Source: Branchiostoma floridae (Eukaryota > Chordata > Leptocardii > Amphioxiformes > Branchiostomatidae). Taken from it: a DNA stretch of 64,000 nt. Made by a program: the position numbers and the translations under genes. Shown piece by piece: positions 1 to 64,000 of this stretch; position 1 is the stretch's first letter; the number at the start of each line of letters is the position of its first letter. The stretch spans positions 186,111 through 250,110 of the forward strand of contig NW_023365793.1 in the NCBI RefSeq assembly GCF_000003815.2, written 5' to 3'. Under the pieces are notes generated by a model. That model was not told where the DNA came from. It saw only the letters and a program-made list of their open reading frames with translations, and did not search any database.

Positions 1-300
1 ATCAAATATGCAACTTTTGGGTCAAAAATCCTCAATTTGCTCTTCTGGGGCAAAAAGAGCATTTTTTCGCATAAAAAATTGATGTCGCGAAACGATGTCC
101 GATTTTCTTCAAACCAACTTTTTTGGGTGCGGAATAATTTTCTGACATGAAATATGCAACTTTTGGGTCAAAAAAGCTCAATTTGCTCTTCTGAGACAAA
201 AAGAGCACTATTTTCGCATAAAAAAGGGATGTCGCGAAATGATATCCGATTTTCTTCAAGCCAGCTTTATTGGGTGCGGAATAATTTTTTGACGTCACGC
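1..300. repeat. Two tandem copies of a ~147-bp unit
   Basis: The stretch starting AATATGCAACTTTTGGGTC near position 5 recurs near position 151. The rest of the unit follows in the same order in both copies: a GCTCTTCTG block, a TTTTCGCATAAAAAA block, and a GGGTGCGGAATAATTTT block. The copies differ by scattered substitutions. The first copy may continue to the left of the window. No coding sense is visible. Confidence 0.85.
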
Positions 301-699
301 AAGCGCAAGGGGTAGCCATGCAAAGCTAGAACTCGCGTTGTTAAAATAATGATGAATGATCTTTATTTGCACGTTCTTGCCCAAATGGGCCAAATGCAGT
401 ACTTAGTTACATGAAACGTTTTCTGTAAATCGTTACGTAACTTAGCTGTTATGAGCAGTGTCAGGGGAATAAAACAAAACAACTAAAACAACAGGTGAGG
501 TGAGATAAGGTGAAGAGGTCACCACTTGCAGATAAGGTATTTGGGTGGCATGGGCGGAGTAGGCCTTACACCAGGGGAGAGCGTGCTCTCCGAGAGGGTC
601 GGCTCCGGCTATTTTTGACGTGTCTGCCGGCAGACAAAAAGAAAACGGTACAAAATGAAAAGCCTGAATAAAAAAGAGTTCGTAAACCTCATACCTCCA

Positions 700-1015
700 T
701 GAAATATTCTGATTATGCAAATGACTTTCACATCTGCATAATGTATGCTTGCTTATGTACACCTTTCACTAACTTACACAGGTCACAGTGTTGACAGCCC
801 AATCATTTACTACACGTACTTAGAAGAATTAGGACACTTTCAAAGTAATTATGCAAATTAGGGATTTATTTGCATAATGAGTATCTGCCTAACTTCCGCC
901 TGTCACAAACTTCATACATAGCATGTATTTTAGTCCTGTATTGGAAAACACTGTAAATATAGATTTTCCTCATTAAGTATGCAAATTAAGTCCAAATTTG
1001 CATAATTTACACTTC
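700..1015. repeat. Three inverted pairs of ATGCAAAT / ATTTGCAT
   Basis: Three short hairpin-forming pairs lie about 133 bp apart, near 711-742, 849-880 and 978-1007. Each has a TTATGCAAAT-like left half and an ATTTGCATAA-like right half with a loop of roughly 10-15 bases. The core is identical to the POU octamer, but the regular spacing looks more like a repeat element than a promoter. The rest of 320-2090 holds no supported gene. Confidence 0.6.
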
Positions 1016-2084
1016 ATTTGGTACATCTCTGCCACAGGTACCTGCAGACCAGATATCATGAAAATCCATGATTCCTATGTTCTATTATGCTCCTTGGAAT
1101 ATTTTGACAAAAACGCTCCTGCAGTTCCAGAGCAAGCAGCTAGGTGGCCCAAACATACACCACTTCTTCCTTATATCAAAAGCTATCTACCGTAAAAAAA
1201 AATCAAGACCATAGCATGTCCACGTAAAAGATACAAAAAATCAAAGTTCTGCTGCAGTAGCAAGGTCACACACCAGGGGGTCCAAAATTGACCTTGACCT
1301 TCGTCTTTCCAACCCCTACCCACATACTAAATATCATCGTAGTCCATCAAGAGGTTCTCAAGTTATGATGACCACAAATATCCGGAAACACAAACACACA
1401 GACACACACACTCAAAACTATACCTCCATTTTTTCATGGAGGTAAAAACGCCCAAACACACGTCAAAAACAACCATAGCCGAACATCTACTTGAAGAGTA
1501 GGAAGAGTACGGGGGTAATTGTCTTCTCGGGTATGCAGCGTTGGTATTTTTGATCCAACACGAAGCTGGGAGACAACTTCCAGACGAATATGTATACAAT
1601 ACATTCTGACTGAGTTTATTGTTTTTTACAGTGAGGGAACCGTTGTGGCGGGCGCGGGCATAGAGCGCGTTGCAGGCCCGAGCTTTAAGCGCGCCTGTCT
1701 CAACTACTAGTATTTCCCCCGTTAGAGATCTCAGGGATTTGGCCATTTACTTGAGCCGTATCGGCCTGTTTCTTTCTGCCCTTTCAAGATTTCGCCGCGC
1801 CGCTAGAGTTTTTTAGCCGGCCGGGAGCGTGTTAACTAAATCCAAGCCCGTAGAAAACTACCCCGGCGCGCGCTTATCAACTGGACGGGCGGGCCCACTC
1901 TCATCACATTAAAGATGGGAACAAGCTCCAGATGGTATGGTTACCAGGCTACCACAAAGAAGGATGGCAAAATTTCAATCTCAAACGTGCGATCTAGATC
2001 CCTACCAGGGGTTAAGAAGTTGAGACGGGCGGGGATAGAGCGCTGAAGGCCCGAGCAAAAGCAATCTAAGCCACGATATTCCGC

Positions 2085-2240
2085 TGAACCACAGCCTACC
2101 ACACCCCGCACAGGAGTGTTGCGTTTGCCGTAGTCCGCCTCAGTCCTATTTTACCGCAGAACCACAGCTAACTACAGCCTACCACACCCCGTACATGAGT
2201 GTTGCGTTTGGCGTGGCCCGTCTCAGTTCAGTTCAGTTCC
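2085..2240. repeat. Short tandem repeat, first locus of an ACCACAGC..CCGTACAGGAGTG unit
   Basis: Two degenerate copies of an 80-100 bp unit contain ACCACAGCCTACCACACCCC followed by GAGTGTTGCGTTTG. The same unit recurs at 4110-4460. Confidence 0.7.
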
Positions 2241-2244
2241 GTTT

Positions 2245-3700
2245 ATTTGAGTCCAACTTGCATGTGCACTGTACAAACAGGCACATGAAATCTGTTGGCC
2301 CACATACAGGGGCGATGCACTACCGTATAATACAAGATAGTACACAGGTAGGATTAAAATCGCTTAATATACAATTAATATACAATACAAGATAATACAC
2401 ATGTAGTATTAAATCCACTTAATATACAATTTTCAATAAAATTAAGATAACATATACATTATAAAATATGCTATACAGTACAGCTTTTTGAGTAGAGTTT
2501 CAGTGCACGGGGCAAGAAATACTGGGCTTGCCTTTTTGTACTACTGAAAGAGGAGGTGGGATGTTTAGGACGTCGCAGGTTGTAGTTGTAGTTGCGGTAG
2601 ATATAAACTCATGTAGAGGACTGCCATCATCTTTAAGTATGTTTTGAATGGTTCGTAATGTTGACTGATCTTGCCTCATCTCAGGCAGTTTAAGGCCTGT
2701 GACACCTGCGGATTGTCCAGTCGAGCGGTTATATGCCCGTAACTTTTGATGTAACTATCTGTTTTTAACAAAATTTGGCCAGTTGACGTAACTCACGCGT
2801 ATTCAAAATATGATCGACACGGAAATTGCGGATCATGAAAATTTTGGGTAGAAAAATCATATTTTTGGTAAAAAATGTAATGTTATTAAAATGGGTCTGT
2901 GCCCACTATGAAATTACTGTCTTACTGAGTCATATTTCCTGGAGTAATAGATTATATCTCTGCGATATCTAATGTGCCCGGGCCTTTTGCCGCTTTACAT
3001 CGGTAAGGCTACATTTTCGGGCAAAAACAGAATTTTTTGACAATTTTTGGGTATTTTTCGTACAAATATCAATACAGCCACGGAAATCAAAGATATTGCA
3101 AGAAGGCCCGCTTGATTTCTGAAGGTCTTAGGCTTGATGAACCTAAATCTGCACAAAACTCGTAATAAAACTGGTGCCCTGATGTGGGCAGGAGCTGACG
3201 AAACACTACTTACCCTACAAGAACTCCGCCCAAGTAAGACATGTTTGACTGTAAGTAACATTAACCGATGGTAAAATATAAATGCTTTATGTCTGTATCT
3301 GTTAAATCGCTGTTGTATCAATGCGAAATTTCGCAAGCAGTTAGCCTTATAAGGCATCAGTCAACTGTCATACAATCATTTTGGGCTAGAAATATCGATT
3401 TATAGCATTATTTTGCTGTTTCCTTGAAGTATGAGCGCCTCGCTGTTTTCCCGCCACTCCACACCCCGGGAGGTCGGAACGCATGTTCGGACTGTACCAC
3501 TTGAAGATCTCGCGGGGGTGCCTTTTTGTTAACCGCTTCTAGTTATGTCGATATTTGATAAATACTAGATCAATACTTTTAACACTCAACATAAATAAGT
3601 CTTTAAAAAGTAGTTAGTGTAACCCATACATTGTAAGTTCTTGTTTTCGCAATGTAACATTAGGTACTGACATTGGACCGTTCTAAAAACGCTGCGGCCC
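2245..3700. other. No supported gene
   Basis: AT-rich non-coding sequence. No open frame here has domain character or usable splice signals, and no clear repeat was found. Confidence 0.5.
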
Positions 3701-3717
3701 GGCGGGGTTACCTGAGG

Positions 3718-4010
3718 TCACGCAGTGGTTCGGATTTCATGTTCGACCAAAATTGTCACAGGCCTTAAAGTGCCCGAGATGGAGAGGGAAGGCAAGGACT
3801 CTACAGGTATCCCAATAATCTTATAACAACGCTTTTGGATGCCCTCGAGCGAATGGAAAAGGTGATTAGGTAGCCCTCCCCACACTGGACTGGCATACTC
3901 TAACAAGGGACGAATAAATATCAAGTAAATGCGTGTAAGCACATCAGTTGACAGTCCAGCCTTCTTAGCTACAGTTAAGTACATGTAGTACATTCTTGGA
4001 CGAGCTTTTG
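3718..4010 (-). pseudogene. LINE reverse transcriptase C-terminal fragment
   Basis: About 95 codons on the minus strand read like the region just after the palm of a CR1/L2/Rex-type LINE reverse transcriptase. Two stretches show this: LIFIRPLLEYASPVWGGLP and IQKRCYKIIGIP, matching the family pattern IRP-LEYA-PVW followed by QKR-IIG. Neither the catalytic box nor the endonuclease is present, so this is a short remnant. The exact clade cannot be settled from so little sequence. Confidence 0.75.
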
Positions 4011-4109
4011 ACAGCGAGAAATTTGAATGAAGTGACACGTTGTATCTGTAGGACAGCTATTGCCAGATAGGGTGGATTGGGAACATTTTCCTTTTTCTCA
4101 GTCCTTTTT

Positions 4110-4460
4110 CTCAGCCCTGTTTTACTGCAGAACCACATGTTACCACAGGCTACCACGGTGTACCACGACCCGTACAGGAGTGTTGCGTTTGCCGTATCCC
4201 GTCTCAGTCCCGTTTTACCGCAGAACCACAGCTCGTAGTTCCGCAGCTTACCATCGTGTACCACACCCCCGTACAGTAGTGCTGCCCGTTTCAGTACGGC
4301 ATAATCACAGCTTACCACAGCCTACCATCTGTACATATCCCTTATAGGAGTGTTGCATTTGCCTTAGGCCGTCCCTGTCCATTATTACCACACATCCACA
4401 GCTTTACATACCCTACCACATGTACCACTCCCCGTACAGGCGTGCTGCGTTATCCGTGGC
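4110..4460. repeat. Tandem repeat, second locus of the 80-100 bp unit
   Basis: Four or so degenerate copies of TTTTACCGCAGAACCACAGC ... CCGTACAGGAGTGTTGCG follow one another, matching 2085-2240. The spread over two loci flanking a LINE fragment suggests one array split by insertion, or two independent copies. Confidence 0.7.
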
Positions 4461-4469
4461 CCGTCTTGG

Positions 4470-5290
4470 TAAAGCTATCACACGTACCACTGATAACACA
4501 CACCCGAACAAGAGCTACCAGACCTTCCTGTCGCACAGGACGTCTATTGGACGCCTTATGTACCATCGAGCAGTAGTTCTCTATGAATAGGTACACATTT
4601 CCCGCAATTTCGTGATAAGTCATGTTTGCACAGGGGTGCTTGTTGTCTTCGGGCCGTGTCCGCGTAGACATCGTGTGTCCTGGTGCAAAATTTCCGTGTA
4701 ATATGTGGACATCGTAACCTGAAATTTTGTATATATATAAAGATTAACAGTTTATTAATGTGTAGTGATGACTATTTCCACGTAGTACAGAAAGTTTGTC
4801 TTTAAACCACGAGAGTTTTCGTCCTACAACGTAGCGATGTTTTTCGTCTCTGTATCACATGTCGACAATTTTACGCAACGCAGTCAGCGCGTGCACTGAA
4901 GTTAGGTTCTCTATTAATCAAAACACTTTTGCATTTGGCAATTAAACTTAGAATACGTTTGCATATGTAGGCTCTTGTTTTTTCGGTAGCTCAACATGCT
5001 AGCAGTGTTGATTTCTTTATTTTCTTCAAGCCGATACTATAGAGTAGCTATACGTGTTCTCCGGAGTAAAAAGAAAAAAACCTCCTCCGGAGTAAAAAAA
5101 AAACTGCTCCGGAGTATGCTCCAAAGTAAGCGAGTAAGTATTTGTTGTTGTAAGTATGTATATTTGTCATGTACGTACGAACGCTGTTAAAAAACAAGTT
5201 ACAGAGAATTGCGGTCGGAGGCCATCTGGTCTTCGGACTCAATTAGAACAGTTATAATTGTTCTTACATGTGAACTGTATTATGTTAACA
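4470..5290. other. No supported gene; CTCCGGAGT repeats
   Basis: No exon is recognised. Near 5058-5122 the palindrome CTCCGGAG occurs three times, separated by A-rich runs. Any upstream exons of the VWDE-like gene were not found here. Confidence 0.4.
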
Positions 5291-5291
5291 G

Positions 5292-5357
5292 GTGACAGGG
5301 TGCAGTGTTCTGCAGGGACAAGCTCTATAAACGGCGATGGGTACAGTCCTTGTGCAA
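5292..5357 (+). CDS. Exon: cysteine-rich GCC2/GCC3-like module
   Basis: A 66-nt exon with phase 1 at both ends, followed by GTAAGT. It encodes a single short ephrin-receptor-like cysteine motif (C-SAGT-S-NG-SPC). Symmetric phase-1 exons of this type are commonly shuffled in extracellular proteins. An alternative acceptor 7 nt downstream would change the entry phase to 2. Confidence 0.65.
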
Positions 5358-8300
5358 GTAAGTTTTCGGGGAGATGGCATAGCTCAGAATTTCTATTTTC
5401 TTTATGCTATTCATGGTCAACACGTTTGTGTTCATGACGTTGTTATATGCTGTAATAAATCGGCATGGTGTTGTTGTAACAGCTGAAAACATCAGAATGT
5501 TCTGAACATGGAAGGAAGTAACATATCCAGCAATGTTTGTACTTTTAGCTCATTTCCCTATCTTCGACAACGTCCAATTGGAGGGTCCAACCATATCGCA
5601 TGACAGACCAGGATATTTCCACTTTGAGTGCGTCGTCACTTTCGACCCAGATTTTGAAGCAGAAAAGGACCAAGCCAGGTTCACTTTCCGCTGGATCGTG
5701 GACACGGACCATGACGGAGGGGAGACGGAAATCGAGCAAGTCACTCATGATGGACGGACACTGCGTTCAAAGATACACAGTGATAAGCTCCAGGGGCATA
5801 TTGGAAAAAGTGTTAGTGTAGCTATATGCCCGTTGTGATATATTTTATAAACGCTGTCAGTTGGTATCGGTCGCTATAATGGACTTTGCAGATATTGTGG
5901 CAATAGAAATCTATATCAACACGGAGGTAAAACTCAAGTCTGCACTAGTATACTAGGCTCCAAAAGTTGCTGATAAAAAAGACATTTTCCAAATAGGCCA
6001 AATAATGTGCTGGGGGAATTAGCTAAGTACAGCTGGAATCCCTAGATTAGCTAGCTCCTCTCGTATGCCTAATTCGGTCTATTCTGCCAATTTAAGCCCT
6101 ATATCAGCCCTGTAATAGAAATTAAGGACTGGAGTATTACTCTTTTTTCGAGTGAGGATATAGAATTATAAAATTTATTTAGAAAACATGACTTTCTTTT
6201 TTGATTATTTGATATAAGTTTGAGAACTTAGCCCACTGGTTTCATGAACGGGTCTATTTCCGCTGCTGTTCCTGTACAGGTGCGGTGCGATGTGCAGTCC
6301 AAATGGCGGCATAGCGCACTTCTGAGTCCGGTCATGTCTTCAGTTCCCTATTATATAGGAATTCAGGTAAGACGCCATTTTATATAATGCAGATGATTTT
6401 ATATGTATACTAAATGAAAGCATGTTAATGGAATATTCTAAATGGAGATGTGTAAAAGACAGCATGCCGGCTTGTGCTCAATGAAAACAAAACTATAAGA
6501 AATGCCCTTCCGTATTTGCTGTGGATTCGCTCGCCCATCTCACGGCAGACGGATCCTAGGAAATACCTTTACCGTATTTTCTATGGATTCGTTACCCACC
6601 TCACGGCAGGCGGATCCATATTAAATGCCATCAAAATTAATTCAAGGCTCAGCTTGAAAGTTCATCTGAGTTGTTCTTTGTCATTCTTGACAAAATTTAA
6701 CTGTAATTTCATCGACGACTCGATTCGATTCGTCGGAAGTTATAGTTCAACTTCATCCAGAACAATTTAAGATTTCTTGGACAATGCTACTGAAAATTAC
6801 GTCAGAAACGTAATATTTACTATACACGGCAGTGTTACTAACAAAATCGGCTCATATATTTCGTATGTAATGGGCTATACTTCTTGCTACGACTAGCTGC
6901 AGTAGATAGCCGTGGCTAGAAGTATGGCCCACAACATACCCAATATTTAGCTAGAGGTTAAAAGTTTGGCCCAATACCTACGCAGTAGTGGGTCATGCTT
7001 CTAGCTACGACTGTGCAGCTGGTCGTACTTTTATAGCTAGAAGTATTACCCACTACATACTCAATAGATACGCCGACTTTGTTGTCAATACGTTAAATTC
7101 CGGCCACAAATAAGTTGACTTTATTCTAATCGATGCATGTGAAAATTTTGATAATACGGTAGAATATTTGATTTCAACTTAATTTCCACCAACTCTGAAG
7201 AATAACTTGTCTGCTATGAAGGCTATATCTAAATTTAGAGAGGTGTGTGCATATCCTTGGGTTATTGGAAGGTATATGCAAAGCAATTTATGATTCCGGG
7301 TTAGTCTTTTACATACGTTGGTACCTTTCTAGCTGTTATTGATTGAAATATTATATTTTGGGTGGCATTTAGGTGTCTGTGTGTATAAGACCAGTATGAA
7401 TCTCAAACGCCACAACCACCCATAATTTCAGATTGCCGCTCGGATTAACAGTCCTGGTTCTAGTGACACACATTAAGTTAAGATTAAGAAAAAAAAATCA
7501 AGCAATAGTTTACACTGGTGTTTTGAACTGTAATAGTTTTGCACGAAACAATCGTATATACCAGCATAGTTTTGGCACGCTTCATGGCAGCTGTACACTA
7601 CCCGCTCTAATATGTGAATTGCTTCTTGCGTTGCTGTGAATGATTTCTGGCGGATACGATAATTCGTCTTCTGAAAGACATTCTTAATCATTATTGCCTC
7701 TGTTAATGCCGAAATCTGGGGGCGGAATTCCCGGTATATATTCCTTCCGGCGTTTTCCCAGTTAAAAATCGCGAATTGACCTTCCCCGTAGCCCTAACCC
7801 CCAACACACACCAGCAACTTACGCAAATGCCCCCAGAGAGGCATAAATGAGGTTATTATGTTGGTATGCCTTGAAATGGAAATGATTTGATTTTAGGCCC
7901 GCTAACGGCTTGTTACGTTGCTGCAGTGGAACTAACGGGATTGATATCTCGAGTTACATATTATGCAAATAAAGACCTAATTTACACATTCGTGAGAAAA
8001 TGCTATTGTCTCAATGTAGAAAATGGCGGGAATTTCGTACGCGTGTCATTTGGAAGTTGTGTACAGGCGAACATCACTGAACATTTATTATGCAAAAGAG
8101 AATATATTTTGCATAGATTATTAAATATGTAATCAAAGCCTTCTTTGTACATCTGTTTTTTGCGTGGAGATTATCAATAATCTGATTCATGCAAGGTTTT
8201 CATTTGCATAATTAATGCCAAACAATTACTATACCAGTTGTAAAGGTGAAATCATTTGGCGAAGGTATTGGGTCGTGGAGCTCTAGTTGACAAAGTTTCT

Positions 8301-11300
8301 TTCGCGCTCAGTTGTATATATTAGGGATATTGAACATGATTTAAGAGCTCATAATTTAATTCTTTTTTCATTCTCTGAAGCTGGAGTTGAACGAAGAAGG
8401 CACCATTTATACCACAGTGTCAGTGGCTGTAGTGTCGACGATCCCCATCGTCTGTAGACAGATTGGCAACTGCATGCTGCCTATCGAGCTTTCGACAGAA
8501 TCACAAGGTATTGCTTTCATACTATCATAGTTACAGTTTATATATTTCTCTTTATTTCTCTTTGTGTGCATTTGTGAATGTGACAGAAATCGCTAGCCCC
8601 AAAACGTTCTATACATCCTATTCACAGATAGAAATAACCACATGTTTGCACTTGGGTGAGAAATAATGCGCAGTGTCCGGCCGAGGGGTACAGTATAGAT
8701 GGCACGTCAGGAACCTCTTAATTTAATGGGTACGCCAACTCAGTAACGTAGATGTTACATTACACAATTAGTGACGCACTGTGTTGTATTAAAAGTTTTT
8801 TTATTCTAACAAATATGGAATATTTGACAGAACTACATTTTACATTGACTAGCAAATATAGAATGTTTAATCTCAAACTTCATGGCAACAGAGCTATAAG
8901 CATACTACCTGCACTCCCTTGGTAAGCTCGACTTAATCGCGGCGAACTACCATAATTTTCTCTGACATTTTTTGGTTCTGGTTTGATTAGGATCTTCATT
9001 AGTCATATGCGTTACTATTCTTCCTGTACGGATGTTTGCCATGCTCCATCTTGGTGATTTGTAGTGAATTACCTATTCCAGAGGAAAGGACTCATACCAT
9101 CGCACACCGGGGCATGCCCCTACTACTTTTCTAAAGGCGTGGTGGGCTCTTTAACCCTATTTAAACCGGGGCGTGGGGGTTGAGGTCCGTGCCAACTATT
9201 ATGTGGCATAACGCCTGAACAGCTTACGCTAGAGCTAATCTCCAAGCAGATCCTACGGTGCCATAAGATAGTATCAAAGCTGGCCAAGGAGTATAGCCGG
9301 CCACATGGAGTCAAACGGCACCGGAGATTTGCCTTTACAGGAACAGGGAGGAGCATTTCTATTGAATAAAGGTGTCTCTGCCCCTCCCTGTGCCATATTA
9401 ACAGCTGCACGAATATCCGAGGTGCTAATGATTTTACGAGCAATTTACATCTTTATTGGGACAACTTCATTGACCCGCGCACATCCCTGTAGGAGATCCG
9501 CGCCAAACAGAAGGAGGGCAATTAACACCTTCTCAGCAAGCACAGTTTGATTAGGCAACAATTAAATCTTAATAGCCTTTCGTGAAGCCGAATGAATGCA
9601 GATCATACGGTGGGTTTGATACTTAATTACGCCACCGTGGATCTGGTTGGAGATTACGCTAGAGCCACCAACATAGTAAATTTAGTTGGTAACAATTTTA
9701 CAAAGTTCAGAAAAGCTTTTTGAAATATTTTTGTGTTGCCATGGCAAAAAAATTATCGACAGGCTTTTTTTAGAGAATCGCTTATTTAGTTCCTTAAAAT
9801 GTATTTTTCCGGTTTTCTTGCTACATTATGGCTATTTTATTGCATTTATAAAATTGTCCGTAATTGACACCATTTTTTTTTTTCATTTTTCCAGTCATCT
9901 TTCCAGTTTACATTTTATATCATCGTCTGGAAATTGGTGGTCATATAATAAGTCGTTTAGGACTTACAAGAGTTTCAAACGCGATCCTCGCTTTGACGAT
10001 GTACCCTTAGAAGTTTGGTTACACCTTAAGTGACATGTACAGCGTCAATTTTGACCTTGTTCTGAATGTTTGTATTATCTTGATATGCCAAAATGTTAAT
10101 ATAAACAGAGGAGACTATAGTTCCTTAACCGGCGTATTCTATTTTTCCTACTAAGAAGACATTATATTTGGGATGCTGTTTCCGATCCTAAATATTTGTG
10201 GTCTACAAATAAGAAGTGAGGACTGGGATCCTGTAACTAAAACAGCAACGACGGTGTACAATTTGCTGGCTGTGCGGGACATGGTTAACGATGGAGATAA
10301 GACCTTCCTACTAAAGTTCGAGGCCTTTCACCCCGTATTCATGACGACTCCGAATAACGGTCTGTGGAGAGGCTACCAGATCCCTCCTTTACTGGTGAGG
10401 TTTTTTTTTTAATTGCGGAGGATTTTACGTGTTAGAAGTTCAGATACCTCCACATGACAGAGAGATGAACATACACACTTAAGTACAAATGCACAATCTT
10501 ACATATAGAAACATTACAAGGTGCACTGCCTAAACCTATTCTATTAATGCTTAGTGTTAGGTTTTGGCAGCGGGTGCCCACAAGCAATTTTTGAAAATGT
10601 CATGCTATTTATTTTCCTTAAAGAACAACGAATTCTTATAATAATCAGACTTGTTTCAAATATAATTTACTTCACAATAGTATTTCTTTCGAAGAAAAAT
10701 AGACAGCTCAAAAATATATCACTTTTCTATTATACCAGAACAAAGTACATGTATATCACTGTAGAACTTTCTCCCTGATTTACAGATACGCACAGGGAAT
10801 TATCCACAAGCATCGTGCAGTTCAACGGGTAACACAATGTACACTGTGTGAGTAAGCGCACCTCGATTTTCTAACACACAATTCTTGTCTGTTATCACTA
10901 TCTAATAATTATCAAAAACTTTACCACCGATAGCATCAGATGTCTTATGAACAAAATATCAAATGAAATCATGGATAGAAATAAATGGAGATATAAGCGA
11001 GCTACACTGCACCACTAAAGACGGGTTGCTAATCATAGGCACTGATTTGGACACGAATTCCCCCGTGGCACTCATTAATGTTGATTATAATCACACCAAA
11101 CTCGTAAGTTGTATTCCTATACTACCGTATATTGTAACGATACTGGCACCGTTGCAATATTGACACACATTGTACAGTTTTTTAAAATCTTATTTATCTT
11201 TTATTATGGCCATTAAATGATAACGTGGCATTTATAGGCCAGTGTGGACTTGTCTTAACGATTTCAGTTTTGTTGATAGGTCCTTTGGCCAATACGATAT

Positions 11301-13852
11301 CGGGACTTACATCATGTACCGGAGCAGAGTTAGACCATTTGAGGTGAGCGTTGTTTAGTAATATTTTTAAAGTTAGCGAAGTTTAGAAAAAAAGATTAGT
11401 TTGGAGGCGGTAATATACCCATAATCAGGATGACCTTTTACTATATGAAAATGATCGGAGTCATGAACGCCTGTGAGACGTTTCGGGCAAGATGAGTGTG
11501 GTACTTCTGTATAGTATTTTTTTTACTCATCAATCAACAGAAGACCTTACGGAACGCAGAGATGATACATTCTAGCAGGAGCTATATTAAACATCAATTT
11601 CGGAAATGCATGAATTGGCATTTTCATATTTTATTTGATAGTGTCAATCAAAACCAGCAAAGAAGCTAATGAAAGCAGTACCATCTTCTACAATTGCTGT
11701 TCGCCCTAGATACAATCACGACTTTGGCCCTGCGGAAGTGTGAGTTGCAGTTGCGGCATGGCTGTGAGGGAAAACAACGACGTCATCATCATTGATCTAT
11801 GCAATGGCCCTTACGGCGATGCAAAGCCTGAGGTTACCATTAAGACACCGTATCCTCTTGCCGATGGAATTCGGATGACAATGACTGGAGGTTCTTCTTC
11901 ACCAACATATAATGTAAAACATGTTTACATCAATGTAGTTGAAATGTATTAGGCATTCATTCATTATTTAGCAGATTTCGGAAGAGAGGATTGTATACAG
12001 TATTTCCTCACAGTTTGGCCAGTTTCCTGTAAAAGTTAGAATCTTTTTTTTCATCTTGCGTATAGGACATTTTTGTTAATGTTCATTAAAACCAGGGAGG
12101 CGTGGTTTATCGACTATATGATATGTTTCAGCCAGGCGACATTCTATCCTGTATTGTCTTGCTAACGGATAGAGGCCCGATGTAACAAAAAAAGATATAG
12201 CCACTAATGTAGGAATTCAAAGACAACTGGACTCCAGAAGCAACTCATTAATAGGTACGAACAGGTCAATGTTTGCTTTTGTCAACACCCTCAAAATATA
12301 TATTTTTTGTAGAACGTGAACCCTGTTTTCCTTTCAGATATATTTTCCCTCGGGATCAGAAGTAGATGTCATTACCTCCACAACCGGCATGGACATCACT
12401 ATCCATGTGCCAAGTGATGACTTCCAGAACGGTGAAGGTTTGTGTGGGAACGCTGACTCCCCCGACACTTGGAAGTAAGTAGAATAATTTTGGCAACTAA
12501 AAACATGTGAGTTCTGTTGACAAGAAAATCGAAAAAATTTATTTCGTGAGCTTGTTTCCTCATTTCTCATCGAAAACTAGTAACCGAAAAAAAAAAGCTG
12601 AATAGTTTTAAAATTAACTCTTAACTCTTTGTGAAAAAGGCAAGATGTACAAATAATCACAATTGTTTTTTTTTTCTTTTTTCTACTAAAGCGTTGTAAA
12701 TTTTTGTCTTTTGTACTAGTTGTTTTTGGCGAGAATTTGTTTGTTGAGATATACGGATAGCTATACCAGATGTCATGATTTCATTTTGTGGATATATTCT
12801 AAAACGTTAGCTATATTAGGAATACGATTTTTTAATGCTATTAGGCAATCAAGAGAAATGATACTTAAATGTGGTCGAATTACTTTTAACTTTTGAAAAA
12901 CTGCGCTGCTGTGAACGACTTACACTGTAGCGAAATGACTATGTCGAACTGACACCATTGTGAAACAACGTGTAACCTTTAGTGATTCCTTTTTTGGTGT
13001 ATTCAATATTAATTTTACTTCAGACAAAAGCGCCTACAAATGCAACATATTCTAGATCCACTTAATATTCAAAGGGCTCCATTCATGTCAGGCCCACTCC
13101 GACCTTTTTGTCACATAACGCCCGAATGGCTTACGCTAGAGTCACTATATTTGTTGACTTTTCCTGAAATTTAGTAGGAAACGATTGTTTTAAAGTTTGG
13201 AAACTTTTTCTATAGTTTCGAGTTGCCATGGCGACCGGTTGCTGGCAGGTATTTTTGAAATCACTCGCCAATTTTCAGGTTTTCTTTGTACATTTCGGCT
13301 TTTCTTCTATATCAATTATGTTTTCTGGTTCTAACAATTTATAAATCATTCAATGTCGTCATCGGCCAAAATAACACAAGAAACGTCTAACATCATTTTA
13401 TAACGTCATTAACGTTACCTTTCACAGAAGTTGAACAAGACAATATCATTATGCTATCCACACTTGCTGTAACGGGATTATGGAAATACTCTTTTTCATG
13501 GTTCATGCAATCACACGAATGACGTCATATAACGTTATCGTGCTGTCAAATTGCATACGATCCTCATGTCATTTTTGCAGCATTTTTTAATAACTTGGTG
13601 AGCATATGATAAATCACATAGGAGTTACAGAAATGCGTTAGACAAATATTTGAATGGCTCTGAGTTTTTTTAAATTATTTGTGTAGGATTAATAATGGAG
13701 AGTCCTTCTGGAGTCGGGTGCCGGACCCGTTGCCGTTGTTCAACAACGAAGAATACTGCACCTGCATGGGGGACGCATTCAATGGAGGCCCAAATGCAAA
13801 CGTGATAGAGTGCGGCACTGACAGTCCAAGGGGGCCTGCAGGGGACGTTTAG
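5292..13852 (+). CDS. VWDE-like secreted protein with von Willebrand factor D domain (3' part of gene)
   Basis: Ten exons chain with matching phases: 5292-5357, 5549-5811, 6280-6366, 8381-8507, 10156-10394, 10786-10847, 11280-11343, 11710-11913, 12338-12474 and 13687-13852 (stop TAG). They give about 470 residues. The order is a cysteine-rich GCC2/GCC3-like exon (QCSAGTSSINGDGYSPC), a long beta-rich stretch, a segment with DMVNDGDKTF, then a vWD domain. The vWD part shows YDIGTYIMYRS, LWPCGSVSCSCGMAVR and GLCGNADSPDTWK, the order known from von Willebrand factor D and EGF domain proteins (VWDE). No signal peptide is seen because the first exon enters in phase 1, so upstream exons are missing. 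No EGF repeats follow; the frame closes in the last exon. Extracellular location is inferred from the family. Confidence 0.8.
7960..8220. repeat. Second locus of ATGCAAAT / ATTTGCAT pairs
   Basis: In intron 3 of the VWDE-like gene, TTATGCAAAT near 7961, TTATGCAAAA / TTTTGCATAG near 8089-8117 and ATTTGCATAATTAATGCC near 8201 repeat the pattern of 700-1015. The flank with CTTTGTACATCTG also resembles 1015-1030. This supports a dispersed mobile repeat. Confidence 0.5.
9100..9720. repeat. Dispersed repeat shared with 13090-13250
   Basis: ATAACGCCTGAACAGCTTACGCTAGAG near 9208 is matched by a near-identical stretch near 13109. A second pair, ending in GTTGCCATGG, is shared between 9650-9745 and 13130-13235. 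Both copies sit in introns of the VWDE-like gene. The family is not recognised. Confidence 0.55.
10786..12474 (+). CDS. Exons encoding the vWD domain
   Basis: Four exons (10786-10847, 11280-11343, 11710-11913, 12338-12474) carry the vWD domain. The usual entry motif CxSTGDPHxxTFDG reads CSSTGNTMYTV here, so Asp-Pro-His and the FDG turn are replaced. The later landmarks are normal: YDIGTYIMYRS, the CGS/SCSCG cysteine cluster, DVIIIDLCNGP and GEGLCGN. The domain is therefore recognisable, but its N-terminal strand and probable Ca2+-site residues have changed. Confidence 0.75.
10963..11103 (+). other. Candidate unplaced exon inside the VWDE-like gene
   Basis: An open stretch of about 47 codons contains LLIIGTDLDTNSPVALINV and ends at a good donor (CTC|GTAAGT). 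It lies between the vWD exons at 10786-10847 and 11280-11343. Its exit phase (0) does not match the next exon (entry needs one base), so it cannot simply be added. It may be a decayed alternative exon, a fragment of another gene, or chance. No family was recognised. Confidence 0.25.
12520..12895. repeat. Dispersed repeat copy 1 (pairs with 16195-16595)
   Basis: A run of about 400 bp in the last intron of the VWDE-like gene matches 16195-16595 in the same orientation. Shared landmarks include AAAATTTATTTCG, AAAGGCAAGATGTACAAAT, TTTGTCTTTTGTA and TTTCATTTTGTGGATAT. No coding sense and no clear termini were seen. Confidence 0.75.
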
Positions 13853-14085
13853 GAGTACGCTTGGGCAAGACAGAGCGCAAATGTAGATTGCCAACACTTC
13901 TTGCAGATAACAGCATGTAGACAGTGTCTAATTATATCTCAAATGAAACAAATATCAGGATAATATTGTGACCAATGTGCCCCACAAAACTCAAGAAGTA
14001 CTCTTAAAAAATACGGCTTTACATGATTAATCATTGACTAAAGTAAAGAGATTATGTTATATTTGCATCTACTTGTTATGGTAGA

Positions 14086-14091
14086 AATAAA
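14086..14091 (+). terminator. Polyadenylation signal AATAAA of the VWDE-like gene
   Basis: AATAAA lies 234 nt after the stop codon, and a second AATAAA follows about 40 nt later. Nothing else plus-strand lies between. Confidence 0.5.
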
Positions 14092-14761
14092 ATGTACACT
14101 TTTATTTAACTATCAGCTTAACAAAATAAATTGCTCACCCTGTCTAAAGGAAAATAATAATAATAATGATTTATTGGGTTCATTAAAAAGTAAAGATTCG
14201 CAGGACTCAGAAATTGGTCCTGAATTGCTCATGTACTAACATAGCTGTAACATGGACAACATAACGAAGTCATTTAAGATCGTTTATAGTTTGTAGGATA
14301 ATAACAGGATCATGTGTGTAGTAAACACTTATTACAGTCAGATTGTAATCTCTAAAAAACGCAGTTCCTATTGCAATAGATATAATACGGATGACATGAA
14401 ATCTCATTAGACTGTAGCCTTGAGTAATTGATACTTGTGTTGCTGCAAAGGATTACTGAGTCCTATGATGATTACTCTCCAAGCAGAGGTTGAATCGCTC
14501 AGATATATATATATATATAGTCGTAGTCGGAAAAAAATACAGCGGCGCTCTTCCTACCTCTGCAATAACACGCGGGGGTATCCTTTCAAAATTCGAGTTA
14601 GTACTCCGCCCCCGAAGCATAAAAATATCGTCAGCCAAATAGTTTTACTGCTCCGGATTAGTTCGCGACCGGCACACGTTCAGCGGCCACTGTCCTAGAG
14701 ATAGGGAAGTAGTGGAGACTCACACAAAAAAACCGGACGTCAACAAAAATCGCGAGAAGTC

Positions 14762-15740
14762 ATGGTGAAATTTACGGTACAGAATGGTGTCCTTGCACAT
14801 AAAGATTCACCAGAAATGGCCCTTCTTTCTGTTGAAGTAGTCCTCGAAACTTTCCTGAAATGCGACCAAAACGGTTATGGGAGGAAACATAAAAACTGGT
14901 AAGTTTTTCTTTTATTTTTCTAAAACAACGGATGTATAATTAGCGTAACAATAGTCCTTATTGATAGGAGACATTGAAAAAAAATCCAACGAATGAATCC
15001 GTTTGTGAGCTTTCCAACTTTGCTAATATATACACCACAATTTACGCAAATACATATTTAACCCATCTGCACTGACATAATAAAGAAAACTGACGCCCTG
15101 CTGTATGTTATAAACGTTGTTGTAAATGTACACGACTGACTCAACCCGCGGTTACAAGGTCAACCAATTTGACAGTTCTCACTCAATAGTATAATAACAG
15201 TACGAAATGAATAAGGAGACGTATCAACCCTTTGTGCAATATTTCTGTTTGTCTTGAGCAAATAAATATGATCCCAATCCACATGTTTGTACGGTAATCG
15301 GATGCCCGTTAGTAACCCCACGGACGTGAGTCTATGCTGTGGATGAATTACACAAAGTATCTACAATGTACATCACAGAGTCATCGCAAGTGTTTTGTGC
15401 AATAAATGTTGATGGCAACAAATGTCGTACTTCTATTAAGCTCTCTCATAATGACTGATTACGCACATACATCAAGCACAATGAGTTCCAAGGGAAGTTC
15501 ATCTACCTCCGGAAGTATGATCCAAACAACGCCGACAGCGACAAACCGCCATTTGTGGCCGCCCTCTGCAGACTGATAGGCAGAGGAGCATGGCGGAGCG
15601 CTTCACCCGAACAGTGCTTAGAGAGTAGACTCTACCTCTGGACTCAATTTACATTGTTTACCGCTCTTCGCGGCCACAGTTTTCAATCAAAACAAAGAAG
15701 GAATACCACTCTTCCTCCTCATACAACTGCTTGGTTTTAG
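14762..15740 (+). pseudogene. MULE-like transposase fragment, copy A
   Basis: An ATG at 14762 opens about 45 codons up to a donor-like GTAAGT at 14899. A second open stretch from about 15470 includes EFQGKFIYLRKYDPNNADSD and PEQCLESRLYLWTQF and runs to a stop at 15738. The second stretch is repeated in degenerate form at 16615-16870, where it is followed by transposase-like sequence. I therefore read it as the N-terminal part of a decayed MULE/SWIM-type element rather than a host gene. The family call is tentative. Confidence 0.4.
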
Positions 15741-15825
15741 ACAATTTTGATACACAAAATGCAGATGATATTCTGAGTGTTTTGAGTCACAATCTATGAT
15801 TTTTTTTCTCTCGGATATTTGCTAT
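15724..15825. repeat. ~100-bp repeat, copy 1 (pairs with 19353-19448)
   Basis: ACAACTGCTTGGTTTTAGAC followed by CTGAGTGTTTTGAGTCACAA and TCTCTCGGATATTTGC occurs here and at 19353-19448 with a few changes. The copies bracket the MULE-like remnants. Confidence 0.8.
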
Positions 15826-16194
15826 TGAAATTCTATCCTCTGATGACTACATTATCTAGACATGTAATGTTACGGTTAACGTTTGTTAAACTTCTACGAT
15901 TTGATGCCAAAAGGATAACAAACGATCGATGAACTATTTGTAATGGGACAACAAACGATGGACTATTTGATACAGCCCTATCAAACTACCTTTTTTGGTG
16001 TGATGGTCCGCGTGTGAACGTGCACAACAAACTGTCTCATCGTTGGATGGTGAAATGTCACAAAAGCAAACTTTAAGTAAGATGAGGAACAGAACTGCTT
16101 CAAAACGGTATTAGTTACAGACTATCATGGCGAGGTTTGTAAAAACGTTTGTTTTGCCATTGTCTTCCTTTTTGCTGTCAGTTTGCAAGCCTTG

Positions 16195-16595
16195 GAGAGG
16201 AAAATTGAAAAATTTATTTCGCGAGCCTGTTTTCTACATTCTCATCAACTACTTGTACCCCAACTAGATGCTAAGCAAATTCCAACTCGTTGTGAAAAAA
16301 AGGCAAGATGTACAAATGATCACAAATATTTTTTCCCGGCAAATATTGTTTTGCAGTGAATCTTTATAAATCTTTGTCTTTTGTAAAAGTTGTTTTTGGT
16401 GACTTACTGTAAGATATGGTAACATTTTGTTTGTTGAGACAAACAGATAGCAATAACAGATGTAAGGATTTCATTTTGTGGATATTTATTAATGAATTAG
16501 TGATTATATATAATAGTAGGAATACAATTTTCAAATGCTATTAGCGTATCAAGACAAATTATGACATTTAATTGTGGTCAAATTGCTTTTGTCTT
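16195..16595. repeat. Dispersed repeat copy 2 (pairs with 12520-12895)
   Basis: Same landmarks and orientation as the copy at 12520-12895. It separates the two MULE-like copies. Confidence 0.75.
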
Positions 16596-16605
16596 TCGAT
16601 AAATA

Positions 16606-17070
16606 ATGCCTTGTTTTGAAGCGACTCAAAAAGCAAGCTCAATGAGTCCCAAGGAAAGTGCATCTACTTCAAGACGGTGTTCCAGAAGTAAGACCCAGAC
16701 AATGCCGATAGTGACAAACAGCCAATTGCCGCTGCCCTGCAGACTGAGCATGGCGGATCACTTCACCCCGAACAGTGCATGGAGAGTAGACTCTACCTCT
16801 GGACTCAATTTTAATGGTTTACCGCTCCTATATATGCGACAGTTACCAACCAAACAAATTAGGAATACCACTCCTCTGCCTTATTTACATCTGCAGACAA
16901 GAATACAAGCCAGAAGGAGACAGGGATCAAGGTTGGCTTCTCGGCAGTCTTTCAGAATGTGCAAGCACGTCCAAATGTCATCATAATCGACAAATCACTA
17001 ACCGAAAGACGAGGGATACAGGCCACAGTGGACATGGATTCTCTGTTATGGGACCAATCTGCACAAAGTG
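16606..17070 (+). pseudogene. MULE-like transposase fragment, copy B
   Basis: Read across three frames, this stretch repeats the copy-A sequence (SRLYLWTQF) and continues into PNVIIIDKSLTERRGIQATV. That resembles the family pattern hxxVIhxDKxxxER-h around the second catalytic Asp of MULE-type transposases linked to SWIM zinc fingers. Frameshifts near 16680 and 16830 make it non-functional. It is cut at about 17070 by a LINE 3' end. Confidence 0.5.
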
Positions 17071-17797
17071 CAGGATAATCCTGCGTTGGTTCCACTACAA
17101 AAAGGCATGGACTGAAAACCTCCTGCCAAAGCTGCGTACACTCGATTTCTCGAAATTTCGAGAACATCTTTTTAAAACGATACGCCCTCCCAAATTCAGC
17201 CATTTTAGCTTCGGGTCTCGACACTCTTGCATTCTCATTTCACGACTTCGTATGGGCACCTGCAGCTTGAATCATAGTCTTTTCACGCGGGGTCTTGTGT
17301 CAAGCCCAGCCTGCAGCTGCGGGTGTCCACACGAAACTATTTCACACTACCTTTTGCACTGCCCTACCTATAATTACCAGCGCTCAGTTCTCATCGGCAA
17401 ACTCTCTGGGTTACTTGTACATATACTTGATTTCCACAGTCTTGCAAATAATGCCAAAGAAATGTTGATCTTACAAGGTAGTTCTTTCTGCTCCTTCAAT
17501 GTCAATTGCAGAATTATAGAAGCAACACATGAGTACATTGCAACAACAAATCGTTTTTAGATTCAAGTATAAATCTTTGTTTTAGTTTTCTACTCCAGTA
17601 AGGGAGATCGACTCACGCACACTGTTCATACATATGTAATTATCTATTTATTATTGTCCTGTATAATTTATTATTTTCAATTCTTGTATAAGTGGCGGCG
17701 TTAATATAAGTTGAATGTAACTTGAGTCCGCCGTCACTTAGTCCTCGTCCGTTTATTTGTATTTTTACACGTATTTCAATAAAGAAAAAAAAAAAAA
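17070..17797 (+). mobile_element. 5'-truncated non-LTR retrotransposon 3' end with poly(A)
   Basis: An open stretch to a stop at 17558-17560 shows the C-terminal zinc-knuckle-like region of a LINE ORF2 (CSCGCPHETISHYLLHCPTY: C-C-H-C spacing). A 235-nt 3' UTR follows, with AATAAA at 17778 and a terminal A run to 17797. Before the tail is an imperfect hairpin, GTGGCGGCG with CGCCGTCAC (17692-17734). The element lies inside MULE-like sequence, so it inserted after that element. The upstream reverse transcriptase and endonuclease are absent. Confidence 0.8.
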
Positions 17798-18540
17798 GCT
17801 GCGAGCGGACGTGGCAGCAAAAGTCCATGATCAGCTCTGCACGATGATGTTTGCCAGTACATGGGAGAACTACAATGAAGAAAGGAAACAACTGGAGGGT
17901 AACTTTAAAGACTATCCAGCAGTCCAGAAGTATCTCTGTGCCTGGGACTCGGACGACTGGCGACAGATGTGGGTCAGAGCCGGGAAGGGACCAGAACACG
18001 ACCAACCTGACAGAGAGAGAATGGATAACAATCAAATATACCATTCTAACTGGACGCACGTTATAGATACACTCCTAGATGCACTGGTTGGACACCCTAG
18101 GAATGAGACATATCAGGGTGGCCAAACCACTGTGGTCTTTTTACGTTAAAAAGCAAGAGGAAGCCGATATTGCTTTCAACACAGAGCGTGGTGGCTAAGA
18201 CATGACCGATATGTACATGGCTGCCTACAGGACAGTCCCTTTGGTAACCACGCTGATAAACAAGAATGTGCTGTTCTTCTATGTCAAGAGCACAAGTGTG
18301 AAGCGTCTATCACACAGTGTCAGCCATACAGAACTGTACGTTACAGTACATATCAGAACAACGCAACAAATGTACAGACGTTTAAGTACCTACTAAAAGC
18401 AACGTTTCTGCAGCAGCATCACCCTACTCTGCTCAACATTATTATGCCTCCAGACATGGACAATACCGGTAGCACATTTGTTCCAACTCCCAGTGATGAT
18501 TCTAAAATATCTAATGTGCTGTCTGAGGCCTAGGGTAACC
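17798..18540 (+). pseudogene. MULE-like transposase fragment downstream of the LINE
   Basis: Open for about 115 codons, with WENYNEERKQLEGNFKDYP, KYLCAWDSDDWRQMWVRAG and HVIDTLLDALVGHP. This matches the post-catalytic region of MULE transposases (a W..F...W pattern, then Y----W---W, then a helical SWIM-proximal segment). Further on, KYLLKATFLQQHHPTLLNI lies in another frame and the reading ends near 18540. No intact SWIM zinc finger was identified. Frameshifts after 18149 indicate decay. Confidence 0.5.
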
Positions 18541-19350
18541 CGGACTGCCCTGACACAACTTCAACTCAAGGAGATTGCTATCACAAAGTAGGAGTCAGTT
18601 TAAACTGGAATGAAGGGAAACACAGCACAAATGACAGAATGAGAGAAATGCGAGCCGTCTTCTAAAGTTGTACACACATGCCTCCTGCAACTGCCGACTA
18701 CAGCCACAATACAGAAAACAAATAGGAACTGGTGACAGACTAGTCAAATACATACAGCTGGATAATATGGCAGGAAGAAAATGACAACCTAGAGCAACTA
18801 CATCTGCCAATGCATCTGCCTCAGTGGACAAGCTAACGGGTCCTGCTGCAACATCCATGCGGATAAAGGCGAAGCAGGTACACAAACGGGAAAGGCTACC
18901 AGACAAACATGCATCATTCAAGAGAGTGCGCTGTGACAACAGTGACACAGACGCTTTTGTAGGCGTCACCAAGAAGGGGAGAACAGTCCAGGGTAGTACT
19001 ACCAGCAAGAAATATGACACATCAATATCTTATGTAGCTTAGATATACTTAGTCTAATATCTTCAAGGGCTTGGTCACAGAAGATGTTAATTTTTAATCA
19101 CTGATTTTCTCAGGAACATTGTACTTGAAATATTAAGTAAACTGTATTAGCCAGGCCTCCACTAATGAGGCTGCCAGAAGCATGACAAAGTTGATAGTTA
19201 TCTGGATTTGTACTGGCAGTGTCTAGTCTCTAACATACAGAAGAACAGAATTAAACGCTATGGTAAACTATGTGCATGGCACTACACTGCCTGAGTCAAA
19301 CTTGTGTCAAAGAAAACAAAACGTGAAATTCATGATGAGGCAGCTACAAT
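18541..19350. other. Low-information tail of the MULE-like region
   Basis: Short open frames only, including one at 18824-19042 with a basic N-terminus. These may be the C-terminal end of the same element, but no motif supports that. Confidence 0.3.
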
Positions 19351-19352
19351 AC

Positions 19353-19770
19353 AACTGCTTGGTTTTAGACAGTTTTGAGACAAAAACGCAGATAATATTC
19401 TGAGTGTTTTGAGTCACAATCTATGATTTTTTCTCTCGGATATTTGCCAAACGGATGATGCCATAGAACTGATGACAGATGACACTAAGGGAACGCAACA
19501 CATACACCGGCGCAGTGAAAGAAATGCTCGGCCAATCCCGAGGAGCAATGAGACTCTTTGTACTTATCAGGTGCAAAGTTTTTGTGAATTGTAAATGAGC
19601 GACCTTCGACCTAGCGAGAAGATCATCGTAAGAGGTGGCTGCGAAGATGGTTACAGAGCTGTAATGGCAACAATCACTCGGAAGATCTTTTATTTGGAAG
19701 GCCATGAAACCGAAACAAGGATAATGCTACATGTCAAACATGTTGCAAGGGAGTGACAAGGATGTAGCTA
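19353..19770 (+). pseudogene. C-terminal fragment of a multi-copy element protein, tandem copy 1
   Basis: After the 100-bp repeat (19353-19448), 19447-19768 duplicates 19940-20260 almost exactly. In frame pieces it reads a charged stretch ending in ETRIMLHVKH. This recalls the EADTRMLLHAKHAA motif of large multi-copy uncharacterised ORFs known from lancelet, fish and cnidarian genomes. The parallel copy lacks an early stop found here (TAA near 19591). Confidence 0.55.
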
Positions 19771-19891
19771 TCCTTTGCATGACATTCTGCAGTAAGATTA
19801 AAAAATCTATCAGAAAAGAAGAAGGTCAATTACAAGAGCATTGTGCACGACTTGTGTACAACTCGACACAGGGTAACTGGGGCAAACACAA

Positions 19892-20245
19892 GTGCTCATC
19901 ACGGTCAGCCGTACCGCACTCCATTTCTGTACCTCCCGCCAAACGGATGATGCCATAGAACTAATGGCAGATGACACTAAGGGGTCGCAACACATACACC
20001 GGCGCAGTAAAAGAAATGCGTGGCCAAACCCGAGGAGCAATGAGACTCTATGTACTTATCAGGCGCAAAGTTTTTGTGAATTGTGGATGTGTGACCTTCG
20101 ACCTGGCGAGAAGATCATCGTAGGAGATGGCTGCGAAGATGGTCACAGAGCTGTAATGGCAACAATCACTTGGAGGATCCTTTATTTGGACGGCCAGGAG
20201 GCCGAAACAAGGATAATGCTACATGTCAAACATGCTGCAAGATAG
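19892..20245 (+). pseudogene. C-terminal fragment of the same element protein, tandem copy 2
   Basis: About 100 codons contain DLRPGEKIIVGDGCEDGHRA and EAETRIMLHVKHAAR. The order DLRPGEK - DG--AVM - EADTR-LLH-KHAA matches the C-terminal half of a widespread multi-copy uncharacterised ORF family whose N-terminal half appears at 20671-21960. The copy stops right after KHAAR; in-frame family sequence (SDNDVAVR) lies beyond the stop. Confidence 0.55.
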
Positions 20246-20670
20246 TGACAACGATGTAGCCGTTCGTGGTGGCTGAAAGGATATAATGAAAATGCCAAAA
20301 GCAGATGATTGCGGCTGGGAAGACAGTTGGGACAGTCTTGCCCCACTTCTTATGTCTAAGGATCTGGCACCGAAGAGTTTGATTGGGTTCTGTGGTTAAG
20401 CAGGAAACAGTAACTAGGGTCAAGAAAATCCGAAACAAAGTCGGGAATTTATCACTAAATGTCAGCCTCGTCACCAAGCTGCAGACAATGGATACGAGAA
20501 TGTTACAAGATGGGAACGGTCGGGTCAAATGTTAAATAATCTTCACACGTTAGTACCATGTTCATATTTACTTCACACAGATGAATATTGCATCAATGAT
20601 AGTCTAGCGACACAGCTGAAAAAATCAGGCTAATTACAAGTACGTTTTAAGTTCTTTTTCTAAGGCAAAT

Positions 20671-21960
20671 TTGAGGAAGACATTTTATCAAGCACAATTC
20701 GGAGAGCCGCCCCCACTCAATGTCAAAACTGACTGGGAACTATGCATCATTTGTCAAAAACAGATGGAAGAGTCCCTCACCTGCCCGGCACAATCAAAAC
20801 AGACAGAATGTGGAAGAGGATATTCAACATTGGCTGCGAATTTAAAAGAATTCGATGAACTTGAAAGTTTAAACGTATCTCTAAAACTAGACAGACTTGA
20901 TGAAGGATGTGGCGTTGGAGCAGCTATGATTGAGCACAGGGCAAGCTGGCACAAGTCATGTAGGCTTCAATATAACTCAACAATTCTGAACATCTAAACG
21001 TTTTGTATCCTGATTTATACTTTTAGTTCTCTGTGACCTTGATCCTTTGTTACTGGGGTAGGGGATCGGGCATGCGCACATACCAACTTTAACATACACA
21101 TCATTTAATTTCTACCTGTCAGTATTATTTATATAATTATAATAAGTTTGTATTTCGCTTAGTTCAATTATGTCTATGTGTTTGTATATATGTATAGTTG
21201 TGGCGTGAATATAAATTGCCAACTTGCGTGCGCCACCACTATGTCTGTCTCTCATATCAAAGGAAATTTAAAACAAATGCTGAAAAGGGCTAGAAAAAGA
21301 GTAGCACCTAACGATGATGATGTCTCCACAGAGTAGATTAAACGAACAATTCACACTTAGAAAGTCACGGTCCGATTTCAAAGAAAACATGATTCCTTTG
21401 TGAAAAAGTAGGAGTAGGCCTTTTTCAAAAGTCAACATTTCAACTTAACAAAAATGTCAAGGAATGTGCTAAGCAAGCCGGAGACGACAAACTTCTTTCG
21501 AAAATCAGCACTAGTGGTGATATGAAAGCACAGGATGCCAAGTACCACAAAAGTGTGTGCTAGATCTTTTATTATGGAGCAAGAAAAACGAACAGGCTGC
21601 AAACTCCGACCGTCAGCGAGAACGTCTCGTCATCAGTCTAGCATTGGCAGAGGTAGTTTTATACATAGACGAATGTTGCTTGAATGAGAGCCAGGCACCA
21701 GTGTTCAAAGTAGCAGAATTAGCTGATCTGTATGTATCGATAATGAAGCATCATGATGTCATTGTAGAGAAGGTGCTATATATTACCAGATTGAAAAACA
21801 GTCTACTTGAGCGCATAACTGGATTGCGAGCACATGATCAAGTATGAGATGTTCTTTTGGCGTTTGATGAGGATCTTGGGGCCACTATGAGACTCTTAAG
21901 TTCCAAAATTTTCAGAATCACCACAATAATGTACAGCGGTCAACGTTTTAAGTACCTTAA
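20671..21960 (+). pseudogene. N-terminal half of the same element protein, broken and split by a LINE tail
   Basis: The first open part (20671-20997) shows CIICQK, CPAQSKQTECGRGYSTLA, LDEGCGVGAAM and HRASWHKSCRLQYN, a Cys/His-rich N-terminus. After the LINE tail at about 21000-21270 the reading resumes with LKRARKRVAPNDDD, then TFQLNKNVKECA and GDMKAQDAKYHKSVC. A further open part (21557-21844) includes APVFKVAELADLY and ends at LRAHDQV, and DVLLAFDEDLGA follows past a stop. These blocks occur in this order in a multi-copy uncharacterised metazoan ORF family. Function is unknown to me. At least three frame breaks make it a pseudogene. Confidence 0.65.
20998..21272 (+). mobile_element. LINE 3' UTR fragment
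   Basis: A non-coding 3' end with a hairpin GTGGCG / CGCCAC (21202-21236) resembles the tail at 17640-17797, including the AATATAA segment between the arms. It interrupts the element ORF. Flanking near-repeats (AACAATTCTGAA before, AACAAATGCTGAA after) look like a degraded target duplication. Confidence 0.6.
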
Positions 21961-22259
21961 AGAACAGTAACGCACCTTAAGACACTTCCGATGACACCAG
22001 AAGATGGCGTACAGCTGACATTACTTGGGGGTGTAGCTCCCCAGGCCACTGCTCAAAGTATTGCAGCAACACATTGATGGAAGAGAAAACACAGTGCATC
22101 TTGGACTTGCTGCTGGTGCAAGTCACTGAAGCAGAAACATCCCAGTCGATAGAGAGAAAGGCCTTTAATAAATGAAGAGGTGTGGCCATCTTTAAATTCG
22201 CAAATATAGGACCGCCGAAACCGAGAAGTAAGAAATAAAACTGGTGTGGCCTAACGAGG

Positions 22260-23000
22260 TTAGAACAAGGTATTATCCGTAAAAGTTGCAGTTCTTGGGC
22301 ATCACCCGTAGTTCTAAAGTCCGGAAGAAAGACGGTGATCTTAGATTTTGCTTCGATTAACGACGCCTAAATGCGAGGACTCATCATGACGCATTTCCTC
22401 TGCAAAGAATTGAGGAATGATTATCAGCTTTGCAAGGGGTGGCTATCTTTTCTGTTTTAGACTTTGTGATGAGACTGACAGGGAAAATACAGCCTTTTGT
22501 ACACAATTCGGGGTGCTTGAATTCAATAGGCTTCCCGTCTAGAGACACTGCTGATATATCTTAAGACATGATAGTATTCTCCTCTAACTTTGAAGATCAT
22601 CTTGCACGGTTAGACCATGTGCTTACTCGACTTTGAGCTTAAGGTCTGTTGCTTCGTCCCATAGAGTGTCACCTTTTTACGTGTAAAATATCTGGGACAT
22701 GTGGTTTCTGAGAAAGTAGTTGCGACCGACCAAGTAAAGTGTGTCAAATTTTGTTCCTATTACCGGTGATTTGTGAAAGATTTTGCCAATATAGCTCAGC
22801 CCTTGCATAAATTGACAATTGGGCAGTCGAAGGTGAAAGGACGGAAATAGAACACTATTCCATTTGAATGGTCTGACGAGTGTGAACAGGCATTTGACGA
22901 ACTGAGAAAGCAATTAATAAGCGCAGACATATTAGCCTATCCAAACTTTGAACTCCCATTTACCTTGTATATAGACGCCAGTCACGACGGATTGGGAGAA
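22260..23000 (+). pseudogene. Ty3/Gypsy-type reverse transcriptase and RNase H remnant
   Basis: Across several frames the order is WASPVVL, a KDG-LRFC block, an R-LNART--HDAFPLQRIEE block, FSVLDL and TAFCTQFGVLEFNRLP. Then come VFSSNFEDHLARLDHVL, the DQVKCVKFCSYYR region, FANIAQPLHKL and finally ELPFTLYIDASHDGLG, the RNase H start. This order is diagnostic for Ty3/Gypsy pol. Several stops and frameshifts are present, and no LTRs, protease or integrase were found. Confidence 0.85.
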
Positions 23001-23224
23001 AGAGATTGCCAGAAAGAGATTCTTCCTAACAACAGCAGACATGGCAGGCCGTAGACTATTCAATGAGGTGACCAATGATTTCCATTGGTATTTTAAATCT
23101 AGTTGAAGCCCCTACGTGACGTAGAACACTACTCTGTGAAGTACAATAGACCGTGCAGTACGGTTCATAACTCCATCTACTCAATCGCTTCGTGGAAGGC
23201 CGTATGAAAAGCTTACTACTACGT

Positions 23225-23400
23225 GCGCAGCGTGGAGCAGCTTCTGGGCCAGCTAAGCCGGGAAGGCTTTGTGAACAGGGTTCAGGTATGTGTGGAACTT
23301 GCCGTATCTATAGAACTTCTTAAGGAGATCCACCGGGATGAGGAAGTTGGAACCACAGGATGTGGACAGACTGGTGCTGATCGCTATGACTGTAAATAAA
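23225..23400 (+). other. Exon-like segment, copy 1
   Basis: An open stretch with EQLLGQLSREGFVNRVQ is followed by GTATGT; reading on, it stays open through ELLKEIHRDEEVGTTGCGQ to a TAA at 23398. A 68-bp core (CAGCTTCTGGGCCAGCTAAG ... TTCAGGTATGTGTGG) is repeated at 23654-23722. The encoded family is not recognised. Confidence 0.4.
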
Positions 23401-23553
23401 TAGGCATTGTTGTGACCAGCATGAAGTAAGTATAATACAGGTTGGAGGAAGTACAAAGTTTTTGTGAGCTTATCTGCATGCCTATATCTCTCTCTAAGGA
23501 AAAACATTTAAAAAAATGGCTACCAAATAAGCACGGCTAATACATCTGATTGA

Positions 23554-23739
23554 ATGTTAGGTATTATTATTATTCTTTTCAACTGCATGTTGTCTAACAA
23601 AGATAAAAATTGCCAGTTTCTGGTTGCCAATGCCGGGCGACTGAACGGCCGCAGCGTGGGTCAGCTTCTGGGCCAGCTAAGCCGGGAAGGCTTTGTGAAC
23701 AGGGTTCAGGTATGTGTGGGACTGCTCGCTCTTAGCTAA
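23554..23739 (+). other. Exon-like segment, copy 2
   Basis: Contains LVANAGRLNGRSVGQLLGQL followed by SREGFVNRVQ and a GTATGT donor-like site. The core matches copy 1 at about 95 percent by eye. High similarity suggests a recent duplication or selection on the peptide. Confidence 0.4.
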
Positions 23740-23883
23740 CTGAAGGCGTTCATAAACAGTGGGGTAAAAGAGGACCCGACAAGCCTGGTACGAGTTGCAA
23801 CGCTACTTTTCTAGCAGACGGGGGAGAGCACGCTTGTAAATAAAGGAAAGCAACAAAGAGCGGAGCAACAGTGGTTCTACCAC

Positions 23884-24297
23884 ATGCTTGGAGCGATGGT
23901 GTACGGAGAAATTGGGCTAACCATACGGGGAGACGACTGCATTTTTACCTATTTCCACAAGAAGACTAACCAGAAAGGTCTCGTCACGAGTAAGACCACG
24001 TCCTTGACGGAGAATCGCACTCGCCTCGACAGGAATAGGGCAGAGGCCCTGCAAGCAGGCACCTCACGGTACATCCCCAATCGGTCGACCTGATCAGGGA
24101 TTGAATGGGAAAACGGCGATATCGCAGATGCTGGGCCCGCTTGTGACGAAGAAACAGTGGAATTGCGCAAGAGTGGCGACTGCCGGTATATCCATAAGGC
24201 CACATTCAAAGAGATGTCCAGGGAATGTGGCTCATTTAAGGAGCTACAAGGCACAGTGAGATACCAGACACTTGCTATGGTGTGGAAAACGGTTTGA
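23884..24297 (+). pseudogene. 138-codon reading frame with one internal TGA, unidentified
   Basis: From ATG 23884 the frame encodes IRGDDCIFTYFHKKTNQKG and RYIPNRST, meets TGA at 24091-24093, and continues in the same frame through ENGDIADAGPACDEETVELR and FKEMSRECGSFKELQG to TGA at 24295. Composition is protein-like on both sides of the stop. It follows the exon-like segments and may belong to the same broken gene. No family was recognised. The opposite strand is also open for 137 codons, which weakens the case. Confidence 0.3.
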
Positions 24298-24299
24298 GC

Positions 24300-25500
24300 T
24301 GACATTTCCGATTTTTTGAATGTTAGCCTCTCTTTTTTCAGCTTACAGGAACAAATTCCCAATGCTATGTATTTTTTTAACAGTACATGGAAAAAATATT
24401 CAATGTCTTATATAGTACCAATTTCGACAAATGTATAATTTCAAGATTATAGAATCATCATCATCATAACCATCATCGGCCGGCTGCAGAGCCGTATATA
24501 ACGTCAGGTATCATATTTTAGGTTCATTAAAATATTAAGCTAATTTCAACTACAATGTATTTTTCCAGTTAAGTTGTCCGATGAGCCAAGAGTCACTTGA
24601 GGAATTCAGATTCCCAACTATATTAAAACACTGCTTTAGGATAATTTTTATTAGAAAAAAAAAACGCAGATTAGATAATATACCTCAGCCTTGGAATGAC
24701 TCTTACACTGTATGCCAATTAAAGTGACATTAACAGTTAATTCATTTTTTTTTATCATAGTCTACCTATCTTTTGATGTAGCTGCCTTTTCAAATACTGA
24801 ATTTACTTAACCCATGAGAAAAGTGTTCAAGTTTCTCAGGTAAGAATGCATTAAAAGGGACATTGCACATAACATCAGTAGTCTTCCCATCCAACGCAAT
24901 GCAAACGGGATATCAATTCGACGAACCCAAATGAAAAATACTACGACCACATCAGCTAAACACTTTCAGCAAAGAGGCTATGACGGCACTCTACTGAATC
25001 AAGCTTCACAATGCGCACTGCACCGCCCAAAAGAGTAACTCCTTGGAGCCCTGAAGAAAAGGCTTTTAAAAAAGGTTACAAAAACAGAGCTGCTATATGC
25101 ATTATGGCACGAGAAAATATTACAGTAATGGAACAACCAATCAACCAGAGCTCTTATGCATATATATATATGCATTGAATGTATTCACAAACAAAAGGAA
25201 CTTTGTTCTATGTTTGCATTGGAACAACTCGTCATATGTTGAAACCTAAATGCAAGACGAGTACCTCGGGAGATTTAAAAAAAATACACAACCTTGGACA
25301 TTAATTCTTAGCAGCATGACCAATGTTAAAATAATGAGCATTGTCCTGCGAATAGAGGGTCGCCAACAAACTGATACAACAAGTTCCACTACACAAAAAT
25401 ATGCTGTAGATAGTAAAAGTTTTTTTTAACTAACTGTCCGTGATTTTAATCGGATACACCAAGCTTCACACGAAGCAGAACGCCCGGGCACTTGTCTATT
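24300..25500. other. No supported gene
   Basis: AT-rich sequence with short open frames only. A CATCATCATCATAACCATCAT stretch near 24449 is simple sequence. Confidence 0.5.
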
Positions 25501-25506
25501 GACCCG

Positions 25507-25617
25507 GACCCTTAGTTTGGCGGGAAAGGTGGAAACCCAAACCCTTAGTTTTGGGGCGGGAAAAGTGGAAACCCTAACCCTGAGTTTTAGGGTGGGAAAA
25601 GTGGAAACTCCAACCCT
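25507..25617. repeat. Three tandem copies of a ~38-bp G/C-skewed unit
   Basis: The unit reads ACCCTTAGTTTTGGGGCGGG followed by AAAAGTGGAA, three times with drift. CCCTAACCC and TTTTAGGGTGGG inside it look telomere-like but are not a (TTAGGG)n run. Confidence 0.75.
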
Positions 25618-25639
25618 TGATTCAGGCGCGAAGCTTGCG

Positions 25640-27060
25640 TAACGTTATCCTCCGTCGGATACAGACAGGCGAAACCACTCGTCCGTTCAGCGCAGACGGG
25701 GGTGTACGTGCAACAAGACCCACAAGAACAGCAGTAAATAAATACAAAAACAATCCAAAATTTCAAATATAAAGGAGAAAAACCGGTATTCCTTCCCTAA
25801 GGACAAGAATGTCCTCGAAAGTTCTAACGTAACCCAAACTCCACCCAGGAGGGGGCAACGTGATTTTACTCGGAACCGGGGGAGCTGTACGGTGCCGGAA
25901 AAACGCTCGTAGAATTGCGCAAACGCACAATACCGGCCCAAAAATGATATCAGAATGATCCTGACAAAATCAGAAAACCTACAATGCCCAAACAAGACCT
26001 CAAATTCCCCCTTCGAACAACCATAAATGGCTTGGGAACTCAAAGCGCAACATTAAGATACCCCCGTCCTATCGGTGCGCTCCTTAGCGAGATAATGAAT
26101 GACTTCGGAACTACACACATGCTGATTGGTGTATGAAGAAATGGCGGGAAATAATCTGTCAATCACCTTAAACGTAGCATGCTGATTGGTCATAGAAAGC
26201 TATTGAAGTCAAGATTTGGCTTTGAGCAGAGAGGCTGTTTGTATTTTACTTGCATATGAAGATTATGCCGCAAATGTTGGACTAATGAAGTTAGGATGTG
26301 AAGATATTTGGTAGGCTAAAGACGGATTTCGTAAATAGAGTGAATGCCAGTTTTCGAATAAGAACTCCTGCGAGAGGTCATATGAGTTCATTTGCACGAA
26401 AGTAGGGTTGAAAACTACCAGACTCTGGATGGAGTTATGCCACTCTCATTGACAAAAATTGCCGACCAAATATTTTCTGTATGTGCATATTTGACTAAAC
26501 TTTCTGGACCGCTTTTTAAGACGGATGCTCGATAGGTTAATTTTTTCCTCTTTATGCATTTGTGGTTTTGAGAATGTGCACATATTTTCTGCAGTCTCAG
26601 CATTGCATTTGTTTGGCATGTACTTACAATGTGTTCGATCTCATTGTGATCTTATTTGATTTATTAGCATGTTACTTCACTTTCATCATTTGTATATGAA
26701 AGAACTTGCAACTTAGGTGCCTTCAACCCCTTTTAATGTGCTCCTAGTCAAACATTATAAACAATGACTAGTCAAAATAGATATTGACTGTGTACAGTTT
26801 AAATACCATATATATATATATATAATAATATACATTATAAAAATGTTCAATTAAAATAAATATACTGACATACCTTTTAAAAGACTGTTATGTATATGAA
26901 GAATCAATAATTAGTTTTGAAAAGACTATTGTATATACAGAAGTGGCAACTTGGGTGACTTATAAACAATGACTAGTCTGCGCCATTCAGCTTCTTCCAA
27001 CGCCTCACTCTTCTGGACAGCAGTTCCTTCAGCACGGCAGTTCTATAGAAATCGTCGAGT
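25640..27060. other. No supported gene
   Basis: A 118-codon minus-strand open frame (25687-26043) has no domain character. An (AT)n run lies at about 26808-26826. GACTAGTC-containing segments recur near 26765 and 26970. Confidence 0.4.
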
Positions 27061-27077
27061 TTGGTTAGGTTTTTCTC

Positions 27078-27647
27078 CTACCACTCGGTATTGACAAAAA
27101 TTCTCTCATGGAAGATCCTACCTGGTCCGAAGTAAACGACAAAGTCGACCCATTCTAAACTACAACAGTACAGTTGACCTTGAACCTGGTCATAGTAATT
27201 GTGGTTTGTCTTCACTGTAATGTTGTTCTCTACATTCTTCAAGAAGATTCTACTGTCCTGACCTGCATCCTCCGCTGAGAGCCCTTGTTTGGAGAACGGG
27301 CCCGGGCATTTTACCTCCGGGCCTCCTATGGTTTGACCGTCTTTCATAACAAGCCTATCCGTTGACGCATCCAGCCATGGCCTCTAAAGTGATAGAATGA
27401 GTCTAGATTCTATACACTGTGCCCCAGGGTGCTCCTCTTGAATAAGATCAACGTACTCCTCTACTGCAACAGCCTCATTACGGTTCCCACATGCTGTTGC
27501 TGTAGTAGAGAAGTTGTTATCATAGCTTTTATTTTGTTGGATTTGATGTTCGATTCTGGTAGGCTTGCCCGCCTGTTTCTTTACTTCTTCCCGTAATTGT
27601 GTGTCTGCCCTTGTCAGCTTCTTGAAGCCGACATTTGTCACCCTCAT
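27078..27647 (-). pseudogene. YqaJ-type nuclease (lambda-exonuclease fold) pseudogene
   Basis: One minus-strand frame, interrupted by a single TAG at 27384-27386, carries the motif order of YqaJ-domain nucleases. It runs TATACGNRNEAVAVEEYVDL (entry motif with GxxxE), then ESRLILSL, PWLDASTDRLV (family PWLGASPDG), GGPEVKCPGP (catalytic E-V-K), and finally NYYDQVQGQLYCCSLEWVDF (QVQ motif). The SPDG Pro/Gly are changed and the stop falls between conserved blocks, so this copy is probably dead. In ISL2EU/IS4EU DNA transposons a YqaJ protein accompanies the transposase; that is the likely origin. Confidence 0.75.
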
Positions 27648-28030
27648 TGGTTACACCAGTCTCGGCACTACAAAGGTTACTATCATGTAGTCCATGGATA
27701 TCCAGTTTCTGGGCGAACAGCACTCCCTCTAGTCTACCGTTCTTCCTTATCGGCTTTAGCCTTTCCCTAAGGGTCTCCATGATTGGGGTCTTTGGCGATA
27801 GCCATCCCGTGGCTCTCAGCTCTCTATGGCTTGTGGGCTGATTTATCGTCGCCCCAAGATATACCAGGGGTTTGCTTTCTTCGTTCTGACCGCATCGAAC
27901 CTCTCCGCCCCATATCAGCTGGGGATCCAACTCGGTCGGGCGATACGTGACTTTTTGGTGAATTTGTACGCCATTAAGGTCGCTGTTCGCCTGAAATCCA
28001 TTGCGTTGTCGTTAAATTTAATCTTCAGAA
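27529..28030 (-). pseudogene. Upstream part of the YqaJ-protein pseudogene (different frame)
   Basis: Overlapping the start of the YqaJ part in another frame, about 130 codons are open, with VQIHQKVTYRPTELDPQLIW and ESKPLVYLGATINQP. The coding-like region merges into the YqaJ frame by a frameshift near 27640. I do not recognise this upstream domain. It may be the DNA-binding N-terminus of the same transposon protein. Confidence 0.45.
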
Positions 28031-28117
28031 TTTAGTAAGTGATGACGTTTATATGCGTGCCTCTGTGTCTACAACCTCTTCAGCCAATGTCAGTTTACAA
28101 TACAATGGTGGCTTTAT

Positions 28118-28880
28118 CGTCTTAATATTTTCTTAAGTTCCATACACTCCGTCCTTTGGAATTGAAACCTGAGTATTCAGATGTGCGCCAAAGAAGTCAA
28201 GAAATACAACTTACCGTAGTCAAATCAGTAAGTCAAATGTACTATCAGATGGCTGTACATTATACTCTTGCTGTCGAGCCAGATGCTTGTTTCTGTCGGT
28301 AGGCTTTGCAATTGTTACTTCTTTCCTCAAGAGTGCTGCCGTTCATGGCTGATGTAGCATTTAATAAAAACGCTGATTGCAGGTACTAGGTCCTGCGAAG
28401 GATGATCAATGTGGTGCGTGTGAAGAAACTAGAATGTCTGCTTCTGGCTTTGCAGGCTGGTAAGAGATACTGCCAGACCTTTACCCTGCCTTCTAAATAT
28501 TTTCTTAAGTTCTATACACTCCGTCCTTTGGAATTGAAACCTCTGGGCGATGTCGTCAGCTGTGCACCAAAGAAGTCAAGAAAGACAACCAATACAACTT
28601 TCCATAGTGAAATACGTAAGTCGAATGTATCATCAGATGGCTGTACATTGCCTCTTGAGCGAGATATGTGTTCCTTTTAACATGTTTCGCCAAGTTTACT
28701 TCCAACTCTGCACCATCAAGAGCACTGCCGTGCATTTATATGCGTGCCTCGATCTCTGTGTCTGCCATTACTTCAGCCAATGTCACTTTACAATGCCATG
28801 GTGGAGTCTTTAGCCGCTTTATCGTCTTATTATTTTCTTTAGTTCCATACACTCCGTGTCTACTCTCACATGTTTGCACA
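28118..28880. repeat. Local duplications of a ~180-bp unit
   Basis: TATTTTCTTAAGTTC-ATACACTCCGTCC, followed by CAAAGAAGTCAAGAAA and CAGATGGCTGTACATT, occurs at 28124-28260 and again at 28496-28650. A shorter third copy of the start lies at 28826-28860. No gene was identified. 29300-30160 is likewise empty apart from AT-rich sequence. Confidence 0.75.
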
Positions 28881-30164
28881 AATACGACATTGTAAAGCAG
28901 GTGATCTAGTGGCGTTGCCACACTTTCGCATGAGTACTCGTATTCTGAATAGAGACAAACTAAGCTTGTTTACTGCCTTTCTGTTAGCTTCCTTGTGGTA
29001 TATACGAGTCATGCTTTCCTACGCTCTACGCACTAAACAAACGCACGCCCTTTCTGTCTATCTATCTGCCACATCTGATGTTCTACAGACAAAAATGATG
29101 CCGTCTTTTTGTCACTATTTGCATGGATTAAGGTGGGGCGTTCCACTTCAGTTGTCTATTATGTACACCTCACTGGACGGCATGAAGTTATCACCACTGG
29201 AGTCCAGTTGTGGTTCCAGCACCGTAGTTACTCATTGTTGGGGGCTCACAGAACGACGGTTCAGAGCCTTTGCGTACTAGTACCCGGAAACTAAAGAAAA
29301 ACACATGCGTCTAAATACTTGAGAGATAAATACATGATCAGCTATTTCCTCTCCAAAGGCAAAGCAACATTCTGCAGTCCAAAGTTGATGATCGACATCA
29401 ATCTTTCTGCAGGATAAAGGTAGTTTTGTCCTGTGGCAGACCTTGCCAAGACGAGCAAGTCAAAGTTCATGAGTTTAAGCAGTGCAATTTGAGCACACTT
29501 AACTGCATCCAAGTGTGGTTGTACGTTGGCACAGCAGTATCGCGTACCCCTTCATTTATCCATTTTTCTCGTGCTCTTAGGTAAGTTCTTCTAGCTTTTC
29601 CTCACAATATTTTTCTAATTTCATTTTTGTTCTTTTATAAGTTCAGTTTCAGCTTTATCATCACCATTTTCTTAATTTTCTAAAAAAAGTGAGTGTTTTT
29701 ACTCTATTTATCAGTTCTGTTTCTTTCCTCTTTTTTCCTTAGCTCTATTCTTACAATATGATATAGAAAAGTCCCTGAAGTTAATATAAGACAAATCTAG
29801 CATACAACCGAATGGTAAGTTACTGTCCTCTTTTCGTATTCTCAATAGATTTTCTGATCCATTCACAATATTCTTCATCTTTCAGCACATCTGTATTTAG
29901 TTTCCAATAGCCATACCCTATATTTTTTGTGACTAGACTTATCTTAGAAAATATTGCCTGGTGATCTGTTTTAATGTTCTTATTCCCCTCTCTCCAAATG
30001 CCACACAGACCTAGGGATTGGTAACAAATTTTTAAAGGCCTGTGATGAATGTCCTGTGTCTGTTTGCCTTTCTCCTTTTTTTATCCATAACATAATTAAA
30101 AACTGAATTATAGTCCCCCTACTAAAGCTTGTCTCTCAAGTGTGGTTTCGAGCTATGTCCAGTA

Positions 30165-30470
30165 TCAGGGTGAAGTGCACGAAGTTAGGGTGTACGAAGT
30201 TGTACTAAGTTACAACCGTTCCCACTGGCTTTGAGGCTATATCGGGAGTCACAGATGACGTCAAAACATTTATTGGATGACGTAATCTAACTTCGTACAG
30301 TAGGCAGGGTAGGGTGTCAAGTGTACGAAGTTGTGCAAAGTTACGTGACGTCGTCTAACTTCGTACAGTAGGCAGGGTACGGCGGCATGTGTGCGAAGTT
30401 GTCCTAAGTTGTGCAAAGTTACGTGACGTCATCTAACTTCGGACAGTGGGCAGGCTGGGTCAGGTGATTA
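30165..30470. repeat. Tandem repeat whose unit is itself an inverted repeat
   Basis: Three degenerate copies of a unit read TGTACGAAGTTGTGCAAAG, TTACGTGACGTCGTCT, AACTTCGTACAGTAGGCAGG. The arms GTACGAAGTT and AACTTCGTAC are perfect complements around a loop that contains TGACGTC, so each unit can fold. It resembles clustered termini of a short inverted-repeat element. Confidence 0.7.
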
Positions 30471-31044
30471 TAGGAATAGGCCATGAATTATAGCACCGTA
30501 TACACCGAAGAAAGCGGGTCATTAACATTACTATCATATAGACTTTGTCCGATACCTATCCGTGACGACTCCAGAGGACACATTCGCTCAGGTACTAGCC
30601 TAAGAGTAACAGTGTATGATTGCCTGAGGTTGAGGGTTGAGATGGAGAGTGATGTAGAGTTCACAGTCCTGACAGTGTTTCATTTATGTCATACCCAGCA
30701 GAGAAAACACAAGTTTCAACGCAAAGTTTCAAAATACTCCTAAAAAGAAGTGTCTTCTAACAAAATTGTACCAACAGCAATTCCAATGTTTGAATCCAGT
30801 ACTTGACCAGGCACATATGAACCGCATTTGATGGAGGCCTTTGTGATACAGTAGAACCTCATGTGCATGTGATAGTGCAACTTATCACCCGGTCTCAAAC
30901 ACCTGTATCATGTACAGTATTGAATGTTATATGGTATATGCCATATATATGCCATATATTACAATACTGCCATATATTACAATATGCCAGGTATATGCCA
31001 TATATTACAATACTACTATAACATCACATAGATAGATGGCCCAG

Positions 31045-31137
31045 GTTCCCAGAATTCTGCAGAGTTCTGGCTCAGGTTCCAAAATTCTCCAGAATTCTGG
31101 CTCAGGTTCCCAGAATTCTGCAGAATTCTCCAGAATT
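31045..31137. repeat. Short GGCTCAGGTTCC..CAGAATTC tandem repeat
   Basis: About three copies of a ~32-bp unit containing GGTTCCCAGAATTCTGCAGA. It lies just upstream of a host exon. Confidence 0.7.
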
Positions 31138-31321
31138 GACTTTGTTCCTGGAGACATCTAATTGCATTCTACATATTAATTACCTTTCAATATACATTTT
31201 CACAAAATATCTGATATACATGTATAGGTGCAGTCTGTGAAAAGCTACAAGCATTAGTCCCAAGTGCCCTGCTCAGTCCCATTTTAATCTGCTCAATGTT
31301 ATGTATGTTCTCTGCCTACAG

Positions 31322-34300
31322 GAAGACCTAGAGGGAGCTCTACAGTACAACAAGAAGGTAGCGGAGGACTACCGTCGCCTGATGAATGAGAAACTGGACA
31401 TCAAGGACACCCTGCTGATGGAGTCTTCTGTCAAGGATCTTTTTTTTTTTTTTTTTTTTTATATTTATTGCATTTCAAATAAACAGAAATAACAGAAGAA
31501 TACATAATGACAATAGAGATGGAGACAATAACTGAGACAAAACATAAACATAAACCACGGATCCAAAAATAGATAACAATACTACAGCGGGAAGAAAATA
31601 ATACCAACCAAATAAACTAATACAGCAGTATAAGGTAGTATCGTTTACATAAGAAAAGTAACATCAGTGTAAATTAATGGTAAACTTTAAACAAGAATAA
31701 TCTCAAATAAAGTACAGACACATAAGAAACCATCAATACAACATTTCGCTTCAAATACTAGTGAAAATAATTGAATAATGCAAAACCACAAGAGTAGCAA
31801 AAGACAAAAAGAAAATAGAGGGGTTTAAGAAATGATGTGAAGTATTTCTCCCCATTTACTGTAGTGAACTGCCAATTTGTTCTTTCTGGAAGCTATTATA
31901 AATTCCAATTTGTAAGAAGTCTTAATATATGAGATAAAATGGTTTAATGATAGGTGTTTTTCTTGCTGTTTGTAAATAAAAAATTTTGCCATTAATATTA
32001 GTGTATTGTTCAGCCTAGGGGAATTTACTGTTAGATCACCCAAAATTACACTTGCTAAATCTATGTGTAATGGTTCACTCGATACTCGTTCGTGCCATTT
32101 CTTAACATCTCTCCAAAATTGGGAAACTCTTGGACATTCCCAAAATAGATGCAGTGTATCTTCTTGCTCATTTCCACAGTGTATGCAAATAGGGCTGTCC
32201 GAGAGTTTCCAAATATATAACATTTTTCTGGTAGGTAGAAATTTATGTAACATCCTAAATTGGAAAAATCTTAGTCTCGGACATATTGTAGTCTTGTATA
32301 TCAGTCTAAAAACTTGTTTCCATGGTATTGTTATGTCAAGTATTTCTTCCCAATATGTTTGGATTTTAACTGGGGTTTGGACTACGTTATTTGTTAAAAG
32401 AGTTGTCATGTATATATCTTTATTTATCTTACGTGCCCCCAACCAGGAATAGTTTGATATGAAGGGTGCATTAGGTCCTATAGTAAGTGGTTTATCCTTA
32501 AGATGTCTTTTCCAGGTGCTTGGGATAGCGGAGATTATTTGATTATATTCCATCATTTGAAGAGTTTTCCCAAATTTCAGCGATAATTCCTTATATGACA
32601 AAAATTTTCCATTTGTATCTAAAAGGTCACTTATAAATAATATTTGACCAGTAGCTTGCTTTCTAAAGTGAATAGGCTTGCTGTCTATAGTAATATTTGA
32701 GTTGAGCCATAAAAGCTGTGATTGTATGTCCTGGTGTGTTTCAGGTGGCTTAAATTGGAAGGAAAGCCATGCTTTAAGGGCATTGATGAAGAAAGGACTA
32801 ACAGACCGAGAAAACTTAGTAAAAATACAGTCTATATGATATTTAGATAATTGCAAGAAAGGGTAAAGTTTACATACAGGATCTGGGAAATCAGTCAAGT
32901 ATTTACTTAAAGGTGTTTTTGCTTGCCATAGTCTAGGTATCCACGATGCCTTACGAGTGAGATCAAAAGTGGGTAAGTGTATTAATTTCAGACCACCACA
33001 GTCATAGGTGTTATATATAACCTTGCGTTTAATCTTTTCTGGGCGCCCATTCCAAATGAAATTGAATATCTTTTTCTCATACTCCTTAAAGAACTTGGCG
33101 CTAGGAGAAGGTAATGCCATGAATAGATATGTAAATTGTGATACTATTAGAGAGTTCACCAAGGCAATTTTACCAAAAAGTGTTAAGGAATGTCCTCTCC
33201 AGGGGAGCAAGATCTTGTCTATCTTAGCTAGTTTTGTCCAGTAATTCTGATCTAATTTTTCGGTATAACCAGTTGTGCCTAAACCCAGCATAATCCCTAG
33301 AAGTTGTACAGGGCCATTAGTCCATTTGATAGGAAGATCACAAGGGAGAGAAAAAGTTGTGTTTTTTAAAGAGCCTATTCTTAAAATCGTACATTTGTCA
33401 AAGTTCGGTTTTAAGCCAGAAATTATTGAAAGATTCTTTAAATCTTCAACGAGGGCTACTAGAGATTGTGCTTCGGGTTGCAGAGGAAAATTAGAATCAT
33501 CAGCAAACTGTGAGACCTTGGTTTCCAGAGTGTGTATCTTAAGTCCTTTTATGTGTTCGTTGGTCCTGATTTTTGTGGCTAATAATTCTACACATAAAAT
33601 AAACAAGTAGGGGGAGAGGGGACACCCCTGTCGAACACCACGGAGAAGAGGAAAGGCGTCAGAAATATGTCCATTGTTTATTACTTTACTAGAAATATTG
33701 TTGTATAAAACCGAAATCCATTTAATAAGAGATTCCCCAAAGCCAAAAAAGTTCAAAACTTTAAACATATAATCCCATCTTAGGCTATCAAATGCCTTCT
33801 CAAAATCGGCAATAAAGATCAGTCCTGGTTTTTCGTTAGTGTCATAATATTCAATTAATTCTAAAAGTCTTCGTATATTCTCTCCAATGAATCTGTTTTT
33901 CAAATAACCAGATTGATCTTCACTTATCAAATCACTAATACAATTTTTCAATCTAAGCGAAATTACTTTAGAGATGATCCGCACATCGCAACACAAAAGT
34001 GAAAGAGGCCTCCAGTTTGTAAGTTTAGACGGGTCCTTGTCCTGGCTCTCTGAGTTCTGCTTTAGTAAAAGAGTGATTAGTCCTACTCTTTGTGTGTTAG
34101 ACAACTGTCCTTTTTCATATGCATAGTTAAAGGATTGGAGCATATATTGCTTTAAGCTAGAGAAGAATACCTTATATATATTTCAATTGGCAGCCCATCT
34201 AGTCCTGGAGCTTTTCCATTCTTAAAGCTATTAATTGCTATCCACAATTCTTTTTCAGTAATGGGACCTTCACAGGAGTTTTGTTGCTCTGAGTTTAAAT

Positions 34301-35196
34301 GTTTATTGACGTTATCCGTATTTTGAAAAAAGGCAGAGCAATTTTTCTCATCTAGAGGCTTTGGGGACTCTTTAAATGAATAAAGGGTTGAGTAAAAAGA
34401 CCTTAAATTAGCCAATATTTGTAAAGGATCTTGGGTATTGTCTCCATCAGAAGTTGTTATATTTGTGACATTTTTCCTTGAATAGTTTCTGTGACTCAAT
34501 AAAAAGAATTTATTACATCTTTCCGAAAATTCCATCCAGTCAGCTTTTCGAACATAGTGCGTTTGTTCAGTTTTTCGTTCGTGTAGACTTTCAAGTTCAC
34601 TTTGAAGTGTTTTTATTTCTTCTAGTAAGGAATCCGATGGGGTGTCTGTCTCATCCAATTCCTTAGATAACTCACTAATCTGCTTAGTTAAATCTGCTTC
34701 TTTATTTGAATACATTTTATATCTATTTGATGCAAATTTGATAGTATGTCCCCTTAAGCAACACTTAAACGTGTCCCACACTGTGAGCGGGTCACTTGTC
34801 CCATTATTGTTCTCAAAAAATTCTCTAATAAATACCTCGGTTTCTTTTACAAATGTAGCATCTTCTAATAAAGTTTGATTAAACTTCCAATAATTTTTAC
34901 CTTTAGAGAATGTTGTTGTTTGAACAGAAATGCAGATGATATTATGGTCAGATTTCAATCGTCCTGCAATTGTTGCACTGACAACATTGGTGAGAAGAGA
35001 AAAGGATATCAAAAAATAATCAATACGGCTCGCTTGGTGGCGCCTACGCCAGGTAAATTTTACGGTATTTTTATGTTTGAAACGCCAAACGTCAACTAAA
35101 TCTAGCTCTAATACCATGTCTAAGATCTTTTGCTGAGCACGCGGATGATATTCTGTTGGATTGCGTCCTGCCCTATCAAGCAAGGATCTTAAAGAG
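31322..35196 (+). CDS. Exon split by the LINE insertion
   Basis: The acceptor is CTGCCTACAG|GAAGAC. Coding sequence runs to AAGGATCTT at 31433-31441, where the poly(T) of the minus-strand LINE begins. On the far side CAAGGATCTT recurs at 35181-35190 and continues AAAGAG|GTACAA. Skipping the LINE gives an uninterrupted phase-0 reading ending in SSVKDLKE. Confidence 0.65.
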
Positions 35197-37822
35197 GTAC
35201 AACTTCTTAAAGATTGAGGGAGGCAAAATCCACTACATAGTAAAATCATTCTTTATTCATAGTAAAGAAAGGTACACAGAGCCCAGGACACGATGGTCAT
35301 TGCTGGCCAAACATGCAGGGAGACATAGGACATAGGACATAATATAAATAGTATTGCACAGTGCTTATCATAACTTTAAAAACATTGTATTCAGTTTAGT
35401 TCGGTTTTAATTTGTCTAAATTTGATTTAAAATCACAACATTTCAGTCATCAATAATGTCCATATAGATGCTCTACATTTCTCAGCCTTGTGGGTTTTAC
35501 ATATACAATAGCGTTTCAAAGAGCGTATGACGACAACAAGGCAATGCGGCTTATATCAGGAAATCAGAAATTAAATTGTAGTCAATTAAAACACTCAGTC
35601 TGTTACAAGATATTTTGCCATGTAAATAATAAATGGGTAGTTGATTTCAAGCATAATTTTAATTTGTATTTTCTTTCTCAGTCACCGATGGAAAATAGCT
35701 ATCTTTAATGTCTGACTCTATAGAGAATGTATGAGCAACTTGCTATATCTATTTGGTGTTACATGTATGATTGTGTAATGTTCAACCTGGATGACATTGT
35801 ACAGATGTACCTTCATCGATATCAATCATGTTCTTAAGAGTGACCATAGATTAAGATCTATCCTATTTCTGAAACGATATAGGAAACTAAATGCCCATTT
35901 CTTATTCTAAATGCCACTAAAATCTTGCAACTGACTTGAGAGAAAATTTAAGTTTGGGCCCTCTAGCAGATTTATTTTAACAGAAGGTCCTGGAAACATT
36001 TTAGCTGCAGACTTTGAAACAGGATGAGTCAAAAAGGGATGAATGAATTTTCATTTTGTATTTCGTTTGCTTATCGACTATTTCTTTCCTGTTGCCATTT
36101 GCCAGCTGTCCGGGTTGCAGAGCCGCCTGCACCTGGCCCTGGTGCAGTACTTCGACCTGCGGGGTGCGTTCAACCAGGCGGGGCTGGCGCACATGGAGGC
36201 GGTCGGGCAGGAGACGGGCAAGAGGATCCTGGTCCTGCAGGACGGCATGAACGATGCGGTCCGAGAAATCAACGGTTTCCTTAAGGTCAGTCATGAATAT
36301 TACATTTTACAGTTAGTAATGATTAATCTTACAGTTGATGCAAATCCATGCCTGAGGGCTCAAATAGACCAATCCTGTCTATTACAATTAGCAGTTCAAC
36401 CAATGAGAGAATGGCAATTATCGATTCAACCAATGAGAGAGTGACTGCATGTCTGTCTTTTGTATTTCTAAATGTGTCTTTTTACCTAGCATTTCTACCT
36501 TATTGAAGGAGGTTGGCGGGAGCTATGGAATGGGTTTATAATATATTGCAAATAAAACTAAACAATGGTATACTGATGGTGTATACTTAACAGAAGAAAA
36601 TTGAATTACATTATGAAATACATGTGAATTGTTTTAAACCATTTGAAATCTATTTTTACTTTTATTAATAGTAAGCCTACAATAAGCTAAAGTATGTGAT
36701 GTTCGCAGTATACATAATATTATACTAACTGCATAATTTATGATACCCACCTTCAAGGACAATCCCTTGTTACCACCCTCTTGAGTGAGAGACACGATGA
36801 TGATGTGTCAGGTAGTTACAAAATGTGTGGCTACATGTAAATGCATGCGTCGGGACAGGCATTCATTGACACTTTGTCAAACTTGGTCAATACTCTGGAG
36901 GAAAACATTTCCTATGGCGGTTGGTGATTTAAAACTAATTATGTGCAGTGTTTATCTAACTGTAATTGTTTTGCTTATGTGTTCTAATGTGCATGCGCCT
37001 GTTATTTGCCATTATACAGTGGTGTAATGGGTATACTGCTGGGCTTGACAATCTACGGCAATTTGGGCCCCTTACTACTAACAGTAGCAACAGTTGAGCG
37101 ATCAAATTAGATTGAATTTGAGTCTCCCTTGATGTAATATTTTGTGATATGTACAATGTTATATTTTTAGCAATAATATTTAATGAGTCAAGCGATCAAA
37201 ATTGGATCTGAGTGTCCCTTGATTTTATATCATATTGTGATGTGCACAATATTATGTAAAATTATGATTTGAAACGAATCATGAAAATATATTTTTTAGC
37301 AATTACATTTTTTAGGCAGTTGAGCAATCAAAATTGGATTTGAGTATCCCTAAATTTTATATTGTATATTGCGATGTGCAAAATGTAAAATTATTATTTA
37401 AAACAAATAAAAAAATATTCAAAAACTTAATTTTAGCAATGAAATTTGTTGAGCATTCTTTTGAACTTACATTTTATAAGATGTTCAGCAGTCACTCAGT
37501 AGTACTGTTGCAGCGACTAGTAGAAAAGGGTTATCATCTGAACAAATTGAATGTATACTGATGCTTCAATGCATGCTCATGCATTGTTTTAATGAATTTG
37601 ACAGGTGTTACTATTCAAAACGCAATCATACAAATGTAACTCTTATTGACTTTTCATGTACTTTGTGTCCCTTAGGGTCAGCTTGATGGGTCGGCAGCCA
37701 GAGAAGTTTCCGAGGTGGCTGCGAAGGCCTTACGGGAGGAGACGCACACGCCCCTGCCTGATGTGGTCAGGGAAGACACCAGGACCTCTGCATCAAGGCT
37801 TAACAGCTCTACAATTTTGTGA
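31322..37822 (+). CDS. Unidentified, probably coiled-coil protein (3' part of gene), interrupted by a LINE
   Basis: Three phase-0 exons chain: 31322-31441 (continued after the LINE at 35191-35196), 36106-36285, and 37676-37822 ending in TGA. The first encodes YNKKVAEDYRRLMNEKLDIK, the second LSGLQSRLHLALVQYFDLRG and GKRILVLQDGMNDAVREING, the third GSAAREVSEVAAKALREE and a Ser/Thr-rich end. Helix-rich, charged composition suggests a coiled coil. AATAAA at 38223 fits a 400-nt 3' UTR. The 5' exons were not found and the family is not recognised. With the LINE in the exon, this allele should be disrupted unless the insertion is spliced out. Confidence 0.65.
31432..31441 (+). repeat. Target-site duplication, left copy
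   Basis: CAAGGATCTT abuts the LINE poly(T); the identical 10-mer lies at 35181-35190. Confidence 0.75.
31825..34143 (-). CDS. LINE ORF2, reverse transcriptase and C-terminal domain
   Basis: About 770 codons without interruption. Motifs in order: NWRPLSLL, a DQSGYLKNRFIGENIRR block typical of the Tx1/L1 clade, FIADFEKAFDSLRWDYM (motif A), GVRQGCPLSPYLFILC (motif B) and SQFADDSN (motif C with FADD, catalytic Asp pair kept). Then GLKPNFDKCTIL, LGIMLG, IWNGRPEKIKRKV, and near the end a Cys/His knuckle CIHCGNEQEDTLHLFWEC. It makes cDNA at a nicked target site. Continuous with the preceding frame except for a 2-bp shift. Confidence 0.9.
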   Translation of the reverse strand: MLQSFNYAYEKGQLSNTQRVGLITLLLKQNSESQDKDPSKLTNWRPLSLLCCDVRIISKVISLRLKNCISDLISEDQSGYLKNRFIGENIRRLLELIEYYDTNEKPGLIFIADFEKAFDSLRWDYMFKVLNFFGFGESLIKWISVLYNNISSKVINNGHISDAFPLLRGVRQGCPLSPYLFILCVELLATKIRTNEHIKGLKIHTLETKVSQFADDSNFPLQPEAQSLVALVEDLKNLSIISGLKPNFDKCTILRIGSLKNTTFSLPCDLPIKWTNGPVQLLGIMLGLGTTGYTEKLDQNYWTKLAKIDKILLPWRGHSLTLFGKIALVNSLIVSQFTYLFMALPSPSAKFFKEYEKKIFNFIWNGRPEKIKRKVIYNTYDCGGLKLIHLPTFDLTRKASWIPRLWQAKTPLSKYLTDFPDPVCKLYPFLQLSKYHIDCIFTKFSRSVSPFFINALKAWLSFQFKPPETHQDIQSQLLWLNSNITIDSKPIHFRKQATGQILFISDLLDTNGKFLSYKELSLKFGKTLQMMEYNQIISAIPSTWKRHLKDKPLTIGPNAPFISNYSWLGARKINKDIYMTTLLTNNVVQTPVKIQTYWEEILDITIPWKQVFRLIYKTTICPRLRFFQFRMLHKFLPTRKMLYIWKLSDSPICIHCGNEQEDTLHLFWECPRVSQFWRDVKKWHERVSSEPLHIDLASVILGDLTVNSPRLNNTLILMAKFFIYKQQEKHLSLNHFISYIKTSYKLEFIIASRKNKLAVHYSKWGEILHIIS
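34152..35180 (-). pseudogene. LINE ORF2, endonuclease end and start of reverse transcriptase
   Basis: The reading begins at LDRAGRNPTEYHPRAQQK, within the APE-type endonuclease. It continues through LVDVWRFKHKN, TWRR, SRIDYFL and SDHNIICISVQ, where Asp-His of SDH is catalytic, then a coiled linker. It reaches the reverse-transcriptase entry FKNGKAPGLDGLPIE. The open frame extends past the element into host sequence up to 35249. It stops at 34152, and a TA-dinucleotide expansion in ATATATATA (about 34178-34187) puts the rest in another frame. Confidence 0.85.
35181..35190 (+). repeat. Target-site duplication, right copy
   Basis: CAAGGATCTT immediately follows the truncated 5' end of the LINE and restores the exon frame. 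Confidence 0.75.
35200..36100. other. Intron of the LINE-split gene
   Basis: No exon or clear repeat was found. A short ACATAGGACATAGGACATAA direct repeat lies near 35322-35341. Confidence 0.5.
37075..37470. repeat. Three tandem copies of a ~130-bp AT-rich unit
   Basis: GAGCGATCAAATTAGATTG / AAGCGATCAAAATTGGATCTG / GAGCAATCAAAATTGGATTTG start three successive units, each followed by a CCCTTGATTTTATAT-like block and a TTTTTAGCAAT-like end. The array lies in the last intron of the LINE-split gene. Confidence 0.75.
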
Positions 37823-38222
37823 AAAATTCAAAGACTTTGAGATATGTTCAATTCTCAAAGAGTGTCAAATGTTTCTGCTTCGCAAGAAATAGACCATCAG
37901 AATATTTTATTTTTGGAAGAACAAAACCAATTCGATTATAAAATCGTACCAAGTGGGACTTCAAGTACAACGTATTTGTATTTACTTACGAGTCTACTAC
38001 TATATGTTGTGAGATTCAAATTTCTGTCAAACCTTCCTGTAAAGTAGAAAACATGATAATTTTATGTATTTTGTTGCGGAGCACACATACAAGTGTTCTG
38101 TTTGAAGTGTGTACAGAGAGTCCTTTTAAAGGCAGCAGTATTATATTTTGCAGTGAAATCAGCTCACATTTTAGTCTGGAAACGATAACTTGTAAATATG
38201 TACATATTGTCATAAAAAATTG

Positions 38223-38228
38223 AATAAA
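38223..38228 (+). terminator. Polyadenylation signal AATAAA of the LINE-split gene
   Basis: AATAAA about 400 nt after the stop at 37822. No further plus-strand exon follows closely. Confidence 0.5.
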
Positions 38229-38249
38229 GTTCGATATGCTGCAAATTAA

Positions 38250-39700
38250 CAAGTCAAAGTGCGTTTCTTTTGTGTATGTAAACATGTATACATGTATGTG
38301 TGAATGCGTGCGTGAAAGAGTGTATGATTGTGTCTTTGTGTGTGCGTGTGAGGGGGCGTTTCTCAGGACCGTATGTTGAACTGTACAAAAGTATGTGTGG
38401 ACAATTTTGAAATGACTGATAATTTTGTAAACAATCAGAATGATCTCAAAGACACATGACATGCAAGGCAACTATTTTATTGCAAAACAACATTGCTCAT
38501 GGAAGCCAAAGCCTGACCCTTGATATTTATGAGAATAGTTGCTTTACAAAATGCATAATGTACATCGCATTCTCACTGCAGGTGAAAAACAATTTTTGTA
38601 GCATTTGACAACTGTATTGCAAAATGCATTGTAAACGTCAACAAATACATCTACATTACCCCTTAGTTGTTGCCAAATTTGCTACACATAACATTATCTC
38701 TTACTCCTACTTGCAGTTACAATCAACAATATAGAAAAATCGTGTTTGCTTGGTCAAATAAATTCTATAAATTCTTCTTAAAGAGCAATTTTGTTTTGGA
38801 TATTTTTATATACAATGCAGTATATGTACATGACATTGTGCATCACCTCTGTATACAAAATTTTCGTACAATAATACAAAAATAATCTTTTGAATTCACC
38901 ATTCTGTAACAAGCTATTCTATTGCATTTTTTATATTATTCTAGCAACTAAAAAATTAATGTACAATCTTGCTAAGACCATTGATTTTAGCTAATAGCAG
39001 CTTTAGGAGCACTTCACTCCAGAATGGGGTGTTATGTTCCAATAGATAATTATGTATTTATGGATTGATTTTAAAAATAACACCCCCTTAAAAGCTTTTA
39101 GTGATTAGTGCTCATTTAACAATGTGAAAAGTAGGAGTAGTTTACCCATGCTTTACATGAACTTTATTAGTGACACATACTGTGTTGTATACGTCTGTAC
39201 TTAGCCCATTGGGATATGTAGCAACCTTACAGTGTACATGTACCTCAGCTCCGATTTACTCTTCCATCTTCCTTTGCTTCCAAGAAAAGAACTTGAAGGT
39301 ACACCCAACTTGTCTAGAATATAGCCAACACTAGTATTCCAAATACTAGTCTCTAACAATACAACAATGTCAACCACTGTGACATGACATTGTATGTCTC
39401 TACCACAATTACAACGTTTCCAAAGTCCAGATGTACTTGCATTTAGCCTTCGGGCATGAACTTGCAAATGACTATAAAATCTAGATTAGACAGAAAGGTG
39501 GGATACTTTTCATTCCACTGTCTCAGAAAAAGAAGTCAAACCCAAAAAGTTAGAATATCATATAGAGCTATCTCAGAAAAAAAAGACAAAAAGTTAAAAC
39601 ATAGAGTCAGCTTTTAGACTAGATTAACCACATGCTTTACTGTTTTAGTGTCACCATGTGTCCGTCCCTATCATGTTACCAGTGCAATTAGTTCTCCTGC
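38250..39700. other. No supported gene; possible small inverted-repeat element
   Basis: AT-rich. CTTCACTCCAGAATGGGGTGTTA at about 39009 faces AAAATAACACCCCC at about 39074, and the first part resembles the terminus at 55275. It may be a degraded relative of that element. Confidence 0.35.
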
Positions 39701-39715
39701 AAGAGTTTGTAATTA

Positions 39716-39806
39716 ACTTATTGATCATTTCCTTTCCCTCCCTTGCCTACTTCAGTATTTGTTTCAGCTCGTTCTTGCTGCTCTTCATCCATGCCCTCAT
39801 GATCAT
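39716..39806. repeat. Copy of the 3' UTR of the death-domain gene
   Basis: CTTCAGTATT-GTTTCAGCTCGTTC followed by TGCTGCTCTTCATCCATGCC matches 43459-43520, just past the stop of the minus-strand death-domain gene. The 4-kb spacing and same orientation suggest a local duplication. Confidence 0.7.
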
Positions 39807-39818
39807 GATAATTATGGT

Positions 39819-40625
39819 GAATGTAGGTTCAGCACCAGGGACAGGATAAAGTTTAGTCAGTAAGGAGATAACCAGTGTGGATGTAAGTTCAGCACCAGGG
39901 ACAGGACCAGTGTGGTCAGTAAGAGGATAACGAGTGTGAATGTAAGTTCAGCACCAGGGACAGGACCAGTGTGGTCAGTAAGAGGATAACCAGTGTGAAT
40001 GTAAGTTCAGCACCAGGGACAGGACCAGTGTGGTCAGTAAGAGGATAACCAGTGTGAATGTAAGTTCAGCACCAGGGACAGGACCAGTTTGGTCAGGAGG
40101 AGGATAACCAGTGTGGATGTAAGTTCAGCACCAGGGACAGGACCAGTGTGAAGTCAGTAGGAGGATAATCAGTGTGAATGTGAGTTCAGCACCAGGGACA
40201 GGACCAGTGTGGTCAGTAAGAGGATAACCAGTGTGAATGTAAGCTCAGCACCAGGGACAGGACCAGTTTGAAGTCAGTAGGAGGATAATCAGTGTAAATG
40301 TGAGTTCAGCACCAGGGACAGGACCAGTGTGGTCAGTAAGAGGATAACCAGTGTGAATGTAAGCTCAGCACCAGGGACAGGACCAGTTTGAAGTCAGGAG
40401 GAGGATTATCAGTGTGAATGTGAGTCCAGCACCAGGGACAGGACCAGTGTGAAGTCAGTAGGAGGATTATCAGTGTGAATGTAAGACCAGAACCAGGGAC
40501 AGGACCAGTGTGAAGTCAGTAGGAGGATAATCAGTGTGAATGTGAGTTCAGCACCAGGGACAGGACCAGTGTGAAGTCAGTAGGAGGATTATCAGTGTGA
40601 ATGTAAGTTCAGCACCAGGGACAAG
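39819..40625. repeat. ~60-bp minisatellite, about 14 copies
   Basis: The unit contains TTCAGCACCAGGGACAGGAC, CAGTGTGGTCAGTA, AGAGGATAACCAGTGTGAAT. Copies are 58-63 bp long. Two variants, with and without an extra AAG before TCAGTA, alternate in the middle of the array. Confidence 0.95.
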
Positions 40626-40738
40626 ACCATGAAAGTTTATCTTCCATGTTTCAGAAAAAAAAATCAAACCGAATAAGTTAAAATCTTAAGTCAGCTTTTT
40701 ATACTAGATAGCAATAAGCCTATTTGCATTTACCAGTA

Positions 40739-40750
40739 CGCATGCGCGGA
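40739..40750. promoter_or_regulatory. NRF1-like site
   Basis: ACGCATGCGCGG differs slightly from the NRF1 consensus (YGCGCAYGCGCR). CCTTAGCAAC, similar to an RFX half-site, lies a few bases downstream. Both sit about 90 nt upstream of a candidate first coding exon. Confidence 0.4.
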
Positions 40751-40835
40751 ATTTCCTTAGCAACGAAAAAAGTGAGATAAACAAGTCGCGTTCGACAGGG
40801 CAGCGTGTGTCCAGGTTCAATGTTCAAGTGTCGAG

Positions 40836-40954
40836 ATGTTTAGCCTCTACACGGGGTTAACGGCAGCTACCCGCCTGGATCTGACGTTCCAACGATGTCC
40901 TAAACCTTGTGTACCTGAAACACCGTGTTCAGTTTCGCTTCAGAGGAATTTACG
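40836..40954 (+). CDS. Candidate orphan first exon
   Basis: An ATG (context TCGAGATGT) opens 39 codons, MFSLYTGLTAATRLDLTFQR then a Cys/Pro-rich stretch, ending in phase 2 at a strong donor (TACG|GTACGT). The N-terminus is hydroxylated, Arg-containing and free of acidic residues before position 15, as in mitochondrial presequences. No matching second exon was found downstream, where a transposase pseudogene lies. It could be a real first exon of a gene whose rest is lost or beyond recognition. Confidence 0.3.
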
Positions 40955-41574
40955 GTACGTTTTTTGACGGTATCCAAGCAAGTGTTATCACAGTTAGTGA
41001 TAACGCATGCATCCCTCCCCCATGCACGATGCCATCTATCTTTGCCGCTTACTTCTAGAATTTTTGTCCATTCTCACTACAGCCAGGTTTTTGTCTGTAA
41101 AGGTTACCAGTGTGACATAATTAGGAAATTTTAACCTACGTATGTTATAAACCGTAAAAATGTTAGCTAAAATGCACGACCTTGTGTCTTCACAATAATG
41201 AAAGCCGATATGGTCACTGTCTCGATCTCGTGATCTCTCGTGTCCGGACATGACCCCGCTTGCACTGACTGAGGAGCTTTCGTACTGTGACCAACACTTC
41301 GATTAGAAAGATAAAAAAATGTTAAGAACCAACAGCGAGTACACTAATAATCGCAGTAAATGGCTTGGATGTCCGTATTAGTATTAAACTGGTGCTTTAG
41401 GTTGAAAAATTGTACTAATAAATGTGCAAGCAAGGTCGCTGCAAGTTATGCAAACGTGACGGTGGGGAGGGGTGCATGTAGAATGTGCATTGAAGTGTAT
41501 TGCACTTTAAAGCTGTATTTTTTGTTTAAGTGTTGATATTTGCTTTAATGTTTCTTCCTTTTTTTTTTAAGGTG

Positions 41575-42460
41575 CCGGAGTTCAACATGAGGCTGTGTGC
41601 AGTGGTCGGCTGCGGTAATGGAACATATCAACCAAGGCGGTTTCAACCTTCTTGTATCAACTTTAAAAAAAGGAAGTCAGGGACATGTCCAAATAAAAAC
41701 ATGCCATCATCCGAACAAAAAAAGGATTTTGATGATGCAACTGTCCCCAACCTTTCCAGCTATGCATTTCCCACTGACAAGAAAGACCCATGGTCGGACA
41801 AAACTGTTTTTGCTCACAGATTGCCAACACTTGGGTTCGCTTCCTGTCTGTTACACTACAACTACTGATAGTATGGCCAAGTAGAGCTGCAATTTCCAAG
41901 ACCTTGCCACCACAGTTCAAGAAACAATGTAGTAGAATAAGATGCATAATTGATTGTACAGAAATATTTATTGAGAGACCTAGATCTTTAGACTTACAAG
42001 CCTCCACATGGTATGACTATAAAAACACAATACTTTAAAGCCGTTTGTAGGGATCACACCAAATGGGCACATCTCCTTTCTTTCAAAGACCTATGGCGGA
42101 AGAGCCTCTGATGTGTTCATTACCTGGGACTGTGGCTTTTTAGATTTGGTTGATCCAAATGACGTTATAAAAATAATGGCAGATAGGGGATTTCCAATCC
42201 AGGAGGACCTGATGCTGCTGAATGCAACACTAGAAATACCACCAGCAGCATAGGGGAGGCGACACATGACAAGAGACAAAGTAAAGAAAATAAAACTGTT
42301 GCAAACTTGAGGATCCGCGTAGAGCGTGCTAACAATCGACTGAAGGACGTCAAAATACTGGAGGGTACATTTCCCATAACACTCATGTCAGCAGTAGATG
42401 ACATTATCGAGGTCTGTGCTGCATTGGTTCGGAACCTGCAGCCAGACTTGGTCAAATAAA
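41575..42460 (+). pseudogene. THAP-like/DDE_Tnp_4 transposase pseudogene (ISL2EU/IS4EU or Harbinger-like)
   Basis: It starts MRLCAVVGCGNGTYQPRRF, a THAP-like zinc-finger entry, then is degenerate. A DDE_Tnp_4 core follows in shifting frames. QLLIVWPSRAAISKTLPPQF leads to RCIIDCTEIFIERPRSLDLQ (first Asp in IIDCTE), then HNTLKPFVGITPNGHISFLS, YGGRASDVFIT, IKIMADRGFPIQEDLML (second Asp) and RVERANNRLKDVKILEG (Glu and flanking helix). Frameshifts near 42030 and 42250 and an internal deletion in the N-terminal half show it is dead. Cut-and-paste DNA transposition was its function. Confidence 0.85.
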
Positions 42461-42469
42461 CAGTTGGCA

Positions 42470-43160
42470 TACAAGCCATTCAAGTTGGCAGAGATAAACT
42501 GTATTTAATTGCTGGCAGCTGAGTGCCAGTGACTTTTTTAATGATCCTTTACTGATTATGTTGTGATAGCAGGAAACTGTGACCGATGATAATAATGACA
42601 ATGTAATGAAGATGTAATAGATAAAAGTGGATCCTTTCTGTAACATGTCCTCAAATGTATTCTCAAACATTTTTCATACATTAAGTTGTGAGTTCTGTAC
42701 ATTTATGCTGCCATACTGGTGGTGATGTAGGAACATATTTTTTGGAATAAAATCAACGGGATCTTACTTTTGCCTTTGTTCATGAAGTGGCTTGTGTAAT
42801 GGGAAATGATTTAGCGAACAGACAAACTAACAAACTAGCAGTAGGAGCTCACAATAATTATGTTTTCCCGATATGGATAAAATTGCTCTTGCTGGTGTCT
42901 TCTTTTCATTTCTTTTTCTACTGTCAGGAACCAATCAGAGCTTATAACTGCCATGAACCAATCAATTTTAGAACTGCATTAGCAAATTAGCAGTATAACT
43001 ATGGAGAACCGTCCTGTGTCTTAGCTCTTCATGTGTATAAACTTCCGCCTCCTCATCCATTACGGCCGGAACGAAAATGAAAAAAAAACAAACTCCACTT
43101 ACTTCATATACTGTCAGTAAAACACAAACACACGTCTTACACCAGACTTCAAAAACTTAA
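42470..43160. other. No supported gene
   Basis: Transposon flank and intergenic DNA. No exon recognised. A GC-rich island (GCGGCGCCGCACGGCGCGGC) lies at 43242-43261, just outside the 3' end of the death-domain gene. Confidence 0.4.
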
Positions 43161-43167
43161 AATGATC

Positions 43168-43173
43168 TTTATT
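43168..43173 (-). terminator. Polyadenylation signal of the death-domain gene
   Basis: TTTATT on the plus strand gives AATAAA on the minus strand, 370 nt past the stop. Confidence 0.45.
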
Positions 43174-43542
43174 CTTAACTGACAGTTCTAGAATCTTCTT
43201 TAGAACAGGTGTACGTTCGTACCTGTCAGGTGGGAACACCTGCGGCGCCGCACGGCGCGGCGCGGAGCGCCATCTCCTTAAACAAACGCTGACACTACAC
43301 ACGCGTGACGCAACACTGGGTTGGCAAGTTATCTCCCAAAATGGCGGATTTTACCCGTCATGCATTTCGCGCCGGTAATTGCGAATAGGCTTATTAACCC
43401 TTGGGCAAAAATTTGCAAAAACGTATTGATTTTTCTCTTTCCCTAGGCCTCCTTTGCCTCCTTCAGTATTACTTTCAGCTCATTCCTGCTGCTCTTCATC
43501 CATGCCATCATGATCATCAGGTGGTTCCTCTTCATCTCCATC

Positions 43543-43862
43543 CTACTGTACATCTTTATCCCCATTCCCTTCCTCCGCCATCACAGCGACAGTTCTTGCC
43601 TTGATCTCCGCCCACTCCCCGTCGACTCTCTGAAACGAGGGCTGAATGCGGATGTCGTACTCCGTCTCCGGTTCCAGGTTCTCCAGCTGGAGGGTTTTGG
43701 TACCGTTATTCTTTATACAGGCCGCTCTGGTCCAGCAGTGTTGTCCGCCAGCAGGCCTGAGTTTGATGGTGCAGTCAGTGATGTCTTCTGTGTCTGGTTT
43801 CCATCTCACACGGATGGTGTTTGCTGTTGTCCCGTCTACTGCAAAATCCCTCAGTTTTGGAA
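43543..43862 (-). CDS. Exon 10: C-terminal fibronectin type III domain
   Basis: 105 residues: VPKLRDFAVDGTTANTIRVR W-KP, then TDCTIKLRPAG, LQLENLEPETEYDIRIQPSF and ending in an acidic tail. Trp in strand B, Leu/Tyr of the LEPETEYDIRI strand-F motif and length fit FN3. An FN3 fold after a cytosolic death domain is unusual. Stop TAG at 43543-43545. Confidence 0.85.
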
Positions 43863-46800
43863 CTGTGTTTAAGAAATTCAACAAAGATTACATCATTCAC
43901 TTTCTGCATTCCATTTCATACAAGTGGCCATCTCCACATGAAGACCACCTGGCCAATGTGATTGCTCCACGTTTGGGGGGTCTCTTAGATAATTATTTCA
44001 ATCTATGGACACCAGCATTAAGAATCCCGTCTCTAGTGACCACTCTCCACATAGAGCAGATTTAATCAAATCCCTGTGTATGTGGTCTTCTTGGACAGCT
44101 TTGTATAAATCTACAACTGTACCCAAAAGGGTATACATGGGATCATACATGATTGTACTGCACTGATTATACATGGTTCTTACCTCAGCCCATGTTTTGT
44201 AACTGTCACCTTCCCTACAGACATTTAAACTTACAGTGTACATACAAATTTCAACCTGGTAAAAACAATTGAGTTGTTTATTAAAGAAATTTCCGTGACT
44301 TTTACGATTTGTTCTGCATATAAAAACTTCATGTAATAACTTTATTGCAAACCTGATGAAGTAATTGGGGAAAGCTTACCTTGTAAGCCCATGTCCTGGA
44401 TGATGTCTGGCCGTCCCATGTCGTGTAGTATCCCCACCAGAGCCTCCTGACTGAAGGGTACTGTGGATCTCCCCCTCTCCCACTCACACAGCACCAGCTC
44501 TGTAGGGGACAGCAGCCCACTGGCAGACCTGCTGCAGCGGCTGTCAATGGCCAGGAGGGCCTGACAGGGAGATAACAGACACAATTTACTGTAAATTCAG
44601 TTACTTTTTAAGTAGAGTATGTGGAGAAGGACAACCTCAAGCCAACCTACACCATCTCTTAAGAAAAGACACTGGAGCCGCAATGTTCCCCGTTTAGGAA
44701 CTTTATTCGAACTTCAGTTACTTTTTCAGTTACTGTATTACTTCAAAGGCACAAACAGAGCCACTAATTACTTACTATACTGCAAATTCATCTACTTTTG
44801 CATTGATGCAGGGATATGAGGGGAAATAAGTTTCTGCAATCTTAAATTTGTGATACAATTTTTAGTATATTTAATATTATCAACATTGGGCATGCATATT
44901 CCCAGTGTCTTGTTGGTGGAGAGGTCATGCAAAAAAAATTCAAGAGTTCCTGTAACAGTAAAATTAACTTTATTAGCAATGAAAAAGACAATGTCATGAT
45001 AATAGACATATAAAACAAGAATGACTTATTTATTCTTTTAATTAAAAGCGTATTTCAGGCAACTTTGCATCGACTCTATCAATGAGTTCAGGTCCATATT
45101 TTGAGTAGGTGTCTTGAGCACATTATTAATTACAAATGCCTCATTGCTCTGATGGATTACATATTGGATGTAATAATACAACTAAGTGATAAAACGTGTT
45201 TATATTTCACCTGATAGTCCAGTCCGATCTTCTCCCCTAGTAATCTATAGTCATTGCCGAACATGTTGATTTGATCCATCTGGTTGCAGAATTCTTTGCG
45301 CTTGGATAGTTGCTGCAGGAATCCCTTCTTACCCCTGCCGTTCCCACAGGTGACAGGGTCCTTCAAATCATACAAGGGTTCGTCTTCCCTCCTCTGCCCA
45401 ACTCGTTCCTAGGATGTAAGGAAGAAGTGGGTAAATTTGTCTACCTCAAAAGAGAAAGAGAAGCCAAACTAGCATTGTATATTATAGAATATAGTAACAA
45501 AGCAATTCATACAGAAGAGGTTCATCAGTCACATTAAGTAAGGCAATCAGTGACTCTTGAAAACACGTAAAACACGTACGTCAAAGTTTAAGGATGGAAG
45601 GGGGATCCGCACAAGTCTTGGGCCTTGTCTCGTGATCTGGCGAGACTAGTTTATTCTGTGATCAAGGTTTTAAAGAGTCACTGATCGAAGAATTATTCTA
45701 TTGAAAGTAATTCTTGTATCCAAACGTAACATTGTATATTAAATGTCCTTGCAATTAACTGTTGTATTTTGCAGTAAAACCATCAATTATCAAAATACAC
45801 CACATGAGAAATCATGCAAAATTTGTTCAGACAAATGAAATGTTAGGATGGTCTAGTCAATATGATTATGAGCTAGTTGATAATAGTGATATGTCACAGG
45901 TTGGTCAAATTCTTGCTGTAATAATAGGAAGTGGTATTCATAATTCTTTACATCAAATCATAAAATCAATCAACTTAATTTAGATTCATTAGGTTTTACA
46001 TCTTTTTACTTTTAAGCATTTAACAGATGACAAGTGAATTCTATCTAGCTACACTAAGTCTTACAAAACGTAGTCTAAGAGAACAGTAGACAACAAGTAT
46101 GCATTTACATACGTAGAGTGAAAAATTGGTGATGATGTTGAGGGTGAGAGTTTTGATGAGACCCTGCCGAACATGGATCCGCCCATGGAACTGTTTCTGG
46201 TCAGTACTGTTGTGGCTAATGCAGATCTCATGGATGTAGTGGTCCTCCAGCTTATCAAAACTCTCCCAACGGATTTCCTGCAAGATTGATAAGAGGAAAC
46301 AGGTGTACTTTGAAATCTAAATTGTAATAAACAGTATTGTCACCGTGCCCGTGCATGGTGTAATGGTGGCATGCTTCGCCATATACCCAAAGGTCAAGGG
46401 TTGGAGTCCGCTGACATGCTCTGACTCTTTGACTTTAGGAAAGGCACTAAACATGACTTTACTCACTTTACTTTCAAATTGGTGTAAGCAAAAACCGAGC
46501 TACGGCTTGGGACGTCACTTGGATAGGACGTTAAGTCGAGGTCCTGTGTTTGGAGAGCCAAACCCTGAGCATGTAAAATAACCCACCACACATATTAAAG
46601 AAAGAGTTAATGTGTCCTTCCAAGCGTCCGAGTATATCTGTCCAGATATGCAGCTTGTACTGTTCAATACAAACCTGGAGTGTTACACCGCCATGCATTT
46701 TAGGCCAGGAAAGCAATAAAAATAACAAACATTCGAATATTTCCGATTGTGAACAAACATTCTCTTACATACATTGTAAGTACATCTTTCATATGTTCTG

Positions 46801-49800
46801 TGAGCAGCATAGTGTGCAAGTCTTCTACCAGAAAAAATTGAAACGTTTTCTACAGGAACCACAAAGACGGTTAAAGCGTACATTATAAAACATTCTTTTC
46901 ACCTTAAAAACTTCCTCTGTGATCCATCCGTTGGGTACCTCTGCATTGATTGACAGATGCTGCACCACTTGGAATGCCCGAGGAGGGCAGACTATGTCCA
47001 CTTTATCTGGGAAGTTTTGTTCTTTCTGTTAGTGGGAAGACAAAAGTCAGACAATGAAGTTGTTTGCATCAGTATATAGTAATATTACTAAGTTAACGAA
47101 TTACATTATACATATGCTAACTTGCCCTTAATTATTTGGTATTAAATTATTAATTTGACTAGTTGACCATACAAAAGTCATTGAATAGTGCTTTTTTTCT
47201 TGCGTCTAAATCTTGCATGATATAGTTACCTTTTACAAAACTCAAAAGTCAGAAGCATGCACACAGAAAAAAATATATTTAGGACTATAAATGCTAAAAC
47301 AGTGAGCAAATTATTATTAAACTGTCAGTGAGCAGAGCACTTTGGACTAATGCTTTGTACTTTTACAGTAGCCTTTTACAGTTTTATTTTACATACCAGG
47401 TACATGTATCTGATATTTATGAAAATTTTCTCTGGTACTCAATGGATCATAATGACCGGCCAGCATGGTTCTTCACGCTTCGTTGAAAATTTTAAAACAT
47501 CTTGAGATTTATACCAAGGATCTTCAGATTTTGTATTAAATCTTGAGATGTTTTGACTTGATCTTTTGCCTCAACCTTGAGATGTTTTTGAAAAATCTTG
47601 ATGCTTCACATAAATCTTGAGATATTTTGAAAGTTGCTTTGAAAAAGTCCCAAATCTTGAGATATCTGGGAAAAAATCTTGAGATCATTTCAAGATTGTC
47701 TCTGAAGATCTCAAGATTGTCAGTCTCAAAAAAATGTCATGATTTACCTCAAAATCATGCGATATTTTGCATTTTCATTGATGCTTGAAGACCCCTGCTG
47801 GGGTCATTATGATATCAGAAGTCGGGTAACAGAAGTACTTGCGGAAAGCTGTAAACGGTTCAAAGTGCTCTTCTCAGTCCAATAATACTCTGCTCGCTGT
47901 GTAAAGGAGGTTACGTAAAGATGACAATGGAGTATTGAAAAGCAGCAATTCAAAATAATTCCAATTTTCCCAAATTTTGCAGGTGGTTGTGGAATGTAAC
48001 TTTTGATAAATGATAGCCATTAATGTTGAAGATGAAGATTTTGATCATGATGTAGTTATATTTTGGATGAGATCAAGGTTTATTATAAAGAATGTTCATA
48101 CCACTTCCTTAAAGGACACCCCTTGTTGGTAGATCAGCACATACACAATCCAGGTCTGCCCTAGCTGGGGCTTGGCAGCGAGGATGCCTATGTTCAACTT
48201 CACTCCCTGGAAACATACAAATGTCTTCATTTAGCATCAGGCTAAAGGAGATTTTCAATATCATATGCAATCAATAACACAATACCAAGAGAAAGCCAGT
48301 GTCAAGAATATATAATTATCAGTTTTATTAACATTTAATCTGATAATTCCATCGGGTGCCATAATACTGCCAAAGTACATGAATTGAAAGTGATTTAAAG
48401 GGAACTTTGTTCCGATGCAGCATCAGTAATTCCAACATTTATACATTTCAGATATTCAGATGTTCAAGACAATCTTAAAAAGGCCACTATATTTAGTTAT
48501 AAGGATCATGTTTTTGATGTGATGGTCAATGGCACCTGGTGGAATTATGAGAGAAAATGTTTAGCATTGTTACACATAACATAATGACATTAGGAAAAGC
48601 ATCTATTATTCATCTTTCTCACAAATTGGAAAACCGATAGTTGGCCAGAACTAGATATAATATCACACACAAAAGAACTTACTAATAGATATTCCCAATG
48701 CTTGACTAAAAATCTCATCATACAATACACAAAATACTTTTTGGATATGCAAAAAAAAAGGCTCACCCCCTGCAGTTCCTCTGTGCACCTTCTGGCTGCC
48801 CACTCATTTGAATAGAGATTGACGGTACCACCTTCGTCTGTGGATGGACGAGACCCACTGCTTTCCTCACAACTGACACTAGGCTTTGGAGGGAGGGGGG
48901 GAACAGGCTCATGTACGGGAGTGGGAGGGAGTGGCCTATCAGGAATGGGAGGTCCATTGAGATCTAGCGGAGGGTCGATATGTTCATGGTGACTGAAAGC
49001 CTCCATATCTTCAGGAGGGAACACCATTGCTGGGGCACTAACTTGGCGCTGAAGAACATGATGTCTGTTCCCTTTGGGCAGGTGCGATTCACTTCTCAGT
49101 CTTCTCAGACACCTGTGACCTGGTGTTTTTCTTCCTTGAGGCGCTGACCCGGGCAAGCAGATCATCTTTCCGTCAGAAAATTGGAAGATACTGTTCCTCC
49201 TGTCGTGTCGATACGAGCTCACCAAGTTGTTCATCTCCTCTCCCCCCTCGTTGCAACCGAAGAAATACGACTGTTGGGAGACCTCGAACCTGAACCCTAA
49301 CTGCAAGTGGCTGAAATTATCCAGTTCCTTCAGTTTCACAACCATTGGGAGCTGACGCATCTCTCTCTTTATGGTGGCTATCTGCCCCCCTCCTCTCCTG
49401 TTGACGTCTTTCTGTAGTTTCTGCTTGTATCTCTTGACGTCGCTGATGTGGGAAGGGAAGATGACAAGTCGTGCAGGCCTCTCCGGAATACTCTCGTGGG
49501 GGGCAATGTCAACGTCAAATGGATGCATGTCCTTGAATGGTCCTGTACAACACGACAAAGAAAAGGAACATTATAAAGACAGGCTGATCAGACATTTCCT
49601 ACCAAAACTCAGCCTCCACTATCAAGTCTAATTAAAGTACATAAGCCACAATACTTGCAGATTTGTAATGAAGATTCCTTCATCCTTTCTAACTTAAAAT
49701 CTGCGTGCCTTGAACGTTAGAGTGCAAGTCTTTGTCGGCAAATTTACCAACGTTGCGCATGGATGATATCAATTATTTCTGGTAGATCTAACTTTGGCAG

Positions 49801-52800
49801 GGTCAGATGAATTTTGAGGCGATCAAGACAATGTTACTTGGTGAGAATTGTGGGTACTGAAGTCACGTGTAACTTATCGCTCGTGTTCAATTCATCAGCA
49901 TTTTCTCTATAGTGGCCGCCTGTCTATAGTTGCCAAATTTCCCTAGTCCCTTGAGTATCCACTTTAGACACAGGTTTGACTGCAGAGGCGGCGGCAGCAA
50001 ATTTCGTTTGTGGGGGCCAAATATTGGTGATAGATTTGTGAGCTTGTCACGTCCCGTGTTCTGCCTCATGCCGAGTGGAGTTCATGTCGTGAGATCACAG
50101 ACTGCCTACCGTGACGACGGACCCTTTCACTATTCTCATAAGCCTACACGATGACATGGACCAAGCATTGATTACAATCTACGCCTGGCGCGGCGCTGGG
50201 CATGATCGTGCTTCTGACCTATCTGGTTTCTTCTAGTTGGATGCACTATATGTCACGAGTACAGCGGCCATATCACATTACTTCACTGGTAAGCTTCCGT
50301 ACTCTTATTAGTGAAAAAGAAAACGTGATAATGGTTGGGGAATGGGCTAGTTTAAGTTATTACACGGGTGTCGTCATACTGCTGGATGAATACGTGGGCA
50401 ACACGTGTTGTGCCCTGCGTATATTGTTATAGTCCTGTTGGAACTTTGCACGAAAATGTAGGTCGTTGGGTTTTACGGAAGAAGGAAAAAAAAACAGAAA
50501 ATAGGCGCGAAATCTGCTCAGACTTGGGCGCTTACATCAGCTTGGCCAAGTTGGTGAATACACCAGCCAAACATCTGTTTTCAATTCGTTGCAAAGTAAG
50601 AAAAATGCAAGTTGAATATATCTCATCAGTGTATCGTTGTCACTGCGCAAAAGTTTTAGTTGCAGAATGTCATAGAACCATTCATTTATACATTAATTAG
50701 TTTGTTCACTCTTTTATTCATTCGTTTGTTTATTCATTCATTCATTCCTTTATATATTCTTTCATTCACGACATGGCGCGGGGCTGTACAAGTGATAGAT
50801 AGCGCATCCAACTAGATGTAAGCAGACAGGTCAGACGGAAGGATTTGAAGTGTCTAGTCTACGAGTTGCAAGATGCACGGAGAAGCTTTCAGAAAACTAC
50901 AACTCGACAAGGAAGGAGGAAGGAGGGGGGCAGAAATACCCCCCCCCCCCACACACACACACACGACATTCCTAAACATGTATAAAATGTGTGTCTACTT
51001 ACAGCATACCACTATCACATTAATGATCATCAATTCACTAGGAAAAAAAGAAATAGCGTCTAGCAGCGAATCAATGTGATAGCACCCCCTATCACATTAG
51101 TAACTAGTCAGCTTCCGTACAACTAAGTTATTACATGGATGTCGTCATCTTCTGGATGAATACATGGGCAACATGTGTTGGGCCCTATGTATACAGTTAT
51201 AATCCTGTTGGAACTTTGCACGAAAATGTAGGTCGTTGGGTTCTACGAAAGAAGGAAAACGACAAGAAAAAAGCGCACAATCTATACAGACTGGGGCGCT
51301 TACATCTGCTTGGCCAAGTTGGTGAATACAACAGCCATACTGTTGCAGCCATACATCTGTTTTCAATTGGTTGCAAGGTAAGAAAAAGGCCAGTTGAATA
51401 TATCAGTGTATGATTGCCTTTTCTTCTAAGTTTGTAAAGAATTGAAAACAGATGTATGGCTACTCTATTCATCAAGCAGAAGTAAGCGCCTTATTTTTTG
51501 TAAATTTTGCGTCTATTTATTGTCTTTATTGTCAAGAAAACAAGTTCTCTCGCCACATATACATGGGCTTCTTCCGTAAAACCCAACGACATATATTTTC
51601 GTGCAAGTTCCAACAGTATCATAACAGTATACGTAGGGCCCAAGACATGTTGCCCATGAATTCATCCAGCAGCATGACGACATCCGTGTAATAACTTAAA
51701 CTGGCACTCTCACCAATCCTTATCACGTTTATTTTTTTTTACTAGAAGGTGATGTTACGAATGTATCTATTAGTGAAATAATGTGATAGCAACCCCTTAT
51801 CACATTATTTTTCTAGTAAGAGATGTCGGTCTATTAGTGAAATAGTGTGATAGCAACCCTTTATCCCATTATTTTACCAGTAAAAGGTTAAAAGATTGGT
51901 CTTAATTTGTGTCTACTAGAGAAAAAATGGGATAGCACCCCTCTATCATAACTCTATCACATTATTTTACTAGCATATAGACAATTATTGAAATAACCGC
52001 TAAAAACCAAGTTATCACAACTTTTCGAACTATCACGTTTTCTGTCCTAAAATACTTTTCAGGGCTAAATAAATGTGTTGAATAATGAAGTCAATGACAG
52101 CAGTACTTTTTAAATGCCGGAAATGGTAAAATGGTAAAATTGCAATCTTCTTACCTTATGAATATATTTCCTAAATTTTCTTACCATACATAAAACATTA
52201 TTGATATGTAATCTGGTTCACAAATCACATAAAGACACACTTTCTAGAAGAGGAACAAAGACATGAAAATCATCAAACCTCCATTTGAGTCCATGTCTGA
52301 TCCAGACTGTGATGCACATTTACCATCTGTTTCTCCGGGTGATGCTGATAGGGGCAATGGAGATGATGTTCCCGAGCTTCCGGGTGTGGTTGGAGGACCA
52401 TTAACCTCTACCACCACCACATCCCTGGTACCTTAATGATGAAGAACAGAAAGTCAAGACATATTCCACTAGACCCCTCAAAGCGTGAGTCATATAATGA
52501 AGATTCGGATTAACCCTATCCAGACTGGGCTTTATGGGCCTTCCCTGGCCTTGGGGGGGGGGGGGGGTGGCTTTCAGAAACCCGTTGGCATGGCAACACG
52601 AGAAATCATAAACTTACCTAATTTTTTAAAGATTGTTGCCAACAATATTTTAGGAAAACTCCCCAAGTTTGGTTGTTCTAGCACAAGCCATTTGGGAGCT
52701 ATGGGAGGTCAAAGTTGGCGCGGGCACTTTCAGCCCCCCCCCCCCCCCCCCCAGTCTAGATAGGGTTAAGGACATCACTCGTTGTATATTGTGAAACTAT

Positions 52801-54634
52801 GTTTTACCAAATTGTGTTTCCGGTCATTAACCAAATGAAATGTTTGCACATTACATGCACCTGCTGAATGTTGACAACATACCGTTTGTGGCGGATGCCC
52901 CGTGCATTTCGTCGACAACCTTTTGGGACGGATTCGTAATTGCAATGGCGAGGTTGACACGCACATCCTTCCCACGCTTTGCATAATCCGGCAAGAACGT
53001 TTCCAAAAAGACTTCCTTAAAGGTTCCATCCTTGACCATTTGGATAAGTTGCAGTCGATCTTCCTCAGTTGGTACTTTCATCTTCAACAAAATGCAACCC
53101 CTCGTAGCGCCCTCAATTTCAACATTAGCTCCGCCCCGCGAAGCCATTCTCCTGGAAAACGAAGGCGATCTACATCTCCCAGCTTCTCAAATATGTCATC
53201 TTCGTCACGGTCATCCATATCCAGATCGATGCAAGCATTTACAAAATCTACAGGATAAAAGATGCAAGTTAACATGACTTATGAATATCATGATAATTGT
53301 CTACAGCAATTTACATACAAAACCTTGTTAAATGCAGGTATGACATAGATACCGGGTGATAATGACACAAGGGGGATAGATATTCTTAGTTTGAAAATAA
53401 GTGAAACATAAATGTATTTCTGTATACATCATTATAATCCTACGGCCCACTGGGGTAGCATAGAAAAATAAATCCAAATTCCTGTTGAAAAAAGTAGTAA
53501 TGTAAATGTAACTATATCTGGCTAGTACAAATAGCAGCTTTTTAAATTCTTACCAGGGTTTGAGTCGGCGGAATCCTCACGATTCACCACCTTAGTCACG
53601 TTCTCGTCTCCAATCTGTATCCCGTTACAACTGTCAAACTCAAAGTCCCAGAGCACAACTACCTTATCAACGTTTCCTATCCGTACATTGCTGATAGAGG
53701 AATGCAGTTCTTTGCTGCTAGTCTGGGAGGGGGGTTCAGAAGCAGCCGTCGACGACATGTCTGTATCTCGGCTTGATGACGGCAGACAAAGCAAATTGTT
53801 TTTTCCCAGTAGTATTGCAGATGAATCTTTCACTGTCGCCTTCTCTTTCACAACGACTTCACGCGCTTGATCAATCTGAACGGTGGCACCATCTTTGATA
53901 TCAAACGTACGCTTCGACGGATCCGTCACGATCACTTGTCCCTGATAGGTTTTACTTCCCCCATTACAACCCTGAAGTAGGTATGAGGCTAACTGGCTAC
54001 ATGGAGTTTGTTGAAGGTCTCGACTGCCACGTGCATTTTCGTGCTTTTTTGTTTGGGCTGTCACCGGAGTATCATCAACATTATGGTTAGTGCCAGTTTT
54101 GTCTCCATTCTCCACATGGCCTTCGCCAAATACCTCTTTGGGTGATGTGCACGAGAAGGTGTCAGATGTTCCATTTTCCACACCTAGCACGGTCGTTTTG
54201 TTATCTTCCTTTGTGCAATTCCGATTTTGCAAATCTACGTGAGATGCGAGAAAGCTGCTGTCCTTTTGAACATTAATTGCAGGAGGTTTCCCCCCACTAT
54301 CTTCCTTTTGGTCTACCGGGGAGTCATACACATCTTCGCCATTACTTACATTGCACAGAAAGCCGTTAACTCTCCTGTCGTTGTGTTTAGTAAACTCTTG
54401 GTTTTCAACTAGCATGTCGCTGTCACCATTGTCTCTTTGAAGCATTTTGATGCTCGGTTGAAGACAAGCACTGTCTGTGTTAGCAACCTTTGACTCGGTG
54501 AGGTCTACTACTTGATAATCTTTAGTCAGTGTGAAGCGTGAAAATGCTTCTTCAATGTTCCTTTCCTTCTTAATCTCGTTTGGGCAATTAGCACTCAAAA
54601 TGTCCGCAGACGAGAGGGAGCCACCAGACGCCAT
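43543..54634 (-). CDS. RHIM-like / TRADD-N-like / UPA-like / death-domain / FN3 adaptor protein
   Basis: Ten minus-strand exons chain in phase: 54634-53554, 53247-52883, 52431-52279, 49542-48767, 48206-48102, 47025-46903, 46277-46113, 45408-45211, 44560-44380 and 43862-43543. They encode about 1155 residues once a one-base deficit in exon 2 is allowed for. Approximate residues: 1-360 acidic and Ser/Thr-rich, ending in two RHIM-like motifs (317-325, 339-349); 399-482 TRADD-N-like; 534-680 unknown; 724-755 proline-rich; 790-925 UPA-like; 950-1045 death domain; 1050-1145 FN3. No signal peptide or membrane segment is evident, so it is probably a cytosolic signalling adaptor. The start ATG has A at -3 and G at +4. 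I know of no described protein with this order. Confidence 0.8.
44380..45408 (-). CDS. Exons 8-9: death domain
   Basis: Two exons (45408-45211 and 44560-44380) meet at DYRLLGEKIGLDYQ / ALLAIDSRC. The stretch reads MFGNDYRLLGEKIGLDYQ (helices 1-2), SPTELVLCEWERG (helix 4-5; SPT--hh--WE as in UNC5) and FSQEALVGILHDMGRPDIIQ (helices 5-6). The W and flanking residues match the death-domain core. Death-domain pairing with partners such as FADD- or MyD88-like proteins is inferred. Confidence 0.85.
46113..48206 (-). CDS. Exons 5-7: UPA-like domain
   Basis: Three phase-0 exons (48206-48102, 47025-46903, 46277-46113) encode VKLNIGILAAKPQLGQTWIV, CPPRAFQVVQHLSINAEVP, then YIHEICISHNSTDQ and IHVRQGLIKTLTLNIITNF. 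The last part matches the UNC5/PIDD UPA pattern (hHCTFSLE--S----L-h-V-Q------h-hNI). In those proteins UPA sits directly before the death domain and regulates it, as here. A preceding ZU5 domain was not recognised. Confidence 0.55.
46345..46610 (+). mobile_element. tRNA-derived SINE in an intron of the death-domain gene
   Basis: The head GTGCCCGTGCATGG is followed by an A box TGGTGTAATGG (46356-46366) and a B box GGTTGGAGTCC (46399-46409) about 33 nt apart, as in RNA polymerase III promoters. The body (GGAAAGGCACTAAACATGAC, then GGGACGTCACTTGGATAGG) lacks tRNA sense. The element lies in the intron between exons 6 and 7, opposite to the gene. Confidence 0.6.
47446..47813. mobile_element. Short inverted-repeat element with AATCTTGAGAT core repeats
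   Basis: ATCATAATGACC at 47446-47457 is complementary to GGTCATTATGAT at 47802-47813. Imperfect pairing extends inward for another ~25 bp (GGCCAGCATGGTTCTTCACG against the inverse of GATGCTTGAAGACCCCTGCT). The interior carries about ten degenerate copies of AATCTTGAGAT(G/A)TTTT, some inverted as ATCTCAAGATT. It lies in the intron between exons 5 and 6. A target duplication is not clear. Confidence 0.75.
48767..49542 (-). CDS. Exon 4: unknown domain and proline-rich linker
   Basis: It encodes 258 residues. The first 150 (PARLVIFPSHISDVKRYKQK, then VVKLKELDNFSHLQLGFRFE and YFFGCNEGGEE) look folded, with alternating strands and helices, but match no family I recognise. The last 70 include PPIPDRPLPPTPVHEPVPPL followed by PPKP, several PxxP motifs suited to SH3 binding. 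Confidence 0.75.
50340..50650. repeat. Solo arm of the foldback element
   Basis: The sequence from GTCGTCATACTGCTGGATGA to TTTTCAATTCGTTGCAAAGT matches 51140-51400 with substitutions and small indels, in the same orientation. Confidence 0.8.
50935..50965. repeat. Poly(C) followed by (CA)n
   Basis: Eleven or more C followed by (AC)8-9. Confidence 0.95.
51066..51980. repeat. Four small palindromes AATGTGATAG..CTATCACATT
   Basis: Near 51073-51097, 51783-51807, 51843-51870 and 51923-51972 a stem like AATGTGATAG / CTATCACATT encloses a C-rich loop (CACCCC or CAACCCC). They flank the foldback element and may be its outer termini or a separate small element. Confidence 0.7.
51120..51700. mobile_element. 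Foldback element: two ~265-bp inverted arms
   Basis: The left arm (51125-51395) runs GATGTCGTCATCTTCTGGAT, GGAACTTTGCACGAAAAT, TAGGTCGTTGGGTT, TTTTCAATTGG. The right arm (51430-51695) is its inverse: GAATTGAAAACAGATGT, AACCCAACGA, ATTTTCGTGCAAGTTCC, ATGACGACATCCGTG. The spacer is about 30 bp. No coding capacity. The arms would form a long hairpin RNA or cruciform. It lies in the large intron between exons 3 and 4 of the death-domain gene. Confidence 0.85.
52514..52765. mobile_element. piggyBac/Kolobok-like MITE with TTAA target duplication
   Basis: TTAA (52510-52513) precedes CCCTATCCAGACTGGG; CCCAGTCTAGATAGGG is followed by TTAA (52766-52769). The terminal repeats match at 15 of 16 positions. 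Inside, a G run (about 52554-52567) and a C run (about 52735-52752) are inverted partners. No coding capacity. TTAA duplication and CCC ends fit piggyBac best; Kolobok also uses TTAA. It lies in the intron between exons 2 and 3. Confidence 0.85.
52883..53247 (-). CDS. Exon 2: acidic linker and TRADD-N-like domain, frame broken in a G run
   Basis: The acceptor enters with IDLDMDDRDEDDIFEKLGDV then FPGEWLRG. The next conserved stretch (VEIEGATRGCILLKMKVPTE, DRLQLIQMVKDGTFKEVFLE) is in another frame. One extra G in the run of four (CCCC at 53134-53137 on the plus strand) would join them and also restores the exit phase needed by exon 3. Read as given, translation stops at 53084. The hydrophobic strand-helix pattern (G-CILLKM--P then MVKDGTF) resembles the TRADD N-terminal domain and related invertebrate domains; that call is tentative. 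Confidence 0.65.
53554..54634 (-). CDS. Exon 1: N-terminal region with tandem RHIM-like motifs
   Basis: It encodes 360 residues from MASGGSLSSADIL. Most is acidic, Ser/Thr/Asn-rich and likely disordered. Near the end SNVRIGNVDKVVV (motif 1) and NGIQIGDENVTKVV (motif 2) lie 22 residues apart. A weaker ATVQIDQA precedes them at about 250. The core of motif 2, I-Q-I-G followed by D-x-N, fits the RHIM consensus (V/I)-Q-(V/I/L)-G and the related fungal amyloid motifs. By analogy with RIPK1/RIPK3/TRIF it could drive amyloid-type homo- or hetero-oligomers. Confidence 0.75.
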
Positions 54635-54639
54635 GCTGA

Positions 54640-55270
54640 TATACAATTCAAAGGAAGGAATTTTGCCAGTGTGCGGGTAAACTCCCCACTTGATTGTATG
54701 ATCGTCTACTTTCTGGCTATCCCCCTGACGGTATTGAAAAGAGCCAAACCATGGTGGGACATCAGACTGCGACTAATGGATTTTTCCCGACTGACCACCG
54801 TCTATATTGTCAGATACGAGCTTTTCAGAGTCATACCAGGGTCACGATAACTTCGATACGGATGTTCCGGACCGGACGATGATTTTCCGTATCACACAGG
54901 CTTCCATCGACTACTAAGTATAGAAAGCACTCCACATGATTTTTCTCGAATGGATGTCTTTCAAGATTGAAACAATGTGGCAAATTTTATCCTTCTTATT
55001 ATTTTATCCTTATTATTTTCGGCCGTCGGGCGATCCGACCCGTGGTCTGTCTGGTACCTCGTGTAATAGTAAAAGTATATAGTATTCGATGTTCAACTTA
55101 ACAGTCTTTGACTGCTCTTCTTGCAATCGATTGTTTCTGATGTTGTAATTATATGTACATGTTTATCCCGTAGTACATATTTGAATGGAGCAAAGGTATT
55201 CCACAGAAGAGTTCTCTGAAATAAAAACAAAATGACGCATTTGACTACCAATTCAATTTTTCGGTCATGT
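54640..55270. promoter_or_regulatory. Upstream region of the death-domain gene
   Basis: The 5' flank of the minus-strand start codon. No TATA box was seen at a fitting distance. The GC content is moderate, and no divergent gene is recognised. A transcription start cannot be placed from sequence alone. Confidence 0.3.
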
Positions 55271-55274
55271 GACG

Positions 55275-55785
55275 TTCCACTCCAGAAGGGAGTATTGTTT
55301 TCCAGTAGATAATGTGTCAATGAATACATAATCAGCCGAATTTTGTGGAATTCACCTTGGGATGAATTATGCGACGTGTGTTTTATAAAACAATAATGAC
55401 ACTCACTAAACCCATGCAGACCCTACCTATGCATTCCTTACACGCATAGACACTTTGTTTATCGTACATATTTTCGGAATAAATGAGGTACGCTAAGCAC
55501 ACCGAGAAGGCAAATTGCTCATAAGATAGCAAAGAATACAAGAACAAGACAAGATTTATTAGCGAACCTGAAATTAGTTTTGTGACCTTACCTAAAAGTT
55601 TTGCATTGTATTCAGCCATAGGATTAATTCAATTAGAGGGTACTTGGGGAGTTTAGTAGAACATTGAATGCTTTTGAGGCATGTGGAGCAACTGGGTACT
55701 TTATCGTATAATGTGAAGTAGTATACAGTTATCACTTCCTAAAATTTATATCTATCGGAAAATAACACTCCTGTGTGGAGTGGAA
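55275..55785. mobile_element. MITE with ~30-bp terminal inverted repeats
   Basis: TTCCACTCCAGAAGGGAGTA then TTGTTTTCC at 55275-55303 is complementary, with a few mismatches, to GGAAAATAACACTCC then TGTGTGGAGTGGAA at 55757-55785. The interior is AT-rich with no coding frame. A related end occurs near 39009. Target duplication not evident. Confidence 0.7.
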
Positions 55786-55789
55786 TGCC

Positions 55790-56930
55790 CATTTAATTGT
55801 ACACATGAGTCATTATGTATTAGTAAAGCATCTGTGAAGTTCACTTAATATATTCTTCAAGAGCTAATGAGAAAACCTTTTATAAGACAAATTGATATAA
55901 CTTTGGAATTCAATATTTGAGTTGAAACTAAACTACGCAATGTGTTTCATTTTCCACTGCACATGTTAAATGTCTGGCAGATGATATACCGTTACGCCCA
56001 TATTATCTGAGTCCCTCTTATTATATGAACCTATTTATTCTGAACAGCCACCAAGTTTCCATAACAACTATTTATTTATTGTTTTACTTTATTGGTTAGG
56101 TCAACCTCTCTCTCTTTGCAGCCAGGGGCTGCATTGGAAGGAGCGTACAATAGGCGGGGCTAAATCGCAAGGGTCTGAAATGGCAGCCTGTATACAGCGC
56201 CTAATGATCTCAATGTAACAGTGATTTCTCGCCCCAGTTGCTGCAAAGGACTGTAGGTTTTAAACCACATACAACGGGTAGAGCCTCTACTCTTAACGAT
56301 AAGTGCGTTGGGTGTGGCTCTCCGCAAACACGGGACCTCCATTTAACGTCCTATCGTGGGACGTCCCTCTACATTATGTATTTTCAAGACAAAATTAAGT
56401 ACGATTGATCTTTGATATAATGGATTCCAAAATGGACTCCATATTGGATTTGGAATAATCCCAACCCAATATGGATTTTTAAAACTTTGACTCACTCCCA
56501 TACGATAATGGACACTTCCGGAAGACCCTATGCAAAATGGATTCTTCATTGTTACACCTTTTCCTCCTGTAGTGCCAGGGCTACCTCTATAATAAGACAA
56601 GAACCCAAAATATACATTTTCGGTATGAAAATTTCCAAAAGTTCACACAAAATTTATGATTTTAAGGTAGTAAATGGCAAAACTGTGAAGGAAGTCCTGT
56701 GGGCACATTTCCTATATACCGTGATACTGTGATTTTCAAAGGTTGAACTGGGTCTAGAACTGTAGGTTTAGTTTTACCCGGTCGTCAGGGAAGCATTCGT
56801 CATCTAAATGTACACATAGCTATATACCTGCTGACTAAACTGTCGTATGTTGTGGGGCGTCAATGAGGTTGCCACGACAGGTTGAAATCCTCTCGAGAGC
56901 GTAGTGCAGAAAAAACGATCACTGTTACAT
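55790..56930. other. No supported gene
   Basis: Near 56417-56480 several ATGGATT and CCATATTGG motifs form short inverted pairs. The segment 56745-56800 resembles part of the 1.2-kb unit downstream (AGGTTGAACTGGGTCTAGAAC). No exon recognised. Confidence 0.4.
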
Positions 56931-59240
56931 TATTCTAACATTGCCTAGAAAATTAACGCATTATTTCATTACTCGAAGCTACTTGTGGATGTCAGTAAAA
57001 CTAAAATTCCCTCCCAGACATTTCCGACCCCACCGTTATACTCGGAGGTTAAAGGTTAGACTGGGGCTCGAACAGTCCGTCTGGTTTTACCCAGTCGTCA
57101 GGGACTTCCCCCGCCCGGGATTTCCACCTGCTGACGTGGCCGTGTAAGGTGCATACATTGTATCTGTCTGTGCTGATGCCGATTTTCACTGGAGCCAAGA
57201 TATTACTTGTAGCTAACTAAAGTAAGGGTTTGCCCATATAAAGCAAAGAACTTTAAGTCGCATCTTTGGCAATTGTCACCTTCGTGGTCTCTTAAAAGCA
57301 TCGAAATCACGTGCTATCTAGTCGTATTTTTACGCGCGCGGCATTTACGAAAATAGTTCTTAGCCGTAAAAACAGAAGTTCTAAAAGCACTCACATGTAA
57401 TGCCCCACACAGTTTTCTTTTACAGAGGACTTGCAAGTCTGACCTGTTCAACTGTACACATCTTACGCTAAACGGTCAAACCTAGCGATGCCCCGCACGA
57501 CTGGAAGTAGGAATATTACAGGTGGCCACAGTTTATATACCGTGTGAGAAGGGGGTTTCCCGTGGGCTGTTCCATTGGTGAAAAACAATTTAAAGGGCTC
57601 TATATATCGCGGTGTTACTTGGTAAACACATGCGGAAAACTTGTCTTTCACCGTTTCGTACCCGTATATTTGAATGACGGGAGGACAGAAGGCCCCCTTC
57701 GAAAATTTATGACAATTTATAACATTTTCTCACCCACAAAGCCTCCAAAATGGTACAGGCCAGCATTGCGACATATCGGATATATGTCAGGTGATCGTAA
57801 TGTCGTCATGGGAATCCCCAAACCTGGTTTTATTGCGCATATCGATATAAAAACTAACGCTAGTTCACGGGACTTCCATTGGTTTGGGGCATTATCCAAG
57901 AATGTATTGGCGCTTCAGACTGTCGTGCACGCAACAACATTACATGTCAGTAAACTCCAGGATTACCATGTTCGTGATCATTACTTGTTCGAAACAGCCA
58001 TGAATGTACCTGCTGACCAGACTGTCGCAAGTTGCGGGTTAACCATTCCGTCATGGAATTCCCCTTTGAGTTGTCCAAACACACCCGGACAAAAGTTGCC
58101 AAGGCAAGTCGAAGTCTGACATACTTTGTGCAATATAAGTGTTTCCACATTGCCTACAAGATTAACCCGTACTTGATCACTTGAAGCTACTAAAAAAAAT
58201 TGAAATTCCCTGCAAGACATTTACGATCCCACCGTTATACTCCGAGGTTTAAGGTTGGACCGGGACTCGAACAGTCCGTTTGGCTTTAAGCAGTCGTCAG
58301 GGACTTCCCCCGCCCGGGATTTCCACCTGCTGACGTGGCCGTGCAATCTACCTGTGCTGAAGCCAATTTCCACTGGAGCCAAGATATTACTTGTAGCTGA
58401 CTAAAGTAACGGTTTGCCCATATGAAGGAAAGAACTTTAAGTCGCATATTTGGGAATTGCCACCTTTGTGGTCTATCAAAAAGCATTAAAAAAACGTGCG
58501 ATCTAGTTGTATTTTTACGCGGCAAATACGAAAATAGTTCTTAGCCATATAATAGTAGTAGTTCAAAAAAGTACTCACACGTATACTTTTACAGCGGACT
58601 TGCAAGTCTGACCTGTTCAGCTGTACACTTTTTTTTCGCTAAACGGTCATCACTACCAATGCCCCCGCCCGGCTAAAAAGTAGGAATATTACAGGTGGCC
58701 AGTTTATATACCGTGTCAGAAGGGGGTTTCCCGTGGGCTGTTCCACTAACGAAAGGCAATTTAAAAGGCTCAATATATCGCGGTTTTACTTGGTAAACAC
58801 ATGCAGAAAAGTCGTCTTTCACCGTTCCGTACCTTTAAAATGTAATGACAGAAGGATATGTACCCTTTTTGACAATTTATGACCTTTTCTCATCCACAAA
58901 ACCCCCATAAATGGTAGGCAAGGTGGGCCCACCAAAACCAGTACTGTAAATGCATTTAAGTTCGCGGGGATTTAATTTCGCGGTAGTAGTTGCATATTAT
59001 ATATATAACCCAACGCCTAGCTTACGGGACTTTTCCAAAGGTTTGGGGCATTGTCCAAGATGTATTGGCGCTTCAGACTGTCGTGCACGCAACAGCAGTA
59101 CATGTACATGTATAACACTCCAGCCAGTCCAGGGTCACCATTTTCGTGATTATTACTTGTGCGCAACAGCCATGAATGTACCTGCTGACTAAACAGTGGC
59201 AAGTTGTGGGTTTACCATTCCGTCATGCGGGTTTACCATT
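56930..59240. repeat. Tandem duplication of a ~1.2-kb unit
   Basis: Copy 1 (about 56930-58135) and copy 2 (about 58136-59240) share the same order of landmarks. They include ACATTGCCTA-AA-ATTAAC, ACTTCCCCCGCCCGGGATTT, GAGCCAAGATATTACTTGTA, AGAAGGGGGTTTCCCGTGGG and GTATTGGCGCTTCAGACTGT. Copy 1 contains a 191-codon open frame (57544-58119) that copy 2 does not keep, so it is probably not coding. The unit itself is unidentified. Confidence 0.85.
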
Positions 59241-59284
59241 CCGTCATGCGGGTTTGCCATTCCGTCCTTCCTTGGCAGATGTTT

Positions 59285-59700
59285 CATGTAAGACATCACG
59301 AAATCGCCGGCAAGCGCAGCCAGGCTTGCGGGGGTCTGTCGGGGTCGATGCCCGATCGCGCCGTCCATGTGTACGCTACATCATCAAGATGTACGCGTCG
59401 ATAACGTCATGACATTGTCGACAAGCGCAGCCAGGGATACGGGGGCCTGTCGGGGCCCGTGCCCGATCGCGCCGTCCATGTGTACGCTACATCATCACGA
59501 TGTACGCGTCGATAACGTCATGATATTGTCGGCAAGCGCAGCCAGGGATACGGGGGCCTGTCGGGGCCCGTGCCCGATCGCGCCGTCCATGTGTACGCTG
59601 CATCATCACGATGTACGTGTCGATAACGTCACGAAATTGTCGGCAAGCGCAGCCAGGGATGCGGGGCCCATCAAGGTGCATGCCCGATCGCGCAGTACAT
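59285..59700. repeat. 111-bp tandem array, four copies
   Basis: GGCAAGCGCAGCCAGG recurs near 59308, 59420, 59532 and 59643, followed each time by GGGGCC-TGTCGGGG, CCCGATCGCGCCGTCCATGT and ACGCTACATCATCA. GC-rich, period 111-112 bp. The period is a multiple of three, so long open frames arise by chance. Confidence 0.9.
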
Positions 59701-59704
59701 GTGA

Positions 59705-62700
59705 AAGGCGCATCATCGCGTATAAGATGTTGTGCATGGCCGTTCCTACTGGTGTATTACACTATACATATGGTCTAAAATGCCCTGTAGTATTGTAGCA
59801 GGTCTTGCCGCTACAAGGGTATCGGGGCATGCCACTGCTCGTGTGCGGGATGACCTGGGCTTTCCGCCGTAGAAGATATTGTGGTTGATCGTTACGACTG
59901 GTGTGACATTGTACGGATGGTCTTAAATGCCCTGTAGTATTGTAGTATTGTAGTAGATCTTGCCGCTGTGAGGCTAGCGGGGTACACCGCTGCTCACGTA
60001 CGGGGCGACCAGGCCTTTCATGCCGTAAAAGATATTGAGATTGACCGTTTCTATTGATGTATTGCATTATACGTATGGTCTAAAATGCCCTGTAGTAGTG
60101 TAGTATTGTAGTAGGTCTTGCCGCTACGAGGGTAACGGGGCACGCCACTGCTGGTGTACGGGACGACCTGGCCTTTCAGCCGTAGAAGATATTGTGGTTG
60201 GTCGTTTCGACTGGTGTGACATTATACGGAAGGACTAAAATGCCCTGCAGTAGTGTAGTATTGTAGTAGGTCTTGCCGCTACAAGGGTATAGGGGCATGC
60301 CACTTCTCGTGTACGGGACGACCTGGGCTTTCAGCCGTAGAAGATATTGTGGTTGATCGTTTCGACTGGTGTGACATTATACGTATGGTCTAAAATGCCC
60401 TGTAGTAGTGTAGTATTGTAGTAGGTCTTGCCGCTACGAGGGTAACGGGGCACGTCACTGCTGGTGTACGGGACTACCTGGCCTTTCAGCCGTGGAAGAT
60501 ATTGTGGTTGGCCGTTTCGACTGGTGTGACATTATACGGAAGGACTAAAATGCCCTGTAGTAGTGTAGTATTGTAGTAGGTCTTGCCGCTACAAGGGTAT
60601 AGGGGCATGCCACTTCTCGTGTACGGGACGACCTGGGCTTTCAGCCGTAGAAGATATTGTGGTTGATTGTCTCGACTGGTGTGACATTATACGGAAGGAC
60701 TAAAATGCCCTGTAGTAGTGTAGTATTGTAGTAGGTCTTGCCGCTACAAGGGTATAGGGGCATGCCACTTCTCGTGTACGGGACGACCTGGGCTTTCAGC
60801 CGTAGAAGATATTGTGGTTGATCGTCTCGACTGGTGTGACATTATACGGAAGGACTAAAATGCCCTGTAGTAGTGTAGTATTGTTGTAGATCTTGCCGCT
60901 ACGAGGGTAGCGGGGCATGTCACTTCTCGTGTACGGGACGACCTGGGCTTTCAGCCGTGGAAGATATTGTGGTTGGCCGTTTCGACTGGTGTGACATTAT
61001 ACGGAAAGCTAAAATGCCCTGTAGTATTGTAGTATTGTAGTAGATCTTGCCGCTTCGAGGGTAGCGGGGCATGTCACTTCTCGTGTACGGGACGACCTGG
61101 GCTTTCAGCCGTAGAAGATATTGTGGTTGATCGTTTCGACTGGTGTGACATTATACGGAAGGACTAAAATGCCCTGTAGTATTGTAGTATTGTAGTAGGT
61201 CTTGCCGCTACGAGGGTAGCGGGGCATGTCACTTCTCGTGCACGGGACGACCTGGGCTTTCAGCCGTAAAAGATATTGTGGTTGGCCGTTTCGACTGGTG
61301 TGACATTATACAGAAAGCTAAAATGCCCTGTAGTATTGTAGTATTGTAGTAGATCTTGCCGCTTCGAGGGTAGCGGGGCATGTCACTTCTCGTGTACGGG
61401 ACGACCTGGGCTTTCAGCCGTAGAAGATATTGTGGTTGGCCGTTTCGACTGGTGTGACATTATATGGAAGGACTAAAATGCCCTGTAGTATTGTAGTATT
61501 GTAGTAGGTCTTGCCGCTACGAGGGTAGCGGGGCATGTCACTTCTCGTGTACGGGACGACCTGGGCTTTCAGCCGTAAAAGATTTTGTGGTTGGCCGTTT
61601 CGACTGGTGTGACATTATACGGAAGGACTAAAATGCCCTGTAGTAGTATGGTATTGTAGGAGGTCTTGCCGCTACATGGGTAGCGGGGCACGCCACTGCT
61701 GATGTACGGGACGACCTGGCCTTTCATGCCGTAAAAGATATTGAGGTTGACCGTTCCTACTGATGTATTACAGTATACGAATGGTCTGAAATGCCCTGTA
61801 GTAGTGTAGTATTGTAGTAAGTCTTACCGCTACAAGGGTATCGGGGATACACCGCTGCTCACGTACGGGGCGACCTGGCCTTTCACGCCGTCAAAGATAT
61901 TGAGGTTGACCGTTTCTACTGATGTAATACCGTTATACGAATGGTCTGAAATGCCCTGTAGTAGTGTAGTATTGTAGTAGGTCTTGTCGCTACAAGGGTA
62001 TAGGGGCATGCCACTTCTCGTGTACGGGACGACCTGGGCTTTCAGCCGTAAAAGATATTGTGGTTGATCGTTTCGACTGGTGTGACATTATACGAATGGT
62101 CTGAAATGCCCTGTAGTAGTGTAGTATTGTAGTAGGTCTTGCCGCTATGAGGGTAGCGGGGCACGCCACTGCTGGTGTACGGGACGACCTGGCCTTTCAG
62201 CCGTAGAAGATATTGTTGTTGGTCGTTTCCACTGGTGTCACATTATACGGATGGTCTTATTAAAGTGTCCTGTAGTATTGTAGTATTGTAGAATGTCTTG
62301 CCGTTGTAAGGCTAGAGGGGCACGCCACTATTCACATACGGGACGACCTGGCCTCTCTGCCGTAAAAGATACGTGTTTGGCCTTTTGGACTTGAGAGGCA
62401 TTATACACACTCTAAAATGCCCTGTAGTATTGTAGTATTGTAGTAGGTCTTGCCGTTGTAAGGCTAGAGGGGCACGCCACTATTCACATACGGGACGACC
62501 TGGCCTCTCTGCCGTAAAAGATACGTGTTTGGCCTTTTGGACTTGAGAGGCATTATACACACTCTAAAATGCCCTGTAGTATTGTAGTATTGTAGTAGGT
62601 CTTGCCGTTGTAAGGCTAAGAGGGGCACGCCACTATTCACATACGGCGGACGACCTGGCCTCTCTGCCGTAAGAGATATCGTGTTTGGCCTTTCGGACTG

Positions 62701-63285
62701 GTGTGACATTATACAGATGGTCTAAAATGCCCTGTACTATATAGTATTGTAGTATTGTAGAAGGTCTTGCCGTAAGGCTTAAGAGGGTAGCCAGTACTAT
62801 TCACATACGGGACGACCTCGCCTCTCTGCCGTAAAAGATATCGTGTTTGGCCTGTCGGACTGGTGGGATGAAATATAATGGATGGTCTAAAATGTTCTGT
62901 AGTATTGTAGTAGTGGGTCTTGGCGTTGTAACACCAGCGGGGCACGCCACGGCCACTACGGGACGACCTCGCCTCTTAGCTGTAAGAGTTATCGTGTTTG
63001 GCCCGTCGGACTGGTTGGATGCCATTATACGGATGGTGCGAAATGTCCTGTAGTATTGTAGTATTGTAGTACATGAAGTAGGTTGTTGCCGTTGTAAGGC
63101 TAACGGGGCACACCACTGCTTACGTACGGGGCGACCAAGCCTTTCATCGCGGCCGTAAAAGATATCGGGTTGACCGTTCGGACTCGTGTATTACGTTATA
63201 CAAAATGCCTGAAATGCCCTGTAGTAGTGTAGTATTGTAGGTCTTGCCGCTACAAGGGTTACGCGGGGCACGCAATCGGTTACAA
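59705..63285. repeat. ~154-bp satellite, about 23 copies
   Basis: Each unit contains AAAATGCCCTGTAGTA, GTATTGTAGTAGGTCTTGCC, GTACGGGACGACCTGG and GTGACATTATACGG. Copies between about 60230 and 61650 are nearly identical, while copies at both edges diverge, as expected when homogenisation acts in the array centre. Two variants differing in GGGCATGCCACTTCTCGTG versus GGGCACGCCACTGCTGGTG partly alternate. No open reading frame is conserved. Confidence 0.95.
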
Positions 63286-63289
63286 AAAA

Positions 63290-64000
63290 ACCCTGCAACA
63301 ACAGTACCCTCTATAGTGTTTCAGGAAAGTCAGATTTAATTTAACAATGTTGTCATGTAACGTAAAGTTGAATGTTTACCCTTTTTGTACTTCAAACGCG
63401 GAGGCAGATTTGAGTCTGAATTCGAATGTGCAGCACTTGCGTTCGGAACATGGGGCTATCTTCACTCTGCTTCTGCACTGAGTGACTGCCTGCAAAAAAG
63501 TGTTGTGTTATTTTTGTTTGTTTGTTTGTTTTGTTATATCATTTTTAATCCTTGGCGTAATTTTTCGGAGCATCGGATGGGAAACGTGCACATCACAAAG
63601 GTCAGGTATTCATTTATTTATGAATCTTTGTAGTTTGTGTCAAGATTTTATTGTTATAAGTTTCAGCGCATTATGAACTATGTTAACAGCGTTAACGGGT
63701 GGATCTGTTATGATTTTCGGGACTGAAAATATGTAGTATGCGTAGTGATTGGTGTTGATATGATGATATGAATACTAGGCTAAGTATATTGTTTCACAAA
63801 AACGAAAACTGAAAGGTATTAAAATTTAAACGTTACACGTTACACGTTCGATTCTTAGAGTGGGGAGGGGGGCGTAAATACGTTAGATCGCTAAACCTAT
63901 TAAGTATTAGACGTTCTGTGTAGGAAAACTGGGAGGTAATTAAAGCAGATAGCACAACATTTTAGCTAAAAGGCATTCTTACCCTCATCATTAAGAGCTT
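63290..64000. other. No supported gene
   Basis: After the satellite, sequence is AT-rich. An 82-codon open frame at 63385-63633 shows no domain. TTGTTTGTTTGTTTTG near 63513 is simple sequence. The end of the window may cut an unseen feature. Confidence 0.4.

Follow-up and report, generated by a model that had tools for sequence, protein, structure and literature searches.

A Branchiostoma floridae locus with RHIM-like, TRADD-N-like, death and FN3 domains, probably a fusion within a small scaffold family

Gene model of the locus

The window, that is, the whole 64,000-nucleotide stretch of Branchiostoma floridae DNA analyzed here, carries on its minus strand a model of ten exons with GT/AG splice sites (54634-43543), whose features are as follows.

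53554..54634, minus strand: exon 1, acidic N-terminal part with two tandem RHIM-like repeats at its end; donor of phase 1
53780..53890, minus strand: RHIM-like repeat 1, degenerate core AILLGKNNLL, placed by alignment with paralogs
53585..53695, minus strand: RHIM-like repeat 2, core IQIGDEN with the V/I-Q-V/I-G tetrad
52883..53247, minus strand: exon 2, helical lead followed by a TRADD-N-like domain; 365 nt, one base short
53070..53108, minus strand: beta2-turn-beta3 of the TRADD-N-like domain (by homology), with GC occupying the position of the conserved uS motif
52279..52431, minus strand: exon 3, DVVVVEV linker
49703..52278, minus strand: remainder of the exon 3-exon 4 intron, containing repeats of 41-133 nt, both direct and inverted, at 50213-51968
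49703: end of the DNA similarity to the copy on C2, inside the same intron, 161 bp before exon 4
48767..49542, minus strand: exon 4, a stretch that may be PTB/IRS-like, with a proline-rich linker
48206-48102, 47025-46903 and 46277-46113, minus strand: exons 5-7, UPA-like segment; 35, 41 and 55 aa, all of phase 0
45408-45211 and 44560-44380, minus strand: exons 8-9, UNC5-type death domain (Pfam Death)
43543..43862, minus strand: exon 10, fibronectin type III domain (Pfam fn3) and stop codon

The initial annotation had described ten phase-consistent exons. The ten exons and their good splice sites stand, and nine of them (exon 1, open over 360 codons, and exons 3-10) are open, have compatible phases and join in a single reading frame; exon 2 is the exception. 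The chain is not continuous in the assembly, because this exon lacks one base and the frame of exons 1-2 reaches a stop upstream of the TRADD-N-like domain. The break was located between 53174 and 53159, and the missing base reflects an error of sequencing or, alternatively, a null allele. A 22-nt intron within exon 2 was rejected, being too short and leaving the frame unrestored. The window was also scanned for tRNA genes, with none found, and three of its proteins were submitted to PADLOC, which returned no match.

The head and its relatives in the genome

The RHIM-like motifs noted at the outset are supported, as two tandem units, with their backing drawn from paralogs. The second unit has IQIG, which conforms to the V/I-Q-V/I-G tetrad, where the first has ILLG, and the similarity between the two, with unit limits set by hand, was matched by 2 of 5000 shuffles. 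Pfam RHIM scored the window itself at 13.9-14.4 bits, under the curated cut-off of 20, and a profile built from the window and its paralogs found six matches in the PDB, five of them RIPK3 or RIPK1 RHIM entries, all weak (E 0.7-1). The full exon 1 retrieved only itself from the whole genome at E <= 0.001, and was the third and final match of the RHIM query from C135 (E 0.18). Neither a kinase nor a TIR domain was matched in the parts scanned.

A TRADD-N-like domain in exon 2 is moderately supported, again by way of paralogs. Pfam TRADD-like_N remained below its cut-off of 23.7 bits in the window (11.8-12.3) as in C148 (12.2), C135 (16.7) and C11 (21.3), and a genome scan with this model at E up to 0.1 listed none of the eight related loci described below among its 83 matches. 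A profile of the four members, compared by hhalign with ten TRADD-N matches, gave a probability of 69% (P 4.4e-5), and 72% (P 3.3e-5) with the five GC-type matches chosen from these ten; the window sequence alone gave 11% (P 0.0028), equalled by 3 of 2000 shuffles. The GC of the beta2-beta3 turn is invariant in the four aligned loci, and the uS motif of TRADD-N is reported to consist of a tiny residue and Ser, occasionally Cys (PMC8195603). A single-sequence model (pLDDT 66) showed the strand-turn-strand and helices, with the final strand not formed. Foldseek with this modest model yielded 44 weak matches, none of them TRADD or related, and the profile found in the PDB a single irrelevant match (E 0.48).

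At the scale of the genome, two TRADD-N queries retrieved the same eight related loci. A RHIM-type core lies on the same strand, at most 2 kb upstream of TRADD-N, in all eight, which amount to five independent cases since the four C19 loci are near-identical. The looser core pattern was picked after the loci had been seen, and the strict published tetrad pattern, V/I-Q-V/I-G..N, also gives 8/8. Controls gave 0/8 on the opposite strand, 0/8 downstream, and 0.5-2% per locus in resampled sequences. The genome-wide Pfam RHIM scan listed two places, C135 (21.0 bits) and C148 (20.2 bits), both above the cut-off and both just upstream of TRADD-N exons of the family, with C11 not listed; at the protein level, C135 (25.4 bits) and C11 (21.8 bits) passed, with two stretches each, while C148 (17.4 bits) and the one C19 locus scanned (13.1 bits) were below. 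Each of C135, C11 and C148 thus exceeds the cut-off in at least one scan. Their heads comprise two RHIM-like cores and TRADD-N, and the C19 loci show one core each.

According to the sequences of the window, C135 and C11, the head exons, linker exon included, are bounded by phase-1 introns. Exon 3 of the window resembles, by eye, the exon that follows TRADD-N, clearly in C135 and at its start only in C11; no linker exon was recognized in C148. The three paralog heads are followed on the same strand by coding exons, encoding a death domain in C148, RING-B-box-NHL in C135 and a DUF294 nucleotidyltransferase with TPR in C11, order and strand being what links head to tail in these loci as in the window. 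What the initial annotation had not noticed is that all eight loci share a RHIM-type core ahead of TRADD-N, with tails that differ in those examined.

The tail and its link to the head

The death and FN3 domains announced by the initial annotation were both recovered above their Pfam cut-offs: Death at 34.0 bits (cut-off 22.6, E 3.3e-8) and fn3 at 36.6 bits (cut-off 25, E 5.3e-9). The solved structure nearest to the death domain is that of UNC5B (PDB; E 4.8e-5 with the single sequence, 3.3e-10 with the profile), and Pfam scans of exon 1, the TRADD-N part of exon 2 and exons 4-10 gave no LRR or ZU5 match, so that the PIDD-type signaling also proposed is abandoned. The UPA-like segment had to be qualified. 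Its position and the partition of exons 5-7, which resembles that of a UPA gene on C3 (about 35, 49 and 62 aa), are the features that suggest it, and this reading is unproven: Pfam UPA found no match in the window, the nine places listed by a genome UPA scan at E up to 1 did not include it, and exons 5-7 aligned overall to the C3 gene no better than shuffles. UPA was, in all, unsupported by sequence in four tests. A PTB domain in exon 4 is weakly suggested by IRS matches below the cut-off (E 0.06-0.24); the exon 4 profile had no match in the PDB, and a model of its structure came out too poor to use (pLDDT 36).

Exons 4-10 are real and coding, as conserved copies, splice sites and a dN/dS of 0.24 between the window and C2 demonstrate, and they are under purifying selection. 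The C2 copy is close, with splice sites identical in place; the C11 copy is more distant, with agreeing boundaries for exons 4-8, and exons 9 and 10 only partly aligned. The exon 4 sequence occurs at three places genome-wide, the window, C2 (86%) and C11 (49% over 110 residues).

Exons 1-10 likely encode one protein, as initially proposed. This is unproven because the tail occurs elsewhere with no head seen nearby: no RHIM-TRADD-N head was found in the 8.1 kb (C2, where 1,030 N make the absence incomplete) and 7.5 kb (C11) upstream of the copies, and no first exon was recognized for either. A comparison of 53000-58000 with the genome, in which 40 of 3678 candidates were scored and most of these were one repeat, is not counted as evidence of absence; that point rests on the local comparisons with the C2 copy. 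The locus could accordingly hold two adjacent genes, a RHIM-TRADD-N gene of exons 1-3, with its end unseen, and a separate PTB-like/UPA-like/death domain/FN3 gene that starts from a first exon of its own and continues with exons 4-10. These headless copies, the absence of C2 from the matches of both TRADD-N searches and the loss of C2 similarity so close to exon 4 speak for such an arrangement, which we nevertheless consider rather unlikely, since the exon 4 acceptor, conserved in both copies, requires an upstream phase-1 exon, a phase-1 donor is available on this strand at exon 3, the paralog heads likewise precede coding exons, and the N positions in C2 weaken the argument from its missing head.

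It is less likely still that the head of the window copy is a pseudogene through its frame break, with the tail maintained by another promoter or by frame-keeping skipping of exon 2. Exon 1 does join exon 3 in frame when exon 2 is left out, repeat 1 is degenerate, and the 365 nt of exon 2 compare with 366 (C135), 369 (C11) and 369 (C148) in paralogs, where this exon is fully open between homologous acceptor and donor sites of equal phase; apart from that one position, however, exon 1 and the TRADD-N frame of the window are open. A contig misjoin, by which head and tail from separate places meet in the assembly only, is possible because the C2 similarity ends within a repeat-rich intron, and the contig (C235) measures 398 kb and already has a base-level problem in exon 2, but it is improbable given an order, orientation and phase that suit a working gene.

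Proposed origin, mechanism and significance

On balance, we favor, with some reserve, the view that the window gene belongs to a small scaffold family with a common head and interchangeable tails, and is probably a fusion. The shared head consists of two tandem RHIM-like repeats, a TRADD-N-like domain and a short linker exon; a duplicate of a separate exon 4-10 gene probably landed behind it and was joined through compatible phase-1 introns. That the head is a portable amyloid module, spliced to varied effector tails, with the window gene as a recent example of such a fusion, is a proposal we regard as evenly poised. From a mechanistic point of view, a trigger would nucleate the RHIM amyloid, a step in which lancelet RIPK1, reported to carry a RHIM (PMC12119088), may take part; TRADD-N might recruit a partner such as a TRAF, and the local concentration of tails would set the output, in the window gene a clustering of death-domain partners.

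Neither fusions involving TRADD-N nor RHIM proteins of lancelets are new. Lineage-specific TRADD-N expansions were described in marine animals, cephalochordates included (Kaur et al., 2021; PMC8195603), with TRADD-N likewise fused to variable domains (TRIM, UPA-ZU5 and FIIND among them); their constant partner is usually DED, whereas the B. floridae family pairs TRADD-N with a RHIM-type core, of which four loci have two copies. The word RHIM does not occur in the text of PMC8195603, and no report of a RHIM-TRADD-N head was found in the literature. The V/I-Q-V/I-G core is shared with RHIM adaptors (RIPK1, RIPK3, ZBP1, TRIF and the Branchiostoma RHIM proteins), from which the family differs by two spaced units, a second conserved hydrophobic stretch and the adjoining TRADD-N. 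TRADD has the same succession of TRADD-N and death domain, the C148 paralog being closest in plan, and is not known to contain a RHIM. The cytoplasmic region of UNC5 (ZU5-UPA-DD) resembles the window gene in its type of death domain and in the possible UPA before it; the latter differs by the lack of a ZU5 match and by FN3 after the death domain. The unusual architecture claimed for this gene is supported.

Vertebrates connect RHIM amyloids with TRADD complexes by means of separate proteins. If the proposed reading is true, amyloid nucleation and TRADD-type adaptors are combined in an invertebrate chordate as a module, on one chain and with swapped tails, so that one amyloid signal could be routed to several outputs. 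The tandem RHIM-like unit also calls for comparison with the HET-s fold and its two repeats, and the family would make amyloid signaling directly testable in an invertebrate chordate.

Gene model and domains of the window protein

The gene under study lies on the minus strand, and its surroundings in the window contain several repeats, as follows.

54634 to 43543, minus strand: gene model of ten exons (E1 to E10), from ATG to stop, with GT and AG sites at each
31828 to 35252, minus strand: LINE-type retrotransposon with long open frames that by eye resemble reverse transcriptase
about 40712 to 43396: high-copy transposon-like element with many genomic copies at 96-98%, inserted in the block shared with contig C2
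about 55275 to 55796: repeat some 520 bases long, found in dozens of copies at 94-97%
59786 to 62754: tandem array of 19.1 copies, period 155

The initial annotation had described ten phase-consistent exons. The ten exons and their splice sites were indeed recovered, with a single open frame across E1 (360 open codons, phase 1 at its end) and E3-E10, while E2 departed from that description, its leading part being in the E1 frame and its TRADD-N part in a different one, with a stop in the chain as assembled. Window E2 measures 365 nt versus 366 in the paralog on contig C135 and 369 in those on C11 and C148, in which its ends are homologous, its phase is 1 and its frame is open throughout. The absent base was located between 53174 and 53159, and its loss may reflect either a fault in the assembly or a null allele; the frame is also maintained if E2 is skipped.

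Death was above the Pfam cut-off (3.3e-8), as was fn3 (5.3e-9), while RHIM, TRADD-like_N and IRS/PTB were all under the cut-off in the window and UPA gave no Pfam match there. In a PDB search the death domain was nearest to UNC5B (4.8e-5 as a single sequence, 3.3e-10 with a four-row profile). The UPA-like exons (35, 41 and 55 residues) are split close to those of a Pfam-recognised UPA gene on contig C3 (about 35, 49 and 62 residues, phase 0), an indirect point in favour of a possible UPA segment; the window was absent from the nine places of a genome-wide Pfam UPA scan, and whole-segment alignment with the C3 gene was no better than shuffles. A proline-rich stretch, RPLPPTPVHEPVPPLPPKP, a possible SH3 ligand, was seen in E4 (48937-48881) and is missing from the shorter C11 copy.

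RHIM-type cores upstream of a diverged TRADD-N-like family

In the 513-Mb assembly (431 contigs, the window being in C235), the TRADD-N regions of the window and of C11, used as queries, retrieved an identical set of at least eight loci: C235, C148, C135, C11 and four on C19. A genome scan with Pfam TRADD-like_N listed 83 places, 78 of them over the cut-off; none of the eight loci was among the 83, and they thus form a diverged group, with a top score of 21.3 bits versus a cut-off of 23.7. GC is invariant in the TRADD-N turn of the family, and the text of PMC8195603 describes a uS motif with occasional Cys, hence permitting GC. Of ten Pfam TRADD-N matches fetched as a reference, five were of the GC type. 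A four-member family profile aligned with these five at an hhalign probability of 72% (P 3.3e-5) and with all ten at 69% (P 4.4e-5); the window domain alone reached 11% (P 0.0028), equalled or exceeded by 3 of 2000 shuffles. The domain may be accepted as TRADD-N through its family, with moderate confidence.

A RHIM-type core was found within 2 kb upstream of TRADD-N, on the same strand, at all eight loci, which amount to five independent cases since the four C19 loci are near-identical duplicates; none occurred on the opposite strand or downstream (0/8 each), and resampled sequences gave 0.5-2% per locus. This looser pattern admitted Leu and was defined after the loci had been inspected; the published tetrad (V/I-Q-V/I-G, two residues, Asn) still gave 8/8. 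Three of the five core matches in background DNA belonged to the TRADD-N-like family itself. A genome-wide Pfam RHIM scan (E up to 1), not exhaustive since no RIPK1-like place was among its matches, retrieved two places, on C135 and C148, both over the cut-off and both immediately upstream of family TRADD-N exons. In protein scans (cut-off 20 bits), C135 and C11 scored 25.4 and 21.8 bits, with two stretches each, and C148 (17.4) and one C19 locus (13.1) fell under it. Five of the six PDB matches of a four-head profile were RIPK3 or RIPK1 RHIM entries, all weak (E 0.7-1 each).

The window, C135 and C11 have two cores, each in a 37-residue unit opening with a hydrophobic stretch; likeness between the hand-cut units was matched in 2, 0 and 0 of 5000 shuffles, respectively. 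The first core of the window is degenerate, the units of C148 (two cores) are shorter, and the C19 loci show a single visible core.

Kaur et al. (2021; PMC8195603) described Branchiostoma TRADD-N expansions and fusions with TRIM, UPA-ZU5 and FIIND, in a text in which the word RHIM does not occur. Lancelet RIPK1 is reported to carry a RHIM (PMC12119088), and Branchiostoma RHIM orthologues are known according to a review citing Kajava 2014 and Yang 2011 (PMC9444067). No description of a RHIM-TRADD-N head was found among the openly licensed papers listed by the literature searches.

Tails and origin of the window gene

The head (tandem RHIM-like repeats, TRADD-N and a linker exon) is followed by different coding exons, or tails, at the close paralogs.

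Tails of the close paralogs
C148: two death-domain exons (2.9e-9, over the cut-off; 0.0042, under)
C135: one exon with RING, B-box and NHL
C11: DUF294 nucleotidyltransferase and TPRs

By eye, window E3 is similar to the exon that follows TRADD-N in C135, and the first part of E3 to the corresponding exon in C11; it was thus assigned to the head. Judging from order, strand and closeness, heads and tails would share transcripts. At C148 (stretches L009-L010), two RHIM cores, TRADD-N and the death-domain exons are consecutive, in effect a TRADD with RHIM if this is one gene. The C19 open reading frames after TRADD-N (L018-L021) have in common a TSSDSGLGS stretch, which resembles a DSGxxS degron.

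E4 occurs at three genomic places, namely the window, C2 (86%) and C11 (49% over 110 residues). On C2 the full set of seven tail exons is present, with the splice sites of the window; the C11 copy agrees at E4-E8, with E9 and E10 aligned in part only, and another relative on C2 yielded no more than portions of E7-E10. Between window and C2, dS was 0.20 and dN 0.048 over E4-E10, and the ratio of 0.24 (0.04-0.10 in E7-E9) argues that both copies have been kept as coding. Their similarity extends from the downstream flank (76-88%) to 49703, ending inside the E3-E4 intron, which contains direct and inverted repeats. No head was found upstream of the tail copies on C2 (8.1 kb, including 1,030 N) or C11 (7.5 kb). 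This end of similarity and the lack of a head in these upstream stretches are the trace that a fusion by duplication would leave, as would a misjoin.

Proposed mode of action

What the sequence itself shows is which parts are present, how they are ordered and phased, and that they recur. From a mechanistic point of view, each head and tail would form one protein, in which the RHIM pair may nucleate amyloid, TRADD-N may recruit partners and the tail may determine the output. The tandem RHIM-like units, if they do form a two-repeat amyloid, would recall HET-s. In the case of the window gene, this output would probably be the clustering of death-domain partners.
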